A stretch of 64,000 nt of DNA, taken from NCBI GenBank assembly GCA_036522515.1, contig DATDFQ010000028.1, positions 1 through 64,000 on the forward strand, read 5' to 3'. A program made the position numbers and the translations under genes. Positions 1 to 64,000 of this stretch are shown here, in pieces. The first letter of the stretch is position 1. Every line of letters begins with the position of its first letter. Source of the stretch: Bacteroidota bacterium. Lineage in GTDB: Bacteria > Bacteroidota > Ignavibacteria > UBA10030 > SZUA-254. The notes below the pieces were generated by a model. It had not been told where the DNA came from and did not search any database. It was given only the letters and a program-made list of their open reading frames with translations.

Positions 1-237
1 ACTACAAATATAATACACTAACGAGCTTTTGCGAGGGGCACAGATAGATTTTTTTCTCGCATGATCTCACGCTCGGAGCCCCTTCGACGGAGGAACATCC
101 GGAGGGGTTTTCACACAGTCTGAGAGCGTGGGAACGAGAAAATAAGGCCGAGTCATCGGTAGGCGCAACCTTTAGGTTGCGTCCCGTTCCCACGCAGAGC
201 GTGGGAACGAGAAATGACACGTTACAGGGGGGAGGCA
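1..237. repeat. Left-edge intergenic with two palindromic repeats
   Basis: No gene is visible here before comEC. Positions 158-181 hold a GGTAG-type palindrome (stem GCAACC/GGTTGC, loop TTTA). Positions 185-209 hold a perfect 10-bp inverted repeat, CGTTCCCACG and CGTGGGAACG around the core CAGAG, followed by AGAAA; a partial second copy lies at 123-141. A TATAAT hexamer is at 9-14, but its -35 region would fall at or beyond the window edge, so I do not call a promoter. Confidence 0.6.
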
Positions 238-2658
238 ATGGGAGGATTCACCAACCGTCCGGCGGTGAAGTTCTTAGCACCGTTTATGACCGGTATCGCC
301 CTGGGATGGCACTGGCCGTTTAGCGGGCCGGTGGCCCTTTGCGCTCTGTTTGTCGCCTCATCCGTATTGATTGTCATCGCTATCATCGGCCGCCCTGCGC
401 CGATGCGGCCTCTCTTCCTTTTCCTCCTGATTCTCCTTTTCGGAATCCTCAAGATCACGTATGATTCGAGAATCGCCCCCGCGGATGCGATCGCGGACGA
501 GATCAAGCCCGGGCAGAGGTGTGTCGTCCGGGGAGCGGTCACCGATCTTCCTGATCTGACCCGGCCCTTTGTCCGATTCGTGGTGGAGGCGGAGAGCATC
601 CGCACCGGGGATGAGGGATTTCGATCCGTTTCTGGAGGCATACTCGTGAGCGCAGCCAGGGAGGGAACCGATAGCGTTAATTTTGCAGCGTTTGTCTATG
701 GCAGCAGAGTTGTTCTCACCGGCGAATTGGCCCGGCCGTTGCGTGCCCGCAACCCGGGGGAGTTTGACCAGCGGGCCTACCTGCACCTGAATAACATCGA
801 CGCGAGAATGTTTCTTGCTCCCGGGGAACTCACCGCCATCGGACCGCCTTCGAAGTCGGATTATCTCGCGAATTTCGTCGCTCCCGTGCGAAGGTCGGTG
901 GGAATCCGGATCGACCGGCTGATCGGGGGGACCGAGTCGAGATTTCTGAAAGGACTCATAACCGGAGACCGGGGCGGCATCCCGATGGAGGTCAAAACGG
1001 CGTTCATCAATTCCGGGGTCATGCATATTCTCGCCGTCTCCGGGCTGCACGTGGCGATTGTGGTCATGATCCTCCTCGCACTGCTGCAGGCGGCGCGTGT
1101 CCCGGAGATACCCCGGATCATCGTGACATGCCTTCTCCTCGTGTATTATAACTTTCTCACCGGCGGGGCCGCATCGGTGACCCGCTCTGTGCTCATGGCG
1201 ATCGTGTTCCTGGGAGGGAAACTTTCGCAGAGGAAGCCGGATTTCTATAACACCCTCGCGGTTTCCGCTCTTCCCATTCTTCTAATCGACTCCAAGCAAT
1301 TCTTCGACCCGGGTTTCCAGCTCTCATTTGCCGCCGTCTTCTCGCTGGTTTACCTCTATCCCAGGCTGGATGCAATGTGCAAATTGCTTCCCCACGCCTT
1401 CCGGCAGATCTCCCCGCTCATGTACGCTCTTTCCGCCTTCTGCGTCTCTCTCTCCGCCGGCATCGGAACGCTCCCGTTCACATCCTATTATTTTGGGAAA
1501 ATCTCGATCGTGGGTATTGCGGCAAATATCATCGTGGTCCCGCTCTCAAACGTCATTCTTGCCGCGGGGATGCTGGCTGTAGCTCTGTCTTATGTCTGGG
1601 GCTGGCTCGCCTCCGTCTATGCCGGCGCCACGGGGTTTCTGACGAACGCCCTGCTTTATTCGGTCGAATACTTCGGAAGTCTTCCGTTTGCTTATCTGAC
1701 CTCCCACTTTACGTTTTGGTCCTCGGTCTTGTTCTATGGCGGATTGGGGATTGCGATCGGAATGACCCGGCCCGGCTCGAGGAAGACTGCGCTGATCGCG
1801 CTTTTCATCTCGGCCGATGTCTTTCTTTTCGTCGACATCCTCAGGCCCGTCGGGCCGGGGACGCTTAGGGTGACCTTTCTCGACGTCGGGCAGGGGGATG
1901 CGGAACTCGTCGAGCTGCCCGGCGGAAGGAAACTCCTTGTAGACGCGGGCCCGAAGAACACTTCAGGGGATGCAGGTGAGAGGTTCGTGGGGCCATTCCT
2001 GGCGAGGGAGGGGATAGGCAAGATCAACGCGATCGTGCTCACCCATCCTCACAGCGATCACCTCGGAGGAATTCCTTACCTGCTGAGGCACTTCGGGGTC
2101 GGCGAGGTAGTGGATGCCGGCTCCGGGGCGAACTCCTCGCTCTACCGGGAGTATGTCCACGTTATCGATTCGCTCGCCGTTCCGAGGAGAATCGTGCGTG
2201 CGGGCTTCACGCTAGACGCCGCGGAGGGGGTTCGCCTTTACGTGTTGCACCCGTCCGGCAGGTTTGCCGCCCGGGACACGCTGAAGCATGGGAACCTCAA
2301 CAATCAATCGGTGGTCCTCAAGCTGGTGTACGAACGCACTTCACTGTTGCTCGCGGGAGACGCGGAAAGAGAGGCGGAGGAGAGGATGGTCGCGGTCTAC
2401 GGCGACTGGCTCCGGTGCGATGGGTTGAAAGCGGGGCATCACGGGAGCATCACAAGTAGTTCCGAACCATTTCTCGACCGGGTGAGGCCTTCGGTCGCAG
2501 TTGTCTCGGTGGGCGCAAGAAATAAATTTCGCCTCCCCTCGGAGAGGGTCCTCCGGCGATTCGCAGAGAGGGGGGTGGAGTATTTCAGGACCGACGAATC
2601 GGGTGCGGTCGTCCTCGAATCGGACGGAGAAAAGTGGAGCGTGGTGGATTGGCGGTAG
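238..2658 (+). CDS. comEC: ComEC/Rec2-family DNA uptake channel
   Basis: This is the inner-membrane channel that carries single-stranded DNA into the cytoplasm during natural transformation. The 806-aa protein has the full family layout: an N-terminal soluble/OB-like segment after two or three membrane helices, the central polytopic Competence domain (with SGVMHILAVSGLHVAI, about residues 258-273), and a C-terminal metallo-beta-lactamase-like domain. The metal motif THPHSDHLGG starts near residue 602 and a later GHHGS is present. I chose the ATG at 238 because a GGGGGGAGG purine run lies just upstream; an in-frame ATG at 214 adds eight residues. No other competence genes are nearby. Family assignment is firm, but whether the cell is naturally competent cannot be judged here. 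Confidence 0.93.
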   Translation: MGGFTNRPAVKFLAPFMTGIALGWHWPFSGPVALCALFVASSVLIVIAIIGRPAPMRPLFLFLLILLFGILKITYDSRIAPADAIADEIKPGQRCVVRGAVTDLPDLTRPFVRFVVEAESIRTGDEGFRSVSGGILVSAAREGTDSVNFAAFVYGSRVVLTGELARPLRARNPGEFDQRAYLHLNNIDARMFLAPGELTAIGPPSKSDYLANFVAPVRRSVGIRIDRLIGGTESRFLKGLITGDRGGIPMEVKTAFINSGVMHILAVSGLHVAIVVMILLALLQAARVPEIPRIIVTCLLLVYYNFLTGGAASVTRSVLMAIVFLGGKLSQRKPDFYNTLAVSALPILLIDSKQFFDPGFQLSFAAVFSLVYLYPRLDAMCKLLPHAFRQISPLMYALSAFCVSLSAGIGTLPFTSYYFGKISIVGIAANIIVVPLSNVILAAGMLAVALSYVWGWLASVYAGATGFLTNALLYSVEYFGSLPFAYLTSHFTFWSSVLFYGGLGIAIGMTRPGSRKTALIALFISADVFLFVDILRPVGPGTLRVTFLDVGQGDAELVELPGGRKLLVDAGPKNTSGDAGERFVGPFLAREGIGKINAIVLTHPHSDHLGGIPYLLRHFGVGEVVDAGSGANSSLYREYVHVIDSLAVPRRIVRAGFTLDAAEGVRLYVLHPSGRFAARDTLKHGNLNNQSVVLKLVYERTSLLLAGDAEREAEERMVAVYGDWLRCDGLKAGHHGSITSSSEPFLDRVRPSVAVVSVGARNKFRLPSERVLRRFAERGVEYFRTDESGAVVLESDGEKWSVVDWR

Positions 2659-2659
2659 C

Positions 2660-2765
2660 AAAAAGCCCGCAGCCTGAAGGCTGCGGCTACCGTGGCCGAG
2701 GGGCCTGGGGGCGCAACCCTCTGCCTGTAGATTCGGTAGCCGCAAGCTTTAGCTTGCGGGTTTTG
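2660..2765. repeat. Inverted pair of GGTAG palindromes
   Basis: Two hairpin units sit in opposite orientation between comEC and the mutase gene. At 2666-2691 the stem is GCAGCC/GGCTGC with loop TGAA, ending in GGCTACC. At 2735-2765 the unit begins GGTAGCC, has stem GCAAGC/GCTTGC with loop TTTA, and is followed by GGGTTTT, which looks like a rho-independent terminator on the plus strand. It is well placed to end comEC transcription. Confidence 0.75.
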
Positions 2766-2774
2766 CCTGGGTTC

Positions 2775-2803
2775 TTGTATGTCTGACCTTCTTTATGTAT
2801 AAT
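2775..2803 (+). promoter_or_regulatory. Promoter of the mutase gene
   Basis: A perfect -10 TATAAT lies at 2798-2803, and TTGTAT at 2775-2780 gives a 17-bp spacer. Transcription would begin about 4-6 nt before the ATG at 2814, and there is no Shine-Dalgarno sequence, so the mRNA may be nearly leaderless. Confidence 0.55.
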
Positions 2804-2813
2804 CAAGCAACCA

Positions 2814-4436
2814 ATGAGTACGACACACAAATCGAGCCCCAGATCTTCGAAGGAGACAAAGCCCGCTGCAGCTCCGGCCGTCGTCCGCACTGATTCGGGG
2901 ATTGTAATCGAACCCGTTTACAACCCGGTTCCGTTCGATTATGAGTCGAGGCTCGGATCCCCGGGGGAGTACCCCTTTACGCGTGGAATCTATCCCACCA
3001 TGTATCGCGGGAGACTCTGGACAATGCGCCAGTATGCCGGATTCGGGAGCGCCCGGGAGGCGAACCAGCGGTACCGCTACCTTCTCGGCCACGGAACGAC
3101 GGGGTTGTCGGTCGCTTTCGACCTGCCGACTCAGATGGGGTACGACTCCGATCACCCGATGGCTGACGGGGAGGTGGGAAACGTGGGGGTCGCGATCGAT
3201 TCGCTGGAGGATATGGAGGCGCTCTTCGAAGGTATCCGCCTGGATGCGATCACGACCTCGATGACGATCAATTCAACTGCCGCGATCCTGTTGTGCATGT
3301 ACGTGGCCCTCGCGAAGAAACAGGGCGCCGACCTCACAAAGCTTTCGGGCACGGTTCAGAACGACATCCTTAAAGAGTATATCGCGCGGGGCACCTACAT
3401 CTATCCGCCTGTGCCCTCGATGCGGCTCGTTACCGACATTTTCACCTGGTGCCGGGACCATCTTCCAAAGTGGAACACGATCTCGATCAGCGGCTATCAC
3501 ATCAGGGAGGCGGGCGCGACGGCGGTTCAGGAGCTGGCGTTCACCTTCTCCAACGCCATAGCGTACGTCCAGGCCGCGCTCGACTCCGGGCTGGAGATCG
3601 ATACGTTCGGACCGCAGTTGTCGTTTTTCTTCAACGCCCACAATAACCTGTTCGAGGAGATCGCGAAATTCCGTGCGGCGCGCCGGCTCTGGGCGCACAT
3701 CATGAAAGACCGTTTCAAGGCAATCAACCCGGAGACGATGAAGCTGCGATTCCACGCCCAAACGGGAGGTTCGACCCTGACGGCCCAGCAGATCGATAAT
3801 AATGTCGTCAGAGTCTCCCTGCAGGCCATGGGGGCGGTGCTCGGAGGTTGTCAGTCCCTTCACACAAACGGCAGGGATGAAGCGCTTTCCCTTCCGTCCG
3901 AGGAGGCGGCCCGTCTTGCCCTCAGGACTCAGCAAATCATCGCTCGGGAAACCGGCGTCACGAACACGGTAGATCCCCTCGGCGGTTCGTATTTTCTCGA
4001 AGAGCTGACCGATGCGGTGGAAAGGGGTGCGGTGGAATACATCGCCAGGGTCGACGCAATGGGAGGCGCCGTGAAGGCGATCGAGCAGCAGTTCTATCAA
4101 AACGAAATCGCGGAGAGTGCCTACCGCCACCAGAAAGAAGTCGAGGCGAAGCAGAAGGTGGTCGTCGGCGTGAATGAATTCGTCGTGCCGGAGGGGGGCG
4201 GAGCGGGAGCCCGAAGGTCCAACGAAGAGGTGCAATTTCGGCAAATCGAGAGCGTCCGGTCCGTCCGCTCGAGGAGGGATCCCTCGAAGGTGGCCTCAAC
4301 GCTCCGGGGATTGGAACGGGCGGCCCGCGGAGATGAAAATGTCATCCCGCACATTCTCGCTTCAGTAGAAGCGCTCGCAACTCTGGGAGAGATCTCGGAT
4401 CTCCTCCGGGGCGCCTGGGGGGAATACGGTCACTGA
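2814..4436 (+). CDS. Methylmalonyl-CoA mutase, large (catalytic) subunit
   Basis: This is an acyl-CoA mutase TIM-barrel subunit that isomerises methylmalonyl-CoA and succinyl-CoA. At 540 aa it has the catalytic domain but no C-terminal B12-binding domain (no DxHxxG), so it belongs to the split type whose roughly 140-aa cobalamin subunit is a separate gene, absent from this window. Family motifs include [35 protein letters not shown] and [12 protein letters not shown]. Aligned from memory, Tyr74 (RQYAGF) and Arg192 (IARGTY) match the two residues that mark methylmalonyl-CoA mutase; isobutyryl-CoA mutases have Phe and Gln there. The first 25 residues are low-complexity. It stands alone with its own promoter. 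Confidence 0.88.
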
Positions 4437-4553
4437 TGTGCCCGCCGCCCGCTGTCGGGGCAATCTTATTCACCGCGGCGAATTGGGGTCACGTATGATT
4501 CATCACGACTGCAGAGTGAAGATGTTACCATCCTGTAAACAATCTTCCCGGCG

Positions 4554-6896
4554 ATGATCGGCAGGACTATTTCGCATTATGAGATCCTCGAGAAGTTGGG
4601 CGAGGGGGGCATGGGCGTGGTCTATAAAGCCAGGGACCAGAGACTCAACCGCATCGTGGCCGTCAAGTTCCTTCCCGAAAACCTTCTGCAGTTTACCGAC
4701 GCGCTCGAACGATTTCAACAGGAGGCTGAGGCGATCTCCGCGCTCAACCACCCGCATATCGCAACAATCTTCGAGATGGATGACATAGAGGGGCGAAAGT
4801 TCCTCGTTCTCGAATACCTCGGGGGCGGAACGCTCAAGTCTGCGATCAAAACCCTTCACCTCTCCGGCAAGGAACTTCCACTGAAGGATGTCATTGAGTA
4901 CGGGGTCCAGGCCGCGGAGGGTTTGGGCCATGCTCACCAGCGGGGCATCGTTCATCGCGACGTGAAGACCGATAACATGATGCTGACCGAAGATGGGAAG
5001 GTCAAGATCACGGACTTTGGATTGGCGAGGTTGCGGGGAGCCGCCCATTTGACCAGGACAGGAAGCACCGTCGGGACGGCGGCGTACATGTCGCCCGAGC
5101 AAATTCAGGGCGAAGAGGTCGATCATCGGTCCGACCTGTTTTCCTTTGGCGTTGTTCTCTACGAGCTCACCACAGGGCGACTTCCGTTTCGCGGCGAGCA
5201 TGAGGCGGCAATCAGCTATGCCATCGTCAACGAAGCTCCGGCACCGGCCGGGTCGTTGCGTCAGGGTTTGTCGAGGCCGCTCGAACAGGTCATCGAGCGA
5301 TGCCTGGAAAAGGACAGGCAGATTCGGTATCAGAGTGCCGGCGAGATCGCAGAGGATCTTCGGGGAATACTCACCGGGTCGCAGGAGATGGGGAAGGTGA
5401 GTTCCGGATTTTCGAGGCGTGCGCGGGTGGCGGTGGGAACGATCCTGGTGGCCTGTGCCATCGCAGCGACGCTTTTTCTCCAGCGGACCCGGCCCGCACC
5501 GGCGGTGGAGAATTCGCTGGCGGTGCTGCCGTTCAGGAACATGAACCAGGACATCGAACTGGAATACTTCAGCGACGGGATGACGGAAGATATCATCACC
5601 TCTCTGTCGAAGATCGCAAATCTCAGGGTCATTTCACGCACCTCGGCGATGCGATTCAAAAACACCGAGAAGAGCATGAAGGAGGTTGCAAGGGATCTCA
5701 ATGTGAGCGCCCTCCTGCAGGGAAGCGTGCGGCGTTCGGGCAACCGTGTCCGGATTGGCGCACAGCTCATTAGCGCCGGGGAGGATGAAAACATCTGGGC
5801 GGAAACCTACGATCGTGAATTGACGGATGTCTTCGAAATCCAGAGCCAGATATCCCGGGAAATTGCGGCAGCGCTGAAGTTGAGGCTGGACGGAGGTGTA
5901 AACCGGGGGATCGCACACAGCCCCACCGGAAATCCGGAAGCTTACGACCTGTATCTCAAGGGCCGTTACCAATGGAATAAACGAGTGCCGGAGTCTCTGC
6001 TCAAGAGCGTGGAATTGTTCCGCCAGTCCGCCGAAAAAGATCCCGGGTACGCCGCCGCCTCGGCGGGTCTGGCCGACGCCTACACGCTGATCGGGACGTT
6101 CGGTCTCCAGCCCCCGGCGGTAGCCTTCCCGCAGGCAAGGGCCGCGGCGATGCGGGCGCTGCAGATCGATTCCACGCTTGGGGACGCTCATGCCTCGCTC
6201 GCCTTCGTCCTCATGTACCACGACTGGAAATGGGACGACGCGGAAAAGGAATTTGGCAGGGCCATCTCCCTGAACCCGGGGAATGCGGTCGCGCATAGCT
6301 GGTATTCGATGCTTCTCACCCTTCAGGGGCGTACCCGGGAGGTGCAGATTGAGCGGAAGAAGTCCGGGGATCTCGATCCCCAATCGCCGGTCATCAGATC
6401 GGACCTTGGCCTTGAATCATACTTTCAGCACAACTATGACCAGGCCATCGATGATTTCCAGGGGTGCCTGAAGCTCGACCCTCTCTTTGTGGCGGCGTAC
6501 GTTCCGCTTGGCGGCGCATTCCTGCAGAAAAAAATGTATGCCGAAGCGATCGACGCGTTTCAACACGCGAGCATGTTTTCACAGGGGCATCCCATTACGG
6601 TGGCGGCGCTGGGGTATGCCTACGCTCTGACGGGGAGGACGGAGGACGCGGTGTCGATGCTCGATCTCTTGATCGAGCGCCGCGCCGGGGAGTATGTCCC
6701 GCCCTACTGGATCGCGGTGGTCGAAGCGGGTCTGGGGAGGCGCGATGCCGCTTTTGATTGGTTACAAACAGCGTTCGAGGAGAAGGACCCCTCTCTGCTT
6801 TACCTGAGATTCGATCCTGCTCTGGATGGTTTGAGAACGGATCCCAGGTTCGCCCTCCTTGTTCAGAAGGTCGGCCTCGGGCTTTCGGGGGGTTAG
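4554..6896 (+). CDS. Membrane Ser/Thr protein kinase with TolB-like and TPR domains
   Basis: A 780-aa one-pass membrane kinase. The cytoplasmic kinase domain spans about residues 8-275: glycine loop LGEGGMGVV (15-23), Lys38, catalytic HRDVKTDN (134-141) and DFG at 154-156, so it should be active. One membrane helix follows at 291-309. Next comes a TolB/FlgO-like module at about 320-430 (SLAVLPFRNM, YFSDGMTEDI, ISRTSAMRFK) of the kind seen beside adenylate cyclases and CadC regulators, then TPR repeats to the C-terminus (DAYTLIG, AHASLAF, AIDDFQGCLKL, EAIDAFQHA). The C-terminal part is probably extracytoplasmic and may sense ligands or proteins. No partner phosphatase or substrate is adjacent. 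Confidence 0.9.
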   Translation: MIGRTISHYEILEKLGEGGMGVVYKARDQRLNRIVAVKFLPENLLQFTDALERFQQEAEAISALNHPHIATIFEMDDIEGRKFLVLEYLGGGTLKSAIKTLHLSGKELPLKDVIEYGVQAAEGLGHAHQRGIVHRDVKTDNMMLTEDGKVKITDFGLARLRGAAHLTRTGSTVGTAAYMSPEQIQGEEVDHRSDLFSFGVVLYELTTGRLPFRGEHEAAISYAIVNEAPAPAGSLRQGLSRPLEQVIERCLEKDRQIRYQSAGEIAEDLRGILTGSQEMGKVSSGFSRRARVAVGTILVACAIAATLFLQRTRPAPAVENSLAVLPFRNMNQDIELEYFSDGMTEDIITSLSKIANLRVISRTSAMRFKNTEKSMKEVARDLNVSALLQGSVRRSGNRVRIGAQLISAGEDENIWAETYDRELTDVFEIQSQISREIAAALKLRLDGGVNRGIAHSPTGNPEAYDLYLKGRYQWNKRVPESLLKSVELFRQSAEKDPGYAAASAGLADAYTLIGTFGLQPPAVAFPQARAAAMRALQIDSTLGDAHASLAFVLMYHDWKWDDAEKEFGRAISLNPGNAVAHSWYSMLLTLQGRTREVQIERKKSGDLDPQSPVIRSDLGLESYFQHNYDQAIDDFQGCLKLDPLFVAAYVPLGGAFLQKKMYAEAIDAFQHASMFSQGHPITVAALGYAYALTGRTEDAVSMLDLLIERRAGEYVPPYWIAVVEAGLGRRDAAFDWLQTAFEEKDPSLLYLRFDPALDGLRTDPRFALLVQKVGLGLSGG

Positions 6897-6909
6897 GAGG
6901 GAAAGCCGG

Positions 6910-7581
6910 TCAGGCTCCGGCTCGAAGAAATCCGGCCGCGGAGGGGCAGAGGTCGCTGAGCCCGCACTCCGCGCACTTCGGCGTTCTGGCCTGGCAGGTC
7001 CGTCTCCCGTGGAGGATCAACAGGTTTCCGATTTCGGTCCAGTCTTTCCTCGGGATAACCTCCATCAGGTCGAGTTCGATCTTCTCAGGGGTGGTTTCCT
7101 TCGAGAAGCCGAGCCTGCCGGAGAGTCTCGCAACGTGGGTGTCGACGACGACCCCTTCCGCCTTTCCGAAATGGTTTCCCAGAACGACATTTGCGGTCTT
7201 CCTCCCGACTCCGGGCAGCCTGACCAGCTCGTCCAAAGAATCGGGGACTATGCCGCCATGGGTGGCGACTAGTTCTTTGCAGCAATTGATGATGCTCTTT
7301 GCCTTGGCATGGAAGAACCCCGTCGAACGGATGATCTCTTCAAGCTCGGGTTGCCGCGCATTGGCAAACTCCGCTGCCGAACGATATCTCTTGAACAAGA
7401 TCGGGGTGACCTTATTGACACGCTCGTCGGTGCACTGGGCGGAGAGAATCGTCGAGAGTAGGAGCTCGAGCGCGTTCGAATGGTTCAGGGCCGTCTTCGC
7501 TTCCGGGTAGAGCCGCTTGAGCTTGCGGGTGATGGTGGCCGCGCGTTTCTTGCGTTCTTCGGGGGTCTCTTTTTTCGTCAC
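6910..7581 (-). CDS. nth: Endonuclease III, base-excision DNA glycosylase/AP lyase
   Basis: It removes oxidised pyrimidines from DNA and cleaves the abasic site. The 223-aa length is standard. The helix-hairpin-helix LPGVGRKTA carries the catalytic Lys128, and VDTHV carries Asp147. The C-terminus has a complete 4Fe-4S motif, C-x6-C-x2-C-x5-C (CQARTPKCAECGLSDLC). The start is a GTG at 7581. The gene converges on the kinase gene with only 13 nt between the two stop codons. A repeat hairpin separates it from the membrane protein gene upstream. Confidence 0.96.
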   Translation of the reverse strand: MTKKETPEERKKRAATITRKLKRLYPEAKTALNHSNALELLLSTILSAQCTDERVNKVTPILFKRYRSAAEFANARQPELEEIIRSTGFFHAKAKSIINCCKELVATHGGIVPDSLDELVRLPGVGRKTANVVLGNHFGKAEGVVVDTHVARLSGRLGFSKETTPEKIELDLMEVIPRKDWTEIGNLLILHGRRTCQARTPKCAECGLSDLCPSAAGFLRAGA

Positions 7582-7640
7582 AATTCCTGCCGATGTGTTT
7601 CAGAATTACGATCTGAGATAGAAGCTCCTACCGTCGCAAA

Positions 7641-7667
7641 GCCCGCAAGCTAAAGCTTGCGGCTACC
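7641..7667 (-). repeat. GGTAG palindrome (stem GCAAGC)
   Basis: Read on the minus strand this is GGTAGCC, a CGCAAGC-TTTA-GCTTGCG hairpin, then GGGCTTT. It lies directly downstream of the LiaF-like gene in terminator orientation and could separate it from nth. Confidence 0.65.
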
Positions 7668-7685
7668 GATACCTCTGGCGATTCT

Positions 7686-8387
7686 TTATTCCACCCTGAT
7701 GCTGCCGAACACGCGTGTGATCGTAACTTTGAGACGGTTGGTTGCGGTCGCGTAGTTCGGCGTCACGTGCTGGATCTCCGTGGAGATACCACCCTTGCGC
7801 TGCCCCAGGATCATGAGGTCGCCGAAGACCGAGCTTGCCGAGATGGCGACAGCGGCATCCCTCGGGAGGACCAGCCTCGATTCTCCGAACACGCCATGGA
7901 TCCGGAGCTCGTGCTCACCTTCTGCAATCCCTGCGGCGGAAAGGTCGAGATTCGACCCCCCGAAGACCGTCGAGATTGATCCTCCCCGGAAATGGGTAGA
8001 TGTCACGTTGACAGAAATGTCGCCAAACGCGCTCGACTGGTGGAGAAGCTCGCTCGCAGATTGGTTCGGTCCGCCTGCTGACGAGGGGGGTTGGTACGAT
8101 CCCTGCTGTTCGGACCCCGTGTCGCCCGGTTCGGTCTGTTGGGTCTCCCCGCCAACGAAGCCACCCGGCTGCGACCCCGGTTGCTGAGCGGCGCTCTGCG
8201 GGTATCCTGCCGGTCCCGGGACCTGCGAGATCGACCTCTTCCGGAGGAGGATGGCCAGCCCCCAGAACACCAGGATAAGCGGCCAAAAGTTGCTCATCAC
8301 GTCCCCGAAATCCGCCACCCCAAGATTGTCAAGGAGAATAAGGATGCCGATGATGATGAGGATGAATCCCCAATAGAGATTTCGCAT
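7686..8387 (-). CDS. LiaF/LiaI-like membrane protein (cell-envelope stress family)
   Basis: A 233-aa protein with two N-terminal membrane helices (about residues 5-22 and 32-47: YWGFILIIIGILILLDNLGV and FWPLILVFWGLAILL), as in LiaI/LiaF-type toast_rack-anchor proteins. A Gly/Gln/Pro-rich linker (about 55-110) leads to a C-terminal beta-solenoid-like domain with the recurring phrase SSAFGD / STVFGGSNLDLS / GVFGESRLVLP / SSVFGDLMI, the VFG repeat of the LiaF C-terminal domain. In Firmicutes such proteins modulate envelope-stress two-component systems, but no such system is next to it here. It follows polX by 21 nt. Confidence 0.72.
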   Translation of the reverse strand: MRNLYWGFILIIIGILILLDNLGVADFGDVMSNFWPLILVFWGLAILLRKRSISQVPGPAGYPQSAAQQPGSQPGGFVGGETQQTEPGDTGSEQQGSYQPPSSAGGPNQSASELLHQSSAFGDISVNVTSTHFRGGSISTVFGGSNLDLSAAGIAEGEHELRIHGVFGESRLVLPRDAAVAISASSVFGDLMILGQRKGGISTEIQHVTPNYATATNRLKVTITRVFGSIRVE

Positions 8388-8408
8388 GGTTCTTGTTCGA
8401 AGTGAATG

Positions 8409-10151
8409 TTAACGGTTAAGGAGCTTGGCGACTTCCCCGGCGCCGAGGGTGTTGATCACGTCTTTTTTCTCGAGCCATCCCTTGCGGGCAATCCCGACGC
8501 CGTAGCGCACATCCGTGAGACCGTGAATATTGTGCGCGTCCGGGTTGATGCTTATTTTGACGCCTTTTTCCTTCGCATACTTGCACAGCCGCCAGTCGAG
8601 GTCGAGCCGGAGGGGGTGAGAATTTATTTCAATCATTTTCCCGAAGTCCGACGCGGCATTGATCACCTCAACCATGTTCACGGGGTACCCTTCGCGTTCC
8701 AGCAGAAGCCTGCCGGTGGGGTGGCCGAGCATGGTCACATATTTGTTTTTGACGGCCTTGATGATCCGCTTCGTGGCCTCTTTCTCCGTCATTTTGAACT
8801 TGCTGTGGACGGAGGCGACCACAAAATCGAATCCCGCAAGGATCCGGTCGTTCCAGTCGAGGCTTCCGTCTCCCAGGATATCCACCTCGGTGCCCTTAAA
8901 GATCCGAAAACCCCGGAAGGTCCCATTAAGTGATTCGATTTCCTTGTGCTGAAGTTTCACACGGGCCTCGCTCAGACCGCCCGCGTAGGCCGCGATCTTG
9001 CTGTGATCGGCAATTCCGATGTATTCCCAGCCCAGCGCCCTGGCCGCCTGGGCCATCTCGGCGATGGAATTCGATCCGTCGCTGTATGTCGAGTGGCAAT
9101 GAAATGTGCCGCGGATGTCCGATTCTTCGATCAATCTCGGAAGCGTACCCTTATGAGCGGCGTCGATTTCGCCCATATTCTCCCGAAGCTCCGGGGGGAC
9201 ATATGACAATCCCAGTGCCTTGTAGAGGTCTTCTTCCGTTTTGCAGGTGACGAGGCGTTTCGGCTTTGTCCGCAATTCGGATGCGGGAAGCTTTGAGAAG
9301 CCGTACTCGTTGAGGCTCCACCCGAACCGCTTGGCACGGGCGCGGATCTCGATATTGTGCTCCTTGCTGCCCGTGAAGTACTCCAGGGCGTAGGGATATT
9401 CGCTATCGGAGGTGATTCTGAGATCGCAATTGATTCCCGATTTGAGCACAACGCTCGATTTCGTCTTCCCTTTGGCGAGGACCTTTTCCACGTCCTCGTG
9501 CCTGGTGAAGGCGTCCATGATCTTCGGCGCGCGTCCGCTTCCGGCGCTCGCGAGGATGTCGATGTCGCCTATGACTTCCTTCCGGCGGCGGAGGCTTCCG
9601 GCAATCTCGCACCGGATCACCCCCTGCTGGCGGCGGATGAGGGCGAGGATGGAGTCTGCGGCCGTCCGGGCCGTAGAATAGAGGTGCTTATCCGCGTGCT
9701 TCTGAAGCTGCTCGATTCCCGAGAGGATGTTCGCTTCCGTCTTTTCGCCGAAGCCTTCCATCGAACCGAGTTTGTGGGCCGCCGCGGCAGCTTTGAGCTG
9801 ATCGACGCTCTTGATCCCGAGTTTCTCATGGAGGAGCTTGACCTTCTTCGGCCCCAGCCCCTGGATCCGGAGCATCTCGGTAAGTCCGGCAGGGAGGGAG
9901 GACTTCAGCTTCTCGTAGTAGGGGGAACTTCCGGTCTCGACGAGTTCCACGATCTTTTCGGCGAGGCCTTCTCCGATCCCTTTGATGTTCTTCAGGCCTC
10001 CGCTCTCGATCAGGGCGCTCAAATCGTCAGGGAGAGCCGCGATGATCCTGGAACCGTTGTGGAAGGCGCGGCACTTGAAGGGATTCTCTCCCTTGAGTTC
10101 CAGAAGGGTGCCGATCTCGTCGAGTATGGAGGCGACTTCTTTGTTCGTCAT
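8409..10151 (-). CDS. polX: DNA polymerase/3'-5' exonuclease of the X family with PHP domain
   Basis: A repair polymerase of 580 aa, the usual length for bacterial PolX. The N-terminal part has helix-hairpin-helix segments (IKGIGEGLAEKI, IQGLGPKKVKLL), then the nucleotidyltransferase palm with GDIDILAS supplying two catalytic aspartates and CDLRI the third. The C-terminal PHP domain starts at about residue 340 (TFHCHSTYSDGS, GIADHSK, VASVHSKF, GHPTGR, NPDAHNI) and keeps the metal-binding histidines, so exonuclease/phosphoesterase activity is expected. The role is base-excision gap filling. The start ATG overlaps nothing; the type III PKS gene ends 48 nt upstream. Confidence 0.96.
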   Translation of the reverse strand: MTNKEVASILDEIGTLLELKGENPFKCRAFHNGSRIIAALPDDLSALIESGGLKNIKGIGEGLAEKIVELVETGSSPYYEKLKSSLPAGLTEMLRIQGLGPKKVKLLHEKLGIKSVDQLKAAAAAHKLGSMEGFGEKTEANILSGIEQLQKHADKHLYSTARTAADSILALIRRQQGVIRCEIAGSLRRRKEVIGDIDILASAGSGRAPKIMDAFTRHEDVEKVLAKGKTKSSVVLKSGINCDLRITSDSEYPYALEYFTGSKEHNIEIRARAKRFGWSLNEYGFSKLPASELRTKPKRLVTCKTEEDLYKALGLSYVPPELRENMGEIDAAHKGTLPRLIEESDIRGTFHCHSTYSDGSNSIAEMAQAARALGWEYIGIADHSKIAAYAGGLSEARVKLQHKEIESLNGTFRGFRIFKGTEVDILGDGSLDWNDRILAGFDFVVASVHSKFKMTEKEATKRIIKAVKNKYVTMLGHPTGRLLLEREGYPVNMVEVINAASDFGKMIEINSHPLRLDLDWRLCKYAKEKGVKISINPDAHNIHGLTDVRYGVGIARKGWLEKKDVINTLGAGEVAKLLNR

Positions 10152-10199
10152 GCTATTTGAGGAGTTGATAAAAACAGAACACGCGTGCGGCGGATAGCC

Positions 10200-11249
10200 T
10201 CACCACCGGAGGAGAGCCCCTTCGAGCGCGAGGCCAGGGCCCATCGCGAGCATCACTCCGAGGTCGCCCGGCCGGGGCGCCGATTCCCGCAAAGTTTCCT
10301 GAAGTACGAACAGGACCGTGGGCGACGACATGTTTCCGAAGTGCTTCAGCACGCATTCGCTGTGGCGGACCTGTTCGTCCGTGAGGGCGAGCTCCGCCTT
10401 GAGATTGTCGATGACCTTCCTTCCGCCGGAGTGGAGGATCCAATGCCGGATTAGGTCCTTCCTCACGCCGGTCTTCTGGAGCAGGTCCGTCACGACTTGC
10501 TTTGCGAGTTTGCCCGCAACGTCCCGGATATCCTTGGAGAGAATGATGCGCAGCTTGCCGTCGCGTTGCTCGAATCCGACCTTATCGATGAGCGAGGGCT
10601 CGAGAAACGAGATGAATTCCGAGATGCGTGGAACCGTTCCCTCTCCGTCCATGCCAACGATCACCGCCGCCGCGCCATCGGCACAGATGGCGTTCCCCAC
10701 GACCGTTTCAAGAGAGTCGTCGATGTAATAACAGGCGGAGCATATCTCAACCGTAATGAGGAGCGCGCGCTTCTCCGGGTACGCTTTCACGAAGTCGTAG
10801 GCGCGCTGCAGGCCCGGCATCGCCCCCGCGCACCCCATCCCGAGAAGGTCCGCGCGCTGAATATCGCGCCTCATCCCCAATTCCTTGATCAGGAGGGAGG
10901 AGAGGCCCGGGCAGAGGTACCCGGTGCACGACACGGCGACAATGTAGTCGACGTCGGAGATGGAATACCCACCGGAGGCGAGGCAGGCGTTGATGGCCTC
11001 TGCGCTGAGCGTAACCGATCCTACCGCGAACCGTTCGTGGAGTTCGTCTGAACTCTCGTTGAGATTGAACGATTCGATATCGAAACAAAAATGCCGGAAG
11101 TCAATCCCGGAGTTCATGAAGATCTGCCTGACCCGCTCGCTCCGGTAAAATGCCGATGAGCGGTGTGCCAGCTCGTAGATTTCCTCCTGGGAATATCGGC
11201 GCGGCGGGTTTGCCGTGCCGACGGCGAGAATGGCGGGAGAGGCGTTCAC
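10200..11249 (-). CDS. Type III polyketide synthase (chalcone/stilbene synthase family)
   Basis: A homodimeric condensing enzyme of 349 aa that extends an acyl-CoA starter with malonyl-CoA without an ACP. The Cys-His-Asn triad is intact: Cys140 in LLGMGCAGAMPGL, His273 in WILHSGGRKVID and Asn306 in LKHFGNMSSP; the C-terminal GPGLALEG loop is also present. The start is a GTG. Bacterial relatives make alkylresorcinols, alkylpyrones or dihydroxyphenylacetyl-CoA; the sequence alone does not settle the product. No methyltransferase, oxidase or fatty-acid loading gene is next to it: the neighbours are polX and dus, so it may act alone on a fatty acyl-CoA. Confidence 0.9.
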   Translation of the reverse strand: MNASPAILAVGTANPPRRYSQEEIYELAHRSSAFYRSERVRQIFMNSGIDFRHFCFDIESFNLNESSDELHERFAVGSVTLSAEAINACLASGGYSISDVDYIVAVSCTGYLCPGLSSLLIKELGMRRDIQRADLLGMGCAGAMPGLQRAYDFVKAYPEKRALLITVEICSACYYIDDSLETVVGNAICADGAAAVIVGMDGEGTVPRISEFISFLEPSLIDKVGFEQRDGKLRIILSKDIRDVAGKLAKQVVTDLLQKTGVRKDLIRHWILHSGGRKVIDNLKAELALTDEQVRHSECVLKHFGNMSSPTVLFVLQETLRESAPRPGDLGVMLAMGPGLALEGALLRW

Positions 11250-11281
11250 CGGGTCACTCGGATTCGAGCCCCGTCGAACGC

Positions 11282-12286
11282 TCAGGCCGCGAGGGCTTCG
11301 TCTCTGGTTTGTGGGGTGCCATCCGGAAAATTGGCAGCGAATTGCCGGAGTTCTTCAAGAATCTGGTCGAGCGCTGTGTGTGCCATGAGCCGGGCGCGCA
11401 GCCAGGCGATACCGCGGATATTGCGAAGGTAACCGCTATAATGTTTGCGGAATTCGATCACCCCGTAGCGGTCGCCCTTGTGTTCGATCGATAACCTCAG
11501 GTGCTGGATCAGGGTTTCAAGACGCGCTTCGAAGGAGGGCTCCGGAAGCAGAGATCCCGTCTTGAGATAATGTTTTATCTCTCGGAAAATCCAGGGATTC
11601 TGGATCGCGCCTCGGGCGACCATGACACCGTCGCATCCGGTCACATCGAACGCGTGCTTCGCCGAGGCCGGGGAGTCTATCCCACCGTTCACGATGATGG
11701 GGATTTCCACGGCCTTCTTCACGAGGGGGATCCAGGAGTAATCGGGGGCTCCCTGGTGCCCCTGCGCCCTGGTCCGGCAATGGACGGTGAGAGCTTTTGC
11801 ACCGGAGTCTTCAACCATTTTCGCCACATCCACGATCCGGATCGTCGAGGTGTCCCAGCCAAGGCGGGTTTTCACGGTGACTGGAATCCCCACCGAGGAG
11901 ACGACGGTCGATATGATCCTCATCATCCGGTCCGGATCGAGGAGCAAACCGGCTCCCGCCCCGTGGCCGGCGACGTTTTTGACCCAGCATCCGCAATTGA
12001 TGTCGATCAGATCGGGGTTCAATTCTGCCGCCATCCTTGCGGCGCCCGCCATCGATTCCTCGGCCCCGCCATAAATCTGGATTCCGAACGGCCGTTCCTC
12101 TTCCAGGAACTCCATTTTCCGCTTCGTTTTGGCGGAACTGCGGACAAGGCCCTCCGCGTTGACGAATTCCGTATACATGACGTCCGCCCCGAGCCGCTTG
12201 CAGATGAGCCGGAACGGAATATCCGTCACATCTTCCATCGGTGCGAGGAGAACCGCCTGCGATATGTCTGTTTTGCCGATGATCAT
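11282..12286 (-). CDS. dus: tRNA-dihydrouridine synthase (DusB-like)
   Basis: An FMN enzyme that reduces uridines in the tRNA D-loop. The 334-aa protein has the TIM-barrel motifs APMEDVTDIPFR, GIQIYGG, the catalytic-loop segment NCGCWVKNVAG, KTRLGWD, HCRTRAQG, NGGIDSP and MVARGAIQNPWIF. Oddly, the usual GCP motif around the catalytic Cys100 is GCW here (Trp101), with a second Cys at 98. I start at ATG 12286, just before the conserved N-terminus; the longer reading to 12313 is encoded by a dispersed repeat. The upstream neighbour is the secreted T9SS protein, probably not co-transcribed in a functional sense. Confidence 0.92.
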   Translation of the reverse strand: MIIGKTDISQAVLLAPMEDVTDIPFRLICKRLGADVMYTEFVNAEGLVRSSAKTKRKMEFLEEERPFGIQIYGGAEESMAGAARMAAELNPDLIDINCGCWVKNVAGHGAGAGLLLDPDRMMRIISTVVSSVGIPVTVKTRLGWDTSTIRIVDVAKMVEDSGAKALTVHCRTRAQGHQGAPDYSWIPLVKKAVEIPIIVNGGIDSPASAKHAFDVTGCDGVMVARGAIQNPWIFREIKHYLKTGSLLPEPSFEARLETLIQHLRLSIEHKGDRYGVIEFRKHYSGYLRNIRGIAWLRARLMAHTALDQILEELRQFAANFPDGTPQTRDEALAA

Positions 12287-12299
12287 GGTTTTTCGAGGT

Positions 12300-12403
12300 G
12301 TCATTCTGAGCACGTTCGCTTCGCTCAGTGCAAACTCTACGCAGTGAAGCGAAGAATCTCCTATTCCGACCAGTGAGATCCTTCGCTTCGCTCAGGATGA
12401 CAA
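12300..12403. repeat. Dispersed CTCAGGATGAC-type repeat, two copies head to head
   Basis: A GTGTCATTCTGAGCACGTTC... unit and a GAGATCCTTCGC...CTCAGGATGACA unit flank a short centre. Related copies are at 17809-17860, 21237-21291 and 34845-34955. The copy here overlaps possible upstream starts of dus. No protein is encoded. Confidence 0.7.
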
Positions 12404-12440
12404 TACTAAAATATCGAAAATACGGCCGGAATGCAAGCCC

Positions 12441-15400
12441 CTATTTCATCAACAGAATCTTTCGGACCTGGCTGAAATCGCCTGCGGTCAGGCGGACCAT
12501 GTACATTCCCGAGGGGACCGTCAATCCGTGCTCGTCCCTCGAATCCCATTCCGTGACATGGTATCCGGCTGCCTGCTCTCCGTTCATGAGAGTCGCAATC
12601 TTTCGCCCCAACACGTCGTAGACGGTGATATTAACCGCCGCCGCCTTCGGGACATCCACGCTGAATTGCGTCGTCGGATTGAAGGGATTGGGATAATTCT
12701 GCGAGAGGGCGAATTCCTTCGGTACCGCAAGCCCGTCCACGAGCTTCAAAACCAGTTTCGTGACGTTGGGATCGGAGATCGTCACTTTGCCGGTCCCGTT
12801 AATGATGCCGAGCAGCTGGCGTTCTTTTGGCGTCGTTGCCATGATCGCAAGTTTTTGATGTTCGCCCGGCTGAGATTCCCATGACAGGCTGAGTGGGTAG
12901 ACGGCGTCATCCATGGTAATCGTGTACTCATTGAGATTTGCATGATCGGGCTGCGAAGGATAGACCTCAACCATTCTGCCCGAGGCAAACCTCACGTTCA
13001 AAGCCTTCTCGGGAGCCGAAGGGGGCAATTCGTACTTATGCGCGGCTTCTGCGCTGAGAATGGCGTCCGAGCCGATGTAAAGTGTCTGCGATCGACCCTT
13101 GACCTCCTGGATCGTTACCCTGTCCAGGCCCGAGAGTTCCGAAATACCAGGGGACTGCTTGGCGATTGCGCCGGAAGTCGAACAGAGGTGCATAATGCCC
13201 GCCGCATTCGTTTTTACCCAATATCCTCTTCCTGGATTTATTATTGTGGCGACAGTGTACGAACCGGAGAAGCCAAAGTAGGGGGAGGTGACAATCGACG
13301 GAGGCGTCGTTGTAAGTGAGCCAACGAGCACCGGCTGCGACACGCAGCCGATAATGTTCCAGCCGGCCAGGAGCGTGTCATCGACGCAAGTTATGGCAGA
13401 TCCAACATAGCACTGATTCTGAGCGCCGCTGAACTTCACCCAGTACCCGCGCCCGGGGACGATTGTCTGTGTGGGAACGTAGCTTCCCCCATAGTAGAAC
13501 GCGCTCGGCGATGTTGCCGTCGGGAAGATGAATGACTTCTGATTGCTGGGAGAAAATGAGCCGAGGCAAACGAGGTTCCAACCGTCCGTTCCGGCCGTAC
13601 AGAAGAGGACCGGGTTATACGTGACGCACAGCCCGTTGTGAAGATGGCTCTCGGGAGGGTAGCCATCCTTGTTGAAATAATTGAACGGAGCAATTGGGCC
13701 CGGAGGATGCTTCAGGGAATCCGAATTGATCCCGGTGAGGTTTGCCGCGTCGAGCCCGCCAATACCGATGTTCGGATACTGGAATTGGATCGTTCCCGTA
13801 CCGCGGTCAAGGATTACACGGAATATGTCGTTATCGCCGATCGCCCCGGTGGCGTCGAAATCGCCGCTGGAGTCCCACTCAACGACAAATTTTCCGGGGT
13901 ATGCGGTGCTGCTTGTCCGGACATGGCCATATGTGGCAAAGGGTGAATCCTGTTTGCTGATCCAATCCGCCCAATACGGGGCGATAAAATTCTTGGGCAT
14001 AAAGCCCGCGGCGCGGCGTGCGGTATCGGGCCGACCCTGGTGCTGGCGCTGCGGAAGGTCAAACCCGTCGGTTGCAAATCCGTTGGAGTTGACGTCGAGC
14101 GTATCTGTGGCGTTCCTGGAGAGCGCGATCGCTCCGTTCACGCCGACCCACGCATAATTCAGCGTGTCTCCAAAATAGACAAACGGTCCGCCGAGTGAAT
14201 AGGGTCCGGCAGTTCCGTCATCTCCCCTGGCTACGTTGGTTGTGCCCGGAGGGAGGAACCATTTCGAAGTGTCGATGACGGTCCCGGTACCGACGATGCT
14301 CATCGGGGTGCAGGCCAGCGTCGTATCGCACAAATAATAAGTGCTGTTGAAGTCAACGACCTTGTACGTATATTCAAGCGTGGAGTCGGCCGAACCAAGG
14401 GAGTCAACTGCGAAAACTCTGTAATGGACGATCCTGTTTTTTGAGCCTGTTCCCGGGAGAGTTCCGAGATACGTGTCCCCTCCGATATTCCCCAGCGATG
14501 CCGAACCGCTGGTGACCAAATTTCCGGCCAGGTCGGTGACCCTGTAACGAATGCCCGCCGATTCGACGCCTGCCTTGCCCGCATCCGCGGGATCGCAGTC
14601 GAATATTTCGGCGGAAATTGTCTGGGGTGCCGTAGAAATTGTATTATTGATCTTGTCGAAGTTGGAAATCGTCGGGGGGAGGTTGGAAGTCGCGGTCATG
14701 ACGTACCAGAAATTGATGTTAAAATCGCCGCGCGCCACCCAGCCTTTGCAGGTAAAGCCCGCCTGGAAAGTGACAACGTTCTCATAGAACTTCCAGTTGT
14801 GAGAGTGAACGTGGTCTGTGTCGGCCGAAGCGAAAAAGCCCGTATTCTGGTTTGTGCCGCATGTTCCGCAGCAATTGTCGTTGACATCTCCCGTGATCTT
14901 TAGTGTCATGAAAAATGGAACTCCCTGGTGAAGCGTCACAGTCCCGCCGGTCGCGAGCGATGGATCCATATAAACCGAGTTGACGCTATTTGCTTTCGCT
15001 TTCACAGGGAATCCTGATAGCCCCCAGATTGATGAATCGACAGGCGGGTAGGATGGGCCGGGGCCTCCTACCACGGTTGAAGTCCACGGACCGGTGGCAT
15101 CTTCGGGGAAGGCTGCGACGCCATCCTCGAGATCGGCGCTGCTTTCCCAGTAGCCCCAGCACGTGCTTGAGGAAGCGGCGGGATATCCGCCGTAACCGGG
15201 GCCGTGGCCCGGATAGACGTTCGATTTAAAGAGCCGGAGGACCAGTTGCGAGTCGGGAGCGCACACATTCGCGGATTGGAACCAGAAGACACTGTCGAGG
15301 GTTCCGTTCGCCGGTGGCATAAACCACTCTGCGACGATATCGTTGTGGAAACCGATATGATTGGTAGTGCTGGGGTAGAGCGCAGGGGGGTACCCGAATG

Positions 15401-15575
15401 TGGCCAGACCCGTACATCCCGCGCCTTCGGGGAAGAGCCCCACTTCCTTCGCGACGGAGAGGGGGCTTTGACCCTTCGCGAGAGGGATCGCATCCCCCCT
15501 GGAACTAACGAGGAATCGCTGCTGTGACAGGGCAGGGAGGGCAGCAAGAATCAAAAGAGGTAGTAGTCGTTTCAT
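12441..15575 (-). CDS. Large secreted protein with type IX secretion sorting domain
   Basis: A 1044-aa exported protein of unknown function. The N-terminus is a signal peptide (MKRLLPLLILAALPALSQQ). The last ~85 residues form a Por/type IX C-terminal domain: QNYPNPFNPTT, VYDVLGRKIATLM, WDSRDEHG, VPSGMYMVRL and the basic end KILLMK. The middle holds beta-rich segments: a Cys-rich region near 250 (NCCGTCGTN), an Ig-like segment near 340-415, and two copies of a module running from GWN(L/I) to PGRGYWVK (about 661-712 and 737-785). The Cys-rich, Gly/Pro/Ser-rich composition suits a surface or extracellular protein. An AAAGGAT ribosome-binding site lies 6 nt before the ATG. No catalytic motif was recognised. 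Confidence 0.85.
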   Translation of the reverse strand: MKRLLPLLILAALPALSQQRFLVSSRGDAIPLAKGQSPLSVAKEVGLFPEGAGCTGLATFGYPPALYPSTTNHIGFHNDIVAEWFMPPANGTLDSVFWFQSANVCAPDSQLVLRLFKSNVYPGHGPGYGGYPAASSSTCWGYWESSADLEDGVAAFPEDATGPWTSTVVGGPGPSYPPVDSSIWGLSGFPVKAKANSVNSVYMDPSLATGGTVTLHQGVPFFMTLKITGDVNDNCCGTCGTNQNTGFFASADTDHVHSHNWKFYENVVTFQAGFTCKGWVARGDFNINFWYVMTATSNLPPTISNFDKINNTISTAPQTISAEIFDCDPADAGKAGVESAGIRYRVTDLAGNLVTSGSASLGNIGGDTYLGTLPGTGSKNRIVHYRVFAVDSLGSADSTLEYTYKVVDFNSTYYLCDTTLACTPMSIVGTGTVIDTSKWFLPPGTTNVARGDDGTAGPYSLGGPFVYFGDTLNYAWVGVNGAIALSRNATDTLDVNSNGFATDGFDLPQRQHQGRPDTARRAAGFMPKNFIAPYWADWISKQDSPFATYGHVRTSSTAYPGKFVVEWDSSGDFDATGAIGDNDIFRVILDRGTGTIQFQYPNIGIGGLDAANLTGINSDSLKHPPGPIAPFNYFNKDGYPPESHLHNGLCVTYNPVLFCTAGTDGWNLVCLGSFSPSNQKSFIFPTATSPSAFYYGGSYVPTQTIVPGRGYWVKFSGAQNQCYVGSAITCVDDTLLAGWNIIGCVSQPVLVGSLTTTPPSIVTSPYFGFSGSYTVATIINPGRGYWVKTNAAGIMHLCSTSGAIAKQSPGISELSGLDRVTIQEVKGRSQTLYIGSDAILSAEAAHKYELPPSAPEKALNVRFASGRMVEVYPSQPDHANLNEYTITMDDAVYPLSLSWESQPGEHQKLAIMATTPKERQLLGIINGTGKVTISDPNVTKLVLKLVDGLAVPKEFALSQNYPNPFNPTTQFSVDVPKAAAVNITVYDVLGRKIATLMNGEQAAGYHVTEWDSRDEHGLTVPSGMYMVRLTAGDFSQVRKILLMK

Positions 15576-15706
15576 GGCGATCCTTTCCCGAAATGAATTC
15601 TGACCTCCCGTATATCCCGACCTGATTCAGGTAGTATCGGACTTTTTCTGCTGAAAGTCAAAGGAGTCGCCCGGTGGGTAGAGGGTGAATTTCAACAGCC
15701 GAACCG

Positions 15707-15736
15707 AAAACCCGCAGCCTAAAGGCTGCGGCTACC
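15707..15736 (-). repeat. GGTAG palindrome overlapping the idh stop codon
   Basis: Stem GCAGCC/GGCTGC, loop TTTA on the minus strand, followed by GGGTTTT. The TAG stop of the isocitrate dehydrogenase gene is the TAG of the repeat's GGTAGCC flank. The hairpin plus T-run makes a plausible terminator for that gene. Confidence 0.7.
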
Positions 15737-16742
15737 CTACCTTCCCCGCAATGGCCTCAGCCATTTCCATCGTTCCGACGGGTTTTCCGGGATTCAGGTC
15801 GGCGGTGACGAATTTTCCCTCCCGGACGACGGATTCGACGGCGGACTCGATCTTCTTCGCTATTTCCCCCTCTCCGAGATGGCGGACCATCATGGCGGAT
15901 GCGAGGATGAGGGCGCTCGGATTCGCGATGTTCTTCCCGGCGATGTCCGGGGCGCTTCCGTGCACGGCTTCGAACAGGGAGACCGATGCGCCGATATTCG
16001 CTCCCGGAGCAAGGCCGAGGCCCCCCACGAGGCCCGAGCAGAGGTCCGACAGGATATCACCGAACAGGTTGGTGGTTACGATGACATCGAACTGATGCGG
16101 GTTCATCACCAGTTGCATGCACATATTGTCGATAATCTTGTCCTCCATCCGAATCTCGGGATAATCCGCGGCGACCGCCCGGGCTACGTCGAGGAAGATA
16201 CCCCCTGTAAACTTCAGGATGTTCGCCTTATGGACGACGGTGACCTTCTTCCGCCCCGCCTTCTTCGCGTATTCGAAGGCGTAACGGATGATCCGTTCTG
16301 AGCCGGAGCGGGTGACGACGCCGATCGTTTCGGCGGCGCTCTTGGCGGGGTCTATGTAATGCTCGATCCCCGCATAAAACTCCTCCGTATTCTCCCTCAG
16401 GACGATTAGATCGATCTTCTCCCACGGGGTCTTGACGCCGTCAAACGATCTCGCCGGCCGGAGGTTGACGAAGAGGTCAAATTCCTTCCGGAGGGCGACG
16501 TTCACGCTTCGGAAGCCGGAGCCGATGGGTGTGGTCAGGGGGCCTTTGAGGGCGACCTTGTTCCTCGTGATCGATTCGATGACGCCGGGAGGAAGTGGAT
16601 CTTTGTACTTCTCGAGCGCCTTCGCGCCGGCCTCGAGTGTTTCCCATTCGATGGGGACTTTCGCAGCCTCGAGGACGCTGAGCGTGGCCTTGCTGATCTC
16701 CGGACCGATGCCGTCGCCCGGAAGAAGCGTTACTTTATGCAT
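15732..16742 (-). CDS. NAD-dependent isocitrate/isopropylmalate-family dehydrogenase
   Basis: A 336-aa beta-decarboxylating dehydrogenase. Motifs are LLPGDGIGPEI at the N-terminus, NLRPARSFDGV, VLRENTEEFYAGIEH, KANILK, NLFGDILSDL and the cofactor-side EAVHGSAPDIAGKNIANPSALILASAMM. The segment RENTEEFYAG and the short length fit NAD-type isocitrate dehydrogenase rather than LeuB, and no leuC or leuD is nearby, so a TCA-cycle role is most likely. The start is ATG 16742, directly before the conserved HKVTLLPGDG; an upstream in-frame extension runs into repeat sequence and is rejected. It is monocistronic and divergent from the MOSC gene. Confidence 0.88.
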   Translation of the reverse strand: MHKVTLLPGDGIGPEISKATLSVLEAAKVPIEWETLEAGAKALEKYKDPLPPGVIESITRNKVALKGPLTTPIGSGFRSVNVALRKEFDLFVNLRPARSFDGVKTPWEKIDLIVLRENTEEFYAGIEHYIDPAKSAAETIGVVTRSGSERIIRYAFEYAKKAGRKKVTVVHKANILKFTGGIFLDVARAVAADYPEIRMEDKIIDNMCMQLVMNPHQFDVIVTTNLFGDILSDLCSGLVGGLGLAPGANIGASVSLFEAVHGSAPDIAGKNIANPSALILASAMMVRHLGEGEIAKKIESAVESVVREGKFVTADLNPGKPVGTMEMAEAIAGKVG

Positions 16743-17054
16743 CAGATGGTCTTTTTCTTGATTAATGAGGTGATAATGTACGAAAAATAACGGCACCGAA
16801 CAATGGAGCGAAGGGCGGAAGGAAGGCTTCTCGTTCCGCCGCTCTGCGGCGGAATGCATATTCGGGCGCTCCGCGCCCGCGGCCGCGGAGCGGCCGGGAT
16901 ACGCGTTGCCACGCGGAGCGTGGGAACGAGAAAACCGAAAACCCGCAGCCTAAAGGCTGCGGCTACCCTGCCCGAAAGACTTTTAGTGTTGATACTTTCC
17001 GGCCGTCTTCCTACATTCAACAGTCAAAACCATTTCATCCTCAACGGCAAGCCC
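16743..17054. repeat. Divergent intergenic filled with tandem palindromes
   Basis: This 312-bp gap between idh and the MOSC gene contains at least five consecutive palindromes. They are TTCCGCCG-CTCTG-CGGCGGAA (16834-16854), CGGGCG-CTCCG-CGCCCG (16863-16879), GGCCG-CGGAG-CGGCC (16881-16895), CCACG-CGGAG-CGTGG (about 16909-16923) followed by GAACGAGAAA, and a GGTAG palindrome with stem GCAGCC at 16938-16967. The first four share a CTCCG/CGGAG-like core while the stems differ by paired changes. No clear promoter for either flanking gene was found. Confidence 0.75.
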
Positions 17055-17786
17055 TTGCGCCACGTCGGCAACATCAAATCCCTTCACCGCTACCCGGTCA
17101 AATCGATGGCGGGAGAAGCGCTCGCGTCGGCCGTGCTCGGCTGGCACGGCATCGAAGGGGACCGGCGTTTCTCCTTTGTCCGGGGGGGAAACCTGAGCGG
17201 TGTGCCTTGGCTTGTCGCCAGCAAGATGCCGGGGCTGATACGGTACAAAGCCTACCATGCGAACGGCAGGGACCCTTCATCGCCGGTTGTTCGCGTGCGG
17301 ATGCCCGAGGGCGCCGATGTCGAGGTCGAAAGCGAGGCCCTCCTCACGCAAATAGCCGCTTCGTTCGGGAGCGAGGTGACATTGATCCGTGTGCGCAACG
17401 GCATCTTCGACGAATCTCCGCTCTCGGTGATCAGCACGACCACCGTCAGGGCCGTCGAAACGGAGACGGGAATCGCGCTCGACATACGTCGTTTTCGACC
17501 CAATATCCTTGTCGAACCGGCCGGCGATATACCGGTTCACGAGGACGAATGGACCGGCGGAACGGTCGTCTTCGGGAGCGGCGTCGATGCGCCATCGGTG
17601 CGGGTGACGATACCGGATTTGCGATGTGTCATGGTAAACCTCGACCCTGAGACCGCCGAGTCCGATCCGCGCATACACAAAGCGATAGTGAAATCGTGGA
17701 ACAATTGCGCCGGAGTATACGCCTCGGTGTTGAGAACGGGTACGCTATCGGTTGGCGATCCTGTTTTTCTGGAGAAGAATCAGTAG
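17055..17786 (+). CDS. MOSC-domain protein (molybdenum cofactor sulfurase C-terminal family)
   Basis: About 243 aa with the MOSC N-terminal beta-barrel (LHRYPVKSMAGE) and the MOSC domain (ISTTTVRAVE, DIRRFRPNILVE, RCVMVNLDPET, NCAGVYASV, VGDPVFLE). These proteins handle the molybdenum cofactor or act in N-hydroxylated base reduction, like YcbX and mARC; the conserved Cys in RCVMVN is present. Start choice is uncertain: TTG 17055 puts the conserved YPVKS at residue 13 as in relatives, while GTG 16986 is an alternative preceded by GAAAGA. Most sequence upstream of 17000 is repeat-derived and should not be coding. No ferredoxin domain is attached. Confidence 0.78.
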   Translation: MRHVGNIKSLHRYPVKSMAGEALASAVLGWHGIEGDRRFSFVRGGNLSGVPWLVASKMPGLIRYKAYHANGRDPSSPVVRVRMPEGADVEVESEALLTQIAASFGSEVTLIRVRNGIFDESPLSVISTTTVRAVETETGIALDIRRFRPNILVEPAGDIPVHEDEWTGGTVVFGSGVDAPSVRVTIPDLRCVMVNLDPETAESDPRIHKAIVKSWNNCAGVYASVLRTGTLSVGDPVFLEKNQ

Positions 17787-17808
17787 GAGGTTTACCGTGT
17801 CGGGAGGA

Positions 17809-17860
17809 GGAGATCCTTCGCTGCGCTCAGGATGACAGGTGGGGGGTTCAGGATGACAGG
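17809..17860. repeat. CTCAGGATGAC repeat overlapping the tyrA 3' end
   Basis: Contains GAGATCCTTCGCTGCGCTCAG then GATGACA, plus a second CAGGATGACA. On the minus strand CTGTCATCCTGA supplies the final codons and the TGA stop of tyrA. Confidence 0.7.
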
Positions 17861-18603
17861 CGGGTCCGCTTATGGCCCTTCGAGAGTTCCTTTTCCAGCT
17901 TTCTCAATTCTGCAATGAGGAGCCGGGGCGTTTGCCACGCAAAGCGGTTGTGCCGATGCATATCTTCGAGTAACTCGTGCGTGTCATGGCCCGTTGTCTT
18001 TGCGATTTCGGAGAGTCTCCGGTAATTTGACGTCAAGTCGGCCGCCCGGGGGAGGTCGAGCCGCAGGAGAGTGTGGCCGATAAACTGCGTAAGGAAAAGG
18101 CTTGACGCGATCAGCTTATCGTGTTGCCGCGCGCTCATGCGATGGACGATCAGGCCCCGCCCCTCCAGGTAGCGCGAGATTCGGCGGAGCCGTTCGCGCG
18201 GGATTCTTACCGGGCAGAGGACTATTCTCTTTCCGGCGCAGCTTGTTGCAGCGCTATCCGGGCCGAAAAGCGGATGAGTTCCGAGAATAATCGTGTGCCG
18301 TGGGAGGATCGACTTCATCCATAGGATCGGTTCCACCTTCACGGAGCAAACGTCGCAGAGGATCGTTCCCGGGGAGAGGAGGGGGGCCAGTGAGCGAAGG
18401 ACCGGCTTGAGCTTTCCGATCGGGACGGCGAGAATGATGAATTTCTTCCGGGCGGCTTCGGAGACGGGAACCTTCCTCACACCCTGTTCAGTTCGAACGG
18501 ACGGCCGGCTGTCGGAAATGCAAATCCGGAAATCCCGCTTCAGGTAGCGGGCGGCCAGACGGCCGAACCTGCCGTACCCGATGATCGCGATTTCCTTCTT
18601 CAT
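17848..18603 (-). CDS. tyrA: Prephenate dehydrogenase
   Basis: It oxidatively decarboxylates prephenate to 4-hydroxyphenylpyruvate for tyrosine. The 251-aa protein has the N-terminal Rossmann motif IIGYGRFGRLAARYL, the dehydrogenase core ILAVPIGKL and CDVCSVK, the catalytic LGTHPLFGPDSA and the C-terminal helical domain. No ACT regulatory domain is attached, so tyrosine control must lie elsewhere; the leader peptide upstream of trpE is a candidate. Its ATG overlaps the aroC stop by ATGA. It is the last gene of the aromatic cluster, and its last residues and stop come from a dispersed repeat. Confidence 0.9.
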   Translation of the reverse strand: MKKEIAIIGYGRFGRLAARYLKRDFRICISDSRPSVRTEQGVRKVPVSEAARKKFIILAVPIGKLKPVLRSLAPLLSPGTILCDVCSVKVEPILWMKSILPRHTIILGTHPLFGPDSAATSCAGKRIVLCPVRIPRERLRRISRYLEGRGLIVHRMSARQHDKLIASSLFLTQFIGHTLLRLDLPRAADLTSNYRRLSEIAKTTGHDTHELLEDMHRHNRFAWQTPRLLIAELRKLEKELSKGHKRTRLSS

Positions 18604-19937
18604 ACGGTCTTCTGGATCTTCCGTGCGTGCTCGAAGACCGCCTGGAAGACCTTTCGGACGAATCCCGGATCGAGGTTCGCATCGGAAACGAGAGCCAGCC
18701 GCTTGCGTATAATTTCATGCTCGCGTCGCGGGTCCGAGATCGGCACATTCCTGCTTTTCTTCAGGCGGCCCACTTCTCTCACAAGATCCTGCCGCTGGCC
18801 GAGCAGCACCATGAGCATGTCGTCGATGAAATCGATCCTCTTCCTCACCGCCGCGAGAGAATCGCGGGGGCGAAGCAGTTCCTGACGGACAAGGTGATCC
18901 GCGAGCACCAGCGCAATCATGGATTCCACCACCGGCACCACGCGCGGGCAGAGGCAGGGATCGTGCCGCCCTTCGACAGAAATCTTCCTGCTGCGTCCTT
19001 TAAGGTCGATTGTGCTCTGTGCCTTGGGGATTGAGGAAGGAGGCTTGACCGCGACCCGGACCACGATGTCCTCCCCGTTCGAAATGCCGCCGAGGATTCC
19101 GCCCGCATAATTCGTCTTCGTCCTGATTCTGCCGGTCTTCCGTTCCTTATAGAACGAATCGTTATGTTCGCTTCCCATCATCTTCGTCGCGGCAAATCCC
19201 GACCCGATTTCAAACCCTTTGATCGCGGGGATCGAGAGAAGCGCCTTCGCGAGATCGGCCTCCAGCTTGTCGAACACAGGATCGCCGAGTCCCGCTGGGC
19301 AGTTCTTCACGACGGCCTCGACGATTCCGCCCAGGGAGTCGCCGGCCTTCTTTACTTTGAGTATCTTGCGCACCATTTTCTTCGCCGCCTCCGGGTCGGG
19401 GCAGCGGACGGGGTTCTTTTCGATCTCCCGGTAGTCGATTGTTTTGGCCGAGATCGAGCCGACCTCCCTGGTGTAGCCGATTATCCGGATCCCGCGCTTT
19501 GCGAGCACCTGCATCGCCACGGCGCCGGCGGCGACACGGCCTGCGGTTTCCCTTCCTGAAGAGCGGCCGCCCCCGCGATAGTCCTGGATGCCGTATTTCG
19601 AGAGGTAGGTGTACCCGGCATGACCCGGCCGGAAGAGATCCTTGATCGCATCGTACGCGCCCGACTTCTGGTCTTTGTTCCAGACCAGAAGGCAAATCGG
19701 TGTGCCCAGTGTTTTCCCCTCGAAGACTCCGCTCAGGATGTGGACCTGATCGGTTTCGCTCCTGGAGGTGGTGACGGAGCTTTGTCCGGGCCTTCGCCGG
19801 TCAAGCTCCTTCTGGATGTCCTGTTCCGATATCGCCAGCCTGGGTCTTACCCCGTCGATCAGGACCCCCACCGCCTTGCCGTGGCTTTCACCGAATGTCG
19901 TAATTCGAAATAAACTTCCCAAGGCATTTCCGGCCAT
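18600..19937 (-). CDS. aroC: Chorismate synthase fused to AroQ-type chorismate mutase
   Basis: A bifunctional 445-aa protein. Residues 1-350 are chorismate synthase (FGESHGKAVG, RRRPGQSSVTTSR, RPGHAGYTY, DYRGGGRSSGRETAGRVAAGA, EGRHDPCLCPR), which eliminates phosphate from EPSP using reduced FMN. Residues 359-445 are an all-helical AroQ chorismate mutase (LAAVRKRIDFIDDML, LLGQRQDLVREVGRLKK, DPRREHEII), which rearranges chorismate to prephenate. The fusion joins two successive steps and is followed immediately by tyrA, so chorismate can be drawn straight toward tyrosine/phenylalanine. AroQ is usually fused to PheA, TyrA or DAHP synthase; fusion to AroC is uncommon as far as I know. The start lies 3 nt after the aroA stop. 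Confidence 0.93.
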   Translation of the reverse strand: MAGNALGSLFRITTFGESHGKAVGVLIDGVRPRLAISEQDIQKELDRRRPGQSSVTTSRSETDQVHILSGVFEGKTLGTPICLLVWNKDQKSGAYDAIKDLFRPGHAGYTYLSKYGIQDYRGGGRSSGRETAGRVAAGAVAMQVLAKRGIRIIGYTREVGSISAKTIDYREIEKNPVRCPDPEAAKKMVRKILKVKKAGDSLGGIVEAVVKNCPAGLGDPVFDKLEADLAKALLSIPAIKGFEIGSGFAATKMMGSEHNDSFYKERKTGRIRTKTNYAGGILGGISNGEDIVVRVAVKPPSSIPKAQSTIDLKGRSRKISVEGRHDPCLCPRVVPVVESMIALVLADHLVRQELLRPRDSLAAVRKRIDFIDDMLMVLLGQRQDLVREVGRLKKSRNVPISDPRREHEIIRKRLALVSDANLDPGFVRKVFQAVFEHARKIQKTV

Positions 19938-19940
19938 ACG

Positions 19941-21215
19941 CTAACCCTCTTGTTCAAGTTTGCTGAATTCGTCCCAGAAGGTGGGGAAGGACTTCCCGAC
20001 ACACCCCGGGTTCGTGATGACGACACCCTTGACGCGTAATCCCGCCACTGCAAAACTCATCGCCATCCGGTGATCGTTGTATGTGTCGATTGTCGCCGCC
20101 CGCAATGTGCCCGGATGAATCGTGAGCCCGTCTTCGTGCTCTTCGACCGACGCGCCCAGCCTGGTCAATTCCGCCGCCACCGAGATCAGGCGATTGGTCT
20201 CCTTATGCCGGAGGTGAGCGATATCGAAAATGCTCGTCGGCCCCTCTGCGAAGGCGGCGACCACCGCGAGTGTGGGAACGCTGTCGGGAATCTCATTCAT
20301 TTCGACGTCGATACCCCGCAATTTGTTCCCCCGAAGCTCGATGCTGCTTTCGTGGCGCGTCACGGTGCAGCCCATCTCGCCGAGAAGGCTCAGGAACCTG
20401 ATGTCTCCCTGCAGAGATTCCGGAGAAAGGTTCTTGATCACCACATGACCGCCGGTGATAGCCGCGGCGGCGAGGAAATAGGTCGCCGACGAGGCGTCTC
20501 CTTCGATCGGGAATTCGTGCCCGATGTACCTCTGCTTGTTGTTCACCCGGAACAGGGAGTAGTCGATGCTATCGATCTCGGCTCCGAACGACCGCATGAC
20601 GTGCAGCGACATATAGACGTACGGCAGGGAACTTAATTTGCCCTTCACGCGGAGCTCGACGGAGCGCGACGCGTACGGGGCGGAGAGAAGGATGGAGGAG
20701 ACGAACTGGCTGCTCGCCGAGGCGTCGAGTTCGATCCGCCCTCCCGTGAACGTGCCCCCATGGATCGTGACCGGGGGGTATCCATTTTTACTGGCGCTCC
20801 GCACTCCGGCAGAGTGTAACGCGTCGAGCAGGTCCTTGATCGTTCGTTTTTTCATGTCCTCGTCGCCCGTGATGACGGTCTCACCTTTCACAAGAGCGGC
20901 GAGCGTGCTCAAATATCTCATCGCGGTCCCTGCGTTCCCGACGAAAATCTCTTCCGCCGGAGCCCGGAGCTCGCCTCCTGTGCCTTCAACCTCGAGCCCA
21001 CCAGGGTGGTCGTTGATCCGCACCCCGAACTGCCGCAACGCGGCGATGAGGTAGTTCGAATCGTCGCTGCGGGAAGGGTCAAGGAGCGTCGAAGTGCCGT
21101 CGGCCAGCGCCGCGGCGATGAGCGCCCGGTTGGTATAGCTTTTCGAAGGAGGAACTGCCACCTCGAGATCAATCGTCCGTGCCGGGCGGATCGCTCTGAC
21201 AGAAGGCGCGTTCAT
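19941..21215 (-). CDS. aroA: EPSP synthase (3-phosphoshikimate 1-carboxyvinyltransferase)
   Basis: It joins shikimate-3-phosphate and PEP, the sixth step of the shikimate pathway. The 424-aa, two-domain inside-out barrel keeps VPPSKSYTNRALI, GNAGTAMRYLS (93-103), DASASSQFVSSILL, EGDASSATYFLAA, NEIPDSVPTLAVVAAFAEG, RHKETNRL and DTYNDHRMAMSFAVA. The residue after GNAGTAMR, usually Pro in class I enzymes, is Tyr101, a site known to affect PEP/inhibitor contacts. A dispersed repeat (21237-21291) lies between it and the aroDE gene, so it may have partly independent expression. Confidence 0.95.
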   Translation of the reverse strand: MNAPSVRAIRPARTIDLEVAVPPSKSYTNRALIAAALADGTSTLLDPSRSDDSNYLIAALRQFGVRINDHPGGLEVEGTGGELRAPAEEIFVGNAGTAMRYLSTLAALVKGETVITGDEDMKKRTIKDLLDALHSAGVRSASKNGYPPVTIHGGTFTGGRIELDASASSQFVSSILLSAPYASRSVELRVKGKLSSLPYVYMSLHVMRSFGAEIDSIDYSLFRVNNKQRYIGHEFPIEGDASSATYFLAAAAITGGHVVIKNLSPESLQGDIRFLSLLGEMGCTVTRHESSIELRGNKLRGIDVEMNEIPDSVPTLAVVAAFAEGPTSIFDIAHLRHKETNRLISVAAELTRLGASVEEHEDGLTIHPGTLRAATIDTYNDHRMAMSFAVAGLRVKGVVITNPGCVGKSFPTFWDEFSKLEQEG

Positions 21216-21236
21216 GCGGAGGGGTTCCTGTGGGTA

Positions 21237-21291
21237 GGAGATCCTTCGCGGAGTTTACACTGAGCGAAGCGAATGTGCTCAGGATGACAAA
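21237..21291. repeat. CTCAGGATGAC repeat between aroDE and aroA
   Basis: GGAGATCCTTCGCGGAGTTTAC, then ACTGAGCGAAGCGAATGTGC and TCAGGATGACA. It is nearly identical to 34893-34944. It sits inside the aromatic gene cluster in the 88-bp aroDE-aroA gap. Confidence 0.7.
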
Positions 21292-21303
21292 ATGGAGGGA
21301 GGT

Positions 21304-22722
21304 TCAGCATACCTCTAGAAATAATTTGGATTGGAGCCGGGCCTGCTCTGTAAACAGTTCTGACCCGGAAATGATGTTGCACCCGGCTGCCTTCGCATTC
21401 CGAAGCAGGAGTGTCATCGGTGGATAATGGACGGCGTCCAGGACCGTCATTCCGCGACGCAGGAACCGCCGGGGGACCGGAGACTCGTTTGAACGGGGTG
21501 ACATGCCGACGGGCGTTCCGTTCATCAGAATGTCGGCCGCGAGATCGGGAAGGTCCTCAAAGGACGCCCATGAGCAGTCGAGACGCGATGCGAGTGCCCT
21601 TGCCCGCTCGATTGAACGTCCGACTATCGTTGTCCTCGCGCCCGCATTCCGCGCAGCGAACGCCATGCTCGATGAGGTGCCCCCGGTGCCGAGAACGATC
21701 GCCCTTTTCCCCCGAGGCTTTGTTCTCGTTCGGAGGAGCTTCCGAAGAGCAAGATAGTCCGTGTTGCATCCCGAAAGAGCTCCTCTTCGAGCCACGACGG
21801 TATTAACGGATTGGAGGATCAGTGCATCCTCGTCGACATGATCGATAAATGGGATGATATCTCGTTTAAACGGCATGGTGATGCTGAGGCCCGAAACCTC
21901 GTCCCGAAACGCCTTGAAGAACCTCCGGAGGTCGTCCACCAGAAATGTCACATAGACCGCATTGAGAGAGTTGCGCGAAAAGAACGCGTTATGATGACGG
22001 AATCCCTGGCTCTGGGAGACGGGATTCCCGACAAGTCCGAAGAGGCGGGTGCTCCTGTTTATATTCTCGACCCGGAAGATCTCTCTCAAGTCCGCCGCAG
22101 ACAACTGCCCCGGTGCCGTCGATTCGCTGATCCCGGAGGAGGCGTAGCTGTACGCCGACCCATACTTTCCTCCGAGAATCCTGCTCACCTGGCCCCGTTC
22201 GTTCATGCAGAACGCGGAGATCCGGCGCCCCCTGTTCCGGGCACCCATGAGAAGATCGAATATCTTCTTATTGTCGCTGATGTCGTTTGCCGATGTGACG
22301 AGCTTGAGGTTCCTGGCGGGGGTCGCGCAAAGGCGTTTCAGGATCGAGCGAAGGTCCGGTGGCGTCTGTTTCGTATCGTGATGAGATACGATCACTCTCG
22401 ACGCGCGACCCGCCGAGAGTAAGCGCCGGATCTGGCGAATTCCCCATCGCAATTCGATGTCCACATATTCCGCCCCGGAAGCCAGTGCGGAGGAGAGGAT
22501 GCGTACCTGCTCTTCGGCGGAGCCCCGGAACCATCCGCCCTCGGCACGATGACGGTTGGTTATTATTACATGCGGCCTCGGTGAGCGGAGAAGCTTCTCC
22601 ATATCGGGATTTTTCATGCGGTCGATCCTGATCTCCACGAGATCGCGGGAGCCCGCCTCTGCTTTCAGGATCGACCGGGCCTCTTTCATCGAGCGGGGCG
22701 CTATCGAGACGATGAGCTTCAC
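21304..22722 (-). CDS. aroDE: 3-dehydroquinate dehydratase (type I)/shikimate dehydrogenase fusion
   Basis: A bifunctional 472-aa enzyme catalysing steps three and four of the shikimate pathway. The N-terminal ~215 residues are a type I dehydroquinase: EIRID, VIVSHHDTKQTP with the catalytic His and LKLVTSANDISD with the Schiff-base Lys140. The C-terminal half is shikimate dehydrogenase: GLVGNPVSQSQG, LSITMPFKRDI (catalytic Lys), NTVVARRG, GCNTDY (Asp), the NADP motif GTGGTSSS and a final FTEQARLQ. The same arrangement occurs in plants and Chlamydiae. I prefer GTG 22722, which gives a GTGA overlap with aroB and a GAGG ribosome site 7 nt away; GTG 22728 is the alternative. Confidence 0.92.
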   Translation of the reverse strand: MKLIVSIAPRSMKEARSILKAEAGSRDLVEIRIDRMKNPDMEKLLRSPRPHVIITNRHRAEGGWFRGSAEEQVRILSSALASGAEYVDIELRWGIRQIRRLLSAGRASRVIVSHHDTKQTPPDLRSILKRLCATPARNLKLVTSANDISDNKKIFDLLMGARNRGRRISAFCMNERGQVSRILGGKYGSAYSYASSGISESTAPGQLSAADLREIFRVENINRSTRLFGLVGNPVSQSQGFRHHNAFFSRNSLNAVYVTFLVDDLRRFFKAFRDEVSGLSITMPFKRDIIPFIDHVDEDALILQSVNTVVARRGALSGCNTDYLALRKLLRTRTKPRGKRAIVLGTGGTSSSMAFAARNAGARTTIVGRSIERARALASRLDCSWASFEDLPDLAADILMNGTPVGMSPRSNESPVPRRFLRRGMTVLDAVHYPPMTLLLRNAKAAGCNIISGSELFTEQARLQSKLFLEVC

Positions 22723-23816
22723 GCCCACGCCTCGAGCGATGCGCGCACTTCGGCGCGCGAAAGCGGGATTCCGGTGACCGCCTCGCCGACCGCAAGGGGA
22801 AGGGTGTACCGCACGACACCGCCCACCGATTTCTTGTCACGGCTCGTCATCAAAAGGAGTTTCTTCCGGTCCGTCCGCGCGGGCAATTCGGTCGGAAGGC
22901 CGTAGAGACGCAACAACTTCTCTAAGCGGGCAACCCCCGTGAGGGCGAGCATGTTCTTCGTGGCTGCGACCCGCGCCTCAGTCACCATGCCGATGGAGAC
23001 CGCTTCTCCGTGGGAAATCCGGTAGCCGGAGAGAAGCTCGAGCGCATGGCCGATGGTATGGCCGAAATTGAGTATCCGCCTTAGATCGAGCTCAAGTTCA
23101 TCTTCCTGCACGACGCCCCGTTTCAGCTCGCAGCACCGGGTGATAATCTTCAGGAGGATGCCGGTTTTTCTCGCAAGGACCCCGGAGGCGGATCGTTCCA
23201 GCTTCGCAAACATGCCGGCATCGAGGATCATGGCGTATTTGACGACTTCCGCAAGACCTCCCCGAAATTCGCGCAAGGGGAGAGTCTTGAGTAACGACGG
23301 GTCGATGAAGACGGAATCGGGCTGGTGGAAGGCACCGATAAGATTCTTACCGAGCGGGTGGTCCACAGCCACCTTGCCTCCGACGCTGCTGTCCACCTGG
23401 GAGAGAAGGGTCGTAGGGATCTGGACATAGGGCACGCCCCGGTGGAGGGTCGCCGCCACGAAACCCGCAAGATCGCCAACCATCCCTCCGCCGAGGGCGA
23501 TGATCAAAGAGTCGCGTCCGGCGCCCATCCCGAGGAGCCTGTCTTCGAGCCGGTTCTTGGTATTCCTGTCTTTGCTCCGCTCCCCGGCCGGGACGGCCAG
23601 GAGATGAGCCCGATGCCCCGCAGATCCGAGCGCCTTCAGAAATGTCGGCGCATAGAGCTTCTGCACATGATTGTCTGTGATGACGAAGAGCCGCCTCTCC
23701 CCGTATCGCCTCCGGATTTCGGCAGCGGCCTGTTTCAGGGTCGTCCCGATCACGATGTCGTACGAATCGTCGACGACTCGCTTCAAGTTTACATGAATCT
23801 TCATTTGCAAGGTCAT
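22719..23816 (-). CDS. aroB: 3-dehydroquinate synthase
   Basis: An NAD-dependent cyclisation of DAHP to 3-dehydroquinate, the second shikimate step. The 365-aa protein has ALGGGMVGDLAGFVAATLHRGVP split over the NAD/metal region, PTTLLSQVDSSVGGKVAVDHPLGKN, GGLAEVVKYAMI, LNFGHTIGHALE and SHGEAVSIGM, including the metal-binding Glu and His residues. The ATG at 23816 has an alternative at 23804. It is separated from trpA by 110 nt containing two palindromes, one of them terminator-like, so this may be the first gene of a semi-independent aro unit. Confidence 0.95.
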   Translation of the reverse strand: MTLQMKIHVNLKRVVDDSYDIVIGTTLKQAAAEIRRRYGERRLFVITDNHVQKLYAPTFLKALGSAGHRAHLLAVPAGERSKDRNTKNRLEDRLLGMGAGRDSLIIALGGGMVGDLAGFVAATLHRGVPYVQIPTTLLSQVDSSVGGKVAVDHPLGKNLIGAFHQPDSVFIDPSLLKTLPLREFRGGLAEVVKYAMILDAGMFAKLERSASGVLARKTGILLKIITRCCELKRGVVQEDELELDLRRILNFGHTIGHALELLSGYRISHGEAVSIGMVTEARVAATKNMLALTGVARLEKLLRLYGLPTELPARTDRKKLLLMTSRDKKSVGGVVRYTLPLAVGEAVTGIPLSRAEVRASLEAWA

Positions 23817-23836
23817 CCGGCAAGTTCTATTTCGTT

Positions 23837-23868
23837 AAAAGACACGCAAGCTAAAGCTTGCGCCTACC
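23837..23868 (-). terminator. Terminator-like GGTAG palindrome between trpA and aroB
   Basis: On the minus strand: GGTAGGCG, then CGCAAGC-TTTA-GCTTGCG and GTGTCTTTT. The hairpin with T-rich tail lies 20 nt before aroB and could reduce readthrough from trp into aro genes. It also belongs to the dispersed GGTAG family. Confidence 0.5.
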
Positions 23869-23894
23869 AAATCCGAACCCACATCATAATCGTC

Positions 23895-23918
23895 GGTAGC
23901 CGCAGCCTTTAGGCTGCG
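23895..23918. repeat. GGTAG palindrome (stem GCAGCC) downstream of trpA
   Basis: GGTAGCCGCAGCC-TTTA-GGCTGCG on the plus strand. It lies 8 bp beyond the trpA stop and, with the 23837-23868 copy, forms an inverted pair. Confidence 0.7.
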
Positions 23919-23926
23919 TCACCCGG

Positions 23927-24724
23927 TCAATGTGTGTCCAGCGCCTTCCGTATCGAGCGGACAAAATCGCATGCGCGTTCGATTCCGCGGCCGGGTGGAG
24001 CGTCCCTGAGCGTCTTGATGAGAGCGCTTCCGATGATCACACCGTCGCTCATCTCCGCGACCCGGCGGGCATCATCGGGAGTCGAGATGCCGAAGCCCAC
24101 AAGGAGCGCGTTGTTTTTCACGGCTTCCCTGGCGCTCCGGAGAAAGCCTTCCGCCTGGCCCGCGAGCGCCGTCCGCTCGCCCGTTACGCCCGTGATGGAG
24201 ATGCAGTAGAGGAACCCGCTCGAGATCCTGTCGAGCTCGGCGAGCCGGGCCGGAGGAGTCGTGGGCGCAGCGAGAAAGATTGTCGAGACTCCCCGCTCTT
24301 TGGCGGCGGAGACATATTCGGCGCTTTCCTCGAGCGGCAGGTCGGCGATGATGGTTCCATCGATGCCGCCCGAGGCGCACTCTCCCAGAAAGCGGTCCAT
24401 GCCGTACGAATAAACCGGATTCGCATATCCCATCAGAACGAGTGGAAGGTCGGTCTCCTTCCTGATTTCCCGCACGAACCCGAAAATCCCGGCGAGCGTC
24501 ACTCCGTTCCCGAGCGCCGCTTCTGAACTCTGCTGGATCGTCGGGCCGTCGGCGATCGGGTCCGAGAACGGAATGCCGATCTCGATGATATCCGCGCCAG
24601 ATTTCGCGAGCCCGAGGATGAGCGGTACGGTATCCTGCATTGCGGGGTATCCCGGAGTTACGAACAGGGAGAGCGCCTTGTTCCCGTTTTCCTTTAGCTT
24701 GAGGAGTGTTCGTGCGATCCTCAT
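23927..24724 (-). CDS. trpA: Tryptophan synthase alpha subunit
   Basis: It cleaves indole-3-glycerol phosphate and channels indole to TrpB. The 265-aa barrel contains FVTPGYP, the catalytic Glu/Asp segment [45 protein letters not shown], the loop around [14 protein letters not shown] and [12 protein letters not shown]. The ATG overlaps the trpB stop (ATGA), so the two subunits are translationally coupled. Confidence 0.96.
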
Positions 24725-25917
24725 GGGGTTGAAGCCTTCGTGATGGCCGGAAGATCCTTCTCGCCTCTGCCGGAAAGGTTTACCACCACGATCTCGCCGG
24801 CGGTTGTTTTCGGCATGAGATGCCTCAGGTAGGCGATCGCATGCGCCGATTCGAGAGCGGGCAGGAGGCCTTCAAGGCGTGTCAATTCGAGCCCCGCATC
24901 CAGGGCTTCCTGATCGGTGACGGAGACGTACGACACGCGGCCGGAATCTTTCAGGTAGCTGTGTTCGGGGCCCACGCCGGGATAGTCCAGCCCCGCAGAA
25001 ATCGAGTGCGCCGGCATGATTTGCCCTTCCTTGTCCTGCAGGACGTAGCTATAGGAGCCGTGCAGCACTCCGGGCCTGCCTGCGGTGAGCGTCGCGGCGT
25101 GGTGCCCGGTGGCTACGCCGAGCCCGGCCGCCTCCACTCCGATCATCTTCACCGGATCGTCCAAAAAATCATAGAATAAACCGATCGAGTTGCTCCCTCC
25201 CCCCACACACGCGACCAGGTAGTCCGGAAGGCGCCGTTCCCTGGCCAGCACCTGCTGCCGCGCCTCCTTTCCGATCACACGCTGAAAGTCTCTGACGATC
25301 ATCGGGTAGGGGTGGGGGCCGACGACGGAACCGATGACATAAAAGGTGTTGCGGACGTTTGTGACCCAGTCGCGCAGGGCCTCGTTCGTCGCATCCTTCA
25401 GGGTCCTCGTTCCGGAGGTCACCGGGACGACCTCCGCGCCGAGAAGCTTCATCCGGGCGACGTTTATTTCCTGGCGCGCCATGTCCTCCGTCCCCATGTA
25501 GACGACGCAGGAAAGGCCCATCATGGCCGCGACCGTGGCGGTGGCGACGCCATGCTGGCCGGCGCCGGTCTCGGCGATGATTCTCGATTTGCCGACATGC
25601 CTCGCGATGAGAATCTGCCCGATGGTGTTGTTGATCTTGTGGGCGCCGGTGTGGCACAAATCCTCGCGTTTCAGGTAAATCGCAGCGCGGCCGAACTTCG
25701 CTGTCAGCCTCTTTGCCGGGTAGAGCGCGGTGGGCCGGCCGGCGTACTCTTTCAGCAGCACGTCCAGCTCGGCCTGAAACGACTGGTCGCGGCTGAGTCC
25801 GGAGTACGCATCTTCCAGCTCCTTCAACGCGGAAATCAACGTCTCGGGCACAAACCTCCCGCCGAAGAGACCGAAGTGCCCGCGGTTGTCCGGAAACCGC
25901 CCTTGAGTCGAACTCAT
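24721..25917 (-). CDS. trpB: Tryptophan synthase beta subunit
   Basis: A PLP enzyme condensing indole with serine to tryptophan. The 398-aa length is standard. Lys94 in [14 protein letters not shown] binds [45 protein letters not shown] and the C-terminal HAIAYL are all present. The start ATG at 25917 overlaps the DAHP synthase stop (ATGA); a much longer in-frame extension upstream lies over the DAHP synthase gene and is not coding. Confidence 0.97.
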
Positions 25918-26960
25918 CCGGCCGCCTGTGCGCTGTGGATATTCCGGGTCAGCGTTCTGTTCATGATGGGGGCAAGTTGTTCGACTTTCTCCAGAAGCAA
26001 CTTGAACTTGGAGGGTTTCAGCGATTGATACCCGTCGGAGAGCGCCATGGCGGGGTAGTTGTGAACTTCGATGATCAGCCCGTCGGCTCCCGCGGCGATC
26101 GCGGCGAGGGACATCGCGGTGACGCCGTCCCACACGCCGATGCCGTGGCTCGGGTCGACGATAATCGGGAGGTGCGACAACTTCTTGATGATGGGGATGG
26201 AATTGAGGTCGAGCGTGTTGCGCGTCGCCGGTTCGAACGTCCTGATCCCCCGTTCGCAAAGGATCACGTTGTAGTTTCCTCCGCTCAGGATGTATTCGGC
26301 GGACATCAGGAGCTCCTCGATCGTCGCCGCGAAACCCCGCTTGAGGAGGATCGGTTTGCGCAGCCCGCCGAGCTCTTCCAGGAGGGAATAGTTGTGCATG
26401 TTGCGGGCGCCGACCTGCAGGACATCGGCGCATTCGGCGACGATCGGGAGGGTTGCGCTATCCTTCACTTCCGTGATGATCCTGAGCCCCGTCGCATCCC
26501 GCGCGTCCTTGAGGTAGAGCAAGGCCTCGTCCTTGAGCCCCTGGAACGAGTAGGGGGAGGTTCGCGGCTTGTAGGCCCCTCCCCGAAGGAACTTGATCCC
26601 CAGCTCCTTCAGATTGAAAGCGAGATCGATGATCTGCTGTCGGCTCTCGACGGAGCACGGACCGGCGGCGATGGCGAGCTCCTTCCCCCCGATCAGGGCG
26701 CCGTTGACGGCGATGACGGAGTCTTCGGGCTTTCCTTCCCGGCTCACGAGCTTGAACGGCTTGGTGACCGCGATCGCCTCCACCACGCCGGGGAGGTTGA
26801 GGAAGAGCTCCGGATCGACCTTCCCCTTGTTCCCGGTGACGCCGATCGCGAGGCGCTCCTCGCCGGGGATCTCATGGGGAGTGTAGCCGAGGGACCGGAT
26901 TTTCTCTTTCACCCGTTCGACATCCGAACGCGGTGCGTTGAGCTTCATGACGATGAGCAT
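25914..26960 (-). CDS. aroF: 3-deoxy-7-phosphoheptulonate synthase (DAHP synthase, type I-beta with N-terminal regulatory domain)
   Basis: It makes DAHP from PEP and erythrose-4-phosphate, the committed step of aromatic synthesis. The 348-aa protein starts with a ~75-residue ferredoxin-like domain ([17 protein letters not shown]), as in the Thermotoga enzyme where it mediates feedback by Tyr/Phe. The barrel follows with [66 protein letters not shown] and IIEVHNYP. It sits between trpF and trpB, so the pathway entry enzyme is co-transcribed with trp. The gene symbol is by function; nomenclature for this class varies. Confidence 0.94.
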
Positions 26961-26984
26961 GGCGGTTCCGTAGAGGGTGGAGGA

Positions 26985-27659
26985 TTACTCGATTGTTCCG
27001 AGCGCTTCAAACAACAACTTCACTTTGTTCCGGTCCTTCTTGCCCGGGGCGGATTCGACGCCGCTATTGACGTCGATCGCGTAGGGCTTTACCGCCCTGA
27101 CGACGACGGGCGCATTTTCCGGATTGAGTCCCCCGGCGACGATGAGCGGATAGTAATTCTTCAGGCGCTCGGCGACCGAGAGATCCGGCATCGTCCCCGA
27201 TCCGCCGTACACGCTGGCTCCGTGTCCTTCGCCGGGAGTGGGTTCCCCGCCGTCCGGGCGGATGCCCGGGCCTCCGCTCGCGCCGTCGAGCATGGCGGCG
27301 GAGATCGCGTACTCTTTCACCCGTTCGACCTCGTCGATGTTCCTGATCCTGAACGCTTTGACGACACTCAGGGGATATCCCTGGCAATCCGCCGGAGTCT
27401 CGTCGCCGCTCAGTTGGATCGCCCGAATCCCGGTCCGCCTGATGACCGATTGGATCGTCTCTCTCCCGGCGTTCACAAACACGCCCACAGGCGTAATAAA
27501 AGGCGGCAGCTCCCGTATGATCGCGGCCGCCGCATCGGGATCAACGTACCGCGGGCTCCCCGTGTAGAAAATAAACCCGAGAGCATCGGCGCCCGCCGAC
27601 GAGCACATCTGCGCATCTTCGGAATCGCGTATGCCGCAAATCTTAACCCTGAGTTTCAT
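26985..27659 (-). CDS. trpF: Phosphoribosylanthranilate isomerase
   Basis: It performs the Amadori rearrangement of phosphoribosylanthranilate. The 224-aa barrel has the catalytic KICGIRD near the start (Cys7-type), GFIFYTGSPRYV, VGVFVNAG, IQLSGDE, AGGLNPENA and DVNSGVESAPGKKD with the catalytic Asp. Between the strand LDGA and the conserved GGSG-type segment there is a Gly/Pro-rich insertion of roughly 20 residues (from SGGPGIRP to GHGASVYG) not seen in typical TrpF. A strong AAAGGAG ribosome site lies inside the end of trpC, which overlaps this gene by 17 nt. Confidence 0.94.
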   Translation of the reverse strand: MKLRVKICGIRDSEDAQMCSSAGADALGFIFYTGSPRYVDPDAAAAIIRELPPFITPVGVFVNAGRETIQSVIRRTGIRAIQLSGDETPADCQGYPLSVVKAFRIRNIDEVERVKEYAISAAMLDGASGGPGIRPDGGEPTPGEGHGASVYGGSGTMPDLSVAERLKNYYPLIVAGGLNPENAPVVVRAVKPYAIDVNSGVESAPGKKDRNKVKLLFEALGTIE

Positions 27660-28449
27660 GACCGACTCCTTTCAAGAGTTCCCGGAGCGACGCGCCGGGC
27701 GACGACGATTTCATAAAATGTTCTCCGATCAACGCCGACCGGACTCCGCAGGCGAGGAGCTTGAGGAGATCGGAGGGCTCGCGGATTCCGCTCTCGCTGA
27801 CGAGCGTGATTCCTTTCACCGGCGCAAAATGGGCTGCCATGGTCACCGTGCGGCCCAGGTCGATTTCGAAAGACCGAAGATCCCGGTTGTTGATGCCGAT
27901 CAGGCGCATACGGTCGAGATCGAGGCGGTCGATTTCCTTCTCGTCGTAGAGCTCGACGAGCGCCTCAAGGCCGAGTTCGGCGGCGGCGGCGTGGAGGTCG
28001 GCCAGATGGGCCTTGTCGAGGATCCCCGCGATGAGCAGGACCGCATCGGCGCCGCATGATTTCGCCTCATGTACCTGAAACTCGTCGATGATGAAATCTT
28101 TCCGGAGGACCGGAAGGAGAATCGACTCGCGTACGCTCCGCAAATCCTGAATCGTGCCGGAGAAAAACCGCTCGTCGGTCAGCACCGAGATGCCGGCCGC
28201 ACCGTTTGCCGCGTACTGGCGCGCGACCTCGACGGGAGAGGGGCCCTCCCTGCGCGAGCCGGCCGAGGGTGAGGATCGCTTGAACTCCGCTATGATCGCG
28301 AAGGTCTTTGCCTGCGCGATGGCGCGGGTCATCGACCGCGTGCCCGCTCCGTAGAACTCAGTCTGAGCCAGGTCCGAGATCCGTGTCCCGCGCTTCCGGG
28401 ACGCGACCTCTCCGCGTTTGTGATCGACGATGGTCTCGAGAATATTCAT
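27643..28449 (-). CDS. trpC: Indole-3-glycerol phosphate synthase
   Basis: It closes the indole ring. The 268-aa barrel has IAEFKRSSPSAG (usually IAEIKKASPSxG), ISVLTDERFFSG, LRKDFIIDEFQV with the catalytic Lys, LLIAGIL, LVELYDEKE, IGINNRDL, SESGIREPSD and ALIGEHFMKSS. The ATG overlaps the trpD stop by ATGA. All catalytic segments are intact despite the slightly divergent phosphate-binding loop. Confidence 0.95.
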   Translation of the reverse strand: MNILETIVDHKRGEVASRKRGTRISDLAQTEFYGAGTRSMTRAIAQAKTFAIIAEFKRSSPSAGSRREGPSPVEVARQYAANGAAGISVLTDERFFSGTIQDLRSVRESILLPVLRKDFIIDEFQVHEAKSCGADAVLLIAGILDKAHLADLHAAAAELGLEALVELYDEKEIDRLDLDRMRLIGINNRDLRSFEIDLGRTVTMAAHFAPVKGITLVSESGIREPSDLLKLLACGVRSALIGEHFMKSSSPGASLRELLKGVGHETQG

Positions 28450-29456
28450 TTGGAAGCGTACTCCCTCAATGCTTCGAGCTTCCCGAGCGCCTTCCCCGAA
28501 TCGATCGATTCCCCCGCCAGGCGGACCGCATCGCTGACGTTCGCGGCTTTTCCCGCGGCCATCAGGCCGAGAGCCGAATTCGCGAGCACGATATCGCGGT
28601 GGGGGAGCCTTTCGCCTCCGAGAATGCGGAGCGCGATCGCAGCGTTGGCTTCACTCGAGCCGCCGAGGATGGAATCACGCTTCACTGCCGGCAAGCCGAA
28701 GTGCCCCGGTTCCAGATGGCTCGGTTCAGCGGAGGACCTGCTCCCGATATCGAAAAGCGTCGTGCGTGCTTCGAGCGACACCTCGTCGAGCCCGTCGTCC
28801 GAATGAACGACCAGAATCCGGAGGGGATCGAGGCGCGAAAAAGCTCCCGCCATCATCCGGGCGGCCCCTTCGCTGAACGCGCCCACGAGCTGGCGCCGGA
28901 CCCCGGCCGGGTTGGTCATCGGGCCGAGGATATTGAACAACGTCTTGACCCCGAGCTCTGCCCGGGCCTTCGCCGCATGTTTCATCGCCGGGTGAAAGAG
29001 GGGCGCGAAGAGGAAACCGATTCCGACGCGGTTGATGCAGTCCCCGGCCCGCCCCGGGGGGAGGTCGATATTCACTCCAAGCGCCCTGAGCACGTCGGCG
29101 CTGCCGCACGCGCTCGATATCGACTTATTCCCGTGCTTCGCCACCGTGACGCCGGCACCGGCCACGACAAAGGAAGCGACTGTCGAGATGTTGAACGTGC
29201 CCGTGCCGTCGCCGCCGGTCCCGCACATGTCGATCGCGTCGGCATCGTCCAGCGCGACCCGAACGCATTTTTCCCGCATCACCTCAACAAACCCGAGGAC
29301 TTCCTCGGTCTGCTCCCCCTTGGTTCGCAGGGCGACAAGTAACCCGGCAATTTGCACGTCCGTCGCGGCCCCCTCCATGATGGTACGCATCGCGGAGGCA
29401 GCCTCCTGGCGCGTGAGATGTCCGCCTTCCGTGACCTTCCGGATCAGCTCCCTCAT
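28446..29456 (-). CDS. trpD: Anthranilate phosphoribosyltransferase
   Basis: It transfers phosphoribose from PRPP to anthranilate. The 336-aa protein keeps the helical N-terminal domain, the PRPP loop DMCGTGGDGTGTFNIST, VAKHGNKSISSACGSADVL (usually KHGNRAxSS), FLFAPLFHPAMK and FNILGPMTNPA. The ATG overlaps the trpG stop by ATGA, so amidotransferase and transferase are separate polypeptides, unlike the enterobacterial TrpGD fusion. Confidence 0.96.
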   Translation of the reverse strand: MRELIRKVTEGGHLTRQEAASAMRTIMEGAATDVQIAGLLVALRTKGEQTEEVLGFVEVMREKCVRVALDDADAIDMCGTGGDGTGTFNISTVASFVVAGAGVTVAKHGNKSISSACGSADVLRALGVNIDLPPGRAGDCINRVGIGFLFAPLFHPAMKHAAKARAELGVKTLFNILGPMTNPAGVRRQLVGAFSEGAARMMAGAFSRLDPLRILVVHSDDGLDEVSLEARTTLFDIGSRSSAEPSHLEPGHFGLPAVKRDSILGGSSEANAAIALRILGGERLPHRDIVLANSALGLMAAGKAANVSDAVRLAGESIDSGKALGKLEALREYASK

Positions 29457-30043
29457 CGCGCGGCCACCTCGGGGCGGGGGGCGCTCCGCAGCCAGTTGGC
29501 AATGATCCGGGGGCCGCTGGTGGTGAGCACCGACTCGGGGTGGAATTGAATCCCCTCGACCGGGTACTCCCGGTGACGCACTCCCATGATGATTCGATCG
29601 TCGGTGGTCGAAGTGACTTCGAGCTCGGGGGGTAAATGGTCCGTGCCGATGATCAACGAGTGATAGCGTGTAGCGGTAAACGGAGTTCCGAGGCCAGCGT
29701 AGAGCCCCTTCCCGTTATGGCGGATCTCCGAGGTTTTTCCGTGCATCAGGACCGGCGCGCGGCAGATGGTGCCGCCGTAGGCGGCTCCGATCGCCTGATG
29801 CCCCAGGCAAACTCCGAGGATCGGCGTGGAAGGGCCCAGGAGCCGGATGAGTTCGACGCAGACGCCCGCATGTTCCGGCCTCCCGGGCCCCGGCGAGATC
29901 AGAATTCCGCCGGGTTTCAGCGAGACGATCTCCTTCAGAGTGAGCGCGTCGTTCCGGACCACCCGGTAGTCGCCGGTGTGAAGGCCGACGAGCTGGACGA
30001 GGTTGTACGTGAACGAATCGTAGTTGTCGATGATCAAAATCAA
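29453..30043 (-). CDS. trpG: Anthranilate synthase glutamine amidotransferase subunit
   Basis: A class I glutaminase that supplies ammonia to TrpE. The 196-aa protein has ILIIDNYDSFTYNLVQ, the oxyanion/nucleophile segment ISPGPGRPEHAG and GVCLGHQAI with the catalytic Cys, then RYHSL and GIQFHPES with His and Glu. The start is TTG 30043, chosen because it forms a TTGA overlap with the trpE stop and lies 7-9 nt after GGAAGGAA. Upstream in-frame sequence covers trpE. It could also serve folate (PabA-like role), but the operon position makes Trp synthesis its main job. Confidence 0.94.
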   Translation of the reverse strand: MILIIDNYDSFTYNLVQLVGLHTGDYRVVRNDALTLKEIVSLKPGGILISPGPGRPEHAGVCVELIRLLGPSTPILGVCLGHQAIGAAYGGTICRAPVLMHGKTSEIRHNGKGLYAGLGTPFTATRYHSLIIGTDHLPPELEVTSTTDDRIIMGVRHREYPVEGIQFHPESVLTTSGPRIIANWLRSAPRPEVAAR

Positions 30044-31557
30044 CGCGAAATTCCTTCCGCCATCCGGAGCGCCTCGACGAGCGCGCGGGCCTTGTTGGTG
30101 GTTTCGTCGTATTCCCGGGCCGGATCTGAATCGGCCACGATTCCGGCGCCTGCCTGCAGGTAAATCCGCCCGTTCGATGAAAACATCGTCCGGATCGCGA
30201 TGCACATGTCCATATTTCCGGAGAAGTCGAAATATCCGACCCCCCCCGCATAGAGGCCCCGCCGCGACGACTCAAGCTCGTCAATGATCTCCATGGCGCG
30301 GATTTTCGGCGCCCCCGAGACGGTTCCGGCGGGAAAGGTGGCTTTCAGGACGTCGACGCAGCTCGTTCCCTGCCGCACCTTCCCGATCACACGGGAAGCG
30401 ATATGCATGACGTGCGAATAACGGACGACGGTCATGAGCTGGTCGACGGCGACGCTGCCCACCTCGCACACGCGGCCGAGGTCGTTGCGGCCGAGGTCGA
30501 CGAGCATGACGTGCTCGGCGCGCTCCTTCTCGTCGGAGAGAAGCTCCGCTTCCAGCCTTCTGTCCTCCTCTTCGGTGATGCCCCGCGGACGGGTGCCCGC
30601 GATCGGATAGACTTCCGCGATTCCATTTTCCATCCGGACGAGGATTTCCGGGGAAGAGCCGATGACCTTGAAGCCGTCGAAATCGAGATAATAAAGGTAG
30701 GGGGAGGGGTTGATGACCCGGAGCGACCTGTACGCGTTAAACGCGTCGCCGCTGATGCCGGCTGAGAAGCGGCGCGAGAGGACGACCTGGAAGATATCGC
30801 CTTCCTCGATGTAGTGTTTCGCCTTCCTGACGATTTCCTCATATCCGGCCCTCTCCTTCTCTTCGGCTTGCCGGCCGGCCGGGTGGCTTTCCAGGCGATC
30901 GGGAAGCGGGCCCGCGAGGAGATGAAACTCGTGGGGACGGCTTTCCCGATCGGCCAGGAGGGTTTCGAGCCGCGTGATTTCCTCCTGGGCATGCTCGTAC
31001 TGGCGGCGGAGATCGCTGCCGGGTTCGATGAGCTCGTTCACGATCGTGATGATCTCGTGTTTCAAGTGATCGAACACGAGCACCGAGGCGTACAGCCCGA
31101 GGATGCTGTCGTCGAGGTTCATGTCGTCGCCCGCGGCCGCGGGGATATTCTCGATGAACCGGATGGCATCGTATCCGATGAAACCGACAAGCCCGCCCCG
31201 GAATCGTGGGAGAGAGGGGAGAGGCGGTTGGCGGTAACGGCCGACAAGCTCGTTGACGATTTCGAAGAAGTTCCCTTCGGAGACGCGCTCCGAACGGGTT
31301 GAATCGGATTGCCGTACCTCGATGATCCGGGTCTTTTTCCCCTTGCATTTCAGGATCGCGAGAGGGTCGCGCCCGAGGAACGAGTAGCGCGCGAAGCGCT
31401 CGCCTCCTTCCACGCTTTCGAGCAGGAACGAGCACGCGGCGCCTTCCCGGAGCCGCAGGTAGGCGGAAACGGGCGTCAAGGTGTCGGCAAGCATCCGCTT
31501 GCTGACGGGGATGACGTTGTATGTTTGGGAGAGTTCCTTAAATTCTTCGAATGTCAT
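30040..31557 (-). CDS. trpE: Anthranilate synthase component I
   Basis: It converts chorismate plus ammonia to anthranilate, the first Trp-specific step. The 505-aa protein carries the Trp feedback motif FLLESVEGGERFARYSF near residue 45, GGLVGFIGYDAIRF, DIFQVVLSRRF, SPEILVR, GTRPRG, ELLSDEKERAEHVMLVDLGRNDLGRV, ATFPAGTVSGAPKIRAMEII and AGAGIVADSDPAREYDE. It should therefore be allosterically inhibited by Trp. I choose ATG 31557: the longer reading to 31599 runs through the attenuator hairpin. It is the first structural gene after the leader/attenuator, with AGGG as a weak ribosome site. Confidence 0.96.
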   Translation of the reverse strand: MTFEEFKELSQTYNVIPVSKRMLADTLTPVSAYLRLREGAACSFLLESVEGGERFARYSFLGRDPLAILKCKGKKTRIIEVRQSDSTRSERVSEGNFFEIVNELVGRYRQPPLPSLPRFRGGLVGFIGYDAIRFIENIPAAAGDDMNLDDSILGLYASVLVFDHLKHEIITIVNELIEPGSDLRRQYEHAQEEITRLETLLADRESRPHEFHLLAGPLPDRLESHPAGRQAEEKERAGYEEIVRKAKHYIEEGDIFQVVLSRRFSAGISGDAFNAYRSLRVINPSPYLYYLDFDGFKVIGSSPEILVRMENGIAEVYPIAGTRPRGITEEEDRRLEAELLSDEKERAEHVMLVDLGRNDLGRVCEVGSVAVDQLMTVVRYSHVMHIASRVIGKVRQGTSCVDVLKATFPAGTVSGAPKIRAMEIIDELESSRRGLYAGGVGYFDFSGNMDMCIAIRTMFSSNGRIYLQAGAGIVADSDPAREYDETTNKARALVEALRMAEGISR

Positions 31558-31569
31558 CAGATTCGCCCT

Positions 31570-31607
31570 AAAACACGAAAGCCCCTCCTGGTGTTCCAAG
31601 AAGGGCT
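31570..31607 (-). terminator. Attenuator: intrinsic terminator between leader peptide and trpE
   Basis: On the minus strand a fully paired 12-bp stem (two G-U pairs), AGCCCTTCTTGG and CCAGGAGGGGCT with loop AACA (31580-31607), is followed by TTCGTGTTTT. Its 5' arm (GCCCTTCTTG, 31597-31606) can instead pair with CGAGAACGGC at 31637-31646, the last codons of the leader peptide: nine pairs (one G-U), one C-C mismatch. That gives a textbook terminator/antiterminator switch. A further small hairpin (31664-31682, GGTAC/GTACC) overlaps the Trp/Tyr codons. Confidence 0.85.
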
Positions 31608-31632
31608 CGCTGACTACTCGATCTTTAGAAAA

Positions 31633-31719
31633 TTATGCCGTTCTCGTCCCACCCGGTACCGAAGGTACAGGAAACCAGTACCAATACCAAAAACCGCTAT
31701 TCCGGGGGACTGAGATCAT
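31633..31719 (-). CDS. trpL: Aromatic leader peptide (mixed Trp/Tyr/Phe attenuator peptide)
   Basis: A 28-codon open frame, ATG at 31719 to TAA at 31633, with residues 10-16 reading FWYWYWF: three Trp, two Tyr and two Phe codons in a row. It ends GGTRTA-stop, and those final codons form the antiterminator's first arm, so a ribosome that reaches the stop would mask it and allow the terminator to form, while stalling in the aromatic run would free it. I know of no other reason for seven consecutive aromatic codons there. No Shine-Dalgarno is visible; the promoter places transcription start at about the ATG itself, so translation may be leaderless. Mixed composition suits an operon making precursors of all three amino acids. 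Confidence 0.85.
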   Translation of the reverse strand: MISVPRNSGFWYWYWFPVPSVPGGTRTA

Positions 31720-31725
31720 GTTTGA

Positions 31726-31754
31726 ACGATACGAAGAAAAGAGGAAATTGTCAA
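31726..31754 (-). promoter_or_regulatory. Promoter of the aromatic supercluster
   Basis: Consensus -35 TTGACA at 31749-31754, 17-bp spacer, -10 TATCGT at 31726-31731. Transcription should start near 31719-31720, the first base of the leader ATG. Confidence 0.72.
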
Positions 31755-31811
31755 GTCAAAAACCGGATCGGCTGTTTCTCACTCTCAGCCGTTGCCGTCG
31801 ACCTGTATTCG

Positions 31812-31888
31812 TTGTAGGGGCGGGGCATGCCCCGCCCGCGGTTCGGATACCGCAATCCTTTCGGGCGACGCATGCGTCGCCCCTACAA
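31812..31888. repeat. 77-bp MITE-like inverted repeat element
   Basis: The ends are 11-bp terminal inverted repeats, TTGTAGGGGCG and CGCCCCTACAA. Inside each end is a further palindrome: GGGGCGGGGCATGCCCCGCCC and GGGCGACGCATGCGTCGCCC. No coding capacity. Confidence 0.6.
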
Positions 31889-31901
31889 AAGCAGGAAAGA
31901 G

Positions 31902-31967
31902 CCCACGACCTAAAGGTCGTGGCTACCGATCCCTCGGGTTTGGTAGGCGCAGGCTTTAGCCTGCGTT
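31902..31967. repeat. Composite pair of GGTAG palindromes
   Basis: CCACGACC-TAAA-GGTCGTGG at 31903-31924, the linker CTACCGATCCCTCGGG, then GGTAGGCGCAGGC-TTTA-GCCTGCGTTT to 31967. The same linker joins the pairs at 42515-42584 and precedes the 50136 copy. It lies in the gap between the DUF420 gene and the trp promoter, and nothing else is seen in that gap. Confidence 0.72.
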
Positions 31968-32006
31968 TATTCCGTTGGTCTGTTGAACCTCAGCCAGCAC
32001 CCGGTA

Positions 32007-32423
32007 TCAGGCGTAGATGTGGTAGAGCATGACGTAGACGACCACCCCGGTGATTGAGACGTAGAGCCAGACAGGGTAGGTCCAGCGGGCGATGGCCTTG
32101 TGCCTGCCGATCTCGTTCCTCAGGCCCCGGCGGAGGCTGATCAGCACGAGCGGAACGACCGCCGCAGCGAGAACGGTGTGGGAGCCGAGAAGCGTGAAAT
32201 AGAACGGACGGACCCATCCTTCTCCGGTGAATCTGGTCGTTCCGTGATAGTAATGGTAGGTGAGGTATGAGACGAGAAAGCAGGAGGAAACGACGCAGGC
32301 GGCGATCATGAATTTCCGGTGCGTCTCCCGCCGCCCCTTTTCGATCATCCGGTGCCCGGTCACCAGAAGGATCGCGCTGGTCGTGTTCAGCAGGGCGTTG
32401 AGCGCCGGGAGGAATTCGATCAC
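32007..32423 (-). CDS. DUF420-family membrane protein
   Basis: A 138-aa integral membrane protein with four predicted helices (LPALNALLNTTSAILLV, FMIAACVVSSCFLVSYLTYH, TVLAAAVVPLVLISL, VWLYVSITGVVVYVMLY) and conserved histidines (TGHRMI, HRKFM, YHYYHG, GSHTVLA). This family is commonly encoded near cytochrome oxidase genes and is related to CtaM-type assembly factors, but its function is not settled. The GTG at 32423 overlaps the SCO stop by GTGA, so it is the last gene of the oxidase assembly operon. Upstream in-frame sequence lies over the SCO gene. Confidence 0.85.
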   Translation of the reverse strand: MIEFLPALNALLNTTSAILLVTGHRMIEKGRRETHRKFMIAACVVSSCFLVSYLTYHYYHGTTRFTGEGWVRPFYFTLLGSHTVLAAAVVPLVLISLRRGLRNEIGRHKAIARWTYPVWLYVSITGVVVYVMLYHIYA

Positions 32424-33037
32424 CGGTCGACCCTGCTCGAGAGAATCCGTGTGTCGTGAAGCAGCGAACGGACGGCGTCCGAATCGTCCATATCGTAGTA
32501 GCCTCTGATGCCCGCCTCCTGGTCGATCAGCACGAATTTCTGACTGTGGATGATCGCGCTGTCTCCTTCGATGTCGAGGCCGAGATGGAAGCCGTCGCGC
32601 GTGAGCCCGTAGATCGCGGTGCGATCCCCGGTCAGAAAGCGCCACCTTCCGCTGACCGCGCCATACTGCTTCGCGTACTGCCGGAGAACTTCCGGAGTAT
32701 CCGTTTCGGGGTCGACGGAGATGGAGACAAATTGAGCATGGGGATCCGCCAGGAGCGATTGTTGAAGTTCAGACATTTTCGAGCTCATGACCGGACACGC
32801 CCCCGCGCACTGTGTAAAGATGAAGTCGGCGATCGTGATCTTGCCCAGGAGTTGCCGGCGGGAGACGGGGCTCCCTTCTTCGGAGGTAAGCCGGAACTCC
32901 GGGACTGTGCCGTACGTGGGCAGGAGGACCTTCTTCTCGACTCTGTTGGAGATATACCAGTATGTCACGATCGCCATCCCGAGCGTGAACGGAATTCCGA
33001 AAATGATCAGGACAAGGAGGCGGGGCCGGGCGCTCAT
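32420..33037 (-). CDS. sco: SCO1/SenC-family copper chaperone for cytochrome oxidase
   Basis: A membrane-anchored thioredoxin-fold protein that delivers copper to, or reduces, the CuA centre of CoxB. The 205-aa protein has one N-terminal anchor (residues 7-28), the CxxxC copper site Cys77/Cys81 in FTQCAGACPVM and the third ligand His164 in IIHSQKFVLID; all three are intact. It is placed directly before DUF420 and after the ABC permease in the oxidase assembly block. Confidence 0.93.
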   Translation of the reverse strand: MSARPRLLVLIIFGIPFTLGMAIVTYWYISNRVEKKVLLPTYGTVPEFRLTSEEGSPVSRRQLLGKITIADFIFTQCAGACPVMSSKMSELQQSLLADPHAQFVSISVDPETDTPEVLRQYAKQYGAVSGRWRFLTGDRTAIYGLTRDGFHLGLDIEGDSAIIHSQKFVLIDQEAGIRGYYDMDDSDAVRSLLHDTRILSSRVDR

Positions 33038-33038
33038 A

Positions 33039-33836
33039 TCAGGCCGATTTGTCCGCCCGGACGATGGCGACGGAAATCAGAAACGTGGCGAGGGCGAACG
33101 CCACCGAGACCGAAAGAGAAACGGGAAGAGAGGCGAACTCGCGCACCGGGACGGGTGCGGCCAGGTAGAGCGCCTCCCTCAGAGCGACGATCCCGTACGA
33201 AAGAGGGTTCAGCATCATGACGGTCCCGAGCCACCCCGCGGCGCCCGAGACGGGGAAGAGGCTTCCGGAGAGGAGCCACAAAGGGATCAGGAACAGGTTC
33301 ATGATTGCATGAAACCCCTGCGACGAATCCATCCGCCACGCGATCAAAAATCCCAGCCCGGTCAGACCGAAAGAGACGACGATCAGGATGAACAGGATAA
33401 TGAGAAGGGAGGCGGGACCGATCGAAATTCCGATCACCGGGGCGAGCAGCAGAAGGATCACGGCCTGGATCAACGAAAGGACCGTCCCTCCGAGGATTTT
33501 GCCGAGCGCGATGCTGGATCTCGGGACCGGGGCCACGATCACCGACTGGAGGAAGCCCTCGCGGCGGTCCTCGATGATCGAGATCGTCGAGAAGATCGCC
33601 GTGAAGAGGATAATCAACACGATCGTCCCGGGGTAGAAATACTCGAGATAGTTGACGTTGGGAGGGGCGTTCGGATACCGGAACGACGTCCCGAGTCCCG
33701 ATCCGATCAGAAACCAGAACACCAGGGGCGAGCCGATCACCCCGATCATCCGGGTGCGTTGGCGGTAAAATCTGACGAGCTCACGCCGCGCGAGGCTGAA
33801 CGCGGGCCGCCAGAAGGATGAAGGGGCGTTTGTCAT
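33039..33836 (-). CDS. ABC-2-type exporter permease
   Basis: A 265-aa protein with six membrane helices and the ABC2_membrane layout (ARRELVRFYRQRTRMIGVIGSP, EDRREGFLQSVIVAPVPRSSIALGK split around the conserved EDREGF-like loop, LSGSLFPVSGAAGWLGTVMMLNPLSYGI). It follows the ATPase gene with a 4-nt gap and precedes SCO, so the exporter is part of the oxidase biogenesis cluster. ATG 33836 is preferred over ATG 33857, which would overlap the ATPase gene. Substrate unknown; haem, copper or lipid are guesses from context. Confidence 0.9.
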   Translation of the reverse strand: MTNAPSSFWRPAFSLARRELVRFYRQRTRMIGVIGSPLVFWFLIGSGLGTSFRYPNAPPNVNYLEYFYPGTIVLIILFTAIFSTISIIEDRREGFLQSVIVAPVPRSSIALGKILGGTVLSLIQAVILLLLAPVIGISIGPASLLIILFILIVVSFGLTGLGFLIAWRMDSSQGFHAIMNLFLIPLWLLSGSLFPVSGAAGWLGTVMMLNPLSYGIVALREALYLAAPVPVREFASLPVSLSVSVAFALATFLISVAIVRADKSA

Positions 33837-33840
33837 GGGA

Positions 33841-34842
33841 TCATCCGTGCTGTTCATCCTCGCGGTCCCAGAACCTGTGTCCCGTCCGGCCGATGAACAC
33901 GTCCTCGAGGGTCGGCTTGGAGTATGTGACGGAATCGATCCTGCCCGGGTAGGCGCGCACAAGCTGCGGAATGAATTCGTGGCCGTTTGCCCGCTCGATG
34001 CGAACCGTCTTTCCGATCACCTGTGGGGTGCCGCCGAACGATTCGCGAAGGAGGCGCCCGACCGCGTCAGGCTCGGGCGCGGTGATCGAGACGACATCTC
34101 CCCCGATCTCCTCTTTCAATGCGGCAGGGGAGCCGAGGGCGACCAGAGAGCCGCCGTCGAGAATCCCGATCCGGTCGCACTGGTCCGCCTCGTCGAGCAG
34201 ATGGGTGGTCAGAAGGACGGTCACCTGTTCCGCCGCGCACAATTCCTTCAGGTAGCCGTCGAAGTCCTTCCGCGCGCCCGGGTCGAGCCCTGTGCTCGGT
34301 TCGTCGAGGATGAGGAGTTGAGGCTTGTGCAACAACGCTTTGGCGAGTTCCACCCGCCGCTGCATCCCGCCCGAAAGCTTTTCGATCAACTCGTTTGCCC
34401 GGTCGCCCATTCCCACACGCCCGAGAATTTCGCCGATCGCCGCCCTGAGAGCCGCTCCCCCGAGGCCGTAGAGCTGCCCCTGGCAATAGAGGTTTTCGTA
34501 AGCGGTCAGTTTTTGATCGAGACTCGGGTGCTGGAAGACGACGCCGATTTTTCTGCGTGATTCGATCAGATGGAGCCCAAGGTCCCCGCCGAAGACGCGG
34601 ACCGTCCCGAATGTCTGCTTCATCAGCGTGGAGAGGATGCGGAAGAGCGTGCTCTTTCCGCTCCCGTTCGGGCCGAGGAGGCAGAACATCTCACCTCTGG
34701 CGACTTCAAATGATACGTCGTTCAGGGCCGGGGGCCGGGCGCCGGTTGCCGCCTGGCCGGCCGCCGGTCGAAGGCGGGCGGCGGAGCGCCGGGGAGTTCC
34801 GTACGAATGAACCAGGTGCTCTACTTCGACTGCATGCTCCAT
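33841..34842 (-). CDS. ABC transporter ATP-binding protein
   Basis: The 333-aa ATPase of the exporter. It has Walker A GPNGSGKST, Q-loop VFQHPSL, signature LSGGMQRRVELAKALL, Walker B LLILDEPSTGLDPG and H-loop TTHLLDEAD, then a DrrA-type C-terminal regulatory tail. Between the first strand (EVEHLVHSYG) and VSFEVARGE there is an unusual Arg/Ala/Pro-rich insertion of about 22 residues. The start is ATG 34842; its AGGA ribosome site is part of a dispersed repeat (CTCAGGATGACA). Confidence 0.9.
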   Translation of the reverse strand: MEHAVEVEHLVHSYGTPRRSAARLRPAAGQAATGARPPALNDVSFEVARGEMFCLLGPNGSGKSTLFRILSTLMKQTFGTVRVFGGDLGLHLIESRRKIGVVFQHPSLDQKLTAYENLYCQGQLYGLGGAALRAAIGEILGRVGMGDRANELIEKLSGGMQRRVELAKALLHKPQLLILDEPSTGLDPGARKDFDGYLKELCAAEQVTVLLTTHLLDEADQCDRIGILDGGSLVALGSPAALKEEIGGDVVSITAPEPDAVGRLLRESFGGTPQVIGKTVRIERANGHEFIPQLVRAYPGRIDSVTYSKPTLEDVFIGRTGHRFWDREDEQHG

Positions 34843-34844
34843 TG

Positions 34845-34955
34845 TCATCCTGAGGGAGCGGAGCGACCGAAGGATCCCAGTCCACGAACAAGAAGATCCT
34901 TCGCGGAGTTTACACTGAGCGAAGCGAGCGTGCTCAGGATGACAGATATGGGATT
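34845..34955. repeat. CTCAGGATGAC repeats between the ABC genes and ctaB
   Basis: A TGTCATCCTGAGGGAGCGGAG unit and an AAGATCCTTCGCGGAGTTTA...CTCAGGATGACAG unit face each other, with a further AGGATGACA beyond. The second unit is nearly identical to 21237-21291. The left end reaches the ABC ATPase start. Confidence 0.7.
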
Positions 34956-34989
34956 AGGATGACACTTGGGAGGCCTCGTCGATGCTCTC

Positions 34990-35931
34990 CTATACCTTAT
35001 CAATCGTCAGCAGGAGCATGAGACAGGGGAGATAGACCAAGGAAGCGAAAAACATCCGCCGGGAGTAAAAGTTAAATTCGACCGGATCGGCCGCGTGAAT
35101 TCCAGCCGGGGAACGCCGCGACTGCCTGGCAAGAAGGACTCCGATTGAGAGAAAGCCGAGACTGAGCATCGCGGCCCCGGTTACGGACATGAGGCCCGTC
35201 ATTCCGGCGAATGCCGGGGCGAGGCTCACCGGCACGAGCCCGATCGAATAGGCGAGGATTTGCCGGCTTGTGCGCCTCCCGCCCGGGTCATCCACGGTCA
35301 GTATCTTGAACCCTGCCCGCGCATAATCGCGGCGGTACATCCAGGCGAGAGAGAGAAAATGAGGCATCTGCCAGCAAAACAAAATGGCGAACAACACGGC
35401 CGCCTCCGTCCCGATGCTGTTCCGGGCAGCCGTCCATCCCATGACCGGAGGAAGCGCGCCCGGAATGGCTCCGACGAGAGTGGAGTAGGGGGTGATGCGC
35501 TTGAGGGGAGTATAGAGAAAGATGTATGTCGCGAATGTCACCGCCGCGAGGAATCCGGTCAGGATATTTACGAAGAGCGTCAGCTCGAGCATTCCGGCCG
35601 CGGCGATCACGATTCCGAAGGTCAGGCATTCGGAGGGTTCGAGCCGGCCCGCCGGCAGGGGTCTTCGCTCTGTCCGCTTCATCAGCGAATCATACTCTCG
35701 CTCGATGAATTGGTTGAGAGCGCCCGCCCCGCCCCCGAGAAGAGCAGTCCCGAGCGCCAGGTGCACAAACAGTATATAGTGAAACGGTCCGGAGCTCGCA
35801 AGATAGAACCCGCAAAGCGAGGTCAGGACGGAAAGACCCGTCAATTCGGGCTTCATCAGCTCCCCGTAATCGGACAACTTCGATAAAAGCGGATACCTCG
35901 CGCGCCCGATCGCCTTTGCCGTTCCGTTCAT
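34990..35931 (-). CDS. ctaB: Protoheme IX farnesyltransferase (haem O synthase)
   Basis: A UbiA-family integral membrane prenyltransferase that attaches farnesyl to haem b, giving haem O. The 313-aa protein has the first polyprenyl-binding motif NQFIEREYDSLMKRTERRPLP (with E in place of the usual first D), the second motif YRRDYARAGFKIL, and YTPLKRITPYSTLVGAIPGALPPVMGW. The ATG at 35931 overlaps the ctaA stop by ATGA; longer in-frame sequence upstream covers ctaA. Confidence 0.95.
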   Translation of the reverse strand: MNGTAKAIGRARYPLLSKLSDYGELMKPELTGLSVLTSLCGFYLASSGPFHYILFVHLALGTALLGGGAGALNQFIEREYDSLMKRTERRPLPAGRLEPSECLTFGIVIAAAGMLELTLFVNILTGFLAAVTFATYIFLYTPLKRITPYSTLVGAIPGALPPVMGWTAARNSIGTEAAVLFAILFCWQMPHFLSLAWMYRRDYARAGFKILTVDDPGGRRTSRQILAYSIGLVPVSLAPAFAGMTGLMSVTGAAMLSLGFLSIGVLLARQSRRSPAGIHAADPVEFNFYSRRMFFASLVYLPCLMLLLTIDKV

Positions 35932-36974
35932 GAGGCGCCTCCATACGCCGATTGGGCGGAGGCGGAATGAAGGATTCCAAGGCGCGGCAGTCCCCACACT
36001 CTGGCGCCATGCAGTGTCGCGAGCGCGAGACCCACAAGCAGTAACGCACCCGTCGCGACATGCGCGGTCGCAGGAAGAACAGCTTTCCCGGAGAGAACCG
36101 TCATCGCGCCGAGCAGGATCTGGACGGCCACGAGCGCGCCAAGGATCCAGCCGAACCGTGAAAACCGGCCCGAGACCGGTGCAAGCCTGACGAGTCTTAC
36201 CGAAGTCCATAGGACGAGAAGGAAGACCGGCACCGCCCAGATCCGGTGAACCAGATGGATCAGCACCTGAGAGGAAGAGATGGGACCGTCCGCCGCAATC
36301 CGGATCCCAAGGTCGAGGAGCGTGGCATTGTAGCGCGCGAGAGCGTCCGCCGAGAGTGACGGAAGAAGCTGGCCGTAGGCCAGAGGGAAGTCGGGGATCG
36401 CAAGTCCGGAATCGGTATGGCGCATGAGGGCGCCGAGCATCAACTGGATGAAGACCGCGGCGGTCGCCGAGCCGGCCAGCCAAACGATCGAGCGCGAGCG
36501 GGCCGGCGGGCGCGGCTGAGCGCTCCGCCACCAGGGGGAAGTAAAGAGCGCAAGGGACGCGACGACGACAAAAAATGTCTGGGCGAGCATCGCATGACCG
36601 ACTGAGAGGGCGGGCGGAAGGAGAAGAAGCACGGTCAGACCGCCAAGGAGGCCCTGCGCGACGACGAGGCCGACTGCCGCAACCCCGAGGATCCGCACCC
36701 ATCTCCGGTCTTCGCGCTTCCAAAGCCAGATTGCGAGGAGAACCGTCAGGAAACCGACGGCCGAGGCGATCAGGCGATGCGTGTGCTCGAAGACGATCCC
36801 GCCGACCATCTGGTCAAGCGGGAAGGCGAACATAAACCGGCCGTACGTGTTCGGCCAGTCGGGCACCGAGAGCCCCGAACCGGTACTGGTCACCAGACCG
36901 CCCGCGACGATGAGGAGGAACGTGCAGACTGCCGTCCCGAGGGCGAACCGGTGAAGGTTCCTGTAACTCGTCAA
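35928..36974 (-). CDS. ctaA: Haem A synthase (COX15/CtaA)
   Basis: It oxidises haem O to haem A for the oxidase. The 348-aa protein has eight predicted helices in two four-helix halves, the family opening GGLVTSTGSGLSVPDWPNTYG and its second-half echo MRHTDSGLAIPDFPLAYG, and paired haem-ligand histidines in EHTHRLIA, VGHAMLAQ, HLVHRIWAV and TAHVATGALL. The start is TTG 36974, forming TTGA with the coxB stop and preceded by GGAGAG. The same TTGA arrangement is used by trpG. Confidence 0.94.
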   Translation of the reverse strand: MTSYRNLHRFALGTAVCTFLLIVAGGLVTSTGSGLSVPDWPNTYGRFMFAFPLDQMVGGIVFEHTHRLIASAVGFLTVLLAIWLWKREDRRWVRILGVAAVGLVVAQGLLGGLTVLLLLPPALSVGHAMLAQTFFVVVASLALFTSPWWRSAQPRPPARSRSIVWLAGSATAAVFIQLMLGALMRHTDSGLAIPDFPLAYGQLLPSLSADALARYNATLLDLGIRIAADGPISSSQVLIHLVHRIWAVPVFLLVLWTSVRLVRLAPVSGRFSRFGWILGALVAVQILLGAMTVLSGKAVLPATAHVATGALLLVGLALATLHGARVWGLPRLGILHSASAQSAYGGAS

Positions 36975-38332
36975 TGCTTGCTCTCCGCGGCCGGGGGGGT
37001 CTGTGTCGAATCGGTCCCTGTTTGTGCCGGGGTTTGTTCCGGAGCCGATGCCTGGGTCAGGGCGGCCTCCTGCTGATCGAACCAGGCCTTGTACTCTTCG
37101 GGAGTCTGGACGGTCATGTATCCGCGCATGCGGAAATGGCCCAGGCCGCAAAGCTGGGCGCACGCGATCTCCGTGGGGGTCGCCGGAGCGATGACGACCT
37201 CGGAAAGCCCGGCGTCGGCCAGTTTCGTAAGAAGCTCTTCGGTAAGCGCGTCCCCCTTGTTTGCGGCGACTGCGCCCGATTTGTCGTTGTAGGATTCCAT
37301 CACCACGAAGGCATCCATGTTCGACATCTGGCGGGCCGAAATCTCCTTCACACCCGCCTCGACCAGTTTCGTGACGGCGTCTTCGCTCAGCGGATCGTTC
37401 TTCGAGATCATGGCGGCGCCGCTCGAATCCTTGTGGTCCTCCATCGAGACGAACTTATCCAGATTCGCTACACGCCGGACAGGCGCATCGGTCATGCCGG
37501 CCTCGGCCAGCTTCGTCGCGTTCTCGGCCGTGAGATGATCGCCCTTGGATGCGATCGTGCCCGAGCTGTCGGCGTACTCCTTCATGAGCATCAGATCCTC
37601 ATGGCCCGATCCGGCGGAAATCGCCGTGTGCGTCAGTTCGGGAAGCTTCAGCATTCGCACGCGCTTCATTGCGTCGGCGATCGAGAACGAGTGGCGCAAT
37701 TCCTCCCGCACTTCCGAAGTCGTCTTCGTCGGCGTGAACCAGACGGGGATGACCATGCCGGGGATGGCGTCCTGCTTGACGCGAAACGCGGGTAGATTGA
37801 AGCTGTGAATCACGTCCTTGGTGCTGAGCTGGACGATCACCGGCTTGTTGACGGGGAGGTTGAGATTGTTGTTGGTGACGATGTCGTCCTTCGCGTCGGG
37901 GTCGGTGCGGTCGAGCCCGAGCGGGTTATCGGTGTCGATCAGCCCGATCGAGGTCCGGCCGAATTTGCCGTCCGGGCCGGGATAGTGGATGTTCCATGCG
38001 AATTGTTCCGCCACGACGCGGACGATCGTCGCGTCCTTTTCCGCCGGAAACGCGTCGACGCGCTTCGACCAGAGGGGGATGGAAAACGCCGCGAGGAGCA
38101 CGATCTCCGCGACGAGCACGCCGACTTCGATGTAGCTCGAATAATGGCTCTTGACGCCCGCGTAATTTGCGGTGGGATTCTTCGACCTGCGAAAGCGGAC
38201 GAGCGTGCTGATGTAGAAGGCGCCCCAACCCACGAACAGGATCAGCATCAGCCAGTGAACCAGCCCGATGAGGTGGTCGATCGCCGGACCATGCTGCGAT
38301 GCGTCGGGAGGCAGCCCTAAAAATTGTTCCAT
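36971..38332 (-). CDS. coxB: Cytochrome c oxidase subunit II with a three-repeat insertion in the CuA domain
   Basis: It receives electrons from cytochrome c at the CuA site. At 453 aa it is far longer than usual without a cytochrome c domain. Two N-terminal helices (about 23-45 and 67-88) are followed by the cupredoxin: VAEQFAWNIHYPG and the CuA ligand His176 (VIHSFNLP). The cupredoxin is then interrupted at about 205-386 before resuming at CAQLCGLGHFRM, with ligands Cys391, Cys395, His399 and Met402 all present; the usual Glu between the cysteines is Gln. The insertion contains three ~47-residue repeats of the form (M)ExxxDSSGxxxxKGDxLTxExxTKLxEAGxxE. The C-terminus is Thr/Gln/Pro-rich. It overlaps the gene before it by 16 nt. 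Confidence 0.93.
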   Translation of the reverse strand: MEQFLGLPPDASQHGPAIDHLIGLVHWLMLILFVGWGAFYISTLVRFRRSKNPTANYAGVKSHYSSYIEVGVLVAEIVLLAAFSIPLWSKRVDAFPAEKDATIVRVVAEQFAWNIHYPGPDGKFGRTSIGLIDTDNPLGLDRTDPDAKDDIVTNNNLNLPVNKPVIVQLSTKDVIHSFNLPAFRVKQDAIPGMVIPVWFTPTKTTSEVREELRHSFSIADAMKRVRMLKLPELTHTAISAGSGHEDLMLMKEYADSSGTIASKGDHLTAENATKLAEAGMTDAPVRRVANLDKFVSMEDHKDSSGAAMISKNDPLSEDAVTKLVEAGVKEISARQMSNMDAFVVMESYNDKSGAVAANKGDALTEELLTKLADAGLSEVVIAPATPTEIACAQLCGLGHFRMRGYMTVQTPEEYKAWFDQQEAALTQASAPEQTPAQTGTDSTQTPPAAESKH

Positions 38333-38622
38333 TCCATGACTCCTTTTTCGTCGTTCTGGCGAAGTACGCCTTGTTGATCGATGTATGTCTGTGCTGAAAG
38401 TTGGCCCCGGAGCCGTCGATACCGCCTCCAGAGCATCACGAAGAAGAGCGAAATGATCCCCAGGACGAATCCGGTGATCCCGAGCATGACCAGGAGAGCC
38501 GTGTTCATGCCCGCGTTCATGGGGGAATCGTTCGCCCTGTAACAGACCGGGCAGGCCGCCGCGGAGCCGGAGAGCGCCAGCGTGAGCGCCGCGGGGAGCG
38601 AGAGAAAAAGAAATCGTTTCAT
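38317..38622 (-). CDS. Small secreted/membrane protein with CPVCY motif in the cox operon
   Basis: A 101-aa protein with a signal peptide (MKRFLFLSLPAALTLALSGSAAA), then ACPVCYRANDSPMNAGMN and a membrane helix (LLVMLGITGFVLGIISLFFVML) with a basic cytoplasmic end. The CxxC pair directly after the signal cleavage site suggests a redox or metal-binding role outside the membrane, perhaps in oxidase maturation. I do not recognise a named family. It overlaps coxB by 16 nt and the next small gene by 4 nt, so it is tightly coupled to the oxidase. Confidence 0.8.
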   Translation of the reverse strand: MKRFLFLSLPAALTLALSGSAAACPVCYRANDSPMNAGMNTALLVMLGITGFVLGIISLFFVMLWRRYRRLRGQLSAQTYIDQQGVLRQNDEKGVMEWNNF

Positions 38623-38825
38623 AAATACCCCACGTGTCTGAGTTTCTTCAGGATCCTGATGCCGTAGAGGATGAGCGCAAGGCCCGCGGCGAGCGAAGCG
38701 ACGGCCGCGAGCAGCGTCCAGACGTCGCCCGAGCCCGAGTACGACCGGAAGAGCCAGACGGAAAACCCGATCGCGAGCAGGACCGAGAGAGAGATGAAGA
38801 AAATATGGAATGCCTTAAGGGACAC
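38619..38825 (-). CDS. Small two-helix membrane protein in the cox operon
   Basis: A 68-aa protein with two hydrophobic helices (FHIFFISLSVLLAIGFSVWLF and VWTLLAAVASLAAGLALILYG) and a basic C-terminus (IRILKKLRHVGYL). It overlaps the subunit IV gene by 11 nt and the CPVCY gene by 4 nt. It may be an accessory subunit; no sequence motif beyond the helices is visible. Confidence 0.78.
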   Translation of the reverse strand: MSLKAFHIFFISLSVLLAIGFSVWLFRSYSGSGDVWTLLAAVASLAAGLALILYGIRILKKLRHVGYL

Positions 38826-39129
38826 TGTGATAGAGGATCGGATCCGAGTGATGGAAGAGCGGAAGCGACATCAGGACGGCGAAGAACACGACGGTCAACA
38901 GAAGCGTGGCGTAGATGACCTTCTTCTCGGAGACGAGGTGCATGAAGTAGCTTGCGACCAGAGACCCCTTGATGGTTGCGATCACGAGCGCCACGGTGAT
39001 GGCCATGGGAACGGAAAGATGAAGCCGCGAGATCGCGACCGTGACGATCGTCAGGCAGAGAAGCGCGACGAACACGGTGACGTACTTCCTGACATGTTTC
39101 TTGATTTCCTGCGGGTCGGCGGATTCCAT
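38815..39129 (-). CDS. coxD: Cytochrome c oxidase subunit IV (caa3-type small subunit)
   Basis: A 104-aa protein with three predicted helices: YVTVFVALLCLTIVTVAIS, AITVALVIATIKGSLVASYFMHL and VIYATLLLTVVFFAVLMSLPLF. The segment KGSLVASYFMHL is typical of the bacterial COX4_pro family that stabilises subunits I and III. The start is ATG 39129, between coxC and the conserved N-terminus; longer reading into coxC is rejected. Confidence 0.88.
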   Translation of the reverse strand: MESADPQEIKKHVRKYVTVFVALLCLTIVTVAISRLHLSVPMAITVALVIATIKGSLVASYFMHLVSEKKVIYATLLLTVVFFAVLMSLPLFHHSDPILYHSVP

Positions 39130-39137
39130 GCTGGCTC

Positions 39138-39722
39138 CTATAAGAGGTAGAGTACGGGAAACAGGAAAATCCAGACGAGATCGACGAAATGCCAGTAGAG
39201 TCCGGCAACCTCGATCCGGTTGGTGAAGCGGGCGGGCTCGGTCTTCCACATTTTGCTTCCGGGCCCCCAGAAGTACGAATTCACGATCATCCCCCCGATG
39301 ACGTGGATCCCGTGCAATCCGGTCAGCGTAAAGTAGATCGCAAAGAACGTGTTCTTGCTCGGAATGTCTCCCATCCGGATATGGTGGCTGTACTCGAAGT
39401 ACTTGATGATCAGGAACCCGAACCCGAGAAGGATCGTCAACCCGAGATAGAGCTTGTATTTCCGGAAGTCCTTCATCATCAGCGACGCCCAGGCCATGAC
39501 CATCGTGATGCTGGAGGTGATGAGGACTCCGGTGTTGACCGTCGCGAGCAGGACATCCAGCTCTCCGTGCGGCCATTCAGGCGCCCCGAGACGAAGCAGG
39601 ATGTAGGTCGTGAAGAGCGCGCCGAATAACATGACTTCCGAGGCGAGGAAGAGCCAGATCCCCGCCTTGGCGTTGAACAGGCCGGTGTCGGGGCGGGCGG
39701 TAACGGTATAGGGAATTTCCAT
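39138..39722 (-). CDS. coxC: Cytochrome c oxidase subunit III
   Basis: A 194-aa, five-helix form of subunit III that lacks the first two helices of the mitochondrial protein, as is common in caa3-type oxidases. Motifs: LFLASEVMLFGALFTTYILLR, NTGVLITSSITMVMAW, FGFLIIKYFEYSHHI, FFAIYFTLTGLHGIHVIGG and GLYWHFVDLVWIFLFPVLYL. It lies 3 nt after the coxA stop. Confidence 0.95.
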   Translation of the reverse strand: MEIPYTVTARPDTGLFNAKAGIWLFLASEVMLFGALFTTYILLRLGAPEWPHGELDVLLATVNTGVLITSSITMVMAWASLMMKDFRKYKLYLGLTILLGFGFLIIKYFEYSHHIRMGDIPSKNTFFAIYFTLTGLHGIHVIGGMIVNSYFWGPGSKMWKTEPARFTNRIEVAGLYWHFVDLVWIFLFPVLYLL

Positions 39723-39725
39723 GAT

Positions 39726-41519
39726 TTACGATTTGGTTGATTGGTTCTGGGGAGTAAAATCGGACGCCGCACCGGGGACCGAGTACTCGTACGGACCATG
39801 GTAGACTTCCGGGACAGTGGCAAAATTTCCGTGCGGAATCGGGGGAGTCGGCGCCGCGGCCCACTCGAGGGTCGTCGCCTGCCAGCAATTCTCCTCCGCC
39901 TTCTTCCCCTTCCTGATGCTCAGGAAGAGATTGAGGATGAAGACGAGCTGAACGATTCCCATCACCCACGCGCCGACCGACATGACTTCGTTCAGGTGAA
40001 GGACTCCCTGGGCGTGGGCGTACTGCTGTCCGCCGTCATACAGTCGGCGCGACACGCCCGCAAGCCCCTGAATGAGCATCGGGAAGAAGATGACGTTCAT
40101 GCAAATGAACGTGCCCCAGAAATGGATCTTGCCCATCGCCTCGTTCATCTTCCGTCCGGTGATTTTGGGGAACCAGTAATAGATCCCGGCAAAGAGGCCG
40201 AAGAGCGTCCCCGGCGCCACGACATAGTGGAAGTGGCCGATCACGTAATACGTGTCATGGAGCGGTATGTCCGAAGCGGCGAGCCCCAGCGGGAGCCCCG
40301 TCAGGCCGCCGATCCCGAACATCGGAAGAAATGCGAGCGCGAAGAGCATGGGAGTCGTGAACCGTATCGACGCCCCGTAGAGGCTCATGAACAATGCGGA
40401 GAGAATGATCACGGAGGGGATCGAAATGATCATCGTCGTCGTCTGGAAGAACGAGCTGATGGCGGTGCCCATCCCGGTGAGAAACATATGATGGGCCCAG
40501 ACGATGAACGACATGAACCCGAGGAAGATCACGGAGTAGACGAGCGATTTATATCCCCAGAGCGGCTTCCGGGTGTTGTTCGCGATGACTTCCGCGACGA
40601 TTCCGAGAGCGGGGAGGATCAGCACGTAGACCTCCGGGTGAGCGAGGAACCAGAAGAGATGCTGCCAGAGAAGCGGGTTCCCGCCTCCGCTGTTGGGCCA
40701 CACCTGGCCGCTTACGACAAGCCCCGACGGAAGGAAGAAGCTCGTTCCCGCGACCCTGTCCATCAGCTGAAGCACGCCGGCCGCCTCGAGAGGCGGAAAC
40801 GCCAACAGCAGAAGGAACCCCGTCACCAGCTGAGACCAGACAAAGAACGGGAGGCGCATGAACGAAAGGCCCTTCGCCCGGAGCTGGAGTATCGTGACGA
40901 TAAAATTGACCGAGCCGAGCAGGGAGGAGGTGATCAGAAAGACCATGCCGAGAAGCCAGAACGTCTGGCCGCCCCAGAATCCGGGGATCGTGACATCGGA
41001 TAGCGGAGGGTACGACGTCCAGCCCGACTGGGCTGCGCCGCCCGGCACGAAGAAACTTCCGAGCATCGTCACGCCGCCCACGAAGTAGACCCAGTAGCTC
41101 GCCATGTTCAGCTTCGGGAAGGCCATATCGGGCGCGCCGATCTGGAGGGGCATGACATAGTTTCCGAACGCGCCCACCGCAAGGGGAACGACGCCGAGGA
41201 ACACCATGATCGTGCCGTGCATCGCGCCGAGCTGGTTGTAGAATTCCGGCAGCATGATGCCTCCGGGCGCGCGGTCTTCACCGAGAAGGGAACCGATCCA
41301 GGGAATCGGATCGCCGGGGTACGCGAGCTGCCAGCGCATGATCATCATCAGCCCGAAGCCGAAGAACAGGAATATCATGCTGGTGAGCGCGTACTGGAGG
41401 CCGATCACCTTGTGATCGGTGGAGAAGACGTACTTGCGCCAGAACGGCAGCTCGTGCTCGTGGTGCAGCTCCGTGTGCGGCACCGCGACCGCCGCGGGCG
41501 TGACGTGGTTGGTTTTCAT
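39726..41519 (-). CDS. coxA: Cytochrome c oxidase subunit I (haem-copper oxidase)
   Basis: The catalytic subunit, 597 aa, with 12 or more helices. Low-spin haem ligands: His101 (GAMHGTIMV) and His431 (GHFHYVV); haem a3: His429; CuB: His294 with cross-linked Tyr298 (LAHPEVYVLILP) and His343/His344 (WAHHMFL). The D-pathway is represented by Asp131 and Asn138 (PDMAFPKLN) and Glu295 of HPEVY. The K-pathway segment, normally PTGIK, reads PSVII (368-372): the lysine is replaced by Ile372. It is the first gene of the oxidase operon, with the secreted cupredoxin gene 98 nt upstream. Confidence 0.96.
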   Translation of the reverse strand: MKTNHVTPAAVAVPHTELHHEHELPFWRKYVFSTDHKVIGLQYALTSMIFLFFGFGLMMIMRWQLAYPGDPIPWIGSLLGEDRAPGGIMLPEFYNQLGAMHGTIMVFLGVVPLAVGAFGNYVMPLQIGAPDMAFPKLNMASYWVYFVGGVTMLGSFFVPGGAAQSGWTSYPPLSDVTIPGFWGGQTFWLLGMVFLITSSLLGSVNFIVTILQLRAKGLSFMRLPFFVWSQLVTGFLLLLAFPPLEAAGVLQLMDRVAGTSFFLPSGLVVSGQVWPNSGGGNPLLWQHLFWFLAHPEVYVLILPALGIVAEVIANNTRKPLWGYKSLVYSVIFLGFMSFIVWAHHMFLTGMGTAISSFFQTTTMIISIPSVIILSALFMSLYGASIRFTTPMLFALAFLPMFGIGGLTGLPLGLAASDIPLHDTYYVIGHFHYVVAPGTLFGLFAGIYYWFPKITGRKMNEAMGKIHFWGTFICMNVIFFPMLIQGLAGVSRRLYDGGQQYAHAQGVLHLNEVMSVGAWVMGIVQLVFILNLFLSIRKGKKAEENCWQATTLEWAAAPTPPIPHGNFATVPEVYHGPYEYSVPGAASDFTPQNQSTKS

Positions 41520-41617
41520 AGACCTCGATTCATCGTAAGTGGTGTCAGGTGAGCCGTCGTCCCGGCCGTTCCCTCAGGGACCGGCGGGGGTGGCGCTCCC
41601 GGTGGAGGCCTGCCTGC

Positions 41618-42331
41618 TTACTTTCCGGTGAAGGTAAAATCCACCGTCTTGGTGTCGCTCGCCCCGACCGTGACTTTCATCGTCTGTGTCCCGTACACTT
41701 CATGCCAGGCTTCCACTTCGTAGTCGCCTGCCGGGAGGCCTTTGATCTCGAAGCTTCCCTTGTCATCGGTGACGCTGTAGAACGGATGATCGAGGACTCC
41801 GACGTATGCCGCCATCCAGCTGTGGACGTCGCACTTGACCTTCACCATCACTTCGCTGGTGGCGAATGTCTTCACGTTTTTCATGCCCTGCTTGGGTTGC
41901 GCCATGTTGAACGGCGTGCTGTTCTTCGGGAGGGCGTGGATGTTGTGGAGGGTTGCATCGCTGTTCACGATTTCGAGCGGCTGATTGGCCATCATTCCGA
42001 ACACGTGGGGATGGTATGTGCATCCGCGCTGGTCGATCGATTTCTTGTCCTTCGCAACCGGAAACTTCTTCCCTTCGAGCCCTTTCTTGACATAGACGAA
42101 GGACCACTGAAGGGTGTTATTGGAATTCACGACGGTTTTCTCGGAGGGGACCTGCTTTCCCTCGTGCATCTTCAGGCATTTTTGGTCTGCGCCCATCGTA
42201 ATCATGGTCACGGGCGGCTTTGTCCCCTTGAAATTGACTTTTCCAACGATTGTCCCTGCATCGGCGCGGGCGGCGGTAAACAGAATGGAAGCTGCCAGGA
42301 GGGAAAGGAACAACCAAGTGTTACGTTTCAT
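41618..42331 (-). CDS. Secreted cupredoxin-like protein with carboxypeptidase-regulatory tail
   Basis: A 237-aa exported protein (signal peptide about residues 1-23, ending TAARADA). A plastocyanin-like fold has a possible type 1 copper site: His129 or His132 (TLHNIHAL) and the ligand loop Cys167-x2-His170-x2-Met173 (CDVHSWM), the spacing known from amicyanin. The C-terminal GSFEIKGLPAGDYEVEAWHE is a transthyretin-like carboxypeptidase-regulatory segment. Just upstream of coxA on the same strand, it may carry electrons to CoxB or supply copper; this is inference from context. No soluble cytochrome c gene is in this window. Confidence 0.78.
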   Translation of the reverse strand: MKRNTWLFLSLLAASILFTAARADAGTIVGKVNFKGTKPPVTMITMGADQKCLKMHEGKQVPSEKTVVNSNNTLQWSFVYVKKGLEGKKFPVAKDKKSIDQRGCTYHPHVFGMMANQPLEIVNSDATLHNIHALPKNSTPFNMAQPKQGMKNVKTFATSEVMVKVKCDVHSWMAAYVGVLDHPFYSVTDDKGSFEIKGLPAGDYEVEAWHEVYGTQTMKVTVGASDTKTVDFTFTGK

Positions 42332-42690
42332 ACACGTTCTCCTAAGTGATTATGCAATAAGTAATTGGATTCTTAGCACCAAGAGCCTTTCCTCGCCGGC
42401 CGGCGAAGGAGCGGGGCTTGCGTTTCACATTCAGCCGCCAAATATACGCTTTTCCTACAACTAATTCAAGATAATATCCTCCTTGGTACTGGCTGATTTT
42501 CGATTCCTCCTCGTCACGCGACCTGAAGGTCGCGCCTACCGATCCCTCGGGCTTGGTAGCCGCAGCCTTTAGGCTGCGGGTTTTCGGCTCGCTTGTTGAA
42601 ATTTACACGCTACATCCTCTTGTACTCTAGTAACGCGGGGAACTGGGGTGAGAGTTCAGGTCTGCGGTAAGAGAGAGGCGGGAACCGCGG
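42332..42690. repeat. Intergenic gap with composite GGTAG palindrome pair
   Basis: This 359-bp gap between phoU and the cupredoxin gene contains the hairpins ACGCGACC-TGAA-GGTCGCG (42515-42540) and GGTAGCCGCAGCC-TTTA-GGCTGCGGGTTTT (42555-42584), joined by the linker CTACCGATCCCTCGGGCTT. The T-run follows the second hairpin on the plus strand. Apart from these I see no gene or clear promoter. Confidence 0.65.
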
Positions 42691-43371
42691 TTAGGATTGC
42701 GATCCCGGCTCGTCTTCGCCGGCGTGATGCTTCACGACCCGCGCCTGGGCCATGAATATCACCTCTTCCGCGATATTGGTCGAAAGGTCGGCGACGCGCT
42801 CCAGGTTTCTGCTGATGCGGATAAGATCGAGACCGGCATCGATGGTATTCTGGTCGCCCTTCATCATCTTGACGAAACCGGTGACCGTCTTCCGGTTCAG
42901 CTCATCGATCACGTCGTCCTGCAGAAGAACCGCCCTTCCGAGCCGGGCATCCCGGTGGATAAACCCGTCGAGCGCGTTCCGGAGCATCGATTGAGCGACC
43001 TTCGCCATTTCCGGGATCTCGAGGAGCGTTCCCTGGGTGGGGAGCTGGACCAGCGTGAGGGCGGACTCGGCGATGTTTACCGCGTGGTCGCCGATCCGCT
43101 CGAGGTCGTTGTTGATCTTCTGCACGGCGAGGATGAGGCGCAAATCGATCGCCACCGGTTGCTGAAGCGCGAGGAGGTCGATGATCGCGTTATCGATTTC
43201 AATTTCGAGGGAATTCACGCGCTCGTCCTGTTCGATCACGAGCCGGGCGAGGCTCTCGTCGCGCTCGAGAAACGCCTTGATCGAACGCTTCACCGCCTCC
43301 TCGACGACGCTCCCCATCTTGATGAGGCTCGTCTGCAGACTTTCGAGTTCACCTTCAAAGTGCCGTTTCAT
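42691..43371 (-). CDS. phoU: Phosphate transport regulator PhoU
   Basis: A cytoplasmic six-helix protein that links the Pst transporter to PhoR and represses the Pho response when phosphate is plentiful. The 226-aa protein has two PhoU three-helix repeats with metal-site motifs: [23 protein letters not shown] and [18 protein letters not shown] in the first, [24 protein letters not shown] in the second. The ATG at 43371 overlaps the pstB stop by ATGA. It is the last gene of the Pho cluster. Confidence 0.95.
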
Positions 43372-44171
43372 CCGAACCTTCCCGTAATGTAGTCCTCGGT
43401 CTGTTTTTTCGCCGGAGTCGTGAAGAGCTTTTTCGTCGCGTCGAACTCGATGAGCTGGCCGAGGTAGAGGAATGCGGTCCAATCGCTGATCCGCGCCGCC
43501 TGTTGCATGTTGTGTGTGACGATGATGATGGTATAGCTCTCCTTGAGTTCGAAAATCAGCTCCTCGATTTTTGCGGTGGCGATCGGGTCGAGAGCGCTTG
43601 CCGGCTCGTCCATGAGAACGACTTCGGGGTCCACCGCGAGAGTCCGCGCGATGCAGAGGCGCTGTTGCTGCCCTCCCGAAAGGCTGACACCCGACTTATC
43701 GAGAGAATCCTTGACCTCGTCCCACAACGCGGCCCTGCGCAGGCAGCGTTCGACGACCGGTGCGAGCTCCTTCTTGCTCATCCGGCTGTTGAGCCTCAAT
43801 CCCGCCGCCACGTTATCGAAGATCGACATGGTGGGGAAGGGATTTGGCTTCTGAAAGACCATCCCCACCCGGCGGCGGAGGAGCACGGGATCGTAGCCGT
43901 TGACCGGCTCGCCGTCGAGAAGGACCGTGCCGTCCATCGTCCCTCCCCCGACTTCATGCATCCTGTTCAGGCACCGGAGAAAAGTGGATTTCCCGCACCC
44001 CGAGGGGCCGATGATCGCGGTGACACGCTTTGCAGCCATCTCCAGGGACATGTTCCTGAGAGCCTGGGTCTTTCCGAAAAAAGCGTTCAGTTCGCGCGTC
44101 GCCATCTTCGGCACGGCGGCGGCGCCGCCCGCGGAAGCGGGATGAATTTCGTTCGCGGCCGATGTCGTCAT
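43368..44171 (-). CDS. pstB: Phosphate ABC transporter ATPase PstB
   Basis: It powers high-affinity phosphate import. The 267-aa ATPase has Walker [19 protein letters not shown]-loop [13 protein letters not shown] (a PstB hallmark), signature [16 protein letters not shown], Walker [16 protein letters not shown] and H-loop [16 protein letters not shown] 44171, 7 nt after pstA, is preferred; ATG 44192 would overlap pstA. Confidence 0.96.
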
Positions 44172-44178
44172 GACAGAC

Positions 44179-45036
44179 TTACCGTTCGGCATATCGCCGC
44201 CTTGTCGCAATCCGGAACAGGACATTCAGGACGCAGATGAGTGAGATCAGCACAAAAGCGGCCGCCCAGGCCTGCCGGTTCCAATCCTCAAAAGGAGCTT
44301 TTGCATAATCAAAGATGAAGACCGTAAGAGACGCGATCGGCTCGCCGATCGAGGTCGACCAGAACCGGTTGCCGAGCGCTGTGAAAAGGAGGGGGGCGGT
44401 CTCTCCCGCGGCGCGGGCGAGGGCAAGCAGGAGGCCCGTCGTAATTCCTTTCAGGGCGGTCGGCAGAACGATCCGGATGGTCGTCTTCCATCGGGGAGCT
44501 CCGAGGGCGAGGGCGGCCTCGCGGTACGAGTGGGGCACCAGGCGGATCATTTCTTCCGTGGTCCGGGTGACGGTGGGGATCATGAGGAGCCCCAGCGCGA
44601 CCCCGCCCGCAAGGGCCGAGAAGCGCTTCATCGGGATCACCACGAGGATGTAGGCGACGACGCCGACCACAATCGAGGGAATGCCGCTCAGGACATCCGC
44701 CAGAAACCTGAGCGTGGACCCGAACGGATTCGAGCCGTACTCCGCCAGGTAAATTCCCGCGAAGATGCCGATCGGAAGGCCGAGTGCGCTCCCCAGGGCG
44801 ATGAGAATTCCCGTTCCGGTGAGCGCATTGGCCATTCCGCCTCCGGTTTCACCGACCGGTTTCGGCATCTGGGTGAAGAAATCGAGGTTGATGGCGCCGA
44901 TGCCCTGCGAGATCGTGTAGTAAAAAATCAGGAAGAGCGGCAGAATCACCAGGAGGCCGCTCAGGATCGAAAGGGCGATCATCGCTCCGTTCTTCGACTT
45001 GCGCCAGAGAAAATAGAAGGAGGATGGCGCGCTCAT
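44179..45036 (-). CDS. pstA: Phosphate ABC transporter permease PstA
   Basis: An inner-membrane permease, 285 aa, six helices. The binding-protein-dependent transport motif with [20 protein letters not shown] is present, as are YLAEYGSN and the [16 protein letters not shown] segment. The ATG at 45036 overlaps the pstC stop by ATGA; the long in-frame extension upstream covers pstC. Confidence 0.95.
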
Positions 45037-45965
45037 GCGGTCTTGAACCTTTTGGTGGTGCTCCAGACTATCCCGCGGGCGAGGGCGTTCAGGACGATCG
45101 TGACGACAAAGAGAAGGAGCGCGATCTCGATGATGGAGCTCACGTACATCGGGGACGTCGCCTCGGAAAATTCGTTCGCGATCACGCTCGCCATGGACGC
45201 GGCCGGACTGAACAGCGAAGAGGAGATCTCCGCACGGTTTCCGATGACCATCGTGACTGCCATCGTTTCTCCCACCGCACGCCCCAATCCGAGAAGGGCG
45301 GCTCCGAACATGCCCGATTTGGCTCCGGACACGACGATGATCGTCGATTCCCACTTTGTCGCCCCGAGTGCGAGGGCTGCCTCCCTCTGGGAGGCCGGGA
45401 TCGCCTTGAGCACGTCCCGCGAGATCGAGATGATGATGGGCAGGATCATGATGGCAAGAATGAGTCCCGCGGCCATCATCCCGAACCCGTACGGAGTACC
45501 CCCGAAGAAGGGGAGAAAGCCGAGCGATCTTGAAAGGAACGGTTCCACCGAGACGCGAAGCCATGGGACGAGAACGAAGATTCCCCAGAGTCCGTACACG
45601 ATGCTCGGGATGGCGGCAAGGAGCTCGACGACGAACGATAAGGAGGGTTCCATCCACCGGGGGGCGAGCTCGGAGAGGAGGATCGCAGTGCTGAACCCGA
45701 GCGGAAGCGCGATCAGAAGTGCGAGCATCGACGAGCCGAGCGTCCCGAAAATGAACGGGAGGGCTCCGTATTCCTCGGCGACGGGATCCCAGGTGGAACC
45801 CGTCAGAAAATTCAGGCCGAACTTTTGAAGCGAGGGGAGAGAGCCTTTATACATCTCGTACCCCATCAGGCAGACGATGAGGAGAATCGCCACGGCGAAC
45901 ATCGCGGTGAAGTACTTGAAGAGAATGTCGCCGATATTGGCGGTAGCCCTGGAAGTCGGTCTCAT
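45033..45965 (-). CDS. pstC: Phosphate ABC transporter permease PstC
   Basis: A 310-aa partner permease with LPLGFSTAILLSELAPRW, AIPSIVYGLWGIFVLVP and the coupling EAA loop [18 protein letters not shown] take ATG 45965 because the upstream alternative (46010) lies in a GC-rich hairpin directly after pstS. It is translationally coupled to pstA. Confidence 0.94.
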   Translation of the reverse strand: MRPTSRATANIGDILFKYFTAMFAVAILLIVCLMGYEMYKGSLPSLQKFGLNFLTGSTWDPVAEEYGALPFIFGTLGSSMLALLIALPLGFSTAILLSELAPRWMEPSLSFVVELLAAIPSIVYGLWGIFVLVPWLRVSVEPFLSRSLGFLPFFGGTPYGFGMMAAGLILAIMILPIIISISRDVLKAIPASQREAALALGATKWESTIIVVSGAKSGMFGAALLGLGRAVGETMAVTMVIGNRAEISSSLFSPAASMASVIANEFSEATSPMYVSSIIEIALLLFVVTIVLNALARGIVWSTTKRFKTA

Positions 45966-45980
45966 GGTCTCAGACGAAAT

Positions 45981-46012
45981 GGGTGGCGGAGGGAGGATTC
46001 CCCCCGCCACCC
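45981..46012 (-). promoter_or_regulatory. Stable hairpin between pstS and pstC
   Basis: A 9-bp perfect stem, GGGTGGCGG/CCGCCACCC, enclosing GGGAATCCTC-like sequence that can extend the stem. It lies 26 nt after the pstS stop and 16 nt before pstC and is not followed by a T-run. It could stabilise pstS mRNA and lower pstCAB expression, giving more binding protein than transporter. Confidence 0.55.
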
Positions 46013-46037
46013 GTTGGATCAGCCTATCTGTCGCGGG

Positions 46038-47072
46038 TTACTTGACCGCAAAAGAAGCGATTTTCTTTTCGCATAATTTTCGCACCTCCGCCGGAAGGGG
46101 GGCATAGTAGAGATCCTTGGCGTAGGACTGCCCATCGCCCATCGCCCAGCGCAGAAACTTGCCGATTGCCTCCGCCTTCTCGGGGCTCTTCATTGTCTTG
46201 TAAATCAGAAGCCAGGTGAAACCCGATATCGGGTACGAGTTCTTGCCGTCCGCATTGGTGATCGAAACCCGCATGTCCGGCGGGATCGATTTCAGCGAAC
46301 CCGCTGCCGCCGCCGAGACGGCGTCGAAACCGGCTTCGACGAAGTTGCCGGCTTTGTTCCGGAGGCTTGCGTAGGGAAGGGAATTCTTGACGGCATATGC
46401 GAGCTCGACGTATCCGATCGAACCTTCGGACTGCTTGATCAGGCCCGCCACTCCCTCGTTCCCCTTTCCGCCGAGTCCCACCGGCCAATTGACCGCGGTG
46501 CCCTTGCCGACCTTCCCCGCCCACGGCTGGCTGACCTTGGTGAGGTAATCGGTGAAGATGTTCGTCGTGCCGCTTCCGTCGGACCGGTGCGCGACGAGGA
46601 TGGGCTGGCCGGGGAGCGTCTTGCCCGGATTCGCGGACGCGATGGCCGGATCGTTCCAGACGGTGATCTGACCGAGGAAGATCCCGGCGAGCGCTTCCGG
46701 GGTCAGTTTCAAGCCGGTGCCGATGGCAGGGAGGTTGTAGCTCACCACGACGGCACCCAGAACCGTCGGGATATGGAGGACGTCGGAACCCTGCTTATCA
46801 TGGGCTTCCTTGAGTTGATCGTCCGTCATCGGAGCGTCGGTCGCGCCGAAATCCACCGTTCCCTCGATCACCTGTTTGATGCCGCCGCCGCTCCCGATCG
46901 ACTGGTAGTTGAACTCCACCCCGGTCTTGGAATGATAGACGTCGAACCACTTTGAATAGATCACATAGGGGAAGGTCGCCCCCGCGCCGTTCAGCTTCAC
47001 CTGCGGCACTGCCGCCCCGATTGCGATCGCCGTGAGGGCGGCGGTGAGCAGGATTGATCGGATTCGTTTCAT
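46038..47072 (-). CDS. pstS: Phosphate-binding protein PstS
   Basis: A periplasmic phosphate receptor, 344 aa, with a signal peptide (MKRIRSILLTAALTAIAIGAA), then VKLNGAGATFPYVIYSKWF, the phosphate-site segments YQSIGSGGGIKQV, VDFGATDAPM and RSDGSGTTNIFTDYL, and GSIGYVELAYA. An AAGGAG ribosome site precedes the ATG. Four 11-bp-phased repeats upstream indicate PhoB/PhoP control. Confidence 0.96.
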   Translation of the reverse strand: MKRIRSILLTAALTAIAIGAAVPQVKLNGAGATFPYVIYSKWFDVYHSKTGVEFNYQSIGSGGGIKQVIEGTVDFGATDAPMTDDQLKEAHDKQGSDVLHIPTVLGAVVVSYNLPAIGTGLKLTPEALAGIFLGQITVWNDPAIASANPGKTLPGQPILVAHRSDGSGTTNIFTDYLTKVSQPWAGKVGKGTAVNWPVGLGGKGNEGVAGLIKQSEGSIGYVELAYAVKNSLPYASLRNKAGNFVEAGFDAVSAAAAGSLKSIPPDMRVSITNADGKNSYPISGFTWLLIYKTMKSPEKAEAIGKFLRWAMGDGQSYAKDLYYAPLPAEVRKLCEKKIASFAVK

Positions 47073-47088
47073 GCTGTTCGCTCCTTCA

Positions 47089-47096
47089 TAAAGGTA
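47089..47096 (-). promoter_or_regulatory. -10/-7 element of the pstS promoter
   Basis: TACCTTTA on the minus strand, 10 bp downstream of the last Pho-box repeat and 16 bp upstream of the pstS ATG. It resembles both TATAAT-type -10 elements and the Bacteroidota TAnnTTTG -7 element. The Pho box would replace the -35. Confidence 0.45.
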
Positions 47097-47105
47097 ATGA
47101 TTTGA

Positions 47106-47144
47106 TGTTACGCCTTCGTTAATTCAGTGTTAAGAAATCGTTAC
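47106..47144 (-). promoter_or_regulatory. Pho box: four 11-bp-phased direct repeats upstream of pstS
   Basis: On the minus strand: GTAACG (47139-47144), TTAACA, TTAACG and GTAACA (47106-47111), each 11 bp from the next. This matches the 6-bp repeat plus 5-bp spacer design of PhoB/PhoP operators (Bacillus TTAACA-type). Confidence 0.8.
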
Positions 47145-47149
47145 GCCTC

Positions 47150-48220
47150 CTACCGGTAGACGTAATTAAACGTCATTCTCGCCACCACGTCGCTCGTCAC
47201 ATTGTCGGCCGCGTACGATTGCAACCAGATATTGGGCATGAGATGGACGTCCTTCACCGGCATGTAGTCGAGGGCTCCGATAAAAAGATAGACGGCGTTT
47301 TTCGTGGCTGCGGTATTCGAGTTATAGGCGTCGAAGCGGCCGACGAGCCGGAGCCTATCGGATACGGATCCCCAGGCGAATGCCGTTACCCCGAACGCGT
47401 TCTGGTTCTCCAGAGGGGTGGTGGGGCCTGTCACCAGGTTATTCTGCGTGACATGATAGAATCCCTCGATGCCGAACGAGTACTCGTCGGGTTGGCGGAA
47501 GTTGAGGAATCCGGCGAGCGTCATGCGGTCATTGGTCTTCGTCTGGCCGTCGAATGCATCGAGTCTACCCGGTTCAGATTCGAGATCCGCGTAGGCGGTC
47601 GCCTGGAACTGTGAGCCGGATTTGACATGCAGCGAGCCGTAATACCGTTTGTACTTGTCCGTTTCGGGCGTCTGCCCGGAATTATCCCCGATCTTGGCCC
47701 AGTAATTCAACGAGCCGTCGCCGGTGATCTTTCCCTTGAGGTCGGCGCTCAGGTCGGTGCGGGGAGCGATCCCGCGGAGGTCCATGATGGTCTTTTCGAG
47801 CGATCGATATCCCCATGCCGCCTCGGACACGTCATAGGCGGGTGTGGGGGAGAGGCCGGCGATGAAATCGCTTCCCTCAAAAATGTTCTTCCATTTCATC
47901 CAGGCTTCCTTCAGGAACGTGGTCAATTTTCCGCCCGGCGTCGAGAGTTCCTTTCCGTCGGCTTCCAGGCGCATTCGCGCGTCGAAATCAGGCGAAATCG
48001 AATGATCGTAGGTAAAATAGATCCGCCGGACTTGAAAGCCGTTCAGGTCTTTCTTGGTGGTGTCCCGCATCTGAATGTTGTAGTAATAATCGAAGTACGC
48101 CTCTCCCGTGATCGTTTGCTTAGGGGGTGGGGGTGTGGCTGGGGTATCGGACTGCTGGGCGTGTGTGGAGACGGTAGCACCCAGCATTCCGAGCACAAAT
48201 AAACAAGCGATTGTTTTCAT
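47150..48220 (-). CDS. Outer-membrane porin, likely phosphate-regulated
   Basis: A 356-aa beta-barrel protein with a signal peptide (MKTIACLFVLGMLGATVSTHA), a short Pro/Thr linker, then alternating strands beginning ITGEAYFDYYYNIQ and ending in aromatic-terminated MTFNYVYR. FQVRRIYFTYDHSISPDFDARMRLEADG resembles phosphate-selective porins O/P. ATG 48220 has a strong AAAGGACG site. Its position between phoR and pstS and its own Pho-box-like repeats suggest outer-membrane phosphate uptake; the substrate is inferred. Confidence 0.82.
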   Translation of the reverse strand: MKTIACLFVLGMLGATVSTHAQQSDTPATPPPPKQTITGEAYFDYYYNIQMRDTTKKDLNGFQVRRIYFTYDHSISPDFDARMRLEADGKELSTPGGKLTTFLKEAWMKWKNIFEGSDFIAGLSPTPAYDVSEAAWGYRSLEKTIMDLRGIAPRTDLSADLKGKITGDGSLNYWAKIGDNSGQTPETDKYKRYYGSLHVKSGSQFQATAYADLESEPGRLDAFDGQTKTNDRMTLAGFLNFRQPDEYSFGIEGFYHVTQNNLVTGPTTPLENQNAFGVTAFAWGSVSDRLRLVGRFDAYNSNTAATKNAVYLFIGALDYMPVKDVHLMPNIWLQSYAADNVTSDVVARMTFNYVYR

Positions 48221-48312
48221 CGTGCGTCCTTTAGGAATTTGTGATTGCGCTGATTTGAATGGCGACAAACCTCCGTACACGGGGGGAAAATACAAAATCG
48301 AGATAACGTTGC

Positions 48313-48340
48313 CGTTACCGGTGTGTTATCTAATTGTTAA
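48313..48340 (-). promoter_or_regulatory. Pho-box-like repeats upstream of the porin
   Basis: On the minus strand TTAACA (48335-48340), ATAACA (48324-48329) and GTAACG (48313-48318), spaced 11 bp each, as in the pstS operator. The porin ATG is about 93 bp downstream. A -10 element is not clear. Confidence 0.65.
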
Positions 48341-48357
48341 GATTGCAGGGGGGGTGT

Positions 48358-49368
48358 TTATGATCCTAAATCGAAACTGAAGGTGCTTCCTTTTCCGGGT
48401 TCGCTTCTGACCTCCACTTTGCCTCCGTGGGCCTCGACGATATGCTTCACGATTGCGAGCCCGAGACCCGTTCCACCCGCGTCCCGGGAGCGTTCCTTAT
48501 CGACACGGTAGAACCGCTCGAAGATTCTGGGCAGGTGCTCGGGGGGGATTCCCGCCCCCGAATCCCTGACCGATATTGTAATCCGCTCTCCGGCCTGGTC
48601 GGACGAGACCACCACCTCGCCTCCCGGACGGTTATACTTGATCGCGTTTTCTATCAAGTTCACCATGACCTGTTTCAGACGGTCCTGGTCGCCGAGGACC
48701 TGGAGGCCGTCGTCCGGGGCCTGCAGGACCAGCGTGACGTTCCGTTCCCCCGCCCTCGGCCGGAGGTCTGAAGTGATGGTACTGAGAAACTCATTGAGGT
48801 TAAAATACCGGAAGCTCATCTTCATGTCGCCCGACTCGATCCGCGAGATTTCGATGAGGTCTCCCAGAAGCGCATTCAGGCGTTCGGTATTCGCCAGTGC
48901 CCGTTCGACAAAATTTCTTGCGGCGTCCCTTTCTTCAAGAGCACCGTTGAGAAGGGTTTCGAGCATCCCCTGGACGGCGAAGATCGGCGTCCTGAGCTCG
49001 TGAGAGACGTTCCCGAGGAATTCGCTGCGGACACGTTCCAACTTTTTCAGCCTGGTGATATCCTCAACGAGCTTGTCGAGCATGCTGTTGATCGTACCGG
49101 CGAGCCTGCCGAACTCATCGGAGGAGCGGACCGGCATCCGTTGTGAAAGGTCTCCCGCCCGGATCATGAGCGATGCGTCCGCCATTTCCCTGATCGGTCG
49201 GGAGATCCGCTTCGGGACGACGACCGATATGATCGTCATGAGGACCAGCACGATCGCGGCGGCCAGGAGGTACTGCTCGAGCGAAATGGTCGAGAAGATC
49301 GAGAGCGCGAGGATCACTGCAATGGAAAGGGCGCCGAGAAGGAGTGAGATTCTGGTTTGAATCCTCAC
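48358..49368 (-). CDS. phoR: PhoR-type sensor histidine kinase
   Basis: A 336-aa membrane kinase. Two closely spaced helices (about 7-27 and 33-52) leave almost no extracytoplasmic loop; a HAMP domain (PKRISRPIREMADASLMIRAGDL), the HisKA dimerisation domain with His123 (GNVSHELRTPIFAV) and the ATPase (NLIENAIKYNRPGG, DSGAGIPPEHLPRIFERFYRVD, GGTGLGLAIVKHIVEAHGG) follow. There is no PAS domain. Sensing is therefore probably through Pst/PhoU. The GTG start overlaps the phoB stop by GTGA. Confidence 0.92.
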   Translation of the reverse strand: MRIQTRISLLLGALSIAVILALSIFSTISLEQYLLAAAIVLVLMTIISVVVPKRISRPIREMADASLMIRAGDLSQRMPVRSSDEFGRLAGTINSMLDKLVEDITRLKKLERVRSEFLGNVSHELRTPIFAVQGMLETLLNGALEERDAARNFVERALANTERLNALLGDLIEISRIESGDMKMSFRYFNLNEFLSTITSDLRPRAGERNVTLVLQAPDDGLQVLGDQDRLKQVMVNLIENAIKYNRPGGEVVVSSDQAGERITISVRDSGAGIPPEHLPRIFERFYRVDKERSRDAGGTGLGLAIVKHIVEAHGGKVEVRSEPGKGSTFSFDLGS

Positions 49369-50048
49369 TGCTCTTCCCTGAACTTGTAGCCCACTCCCTT
49401 GATTGTTTCGAGCATCCCCGCGCGCTTCCCGAGTTTTTCGCGAATTTTCCTGATATGCACGTCGACGGTCCGGTCGACGACCCGGACGTCGCTTCCCCAG
49501 ACGGACCGGAGAAGCGACTCGCGGCTTACGACCTGTCCGGTGTGCCGCGCAAGATAGAGGAGCACCTCGAACTCCTTCCGGGGAAAGAAGACTTCCTTGC
49601 GATCGATCCGGACGATGTGCTGGGACTGGATGATCTCAACCTCTCCGATCGAAATAGGTTGAACGGGCGCGGCATCCCCCTCTTCGCGCTTTCGAAGGAC
49701 GTTCTTCACCCGGGCGGTGAGCTTCGGGATGCTGATCGGCTTGACGATGTAGTCCTCGGCTCCCAGCTCGAGCCCGAGCACTTCATCGACATCGCTCCCT
49801 TTCGCCGTCAGGAACACAACCGGTATGCGGCTCGTCCGTTCATCTTTTTTCAGACGCTTGAGGACCTCGAGCCCGTCGTATTCGGGCATCATGATGTCCA
49901 GGAGGATGAGGTCGGGATTCTGCCGGGCCATCTCGAGGGCCTCTTTTCCGCTTCGCGCGGTCAGCACCTCGTATCCTTCCTTTTGCAGATTATACCTGAC
50001 GAGGTCCAGAATGTCCCGTTCGTCGTCAACGATTAGAATTGTCCTCAT
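49365..50048 (-). CDS. phoB: PhoB/PhoP-type response regulator
   Basis: A 227-aa OmpR-family regulator. The receiver domain has DDE near residues 8-10, the phosphorylated Asp51 (LILLDIMMPEYDG) and Lys in VKPIS; the C-terminal winged helix has KEFEVLLYLARHTGQVVSRESLLRSVWG and VDVHIRKIREKLG. It should bind the 11-bp repeats before pstS and the porin. First gene of the Pho cluster; I see no Pho box in front of it. Confidence 0.94.
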   Translation of the reverse strand: MRTILIVDDERDILDLVRYNLQKEGYEVLTARSGKEALEMARQNPDLILLDIMMPEYDGLEVLKRLKKDERTSRIPVVFLTAKGSDVDEVLGLELGAEDYIVKPISIPKLTARVKNVLRKREEGDAAPVQPISIGEVEIIQSQHIVRIDRKEVFFPRKEFEVLLYLARHTGQVVSRESLLRSVWGSDVRVVDRTVDVHIRKIREKLGKRAGMLETIKGVGYKFREEQ

Positions 50049-50298
50049 GGGCCCAATATTCGATTATTCAAACCAATTACAAATCCCTTGGGGGCTGGCT
50101 GTGTTTCGTTGCCATCCCTACCGATCCCTCGGGCTCGGTAGCCGCAGCCTTTAGGCTGCGTTTCTCCGATCCGGCAGATGAAATTTAGCCGCCACGGAAA
50201 TCCCCTGCCACCAACATTTTGCGCTTGACATTCTTGGAGCCGCTTCCTACATTACGCCACGCCTTTTTCCCACCTTCAACCGGAAGTCCGGCCACATC
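50049..50298. repeat. Divergent gap with GGTAG palindrome
   Basis: Contains the linker CTACCGATCCCTCGGG (50118-50133) and a GGTAGCCGCAGCC-TTTA-GGCTGCGTTT hairpin at 50136-50162. No clear promoter for phoB or for the zinc-ribbon gene was recognised. Confidence 0.6.
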
Positions 50299-50559
50299 AT
50301 GTACAGAACCACATGCCCGCAGTGCGGGTCATCCGATTTCGTGGTGAGCAAGAGCCGCCCCGGCGACTTCCCGCCGGCCCTGCACTTTGTGGAGTGTTCG
50401 CGCTGCGGATCGACCGTCGGTCTGACAAGCCTGGCCAGCCTGATCGACCTCTCGCGAAGGAATTCGAGATCGGCGAGGGCGATGGCACGCGCGCTCCTTC
50501 ACGATTTTCCGAAGGGGTCTCCGTCGCTCCGCGCTTCCAGGAAACCTTCCTCGGTCTGA
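50299..50559 (+). CDS. Small zinc-ribbon protein
   Basis: An 86-aa open frame starting YRTTCPQCGSSDFVV and continuing VECSRCGSTVGL: two CxxC knuckles 25 residues apart, the spacing of a zinc ribbon, then a basic Arg/Ser-rich tail. No known family was recognised and the tail is low-complexity, so I treat it as a probable but not certain gene. It converges with ppx, ending 16 bp from its stop. A GGAAG sequence lies about 14 nt before the ATG. Confidence 0.5.
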   Translation: MYRTTCPQCGSSDFVVSKSRPGDFPPALHFVECSRCGSTVGLTSLASLIDLSRRNSRSARAMARALLHDFPKGSPSLRASRKPSSV

Positions 50560-50574
50560 TCGCAAGCGTCCCCC

Positions 50575-52125
50575 TCAACGGTCTGTAAAGCGGACCTCCA
50601 CGTCAAAGGTCTTCTCGAATAATCCCTTCTTGTGTTCCGCCCCCCAGATTTCCATTTCCACCGGGAGGCCTTCAAACCGTTTCAGATGGAACGTCACCTT
50701 GTCCTTCGTCCGGCGGCAGCGGATGTCCTCCACAGCTCCGGCGTGACTTCGATCCAGCCCGTCCGCGATGCGGAGGATTGCGGCGAGCTTCACGACAATC
50801 CGCCTCTGTTCCCCGGACAGGGTCTGAAAGTTTTCATGTTTCGGTTTCGGATGACTTTTCCTGTGGTAACGGGCGACGTTGGCGATGATCGCCTTTTCGT
50901 CCTCGGTATAACCGAGCAGGTCGGCATTCTTGATCAGATAGTACGAGTGCCGGTGGTGCTGGCTGTGGGAGACGTAGAGTCCGACCTCGTGAAGCAGGGC
51001 CGCCGCTTCCAGGAATTCCCTCTCGGGCGCTCCAAGCCCGTGCAGGGACTTGGTCTGGTCAAAAATCCGGAGGGCCAGCTGCGCGACATGTTGCGTGTGG
51101 GCTTTTTCCACCGCGAGCGTCTCTCCGAGGTGGCGGATGCTTTCACGGCGGAGGTCGTCGGGGGATGATTCGGCGCGCAGGTATTTGTTTTCGATCGTAT
51201 CCATCACGATTCCCTCGCGCAGGCCGTACTCCGAAACTGTCATCTCCTTGAGATCAAGCTCCTTAAAGAGCTGCTCAAGAATGAGCGCTCCCGCCACGAT
51301 GATGTCCCGCCGCGAGGGATCGAATTCCTGGAGCTCTTCCATCGAATCATGGACGGCCGCATCGAGGATCCGTTCCACCGCCGCCCGGAGATCGTCGCGT
51401 GTGAAGGAGAACCCGTTCAGGTTCGTCACTCCTTCGTCCTTCTGTCCCGTCCGGATCAGGCTGGCGACTGCCTGGATCGTCCCCGAGGTTCCGACGACGG
51501 TCTGGCGGTCAAGGTTGCGCAGTTGCCGGGCGATGGGATTCAGCATTCCCAGAATGTAAATCCGGCACTGCTTCACGGTCTTGGCCGAGTAGTTTCCGTG
51601 CTTGAAAAAGCGCGCCGTCAGTCTCACCGCGCCCAGCTTGAGACTGTTGTCATAGAGGACCTGGCCCTTCTTCCCGAGGAGAAATTCGGTGCTTCCTCCC
51701 CCGATATCGATCAGCAGCACTTTCTCCTGATACAGGGGAAGCGCCTGGAGAATTCCGAGGTAAATGAGCCTCGCCTCCTCGACGCCGGAAGCGATCTCGA
51801 TGGTAATTCCCGTCTTCGCCTTTACCATCAGAAGGAATTTATCCCTGTTGATCGCCTCCCGGATCGCGCTTGTTCCGACCGCTCTGACCGTGGCTCTTGC
51901 CCCGTCCGCCACGCGTTTGAACCTGCTCAGAGTCTCAAGGCCGCGCCGGATGGCGGGGCGGGATAAGTATTTCATATCGGACGAACCCTTGCCCAGCCGG
52001 ACGACGTCTTTTTCCCTGTCGATGATCTTGAACCTTCCGGTGCGCGTGTCCACACGCACGACGATCAGGTGGATCGAGTTTGTCCCGACGTCGATGGCGG
52101 CGAGGTTCCGGTTCCTGCTAGCCAC
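50575..52125 (-). CDS. ppx: Exopolyphosphatase/pppGpp phosphohydrolase (Ppx/GppA) with HD-like C-terminal domain
   Basis: It hydrolyses terminal phosphate from polyphosphate and/or pppGpp. The 516-aa protein has two actin-like ASKHA domains (AAIDVGTNSIHLIVV, GTSAIREAINRDKF, GVEEARLIYLG, LLIDIGGGSTEFLLG, VGTSGTIQAVASL, YGLREGIV) and a C-terminal HD-type helical domain (AALLHEVGLYVSHSQHHRHSYYLI, AILRIADGLDRSH). The start is GTG 52125. It overlaps the TMPK-like gene before it by 8 nt and ends the CHAD-SixA-kinase cluster, pointing to polyphosphate turnover. Confidence 0.93.
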   Translation of the reverse strand: MASRNRNLAAIDVGTNSIHLIVVRVDTRTGRFKIIDREKDVVRLGKGSSDMKYLSRPAIRRGLETLSRFKRVADGARATVRAVGTSAIREAINRDKFLLMVKAKTGITIEIASGVEEARLIYLGILQALPLYQEKVLLIDIGGGSTEFLLGKKGQVLYDNSLKLGAVRLTARFFKHGNYSAKTVKQCRIYILGMLNPIARQLRNLDRQTVVGTSGTIQAVASLIRTGQKDEGVTNLNGFSFTRDDLRAAVERILDAAVHDSMEELQEFDPSRRDIIVAGALILEQLFKELDLKEMTVSEYGLREGIVMDTIENKYLRAESSPDDLRRESIRHLGETLAVEKAHTQHVAQLALRIFDQTKSLHGLGAPEREFLEAAALLHEVGLYVSHSQHHRHSYYLIKNADLLGYTEDEKAIIANVARYHRKSHPKPKHENFQTLSGEQRRIVVKLAAILRIADGLDRSHAGAVEDIRCRRTKDKVTFHLKRFEGLPVEMEIWGAEHKKGLFEKTFDVEVRFTDR

Positions 52126-52849
52126 GGGAGAGGACGGAAGTGATGCCGGCCTTCAAGGCGCTGTTTGTTTCGTGAAAGTTCCGCGACGCGTCTACTTCGA
52201 CGAACCCAAAACTCCTGGACATGCGGGAAAATTCCCGGAGAATCCATTTCTGGTATGCGATGAAGCTGTCATAAAAGTCCTCACCGAGCTTCAGATCCAT
52301 TCCCGATTCCCAGTACTTGAGTCCCTCTCCCAGGCCCTCGTCCCAGTAGCGTTTCGAAAGCGTTTCGCTATTGATGACTCTCGGAATAAGGTCTTCGATC
52401 CCGATCTGCATGTAAAAGACCGCATCCGGTTTCAGGGCAAATCCGAACACCTTTCGGATCCACGTCCGGTCCGCTCCCCTGACCGTCGCGCGGGCAAACG
52501 CCGTGTAGACGTACCGGTCGGCAAGAACGATGAAGCCGGAATTCAGGGCCGGGATGATCTCGTTCTCCAATCGATCTGCGAAGTCCGCGGCATAGAGGAG
52601 GCAATACGTGTTGACGTTGAGCGTATGGCCCGCCTTCGCCTTTACGATCGTGCTCCCGAGGAGGGGGGACCGGGTCCATCCGGTGGTGATCACCCCGTAG
52701 CCTTTCACCTCGAGCCACTTCTTGATATCTTCGATCTGGGTGGAGCGGCCGACGCCGTCTGTGCCTTCGATGACGATGAGTTTCCCTTTCATGGCGCTCA
52801 CATCGACATACGGAAGGCCTTCACCGAAAAAGGGGCCCTTATTTGACAT
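52118..52849 (-). CDS. TMPK-like P-loop kinase with altered Walker A (Lys to Arg)
   Basis: A 243-aa member of the thymidylate kinase-like P-loop group. IVIEGTDGVGRSTQ (about 25-38) aligns with the Walker A of its neighbour (EGIDGSGKSTQ), but the phosphate-binding Lys is Arg35. The DRYVYTAFAR motif (111-120) and DFADRLENEIIPAL are shared with the neighbour. The TMPK substrate motif (REPGGT) is missing, so dTMP is unlikely to be the substrate. The two genes overlap by 11 nt and look like a tandem duplication, possibly forming an active/regulatory pair. Substrate unknown. Confidence 0.75.
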   Translation of the reverse strand: MSNKGPFFGEGLPYVDVSAMKGKLIVIEGTDGVGRSTQIEDIKKWLEVKGYGVITTGWTRSPLLGSTIVKAKAGHTLNVNTYCLLYAADFADRLENEIIPALNSGFIVLADRYVYTAFARATVRGADRTWIRKVFGFALKPDAVFYMQIGIEDLIPRVINSETLSKRYWDEGLGEGLKYWESGMDLKLGEDFYDSFIAYQKWILREFSRMSRSFGFVEVDASRNFHETNSALKAGITSVLSRG

Positions 52850-53555
52850 AGATATTCTCCTTTTTTTGCAGATAGGGGGCGGGTTTGTACTTCCTCAGCA
52901 CGGCTTTGGTCATCGCCCGAACTATCGCCTGCTGCTCCTGGATCGGCCTGGTTGCGTCGATGACCTGGAGATTGTACTCGGCGGACATGGTGTCGTATTC
53001 CTCAAGGATCTTGCTCTGAAACATCCGAAAACTTTCACTCGGATCGCCGCTGAGGCCGAGGTCCATTCCCGCCTCGTGAAATTTAAGATTGATGCGGCCG
53101 TTCAGGATCCGGCTGAGGGAGACTTCGATCGGCACCTTGAAGTAGATGGCCAGGTCGGGTTTTGCCGCAAAGCCGTAGAGGTTTCTGACCCACTCCGGGT
53201 GAACACCCCGAACGACATCCCTCGCGAAGGCCGTGTAGACATACCGGTCGGCCAGGACGATCATCCCCGCCTTCAAAGGCGGAATGATCAAATGCGCGAG
53301 GCGGTCGGCAAAGTCCGTGGCATGGAGGATGCTGAAGGTGGTGGGGGTGAGGAGATTTTTCTTCTTCCCCAGCTTGATCGTCTGCTTCACCAGCGCCGAG
53401 GAGTTCCACTCCGTGAGAAAGGCGCGGTAACGCTGGCTCGAGAGCCATTTGTGAAGCAGCTGGAGCTGTGTCGACTTACCCGACCCGTCGATTCCTTCGA
53501 CGACGATGAGACGGCCCGGATAAGGGTGGTTTCTGAAGAGGCTTTGTCCTGTCAT
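52839..53555 (-). CDS. TMPK-like P-loop kinase with intact Walker A
   Basis: A 238-aa paralogue of the downstream gene, with Walker A VVEGIDGSGKSTQ (Lys27), TEWNSSALVKQTIK where true TMPKs have REPGGT, HATDFADRLAHLIIPPLKAGMIVLADRYVYTAFARDVVRG and a C-terminal basic tail. The fold is clear; the substrate is not. Its ATG lies 80 nt inside the sixA reading frame, an unusually long overlap. In a shifted frame a TAA stands 5 nt before this ATG, suggesting that sixA may really end there. Confidence 0.75.
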   Translation of the reverse strand: MTGQSLFRNHPYPGRLIVVEGIDGSGKSTQLQLLHKWLSSQRYRAFLTEWNSSALVKQTIKLGKKKNLLTPTTFSILHATDFADRLAHLIIPPLKAGMIVLADRYVYTAFARDVVRGVHPEWVRNLYGFAAKPDLAIYFKVPIEVSLSRILNGRINLKFHEAGMDLGLSGDPSESFRMFQSKILEEYDTMSAEYNLQVIDATRPIQEQQAIVRAMTKAVLRKYKPAPYLQKKENIYVK

Positions 53556-54060
53556 GCTGTTTAGCCGGTGATAGTAATCGAAGCTGTTTTGGTGTGAGGT
53601 GATAGATCAAACGACCGGTGGAACCGGTCCGGAGTTCATCCACGTCGATTCTGCAGAGCCCGCCCTTCTTGAACACGATGGAGAGTGCGGGTGAGCCCAG
53701 GAGCGTGGAAGCAAACACCCCGAGATCAGGTTCATGCCCCACGATCAAGAGAGACTCCTTTTGCCGCCCGAGGAGGAGGGCGTTCACGAGCATCCCGGGC
53801 TCCCGCCCGGGCAGGAGTTCCTCCAGAATTGTAATCTTCCCCGCAAGGCCGAGCTCTTTGGCTGCGATCCTCGCGGTATCGAGGGCGCGTTTGAGGGGGC
53901 TTGAGAAAATAATGTCAACCGTCCCGATTGCCGCAGCGATCCCCCCGGCGGCCTTCCGCATCTTTTTTCTTCCATCCTCCGTGAGCGGCCGGTCGTCGTT
54001 GGGATAGTGGGTTCCCGCCCGGGGAACTGCGATCGCATGCCGCAAGAGGTGAAGACGCAT
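53476..54060 (-). CDS. sixA: SixA-like histidine phosphatase (RHG superfamily)
   Basis: A phosphohistidine phosphatase-type protein of 194 aa. The catalytic motif LLRHAIAV has RH at residues 6-7; the acid segment DRPLTEDGRKKM, the second Arg in SSPLKRALDTAR and the second His in IVGHEPDLGVFAS are intact. Normal SixA proteins are about 160 aa and end near LTPKQL; here a 35-residue Pro/Arg-rich tail runs on over the next gene, perhaps because of a frameshift. In the cluster with Ppx and CHAD it may remove phosphate from a histidine or phosphoester; the target is unknown. Confidence 0.82.
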   Translation of the reverse strand: MRLHLLRHAIAVPRAGTHYPNDDRPLTEDGRKKMRKAAGGIAAAIGTVDIIFSSPLKRALDTARIAAKELGLAGKITILEELLPGREPGMLVNALLLGRQKESLLIVGHEPDLGVFASTLLGSPALSIVFKKGGLCRIDVDELRTGSTGRLIYHLTPKQLRLLSPAKQHDRTKPLQKPPLSGPSHRRRRNRRVG

Positions 54061-54109
54061 CGGGCTTATCGGCGATTTGTTGAACGTGATGGAATGGCTT
54101 CGGGCGGCG

Positions 54110-55077
54110 CTATTTTGAATCGAGGGCTTTCTCGAACCGTTTGCGAAGCGCTGAGATTTCCCGTTGTTTCAGCGCGGCGCGCAGCCGGGCGAACAATTCA
54201 AGCCTCAGGGCCCGCTGACCGGAGAGAAGCTCGCGCAGGGGCCGCAACGCGAGCGCCGGTTCATCCGCGCTTTGCATCGAATTAAAGATCTCGAATTCCC
54301 TGAGGAAATCCGCCAGGATCCCGATCGATACGTCGCAATCATGTATCAACCCCATCAGCCGGAGGATGTCCCGAATCTCCTTCAGCGACCGCGCGAACGC
54401 TTTCCCGAAGGCAGGGGCGAACGCTTCCATGGCGAATCGGAGCCGCTTACCCTCCAGGCGCATGTCGTGCAATTCCCGGGCATTGTCGGGGTTGCGGAGG
54501 ACCAGATTGCTCCCCGCAAAAAAACGCCGCAGAAGAACCGGCAACAGCCTTCGCCCGTTGGATCGAAAACTCTGCTGTGGTCTCGGCTTCAGATGGAAGC
54601 CAGGAATTTACGCAGATCCCGGCCGGCCTGCGCCGATTCGAATCTCTTGAGCCGGCGGACGAGTCGACGCCGTTCGTCCGTTTGCCGGCGGAGTGTTCGC
54701 GCCGCGATCAGATCCAGGGCGGACCGGTCTGATCCGGAAAACGATCCCCGCCGGTCTTTGAGCAGGGAGAGAAACACGTCCATCTCTCTCACCCTTCCGG
54801 CCGCTCTGATCAGGGAGCGGATTGATTGAGCCTGTCCCCCGGCCTTCTTTCCGCTGAAACAGCTGTGAAACAACTGAAGGAGCGTCTGAATCCTGCGCGC
54901 GTTTGTCCGGAGATCGTGGAGCGCTTCGGCGTCGGTTCCCTCGGCAGAGGGCCCGATCAATGATTGCAAGGATTGATAATACGCGCCAAGAATCTGTTTC
55001 AGGCAAATCCGCAGGCTTGCTTCCGGGTCGATTCGAAGTGAGGCTGCTCCCCCTGGCACTCTGGAACCTCTGGGCAT
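54110..55077 (-). pseudogene. CHAD-domain protein, split by a frameshift
   Basis: CHAD domains are alpha-helical, His-rich and bind polyphosphate. The N-terminal half (55077 to the TGA at 54589) has LHDLRTNARRIQTLLQLF and AAGRVREMDVFLSLL; the C-terminal half, in another frame, has ELHDMRLEGKRLRFAMEAF and LGxIHDCDV-like GLIHDCDVSIGILADFL, ending at 54110. The two halves are the two internal repeats of one domain, and both frames are open across 54589-54597, so a single-base shift there would join them. This could be a sequencing error, a recent mutation or two separately started genes (TTG 54544). It is the first gene of the minus-strand cluster. Confidence 0.7.
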
Positions 55078-55379
55078 TAATGAATTTTGCGATCGGTCGG
55101 TGGTAAGATAGCAGATTTTCGGGTGAGGCTCAAGTCCCAAGGAACGGCGCAGGAAGATACCCCCCAGTTGTTACGGAGTGATGATGCGGGGGTTAAGAAA
55201 TCATTAAATCGGAATGTCCGCCCGCCCCGTCATTCTCATCCGGATCGGCATTTGGCCAAGATCTTTATACCATCCTTATACCCCCGCGCCCTCATTTTAC
55301 GGCTTCTTCATTTCTTTTCCGTTCGCCCCGTCCCATATTATGACCATCAAAAATCCGGAGAAACCGTCTTGAGCTTCAT
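55078..55379. other. Divergent control region between the CHAD cluster and kdp
   Basis: This 302-bp gap holds the KdpE-like operator (55264-55287) and a TATTAT at 55336-55341 for kdp. On the CHAD side, TTAAC (55192-55196) and GTAACA (55169-55174) lie 22 bp apart on the minus strand, two turns of the 11-bp phasing seen in the Pho boxes. No gene is visible. Confidence 0.45.
55264..55287 (+). promoter_or_regulatory. KdpE-like operator upstream of kdpC
   Basis: TTTATACCATCC followed by TTATACCCCCGC: two TTATACC direct repeats 11 bp apart ending in a C-rich run. It closely resembles the E. coli KdpE site (TTTATAC, T-rich spacer, TTTACACCCCGCC; from memory). It lies about 93 bp before kdpC. Confidence 0.68.
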
Positions 55380-55976
55380 ATGTTGATTCTGAAGCAACTT
55401 CGTCCCGCGATCATCCTGATCGTCCTGTTTACGATCCTTACAGGGCTCGCCTATCCGCTTCTCATCACTGCGGTCGCACAACTTGTATTCCCGGAAACGG
55501 CAAACGGAAGTCTCATCTCGAGGGGTGGGAAGGCGATCGGCTCGGAGCTCATCGGCCAGGCGTTCAGTGATCCGAAGTATTTCTGGCCCCGTCCTTCGGC
55601 GACGAGCCCCTTCCCCTACAACGCCGGCGCCTCGACCGGATCAAATTACGGGCCGCTGAACCCGGCACTCCTGGCCGGGGTCAGGAAACGCATAGAGGAT
55701 TTGAAACGCGCCGACCCCGAGAACGACCGGCCCATCCCGGTCGACCTTGTGACCGCTTCGGGAAGCGGTCTCGACCCGCACATCAGCGTGGCTGCTGCGC
55801 TCTACCAGCTTCCCCGTGTGGCGAGAGTCCGGGGAATGACCGAAGATAGAATTCGATCCCTGGTCGACCGGTACACGGAATGGAGACAGTTTGGATTTCT
55901 CGGCGAACCACGTGTAAACGTGTTGCGACTGAACTTTGCATTGGATGAAATCCGTTCTCTCCCGGAGGTGAAATAA
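55380..55976 (+). CDS. kdpC: K+-transporting ATPase subunit C
   Basis: An accessory subunit of the KdpFABC high-affinity K+ pump, anchored by one helix. The 198-aa protein has LRPAIILIVLFTILTGLAYPLLIT, LIGQAFSDPKYFWPRPSAT, NAGASTGSNYGPLNP and DLVTASGSGLDPHISVAAALYQLPRVARVRGM, the family signature. It comes first in the operon, whereas kdpC normally follows kdpB; the operator upstream supports this as the real operon start. Confidence 0.95.
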   Translation: MLILKQLRPAIILIVLFTILTGLAYPLLITAVAQLVFPETANGSLISRGGKAIGSELIGQAFSDPKYFWPRPSATSPFPYNAGASTGSNYGPLNPALLAGVRKRIEDLKRADPENDRPIPVDLVTASGSGLDPHISVAAALYQLPRVARVRGMTEDRIRSLVDRYTEWRQFGFLGEPRVNVLRLNFALDEIRSLPEVK

Positions 55977-55978
55977 CC

Positions 55979-56086
55979 ATGGACATCCTCTATATCGGCA
56001 TCGTACTCGTGTTCTTTCTGCTCACCTGGGGCCTCCTGAAGGGATGCGATCTTCTCGGCGAAGAGAAGTCGGGAGACCGGTCATGA
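55979..56086 (+). CDS. Small one-helix membrane protein in the kdp operon
   Basis: A 35-aa open frame beginning MDILYIGIVLVFFLLTWGLL and ending with a charged tail (KGCDLLGEEKSGDRS). It starts 2 nt after the kdpC stop and overlaps kdpF by ATGA, so it is translationally embedded in the operon. GGAGGTG lies 8-14 nt before the ATG. Not KdpF itself, which is the next frame; similar tiny proteins sit beside kdp genes elsewhere, but I know of no function. Confidence 0.65.
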   Translation: MDILYIGIVLVFFLLTWGLLKGCDLLGEEKSGDRS

Positions 56087-56175
56087 GCTGGCTCTATATA
56101 ATTTCCGGAATTATCTCCCTCGGACTGCTGATCTACCTATTTGTGGCCCTCTTGAAGCCGGAGATATTCGAATGA
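56083..56175 (+). CDS. kdpF: K+-transporting ATPase subunit F
   Basis: A 30-aa single-helix peptide (SWLYIISGIISLGLLIYLFVA, ending LLKPEIFE) matching the KdpF pattern of a helix followed by LxxPExF. It stabilises the KdpABC complex. It overlaps both neighbours by ATGA (upstream small gene and kdpA). Confidence 0.85.
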   Translation: MSWLYIISGIISLGLLIYLFVALLKPEIFE

Positions 56176-57914
56176 CATTCAGCGGCGTTTTACAAATTGT
56201 GATCTACCTGGCCGTCTTACTCCTTCTTGTCAAGCCCTTGGGCGCTTTCATGGCAAGGGTGTACCGGCGTGAGCGGACATTTCTCGATCCGGTTCTCGGT
56301 CCTCTGGAGCGATTGCTCTACCGGCTTTCGCGGATCGATCCCGACAAGGAAATGGACTGGAAGGAAAACGCGGCTGCATTACTCGTCTTCAATTTCGCAG
56401 GGCTGATTGTCGTCTATGCAGTACAGCGCCTGCAGCAGTTCCTTCCCATAAACCCCCAGGGTCTGGGGGCGGTATCCCCCGACTCTGCCTTCAACACGGC
56501 CGTGAGCTTCGCCTCGAATACGAACTGGCAGGGATACGGGGGCGAGACGACGATGAGCTACCTGACGCAGATGATCGCCCTGACCGTTCAGAATTTCCTC
56601 TCCGCGGCGTCGGGGATGGCGGTGCTGGCGCTTTTCATCCGGGGAATCTCCCGTCACTCCGTCAAGACGCTCGGGAATTTCTGGGTCGACATGACCCGGA
56701 GTACCCTCTACATTCTCCTCCCCCTTTCCGTCGTGCTGGCCCTGGTCCTGGTATCACAGGGAGTTGTGCAGACGTTTTCCCCCCCGGTCTCCGTGCCGCT
56801 TCTCGAGCGAACAGTGGATGGGACCGGAGCCGCCGTCACGCAGCAGGTGATCCCTGTCGGACCTGTCGCCTCTCAAATCGCGATCAAGCAGCTCGGTACG
56901 AACGGCGGGGGATTCTTCAACGTCAATTCCGCGCATCCCTTTGAGAATCCGACGCCCCTCACGGATTTCCTCGAGATGCTCTCCATTCTGCTTATCGCCG
57001 CGGCGCTCTGTTATACGTACGGCTCCATGGTGGGCGACACGCGGCAGGGGTGGGCGGTGCTCGCGTCGATGTTGATCATACTCATCCCGGCCATAGTTGT
57101 GACACACGCTGCCGAATCGTCCGGTAACCCGAAACTGGCGGCCCTCAACGTGGAGCAGCGCTCCACCTCGATCAACCCGGGTGGAAACATGGAGGGAAAG
57201 GAAGTGCGGTTTGGCATCGCGAACTCCGCGACCTGGGCAATCGCGACAACGGCCGCATCAAACGGTTCGGTGAATTCCATGCATGATTCGTTCACCCCGA
57301 TGGGGGGGTTGATGGCGCTCGTCATGATGCAGCTCGGGGAGGTGGTCCTCGGCGGCGTCGGATCCGGTCTCTACGGGATGGTGGTCTTCGTGATCGTGGC
57401 GGTGTTCGTCGCGGGATTGCTGGTGGGCCGGACACCGGAGTACCTGGGTCATAAGATCGAGGCCTACGAAATGAAGATGGCCTCGCTCCTGATCCTCATC
57501 ATGCCGCTGACGGTCCTCGGACTGACGGCCCTTGCCGTCGTCACGGACCCGGGGAAGGCGGCAATGCTCAACCCGGGCCCGCACGGCTTCAGCGAGATCC
57601 TCTACGCCTTCACTTCAGAGGGCAACAACAACGGAAGCGCATTCGCGGGCGTGAGTGCGAATACCCCCTATTACAACATCACCGGGGGGATCGCGATGTT
57701 GATCAGCCGATACTGGCTCGCGGTGCCAACGCTTGCTCTTGCCGGTTCACTCGTGAGGAAGAAACTCGTTCCCACGAGCGAAGGAACGCTTCCGACTCAC
57801 ACCCCTCTTTTCATTTTCTGGCTGATTGCGGTCGTCCTCATCGTCGGGGCTCTCAACTTCCTGCCGGCACTCGCGCTCGGCCCGATCGTGGAACATTTCA
57901 TGATTGCATATTGA
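56172..57914 (+). CDS. kdpA: K+-transporting ATPase subunit A
   Basis: The K+-channel-like subunit, 580 aa, with four selectivity-filter-type repeats: [22 protein letters not shown] split at the first loop, [25 protein letters not shown] at the second, [12 protein letters not shown] at the third and [20 protein letters not shown] at the fourth (each shown in part). KDWKENAA-like [14 protein letters not shown] and [12 protein letters not shown] are also typical. Confidence 0.97.
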
Positions 57915-57915
57915 C

Positions 57916-60024
<2,109 letters not shown>

Positions 60025-60026
60025 GC

Positions 60027-60048
60027 GCCGGCGCGGTCCGACGCCGGC
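60027..60048. other. GC hairpin between kdpB and kdpD
   Basis: GCCGGCG (60027-60033) and CGCCGGC (60042-60048) form a 7-bp stem 3 nt after the kdpB stop, with no T-run. In the same 124-bp gap a TATATT at 60136-60141 lies 7 nt before the kdpD ATG and may be a weak -10. The hairpin may separate pump and sensor expression. Confidence 0.35.
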
Positions 60049-60148
60049 CTCGTGAGGAGCGAAAACCGTATCATCGGTTCGATAATCGTTCGTTTTTGAG
60101 CTTCTTCCCGCAATGAATATGAGGCCGGGAATTGGTATATTTTGAGCC

Positions 60149-62824
60149 ATGAAGGCTGAGGACCATATCCGTCCCGATCCCGATGCCCTTCTCAACACGC
60201 TGAAAAAGGAGGAGGCGGAGGAAGGAAAGGGGCGTCTCAAGATCTTTTTCGGCATGTCCGCAGGCGTCGGCAAAACCTACGATATGCTCAAGTCGGCGCA
60301 TGAGGCGAAGTCGAAGGGAATAGACGTCGTCATCGGGTATGTGGAAACGCACAAACGCCCGGAGACCGAAGCCCTGCTCGCAGGCCTGCCGGTGATTCCG
60401 AGAAAATCGTATCCCTACCGCGGCACGATCCTCGAAGAAATGGATCTCGACGCCATCCTCACGCGCAAGCCACGTCTCGCGCTGGTCGATGAGCTTGCAC
60501 ACACGAATGCTCCGGGCAGCAGGCACACGAAGCGTTTTCAGGATGTGCAGGAGATCCTCGAAAGCGGAATTGACGTCTACACGACGGTGAATGTCCAGCA
60601 TCTCGAGAGCCGTGCGGACACCGTCGCGCAGATTACCGGAACGACGGTCAGGGAGACGGTCCCCGACTCGATTTTCGACCAGGCTGACGAGGTGGAAATC
60701 ATCGACATCCCTCCCGATGACCTCTTGAAACGGCTCTCCGAAGGTAAGGTCTACACGCCTGAGCGCTCCCAGCAGGCCATTGAAAATTTTTTCCGGAAGG
60801 GGACTCTGACCGCCCTCAGGGAGATGTCGCTCCGGTTGACCGCCGAAAGGGTCGATCACCAGCTGCGCGATTATATGCGGACGGAGCGCATCTCCGGGCC
60901 GTGGAAATCCGGCCAGCGCCTGCTGGTAGGGATCAGCCCCAGCCCCCAGAGCGCTACCTTGATCCGGTGGGGCCGGCGCATGGCCTATACGATGGATGCC
61001 TCCTGGATCGCGGTCTATGTCGAGGGCTCCTCGCGGATGACCGATGCTACGAAGGCCAGGCTGGCGAAAAACATCAAACTGGCCAGGGAGCTCGGAGCGG
61101 AGATCATCACGACGGCCGACGAGGACGTCGCCAGAGCGCTTGTCAGAGTGGCCCGGCAGCAGAATTCGACGCAGATTCTGGTCGGGAAACCACAACAGCA
61201 GTTCTCCTTCAGGAAGAATCTGCTCGACAGGGTCATCGAGCAAAGCGGTGAGCTCGATGTATATGTCGTCGGCGGCGAGAACGAATCGCCGAAACGTCCC
61301 GCTTTGTTCCGGATCCCTGAATTACACTCGGGGATCCTGCAATACCTTGCCGCCGCCGCCGCGGTCTGCGCGGTCGGCCTCCTTTGCTACCCCTTATCGG
61401 GGTATCTCGGATATCAGACGGTCTCGCTGATCCTTTTGCTCACCGTCGCACTCCTGCCGCTCAAGCTCGGTGCCGGACCCGTTTTGCTCGCCGCCGGCGC
61501 GAGCGCGCTTGTCTGGGACTTTTTCTTCATCCCTCCCCGCTTCACCTTCGTGGTGGCGCGGGGACAGGACATCCTCATGCTCGCGACCTACTTCGCGATC
61601 GCGGCGGTGACAGGAGCTCTCACTGCGCGGGTCCGGGCCCGGGAGAAGGCGGTCCGGAGCAGGGAGGAACGAACCCAGGCCCTCTATTCGCTCACGAAGG
61701 ACCTTGCGAACGCGACGAGCCAGACTGAGGTCGCCGAAGCGGCTGTCTCCAATTTGCGGCGGTTTTTTCAGGCCGATGTCGCGATATTCCTTACGGATCT
61801 TGACGGCGAGATCTTTACCAGGCCTCACGAATCGAGCAGCTTCGCCGTCGACGAGAAAGAGTTCGGAGTCGCCGCATGGGTCTACTGGAACGAGAAAAAA
61901 GCGGGGAAGTTTACCGACACGCTTCCGTTCGCGCAGGCGATCTACTATCCGATGTCCGGACCGCGGTATCCGCTCGGTGTGGTGGGAGTCAGGTTCAACC
62001 AGCAGAATCCGCCTGCGATCGAACAGGAGGTCCTCCTGGAGAATTTTATCAGCCAGGTGGCTTCCACCCTCGAGCGGGAACAGCTCAACGAGATGGCGAA
62101 GCGATCGATCGCGATTGCGGAATCGGAACGGCTCTATAAGACGTTGTTCAATTCGATTTCCCACGAATTGCGGACGCCGATCGCCGCGATTGTCAGTGCC
62201 TCCGAGGGCCTTCTCGATGAGCGGACATCGGAGCGGACGGGCGTCCGGAATGAACTTGCGGGGGAGATCCATACCGCGGCTCAACGGCTGAACCGGCTCA
62301 TCGGAAATCTGCTCGACATGACCCGCCTCGAATCCGGGCGGCTGGCGCCGGTGCTCGACTGGTGCGAGGTGCGGGATCTGATCAATACGGCTGCCGATAA
62401 ACTTGCCGCGGAACTGAACGGACACACCCTTTCGATCGATATCCCGGCAGGAATCCCCCTGGTGAAAGTGGATTTCGGACTGATGGAACAGGTGCTTGTG
62501 AACCTGCTTCATAATGCGGCATCGTACACGCCTGCGGGATCATCGATTTGGGTCCGCGTCCTTGCGGGAGAAAGCGAGTGTGTTATCATCATTTCCGACA
62601 ACGGGCCCGGCCTTCCCCGGGAGGCTGTGCCGAAGCTCTTCGAAAAGTTTTACCGCGTCCCCGGGACGAAGGCGGGAGGAACCGGCCTCGGGCTCTCGAT
62701 CGCGCGCGGCTTCACGGAGGCGCAGGGCGGAGCACTCAGTGTCGGGAACAGGGAGGGGGGCGGGGCAGAGTTCACCATCCGTTTGCCGCTGCTGGAACGG
62801 CCGCGTGGAGAAGAGCAGCCGTGA
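60149..62824 (+). CDS. kdpD: Osmosensitive K+ channel sensor kinase KdpD
   Basis: An 891-aa membrane histidine kinase. The N-terminal KdpD domain has the Walker A-like GMSAGVGKTYDML and GYVETHKRPETEALL; a universal-stress-protein domain follows (about 250-370, RLLVGISPSPQSA). Then come four helices (about 395-490), a GAF-like domain (about 520-645), HisKA with His672 (SISHELRTPIAAIVSAS) and HATPase (NLLHNAASYTPAG, DNGPGLP, GGTGLGLSIARGFTEAQGG). It senses low K+ or osmotic stress and phosphorylates KdpE. It overlaps kdpE by GTGA. Confidence 0.96.
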   Translation: MKAEDHIRPDPDALLNTLKKEEAEEGKGRLKIFFGMSAGVGKTYDMLKSAHEAKSKGIDVVIGYVETHKRPETEALLAGLPVIPRKSYPYRGTILEEMDLDAILTRKPRLALVDELAHTNAPGSRHTKRFQDVQEILESGIDVYTTVNVQHLESRADTVAQITGTTVRETVPDSIFDQADEVEIIDIPPDDLLKRLSEGKVYTPERSQQAIENFFRKGTLTALREMSLRLTAERVDHQLRDYMRTERISGPWKSGQRLLVGISPSPQSATLIRWGRRMAYTMDASWIAVYVEGSSRMTDATKARLAKNIKLARELGAEIITTADEDVARALVRVARQQNSTQILVGKPQQQFSFRKNLLDRVIEQSGELDVYVVGGENESPKRPALFRIPELHSGILQYLAAAAAVCAVGLLCYPLSGYLGYQTVSLILLLTVALLPLKLGAGPVLLAAGASALVWDFFFIPPRFTFVVARGQDILMLATYFAIAAVTGALTARVRAREKAVRSREERTQALYSLTKDLANATSQTEVAEAAVSNLRRFFQADVAIFLTDLDGEIFTRPHESSSFAVDEKEFGVAAWVYWNEKKAGKFTDTLPFAQAIYYPMSGPRYPLGVVGVRFNQQNPPAIEQEVLLENFISQVASTLEREQLNEMAKRSIAIAESERLYKTLFNSISHELRTPIAAIVSASEGLLDERTSERTGVRNELAGEIHTAAQRLNRLIGNLLDMTRLESGRLAPVLDWCEVRDLINTAADKLAAELNGHTLSIDIPAGIPLVKVDFGLMEQVLVNLLHNAASYTPAGSSIWVRVLAGESECVIIISDNGPGLPREAVPKLFEKFYRVPGTKAGGTGLGLSIARGFTEAQGGALSVGNREGGGAEFTIRLPLLERPRGEEQP

Positions 62825-63522
62825 CCACGCCGGTACCGGTCCTTGTGATCGATGACGAGGTCCAGATGAGACGCCTGCTGCGCATAACGCTGGAGGCGTC
62901 GGGCTTCAAGGTCCATCTGGCGGAATCAGGTGAGGATGGATTGCGGCAGGCCGCAACGTCCAGGCCGGAAGCAGTTATCCTGGACCTCGGGCTCCAGGAT
63001 ATGGAGGGCCTCCAGATTCTACGGAAATTGCGGGAGTGGGCAAAATTCCCGATCCTCATCCTTTCGGTGCGCGCACAGGAGCAGGATATCATCGCGGCGC
63101 TCGACGCGGGTGCGGACGATTATCTCACGAAACCTTTCCGCACCGGCGAGCTCCTGGCCCGGCTTCGGTCTGCATTGCGCCACAACCAGAGGACGGAGGC
63201 CGGGACCGTCTTTACGAGCGGCTCACTTTCGGTGGACCTTGCCGCGCGCCTCGTGAAGAAAAACGGCGAGGTGATCAAGCTGACCCCGACCGAGTACTCT
63301 CTTCTCGCCTTGTTCGTGCGGAACGCCGGCCGGGTGCTCACACACGGATTTATTCTCCAGCAAGTCTGGGGACCCACCTTCGAGGAAGAGACTCAGTACT
63401 CGCGTGTGTACGTCGGCCAGTTGCGCAAGAAGCTGGAAGATGATCCGGAGAGCCCGCGGTTGCTGCTCACCGAATCGGGCATCGGGTACCGCCTGGCGGC
63501 AGGGGACGAGGGTTCGGGGTAA
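62821..63522 (+). CDS. kdpE: Response regulator KdpE
   Basis: A 233-aa OmpR-type regulator of kdp. The receiver domain has IDDE, the phosphorylation site Asp55 (AVILDLGLQDMEG), ILSVRAQEQD and LTKPF; the winged helix has LTPTEYSLLALFVRNAGRVLTH and YSRVYVGQLRKKLE with GIGYRL at the end. The GTG at 62821 overlaps the kdpD stop. The expected target is the TTATACC repeat pair before kdpC. Confidence 0.96.
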   Translation: MTTPVPVLVIDDEVQMRRLLRITLEASGFKVHLAESGEDGLRQAATSRPEAVILDLGLQDMEGLQILRKLREWAKFPILILSVRAQEQDIIAALDAGADDYLTKPFRTGELLARLRSALRHNQRTEAGTVFTSGSLSVDLAARLVKKNGEVIKLTPTEYSLLALFVRNAGRVLTHGFILQQVWGPTFEEETQYSRVYVGQLRKKLEDDPESPRLLLTESGIGYRLAAGDEGSG

Positions 63523-63559
63523 GGACCATATTGGTCCGCAATCATTTCTATGGAGATTC

Positions 63560-63617
63560 GGTAGGCGCAGGCTTCAGCCTGCGTTTAAGTGCACGCGACC
63601 TGAAGGTCGCGCCTACC
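63560..63617. repeat. Convergent GGTAG palindrome pair after kdpE
   Basis: GGTAGGCGCAGGC-TTCA-GCCTGCGTTT (63560-63586) and CACGCGACC-TGAA-GGTCGCGCCTACC (63592-63617). They fill the gap between kdpE and the convergent glycosyltransferase-like gene and could terminate both transcripts. Confidence 0.68.
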
Positions 63618-63644
63618 GATGCCTAGGGCCGCCTCACCCCGATT

Positions 63645-64000
63645 TCATCGCAGCAACGGAGAATGATCCTCGCTGATTTTTCCCTCCCGGACGACGTCCT
63701 GGATCTTGTAGGTCCCGAGCTTTCGCGCTTTGAGAAAACCGGACCAGGCGGCTTCGGCGAAACGCCCGTTCCGGAGAAGGTCGAAGAGCCATTGGTCTGT
63801 GTACGCGGGGTCGTCCTGCTTGATCCCAGCTTGAATCTCCAGCAGCCATTTCCGGTTGAAGTACTCATGAGAGCCGATCGGGGGCGAGATGATGAGGGGA
63901 ATCCCGAGGGCGCAATAGAATGAGAGTTCGCTCGGTTTCGTCCAGAGGATATCCGTGGTGCGGAGCGCTTCGTTGAAGAGCGAGTAGTACTGTTCGAACG
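63645..64000 (-). CDS. Glycosyltransferase-like protein, 3' part only
   Basis: The last 117 codons of a gene whose 5' end lies beyond the window. It reads ILWTKPSELSFYCALGIPLIISPPIGSHE, then YFNRKWLLEIQAGIKQDDP, WLFDLLRNGRFAEAAWSGFLKARKLGTYKI and a short tail. The first stretch resembles the C-terminal donor-sugar domain of GT-B glycosyltransferases, where (K)PSELSFYxALGIPLI binds the sugar nucleotide. The acceptor and donor cannot be told from this fragment. It ends convergent to kdpE. Confidence 0.6.
   Translation of the reverse strand, partial: FEQYYSLFNEALRTTDILWTKPSELSFYCALGIPLIISPPIGSHEYFNRKWLLEIQAGIKQDDPAYTDQWLFDLLRNGRFAEAAWSGFLKARKLGTYKIQDVVREGKISEDHSPLLR

Follow-up and report, generated by a model that had tools for sequence, protein, structure and literature searches.

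The 64,000-nucleotide stretch of DNA analysed here (hereafter the window) carries on its minus strand a 13-gene aromatic cluster headed by trpE, and the interval between its promoter and trpE raises the question of whether the cluster is governed by ribosome-mediated attenuation and, if so, which aromatic amino acids are sensed. Most of what is known about attenuators comes from a few model bacteria, and most of them respond to the products of a single pathway. The leader described here plausibly keeps watch on all three aromatic end products and gates the pathway in its entirety.

Leader, terminator and gene cluster

The elements upstream of trpE, in the order of transcription, are as follows.

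31726–31754 (−): sigma-70-type promoter TTGACA-17-TATCGT; −35 TTGACA at 31754–31749, 17-nt spacer, −10 TATCGT at 31731–31726
31633–31719 (−): 28-codon leader peptide open reading frame (ORF), MISVPRNSGFWYWYWFPVPSVPGGTRTA; ATG at 31719, TAA at 31635–31633
31705–31713 (−): segment 1 (CUCAGUCCC); its predicted partner without a ribosome is GGGACGAG at the antiterminator, from the minimum-free-energy fold of the window only
31672–31692 (−): regulatory codons 10–16, Phe Trp Tyr Trp Tyr Trp Phe (run FWYWYWF)
31637–31646 (−): 5′ strand of the antiterminator, CGAGAACGGC, within the last leader codons; 9 of 10 positions pair with the terminator 5′ arm
31597–31606 (−): terminator 5′ arm, GCCCUUCUUG, common to terminator and antiterminator
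31570–31608 (−): intrinsic terminator hairpin with interrupted U-tract; stem-loop at 31608–31579, its stem varying between families with pairing kept

Both the promoter and the 28-codon leader with FWYWYWF at residues 10–16 agree in sequence and coordinates with an earlier, sequence-only reading of this DNA. When six frames of the 64-kb window were scanned, FWYWYWF was the sole run of five or more aromatic codons, the expectation per 64 kb being 0.08 five-codon aromatic runs and none longer; seven consecutive aromatic codons in a genome of 60% GC are not an effect of composition. Relatives likewise retain a short leader ORF with many codons for the amino acids that the downstream genes make, and within the family the mixed aromatic run is retained, with a GGxRxA-like tail in most members. 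The folding z of the leader RNA is −2.0.

The leader ATG (31719) lies just 6 nt past the −10 hexamer and there is therefore no space for a Shine-Dalgarno site, while the usual distance of a transcription start from the −10 would place +1 at the AUG or a few nucleotides before it. Most relatives with a good promoter match have the same −35 and −10 elements and begin the leader 2–14 nt past the −10 (some picks being spurious where a good match is absent). From promoter spacing, the leader mRNA is predicted to be leaderless or near-leaderless; leader ORFs translated in this way are known in actinobacteria. Just upstream of the promoter, the palindromic repeat TAGGGGCGnnnCATGC occurs as two facing copies (31815–31885; chance expectation 0.07).

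An intrinsic terminator between the leader ORF and the first structural gene is likewise kept in relatives. In the window (GAGCCCUUCUUGG-AACA-CCAGGAGGGGCUU, 31608–31579) it comprises 13 pairs including G·U, at −21.6 kcal/mol, around the AACA loop noted earlier; what had been called a T-rich tail is an interrupted U-tract (UUUCGUGUUUU).

Downstream, the genes are arranged as follows.

30040–31557 (−): trpE, anthranilate synthase component I (PF00425, PF04715), starting at 31557
29453–30037 (−): trpG, glutamine amidotransferase (PF00117); start codon uncertain, with several candidates
26985–29456 (−): trpD, trpC and trpF, overlapping genes (PF00591, PF00218, PF00697)
25914–26960 (−): aroF, DAHP synthase with a ferredoxin-like domain (PF00793, PF18152)
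23927–25917 (−): trpB and trpA (PF00291, PF00290); trpB ATG at 25917
17848–23816 (−): aroB, an aroD-aroE fusion, aroA, an aroC-chorismate mutase fusion and tyrA (Pfam)

The order identified by Pfam, trpE-trpG-trpD-trpC-trpF-aroF-trpB-trpA-aroB-aroDE-aroA-aroC::chorismate mutase-tyrA, bears out the claim that the common shikimate pathway and the Trp and Tyr branches follow the leader, all 13 genes being on one strand. The widest gap, 110 nt between trpA and aroB (23817–23926), contains two small hairpins, one of which (23863–23844) has a T-rich tail and may act as a partial internal terminator, uncoupling the downstream genes; given this hairpin and its tail, a single transcript is likely rather than proven. 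A prephenate dehydratase gene is located elsewhere in the genome (contig 55), and no separate Phe leader or attenuator was seen before pheA in that genome.

The cluster includes two gene fusions, of chorismate synthase with chorismate mutase (18600–19937) and of 3-dehydroquinase with shikimate dehydrogenase (21304–22728). An intergenic repeat, GTCATCCTGAGC...GAAGGATCTCCT, is present in the aroDE-aroA gap (21216–21303) and again after tyrA (17780–17847), and a gene of the type III polyketide synthase (chalcone/stilbene synthase) family lies downstream of the cluster at 10200–11249.

Alternative pairing and ribosome-masked folding

The alternative helix between the leader tail and the terminator 5′ arm had been described as nine pairs; the pairing of 31646–31637 with 31606–31597 is upheld, but it encloses a C·C mismatch and one of its pairs is G·U. 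At −9.3 to −12.6 kcal/mol (about −9 to −12.6), against −21.6 kcal/mol for the terminator, the antiterminator is the less stable structure, so the choice between the two must be kinetic, as in trp. A 1:2 pause or protector hairpin involving segment 1 is predicted from the window's minimum-free-energy fold alone.

For ribosome-masked folding, only RNA ahead of a modelled ribosome was folded, with the 3′ end placed where RNA polymerase has just finished the terminator loop. With any of codons 10–15 in the A site, the probability of the antiterminator was 0.68–0.99 (leading edges +12 and +15), and with the ribosome at codon 25 through the stop it was 0.00. Without a ribosome, the tail is taken up by the start of the leader, and the terminator hairpin folds (fold of the window leader). 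In silico, then, antiterminator and terminator are mutually exclusive, the former being covered while a ribosome sits at the stop codon and released by a stall at the run, which is the direction of switching that the sequence-only reading had predicted for folding with and without masked segments. The folds favour the antiterminator at Phe, Trp and Tyr codons alike within codons 10–15, and codon 16 (Phe) depends on the ribosome footprint, with probabilities of 0.68, 0.11 and 0.05 at leading edges +12, +15 and +18. Across the 76 leaders collected from the class (see below), the modelled stall value exceeded that at the stop in 64; shuffled tails often pair too, and real tails ranked above shuffled ones in 54 of the 76, a weaker and generic control.

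We consider it quite probable that the element is a ribosome-mediated (trp/his-type) attenuator that acts as an OR gate for shortage of aromatic aminoacyl-tRNAs. In this mechanism, transcription would begin at the leader AUG or immediately ahead of it; a ribosome that crosses the aromatic run and reaches the stop would cover the leader tail, so that the terminator hairpin forms, whereas one stalled in the run would leave the tail exposed, and the terminator 5′ arm could then base-pair with it. That pairing would let transcription enter the 13 genes from trpE to tyrA, and low charged tRNA-Trp or tRNA-Tyr, probably also tRNA-Phe, should each suffice alone. When the leader is not translated, segment 1 may hide the tail, giving termination by default.

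Control by a T-box, a riboswitch or TRAP was rejected. No T-box, riboswitch or other Rfam family matched the window at the gathering threshold; in the leader region the sole hit was a chance-level ctRNA match below threshold, Trp_leader not being matched. A TRAP (TrpBP) gene was found in 0 of the 98 genomes of the order, while the B. subtilis control was detected.

Conservation and the rough match of leader codons to operon content

The comparison covered all 98 genomes of the order in the collection and 60 further loci in the class. Within the order, leader and terminator are nearly always present where trpE heads a full trp operon (with trpDCF), and trpEG-only loci are without them. The same layout is conserved throughout the Ignavibacteria-like class, from which 76 leader-terminator pairs were collected: nearly all loci with a full trp operon have a core of Trp codons, in many cases with Phe or Tyr close by, and a terminator (ACCCUUCUNNG...), the antiterminator lying at the stop codon or just after it.

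Taken singly, most antiterminator duplexes were not significantly better than those of shuffled tails (for the window, p = 0.13), and a test in which tails and arms are swapped among loci was therefore adopted. Among the 76 leaders, duplexes of a tail with its own arm averaged −5.7 kcal/mol against −4.6 kcal/mol for permuted pairs, with 0 of 2,000 permutations as low. The corresponding values within the order were −7.45 and −6.14 (0 of 2,000), and with one locus per distinct arm, a version that largely removes the inflation that relatedness brings to this test, 1 of 2,000 permutations was as low. Upstream of trpE in relatives, then, the leader-terminator unit is conserved and its tail/arm pairing covaries. 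With a unit that is conserved, pairing that covaries and folding that switches, ribosome-mediated attenuation in the classical trp/phe/his geometry, as first proposed, is the best reading.

These data also bear on whether the hairpin might be a fixed terminator or processing signal, with an incidental small ORF and cluster expression set elsewhere. The interrupted U-tract and the strength of the terminator relative to the antiterminator would fit such a signal, but the ORF, aromatic run, tail-arm pairing and hairpin are conserved together in many families and the unit is absent from trpEG-only loci, making this explanation scarcely credible. Nor is it at all probable that the aromatic peptide itself arrests the ribosome, perhaps with a ligand, in the manner of TnaC or SecM rather than through codon starvation. 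Peptides rich in aromatic residues can exert effects within the exit tunnel, as TnaC does, and several leaders of the window's family (f1) have the GGxRxA-like C-terminal tail; however, genera differ freely in the order and number of aromatic residues and yet retain the codon class, which makes peptide arrest unlikely, and the conservation of the tail is accounted for by the antiterminator RNA that lies at the same place.

The codons in the run differ among families. Leaders of families f5 and f6 are Trp-only (WWW or WWWW; one YWW) and precede trpEGDCF-(aroF)-trpBA; those of f1, f2 and f3 mix Tyr, usually Phe too, with Trp, and precede operons extended by tyrA and, in f1, further by aroB, aroDE, aroA and aroC-CM. 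In the TrpE tree, f1, f2, f3 and f9 form one clade (SH-aLRT 98) beside the f5/f6 group, the exception being a divergent f1 member (G007) that falls outside on a very long branch. Where a locus had sufficient sequence to be counted, a Tyr no more than three residues from Trp was associated with tyrA in the operon both in the class (9/1 against 15/38; Fisher p = 4e-4) and in the order (9/1 against 2/7; p = 0.005), p-values that ignore shared descent, the association within the order possibly reflecting one event. Leaders were chosen mechanically, as the best-scoring ones, and over-long starts can be taken (for example, G032 and G011), so these counts are approximate. When looked up as a test of prediction, tyrA was found ~4 kb downstream of four mixed leaders (G588, G586, G565 and G572) and ~7 kb downstream of a fifth (G469). 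Exceptions are G575, where tyrA lies 4 kb downstream although the leader is Trp-only, and G453, a mixed leader with no nearby tyrA; family f9 also has mixed leaders with no tyrA nearby, so the link is not absolute, and many f14 and f24 leaders have Phe or Tyr near Trp and no tyrA. The codon mix thus appears roughly to follow the genes controlled, a link that is strong, with exceptions. From Trp-only through Trp/Tyr to Trp/Tyr/Phe, the leaders of relatives provide a natural series for comparing sensor content with operon content, in which the codon set was seemingly retuned from Trp-only as genes of the common pathway and the Tyr branch were taken into the trp operon.

Two side observations concern TrpE. 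In several near-complete f1 genomes (G002, G006, G008 and G013), a close TrpE is missing, with at most a weak chorismate-binding match, which suggests that they may have lost Trp synthesis. Family f4 and part of f6 (for example, L169 and L142) have trpE-trpG without the remainder of the trp operon and without an attenuator; the separate branch formed by the TrpE of these stand-alone loci suggests another role.

Known attenuators and recurrence in other phyla

Like enterobacterial trpL (Rfam Trp_leader), the element combines regulatory codons, a terminator before trpE, an alternative antiterminator and termination when the ribosome is at the stop. It differs in its probable reading of Tyr, and plausibly Phe, besides Trp, in leaving no room for a Shine-Dalgarno site, in matching no Rfam family, in placing the antiterminator strand inside the last leader codons and in controlling trp together with shikimate genes and tyrA. 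The E. coli pheA leader shares an aromatic codon run, but reads Phe only. Multivalent attenuators are found in E. coli at ilvGMEDA (Ile/Val/Leu) and thrABC (Thr/Ile), where, as is probable here, a single leader senses several amino acids whose pathways share operon genes; the present case concerns the aromatic family and another lineage, and among relatives the codons in the leader change along with the genes of the operon. Elf and Ehrenberg (PMC1183508) list ilvGMEDA and thr among the operons known to be attenuated.

In the Bacillus aro-trp supraoperon, trp is inserted in an aro operon and controlled by TRAP (PMC1173090). As in the window, where such control is probable, trp genes there share a transcription-attenuated cluster with common-pathway and tyrosine genes, but Bacillus senses Trp via an RNA-binding protein of which no homologue was found in the 98 genomes of the window's order. 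Song et al. (PMC1173090) also predicted putative attenuators before tyrA supraoperons in other bacteria, a parallel for large aromatic clusters; leader codons are not described in the part of that paper dealing with them. In open-access papers, to which the search was confined, no account was found of one leader that reads Trp, Tyr and Phe jointly.

Mixed leaders are not peculiar to this locus: relatives and other phyla carry them too. Of 30 trpE loci from the class to which a Neomarinimicrobiota genome belongs, 25 have leader and terminator, and all 25 leaders contain W, Y and F (for example, MATYNQLAYYYFWFLRTG and NYYSWYWFF), before operons of the order trpEGDCFBA-pheA-tyrA-aroF-aroA-aroE-aroC-aroB. 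Relatives of a Gemmatimonadota genome, including Latescibacterota, have leaders like YFWYFWRRFDGRYYYYRR before trpEGDCF-tyrS-trpBA-aroF-(tyrA)-aroA-aroE, and mixed leaders occur in most of this group.

The recurrence bears on whether the signal might be a stall at the three Trp codons, with Tyr and Phe as neutral neighbours. No leader was found that lacks Trp, the Trp-only type is presumed to be the ancestral form in the sister families and in many class members a WWW core is flanked by Y/F that vary. Against this, interleaved Tyr is kept in nearly all f1–f3 and f9 leaders although the peptide changes elsewhere, Tyr/Phe codons often outnumber Trp codons in leaders of Neomarinimicrobiota (YYYFWF) and composition does not account for the window's all-aromatic run; a purely Trp-directed attenuator is accordingly unlikely. 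The element is very probably a true, multivalent aromatic attenuator, in which Trp sensing appears, by analogy, near certain, Tyr sensing likely and Phe sensing plausible. The earlier claim of one leader for all three is supported by comparison (Trp-only sisters, mixed leaders with tyrA/aro operons, recurrence in other phyla), less firmly for Phe: pheA lies outside the cluster, Phe near Trp varies among relatives and the stall at F16 ranges from 0.05 to 0.68.

Gene orders and hairpin sequences in the other phyla are unlike the window's, which argues for separate assembly. Whether pan-aromatic attenuators arose independently in at least three lineages (the Ignavibacteria-like clade, Neomarinimicrobiota and Gemmatimonadota/Latescibacterota) whenever trp operons became superclusters, the codon set being rewritten to match the added branches, is in our judgement evenly balanced; if true, they would constitute a genomic record of regulatory OR-gate evolution, in the Ignavibacteria-like class on leaderless leader mRNAs. 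The distribution suggests that attenuation is widespread in phyla with hardly any leader peptides described, and the leader would offer a ready multi-input sensor for aromatic-pathway engineering. In the Gemmatimonadota/Latescibacterota group, a tyrosyl-tRNA synthetase gene is located inside the trp operon under a Tyr-rich leader (L060:14606–15868; L333–L338).
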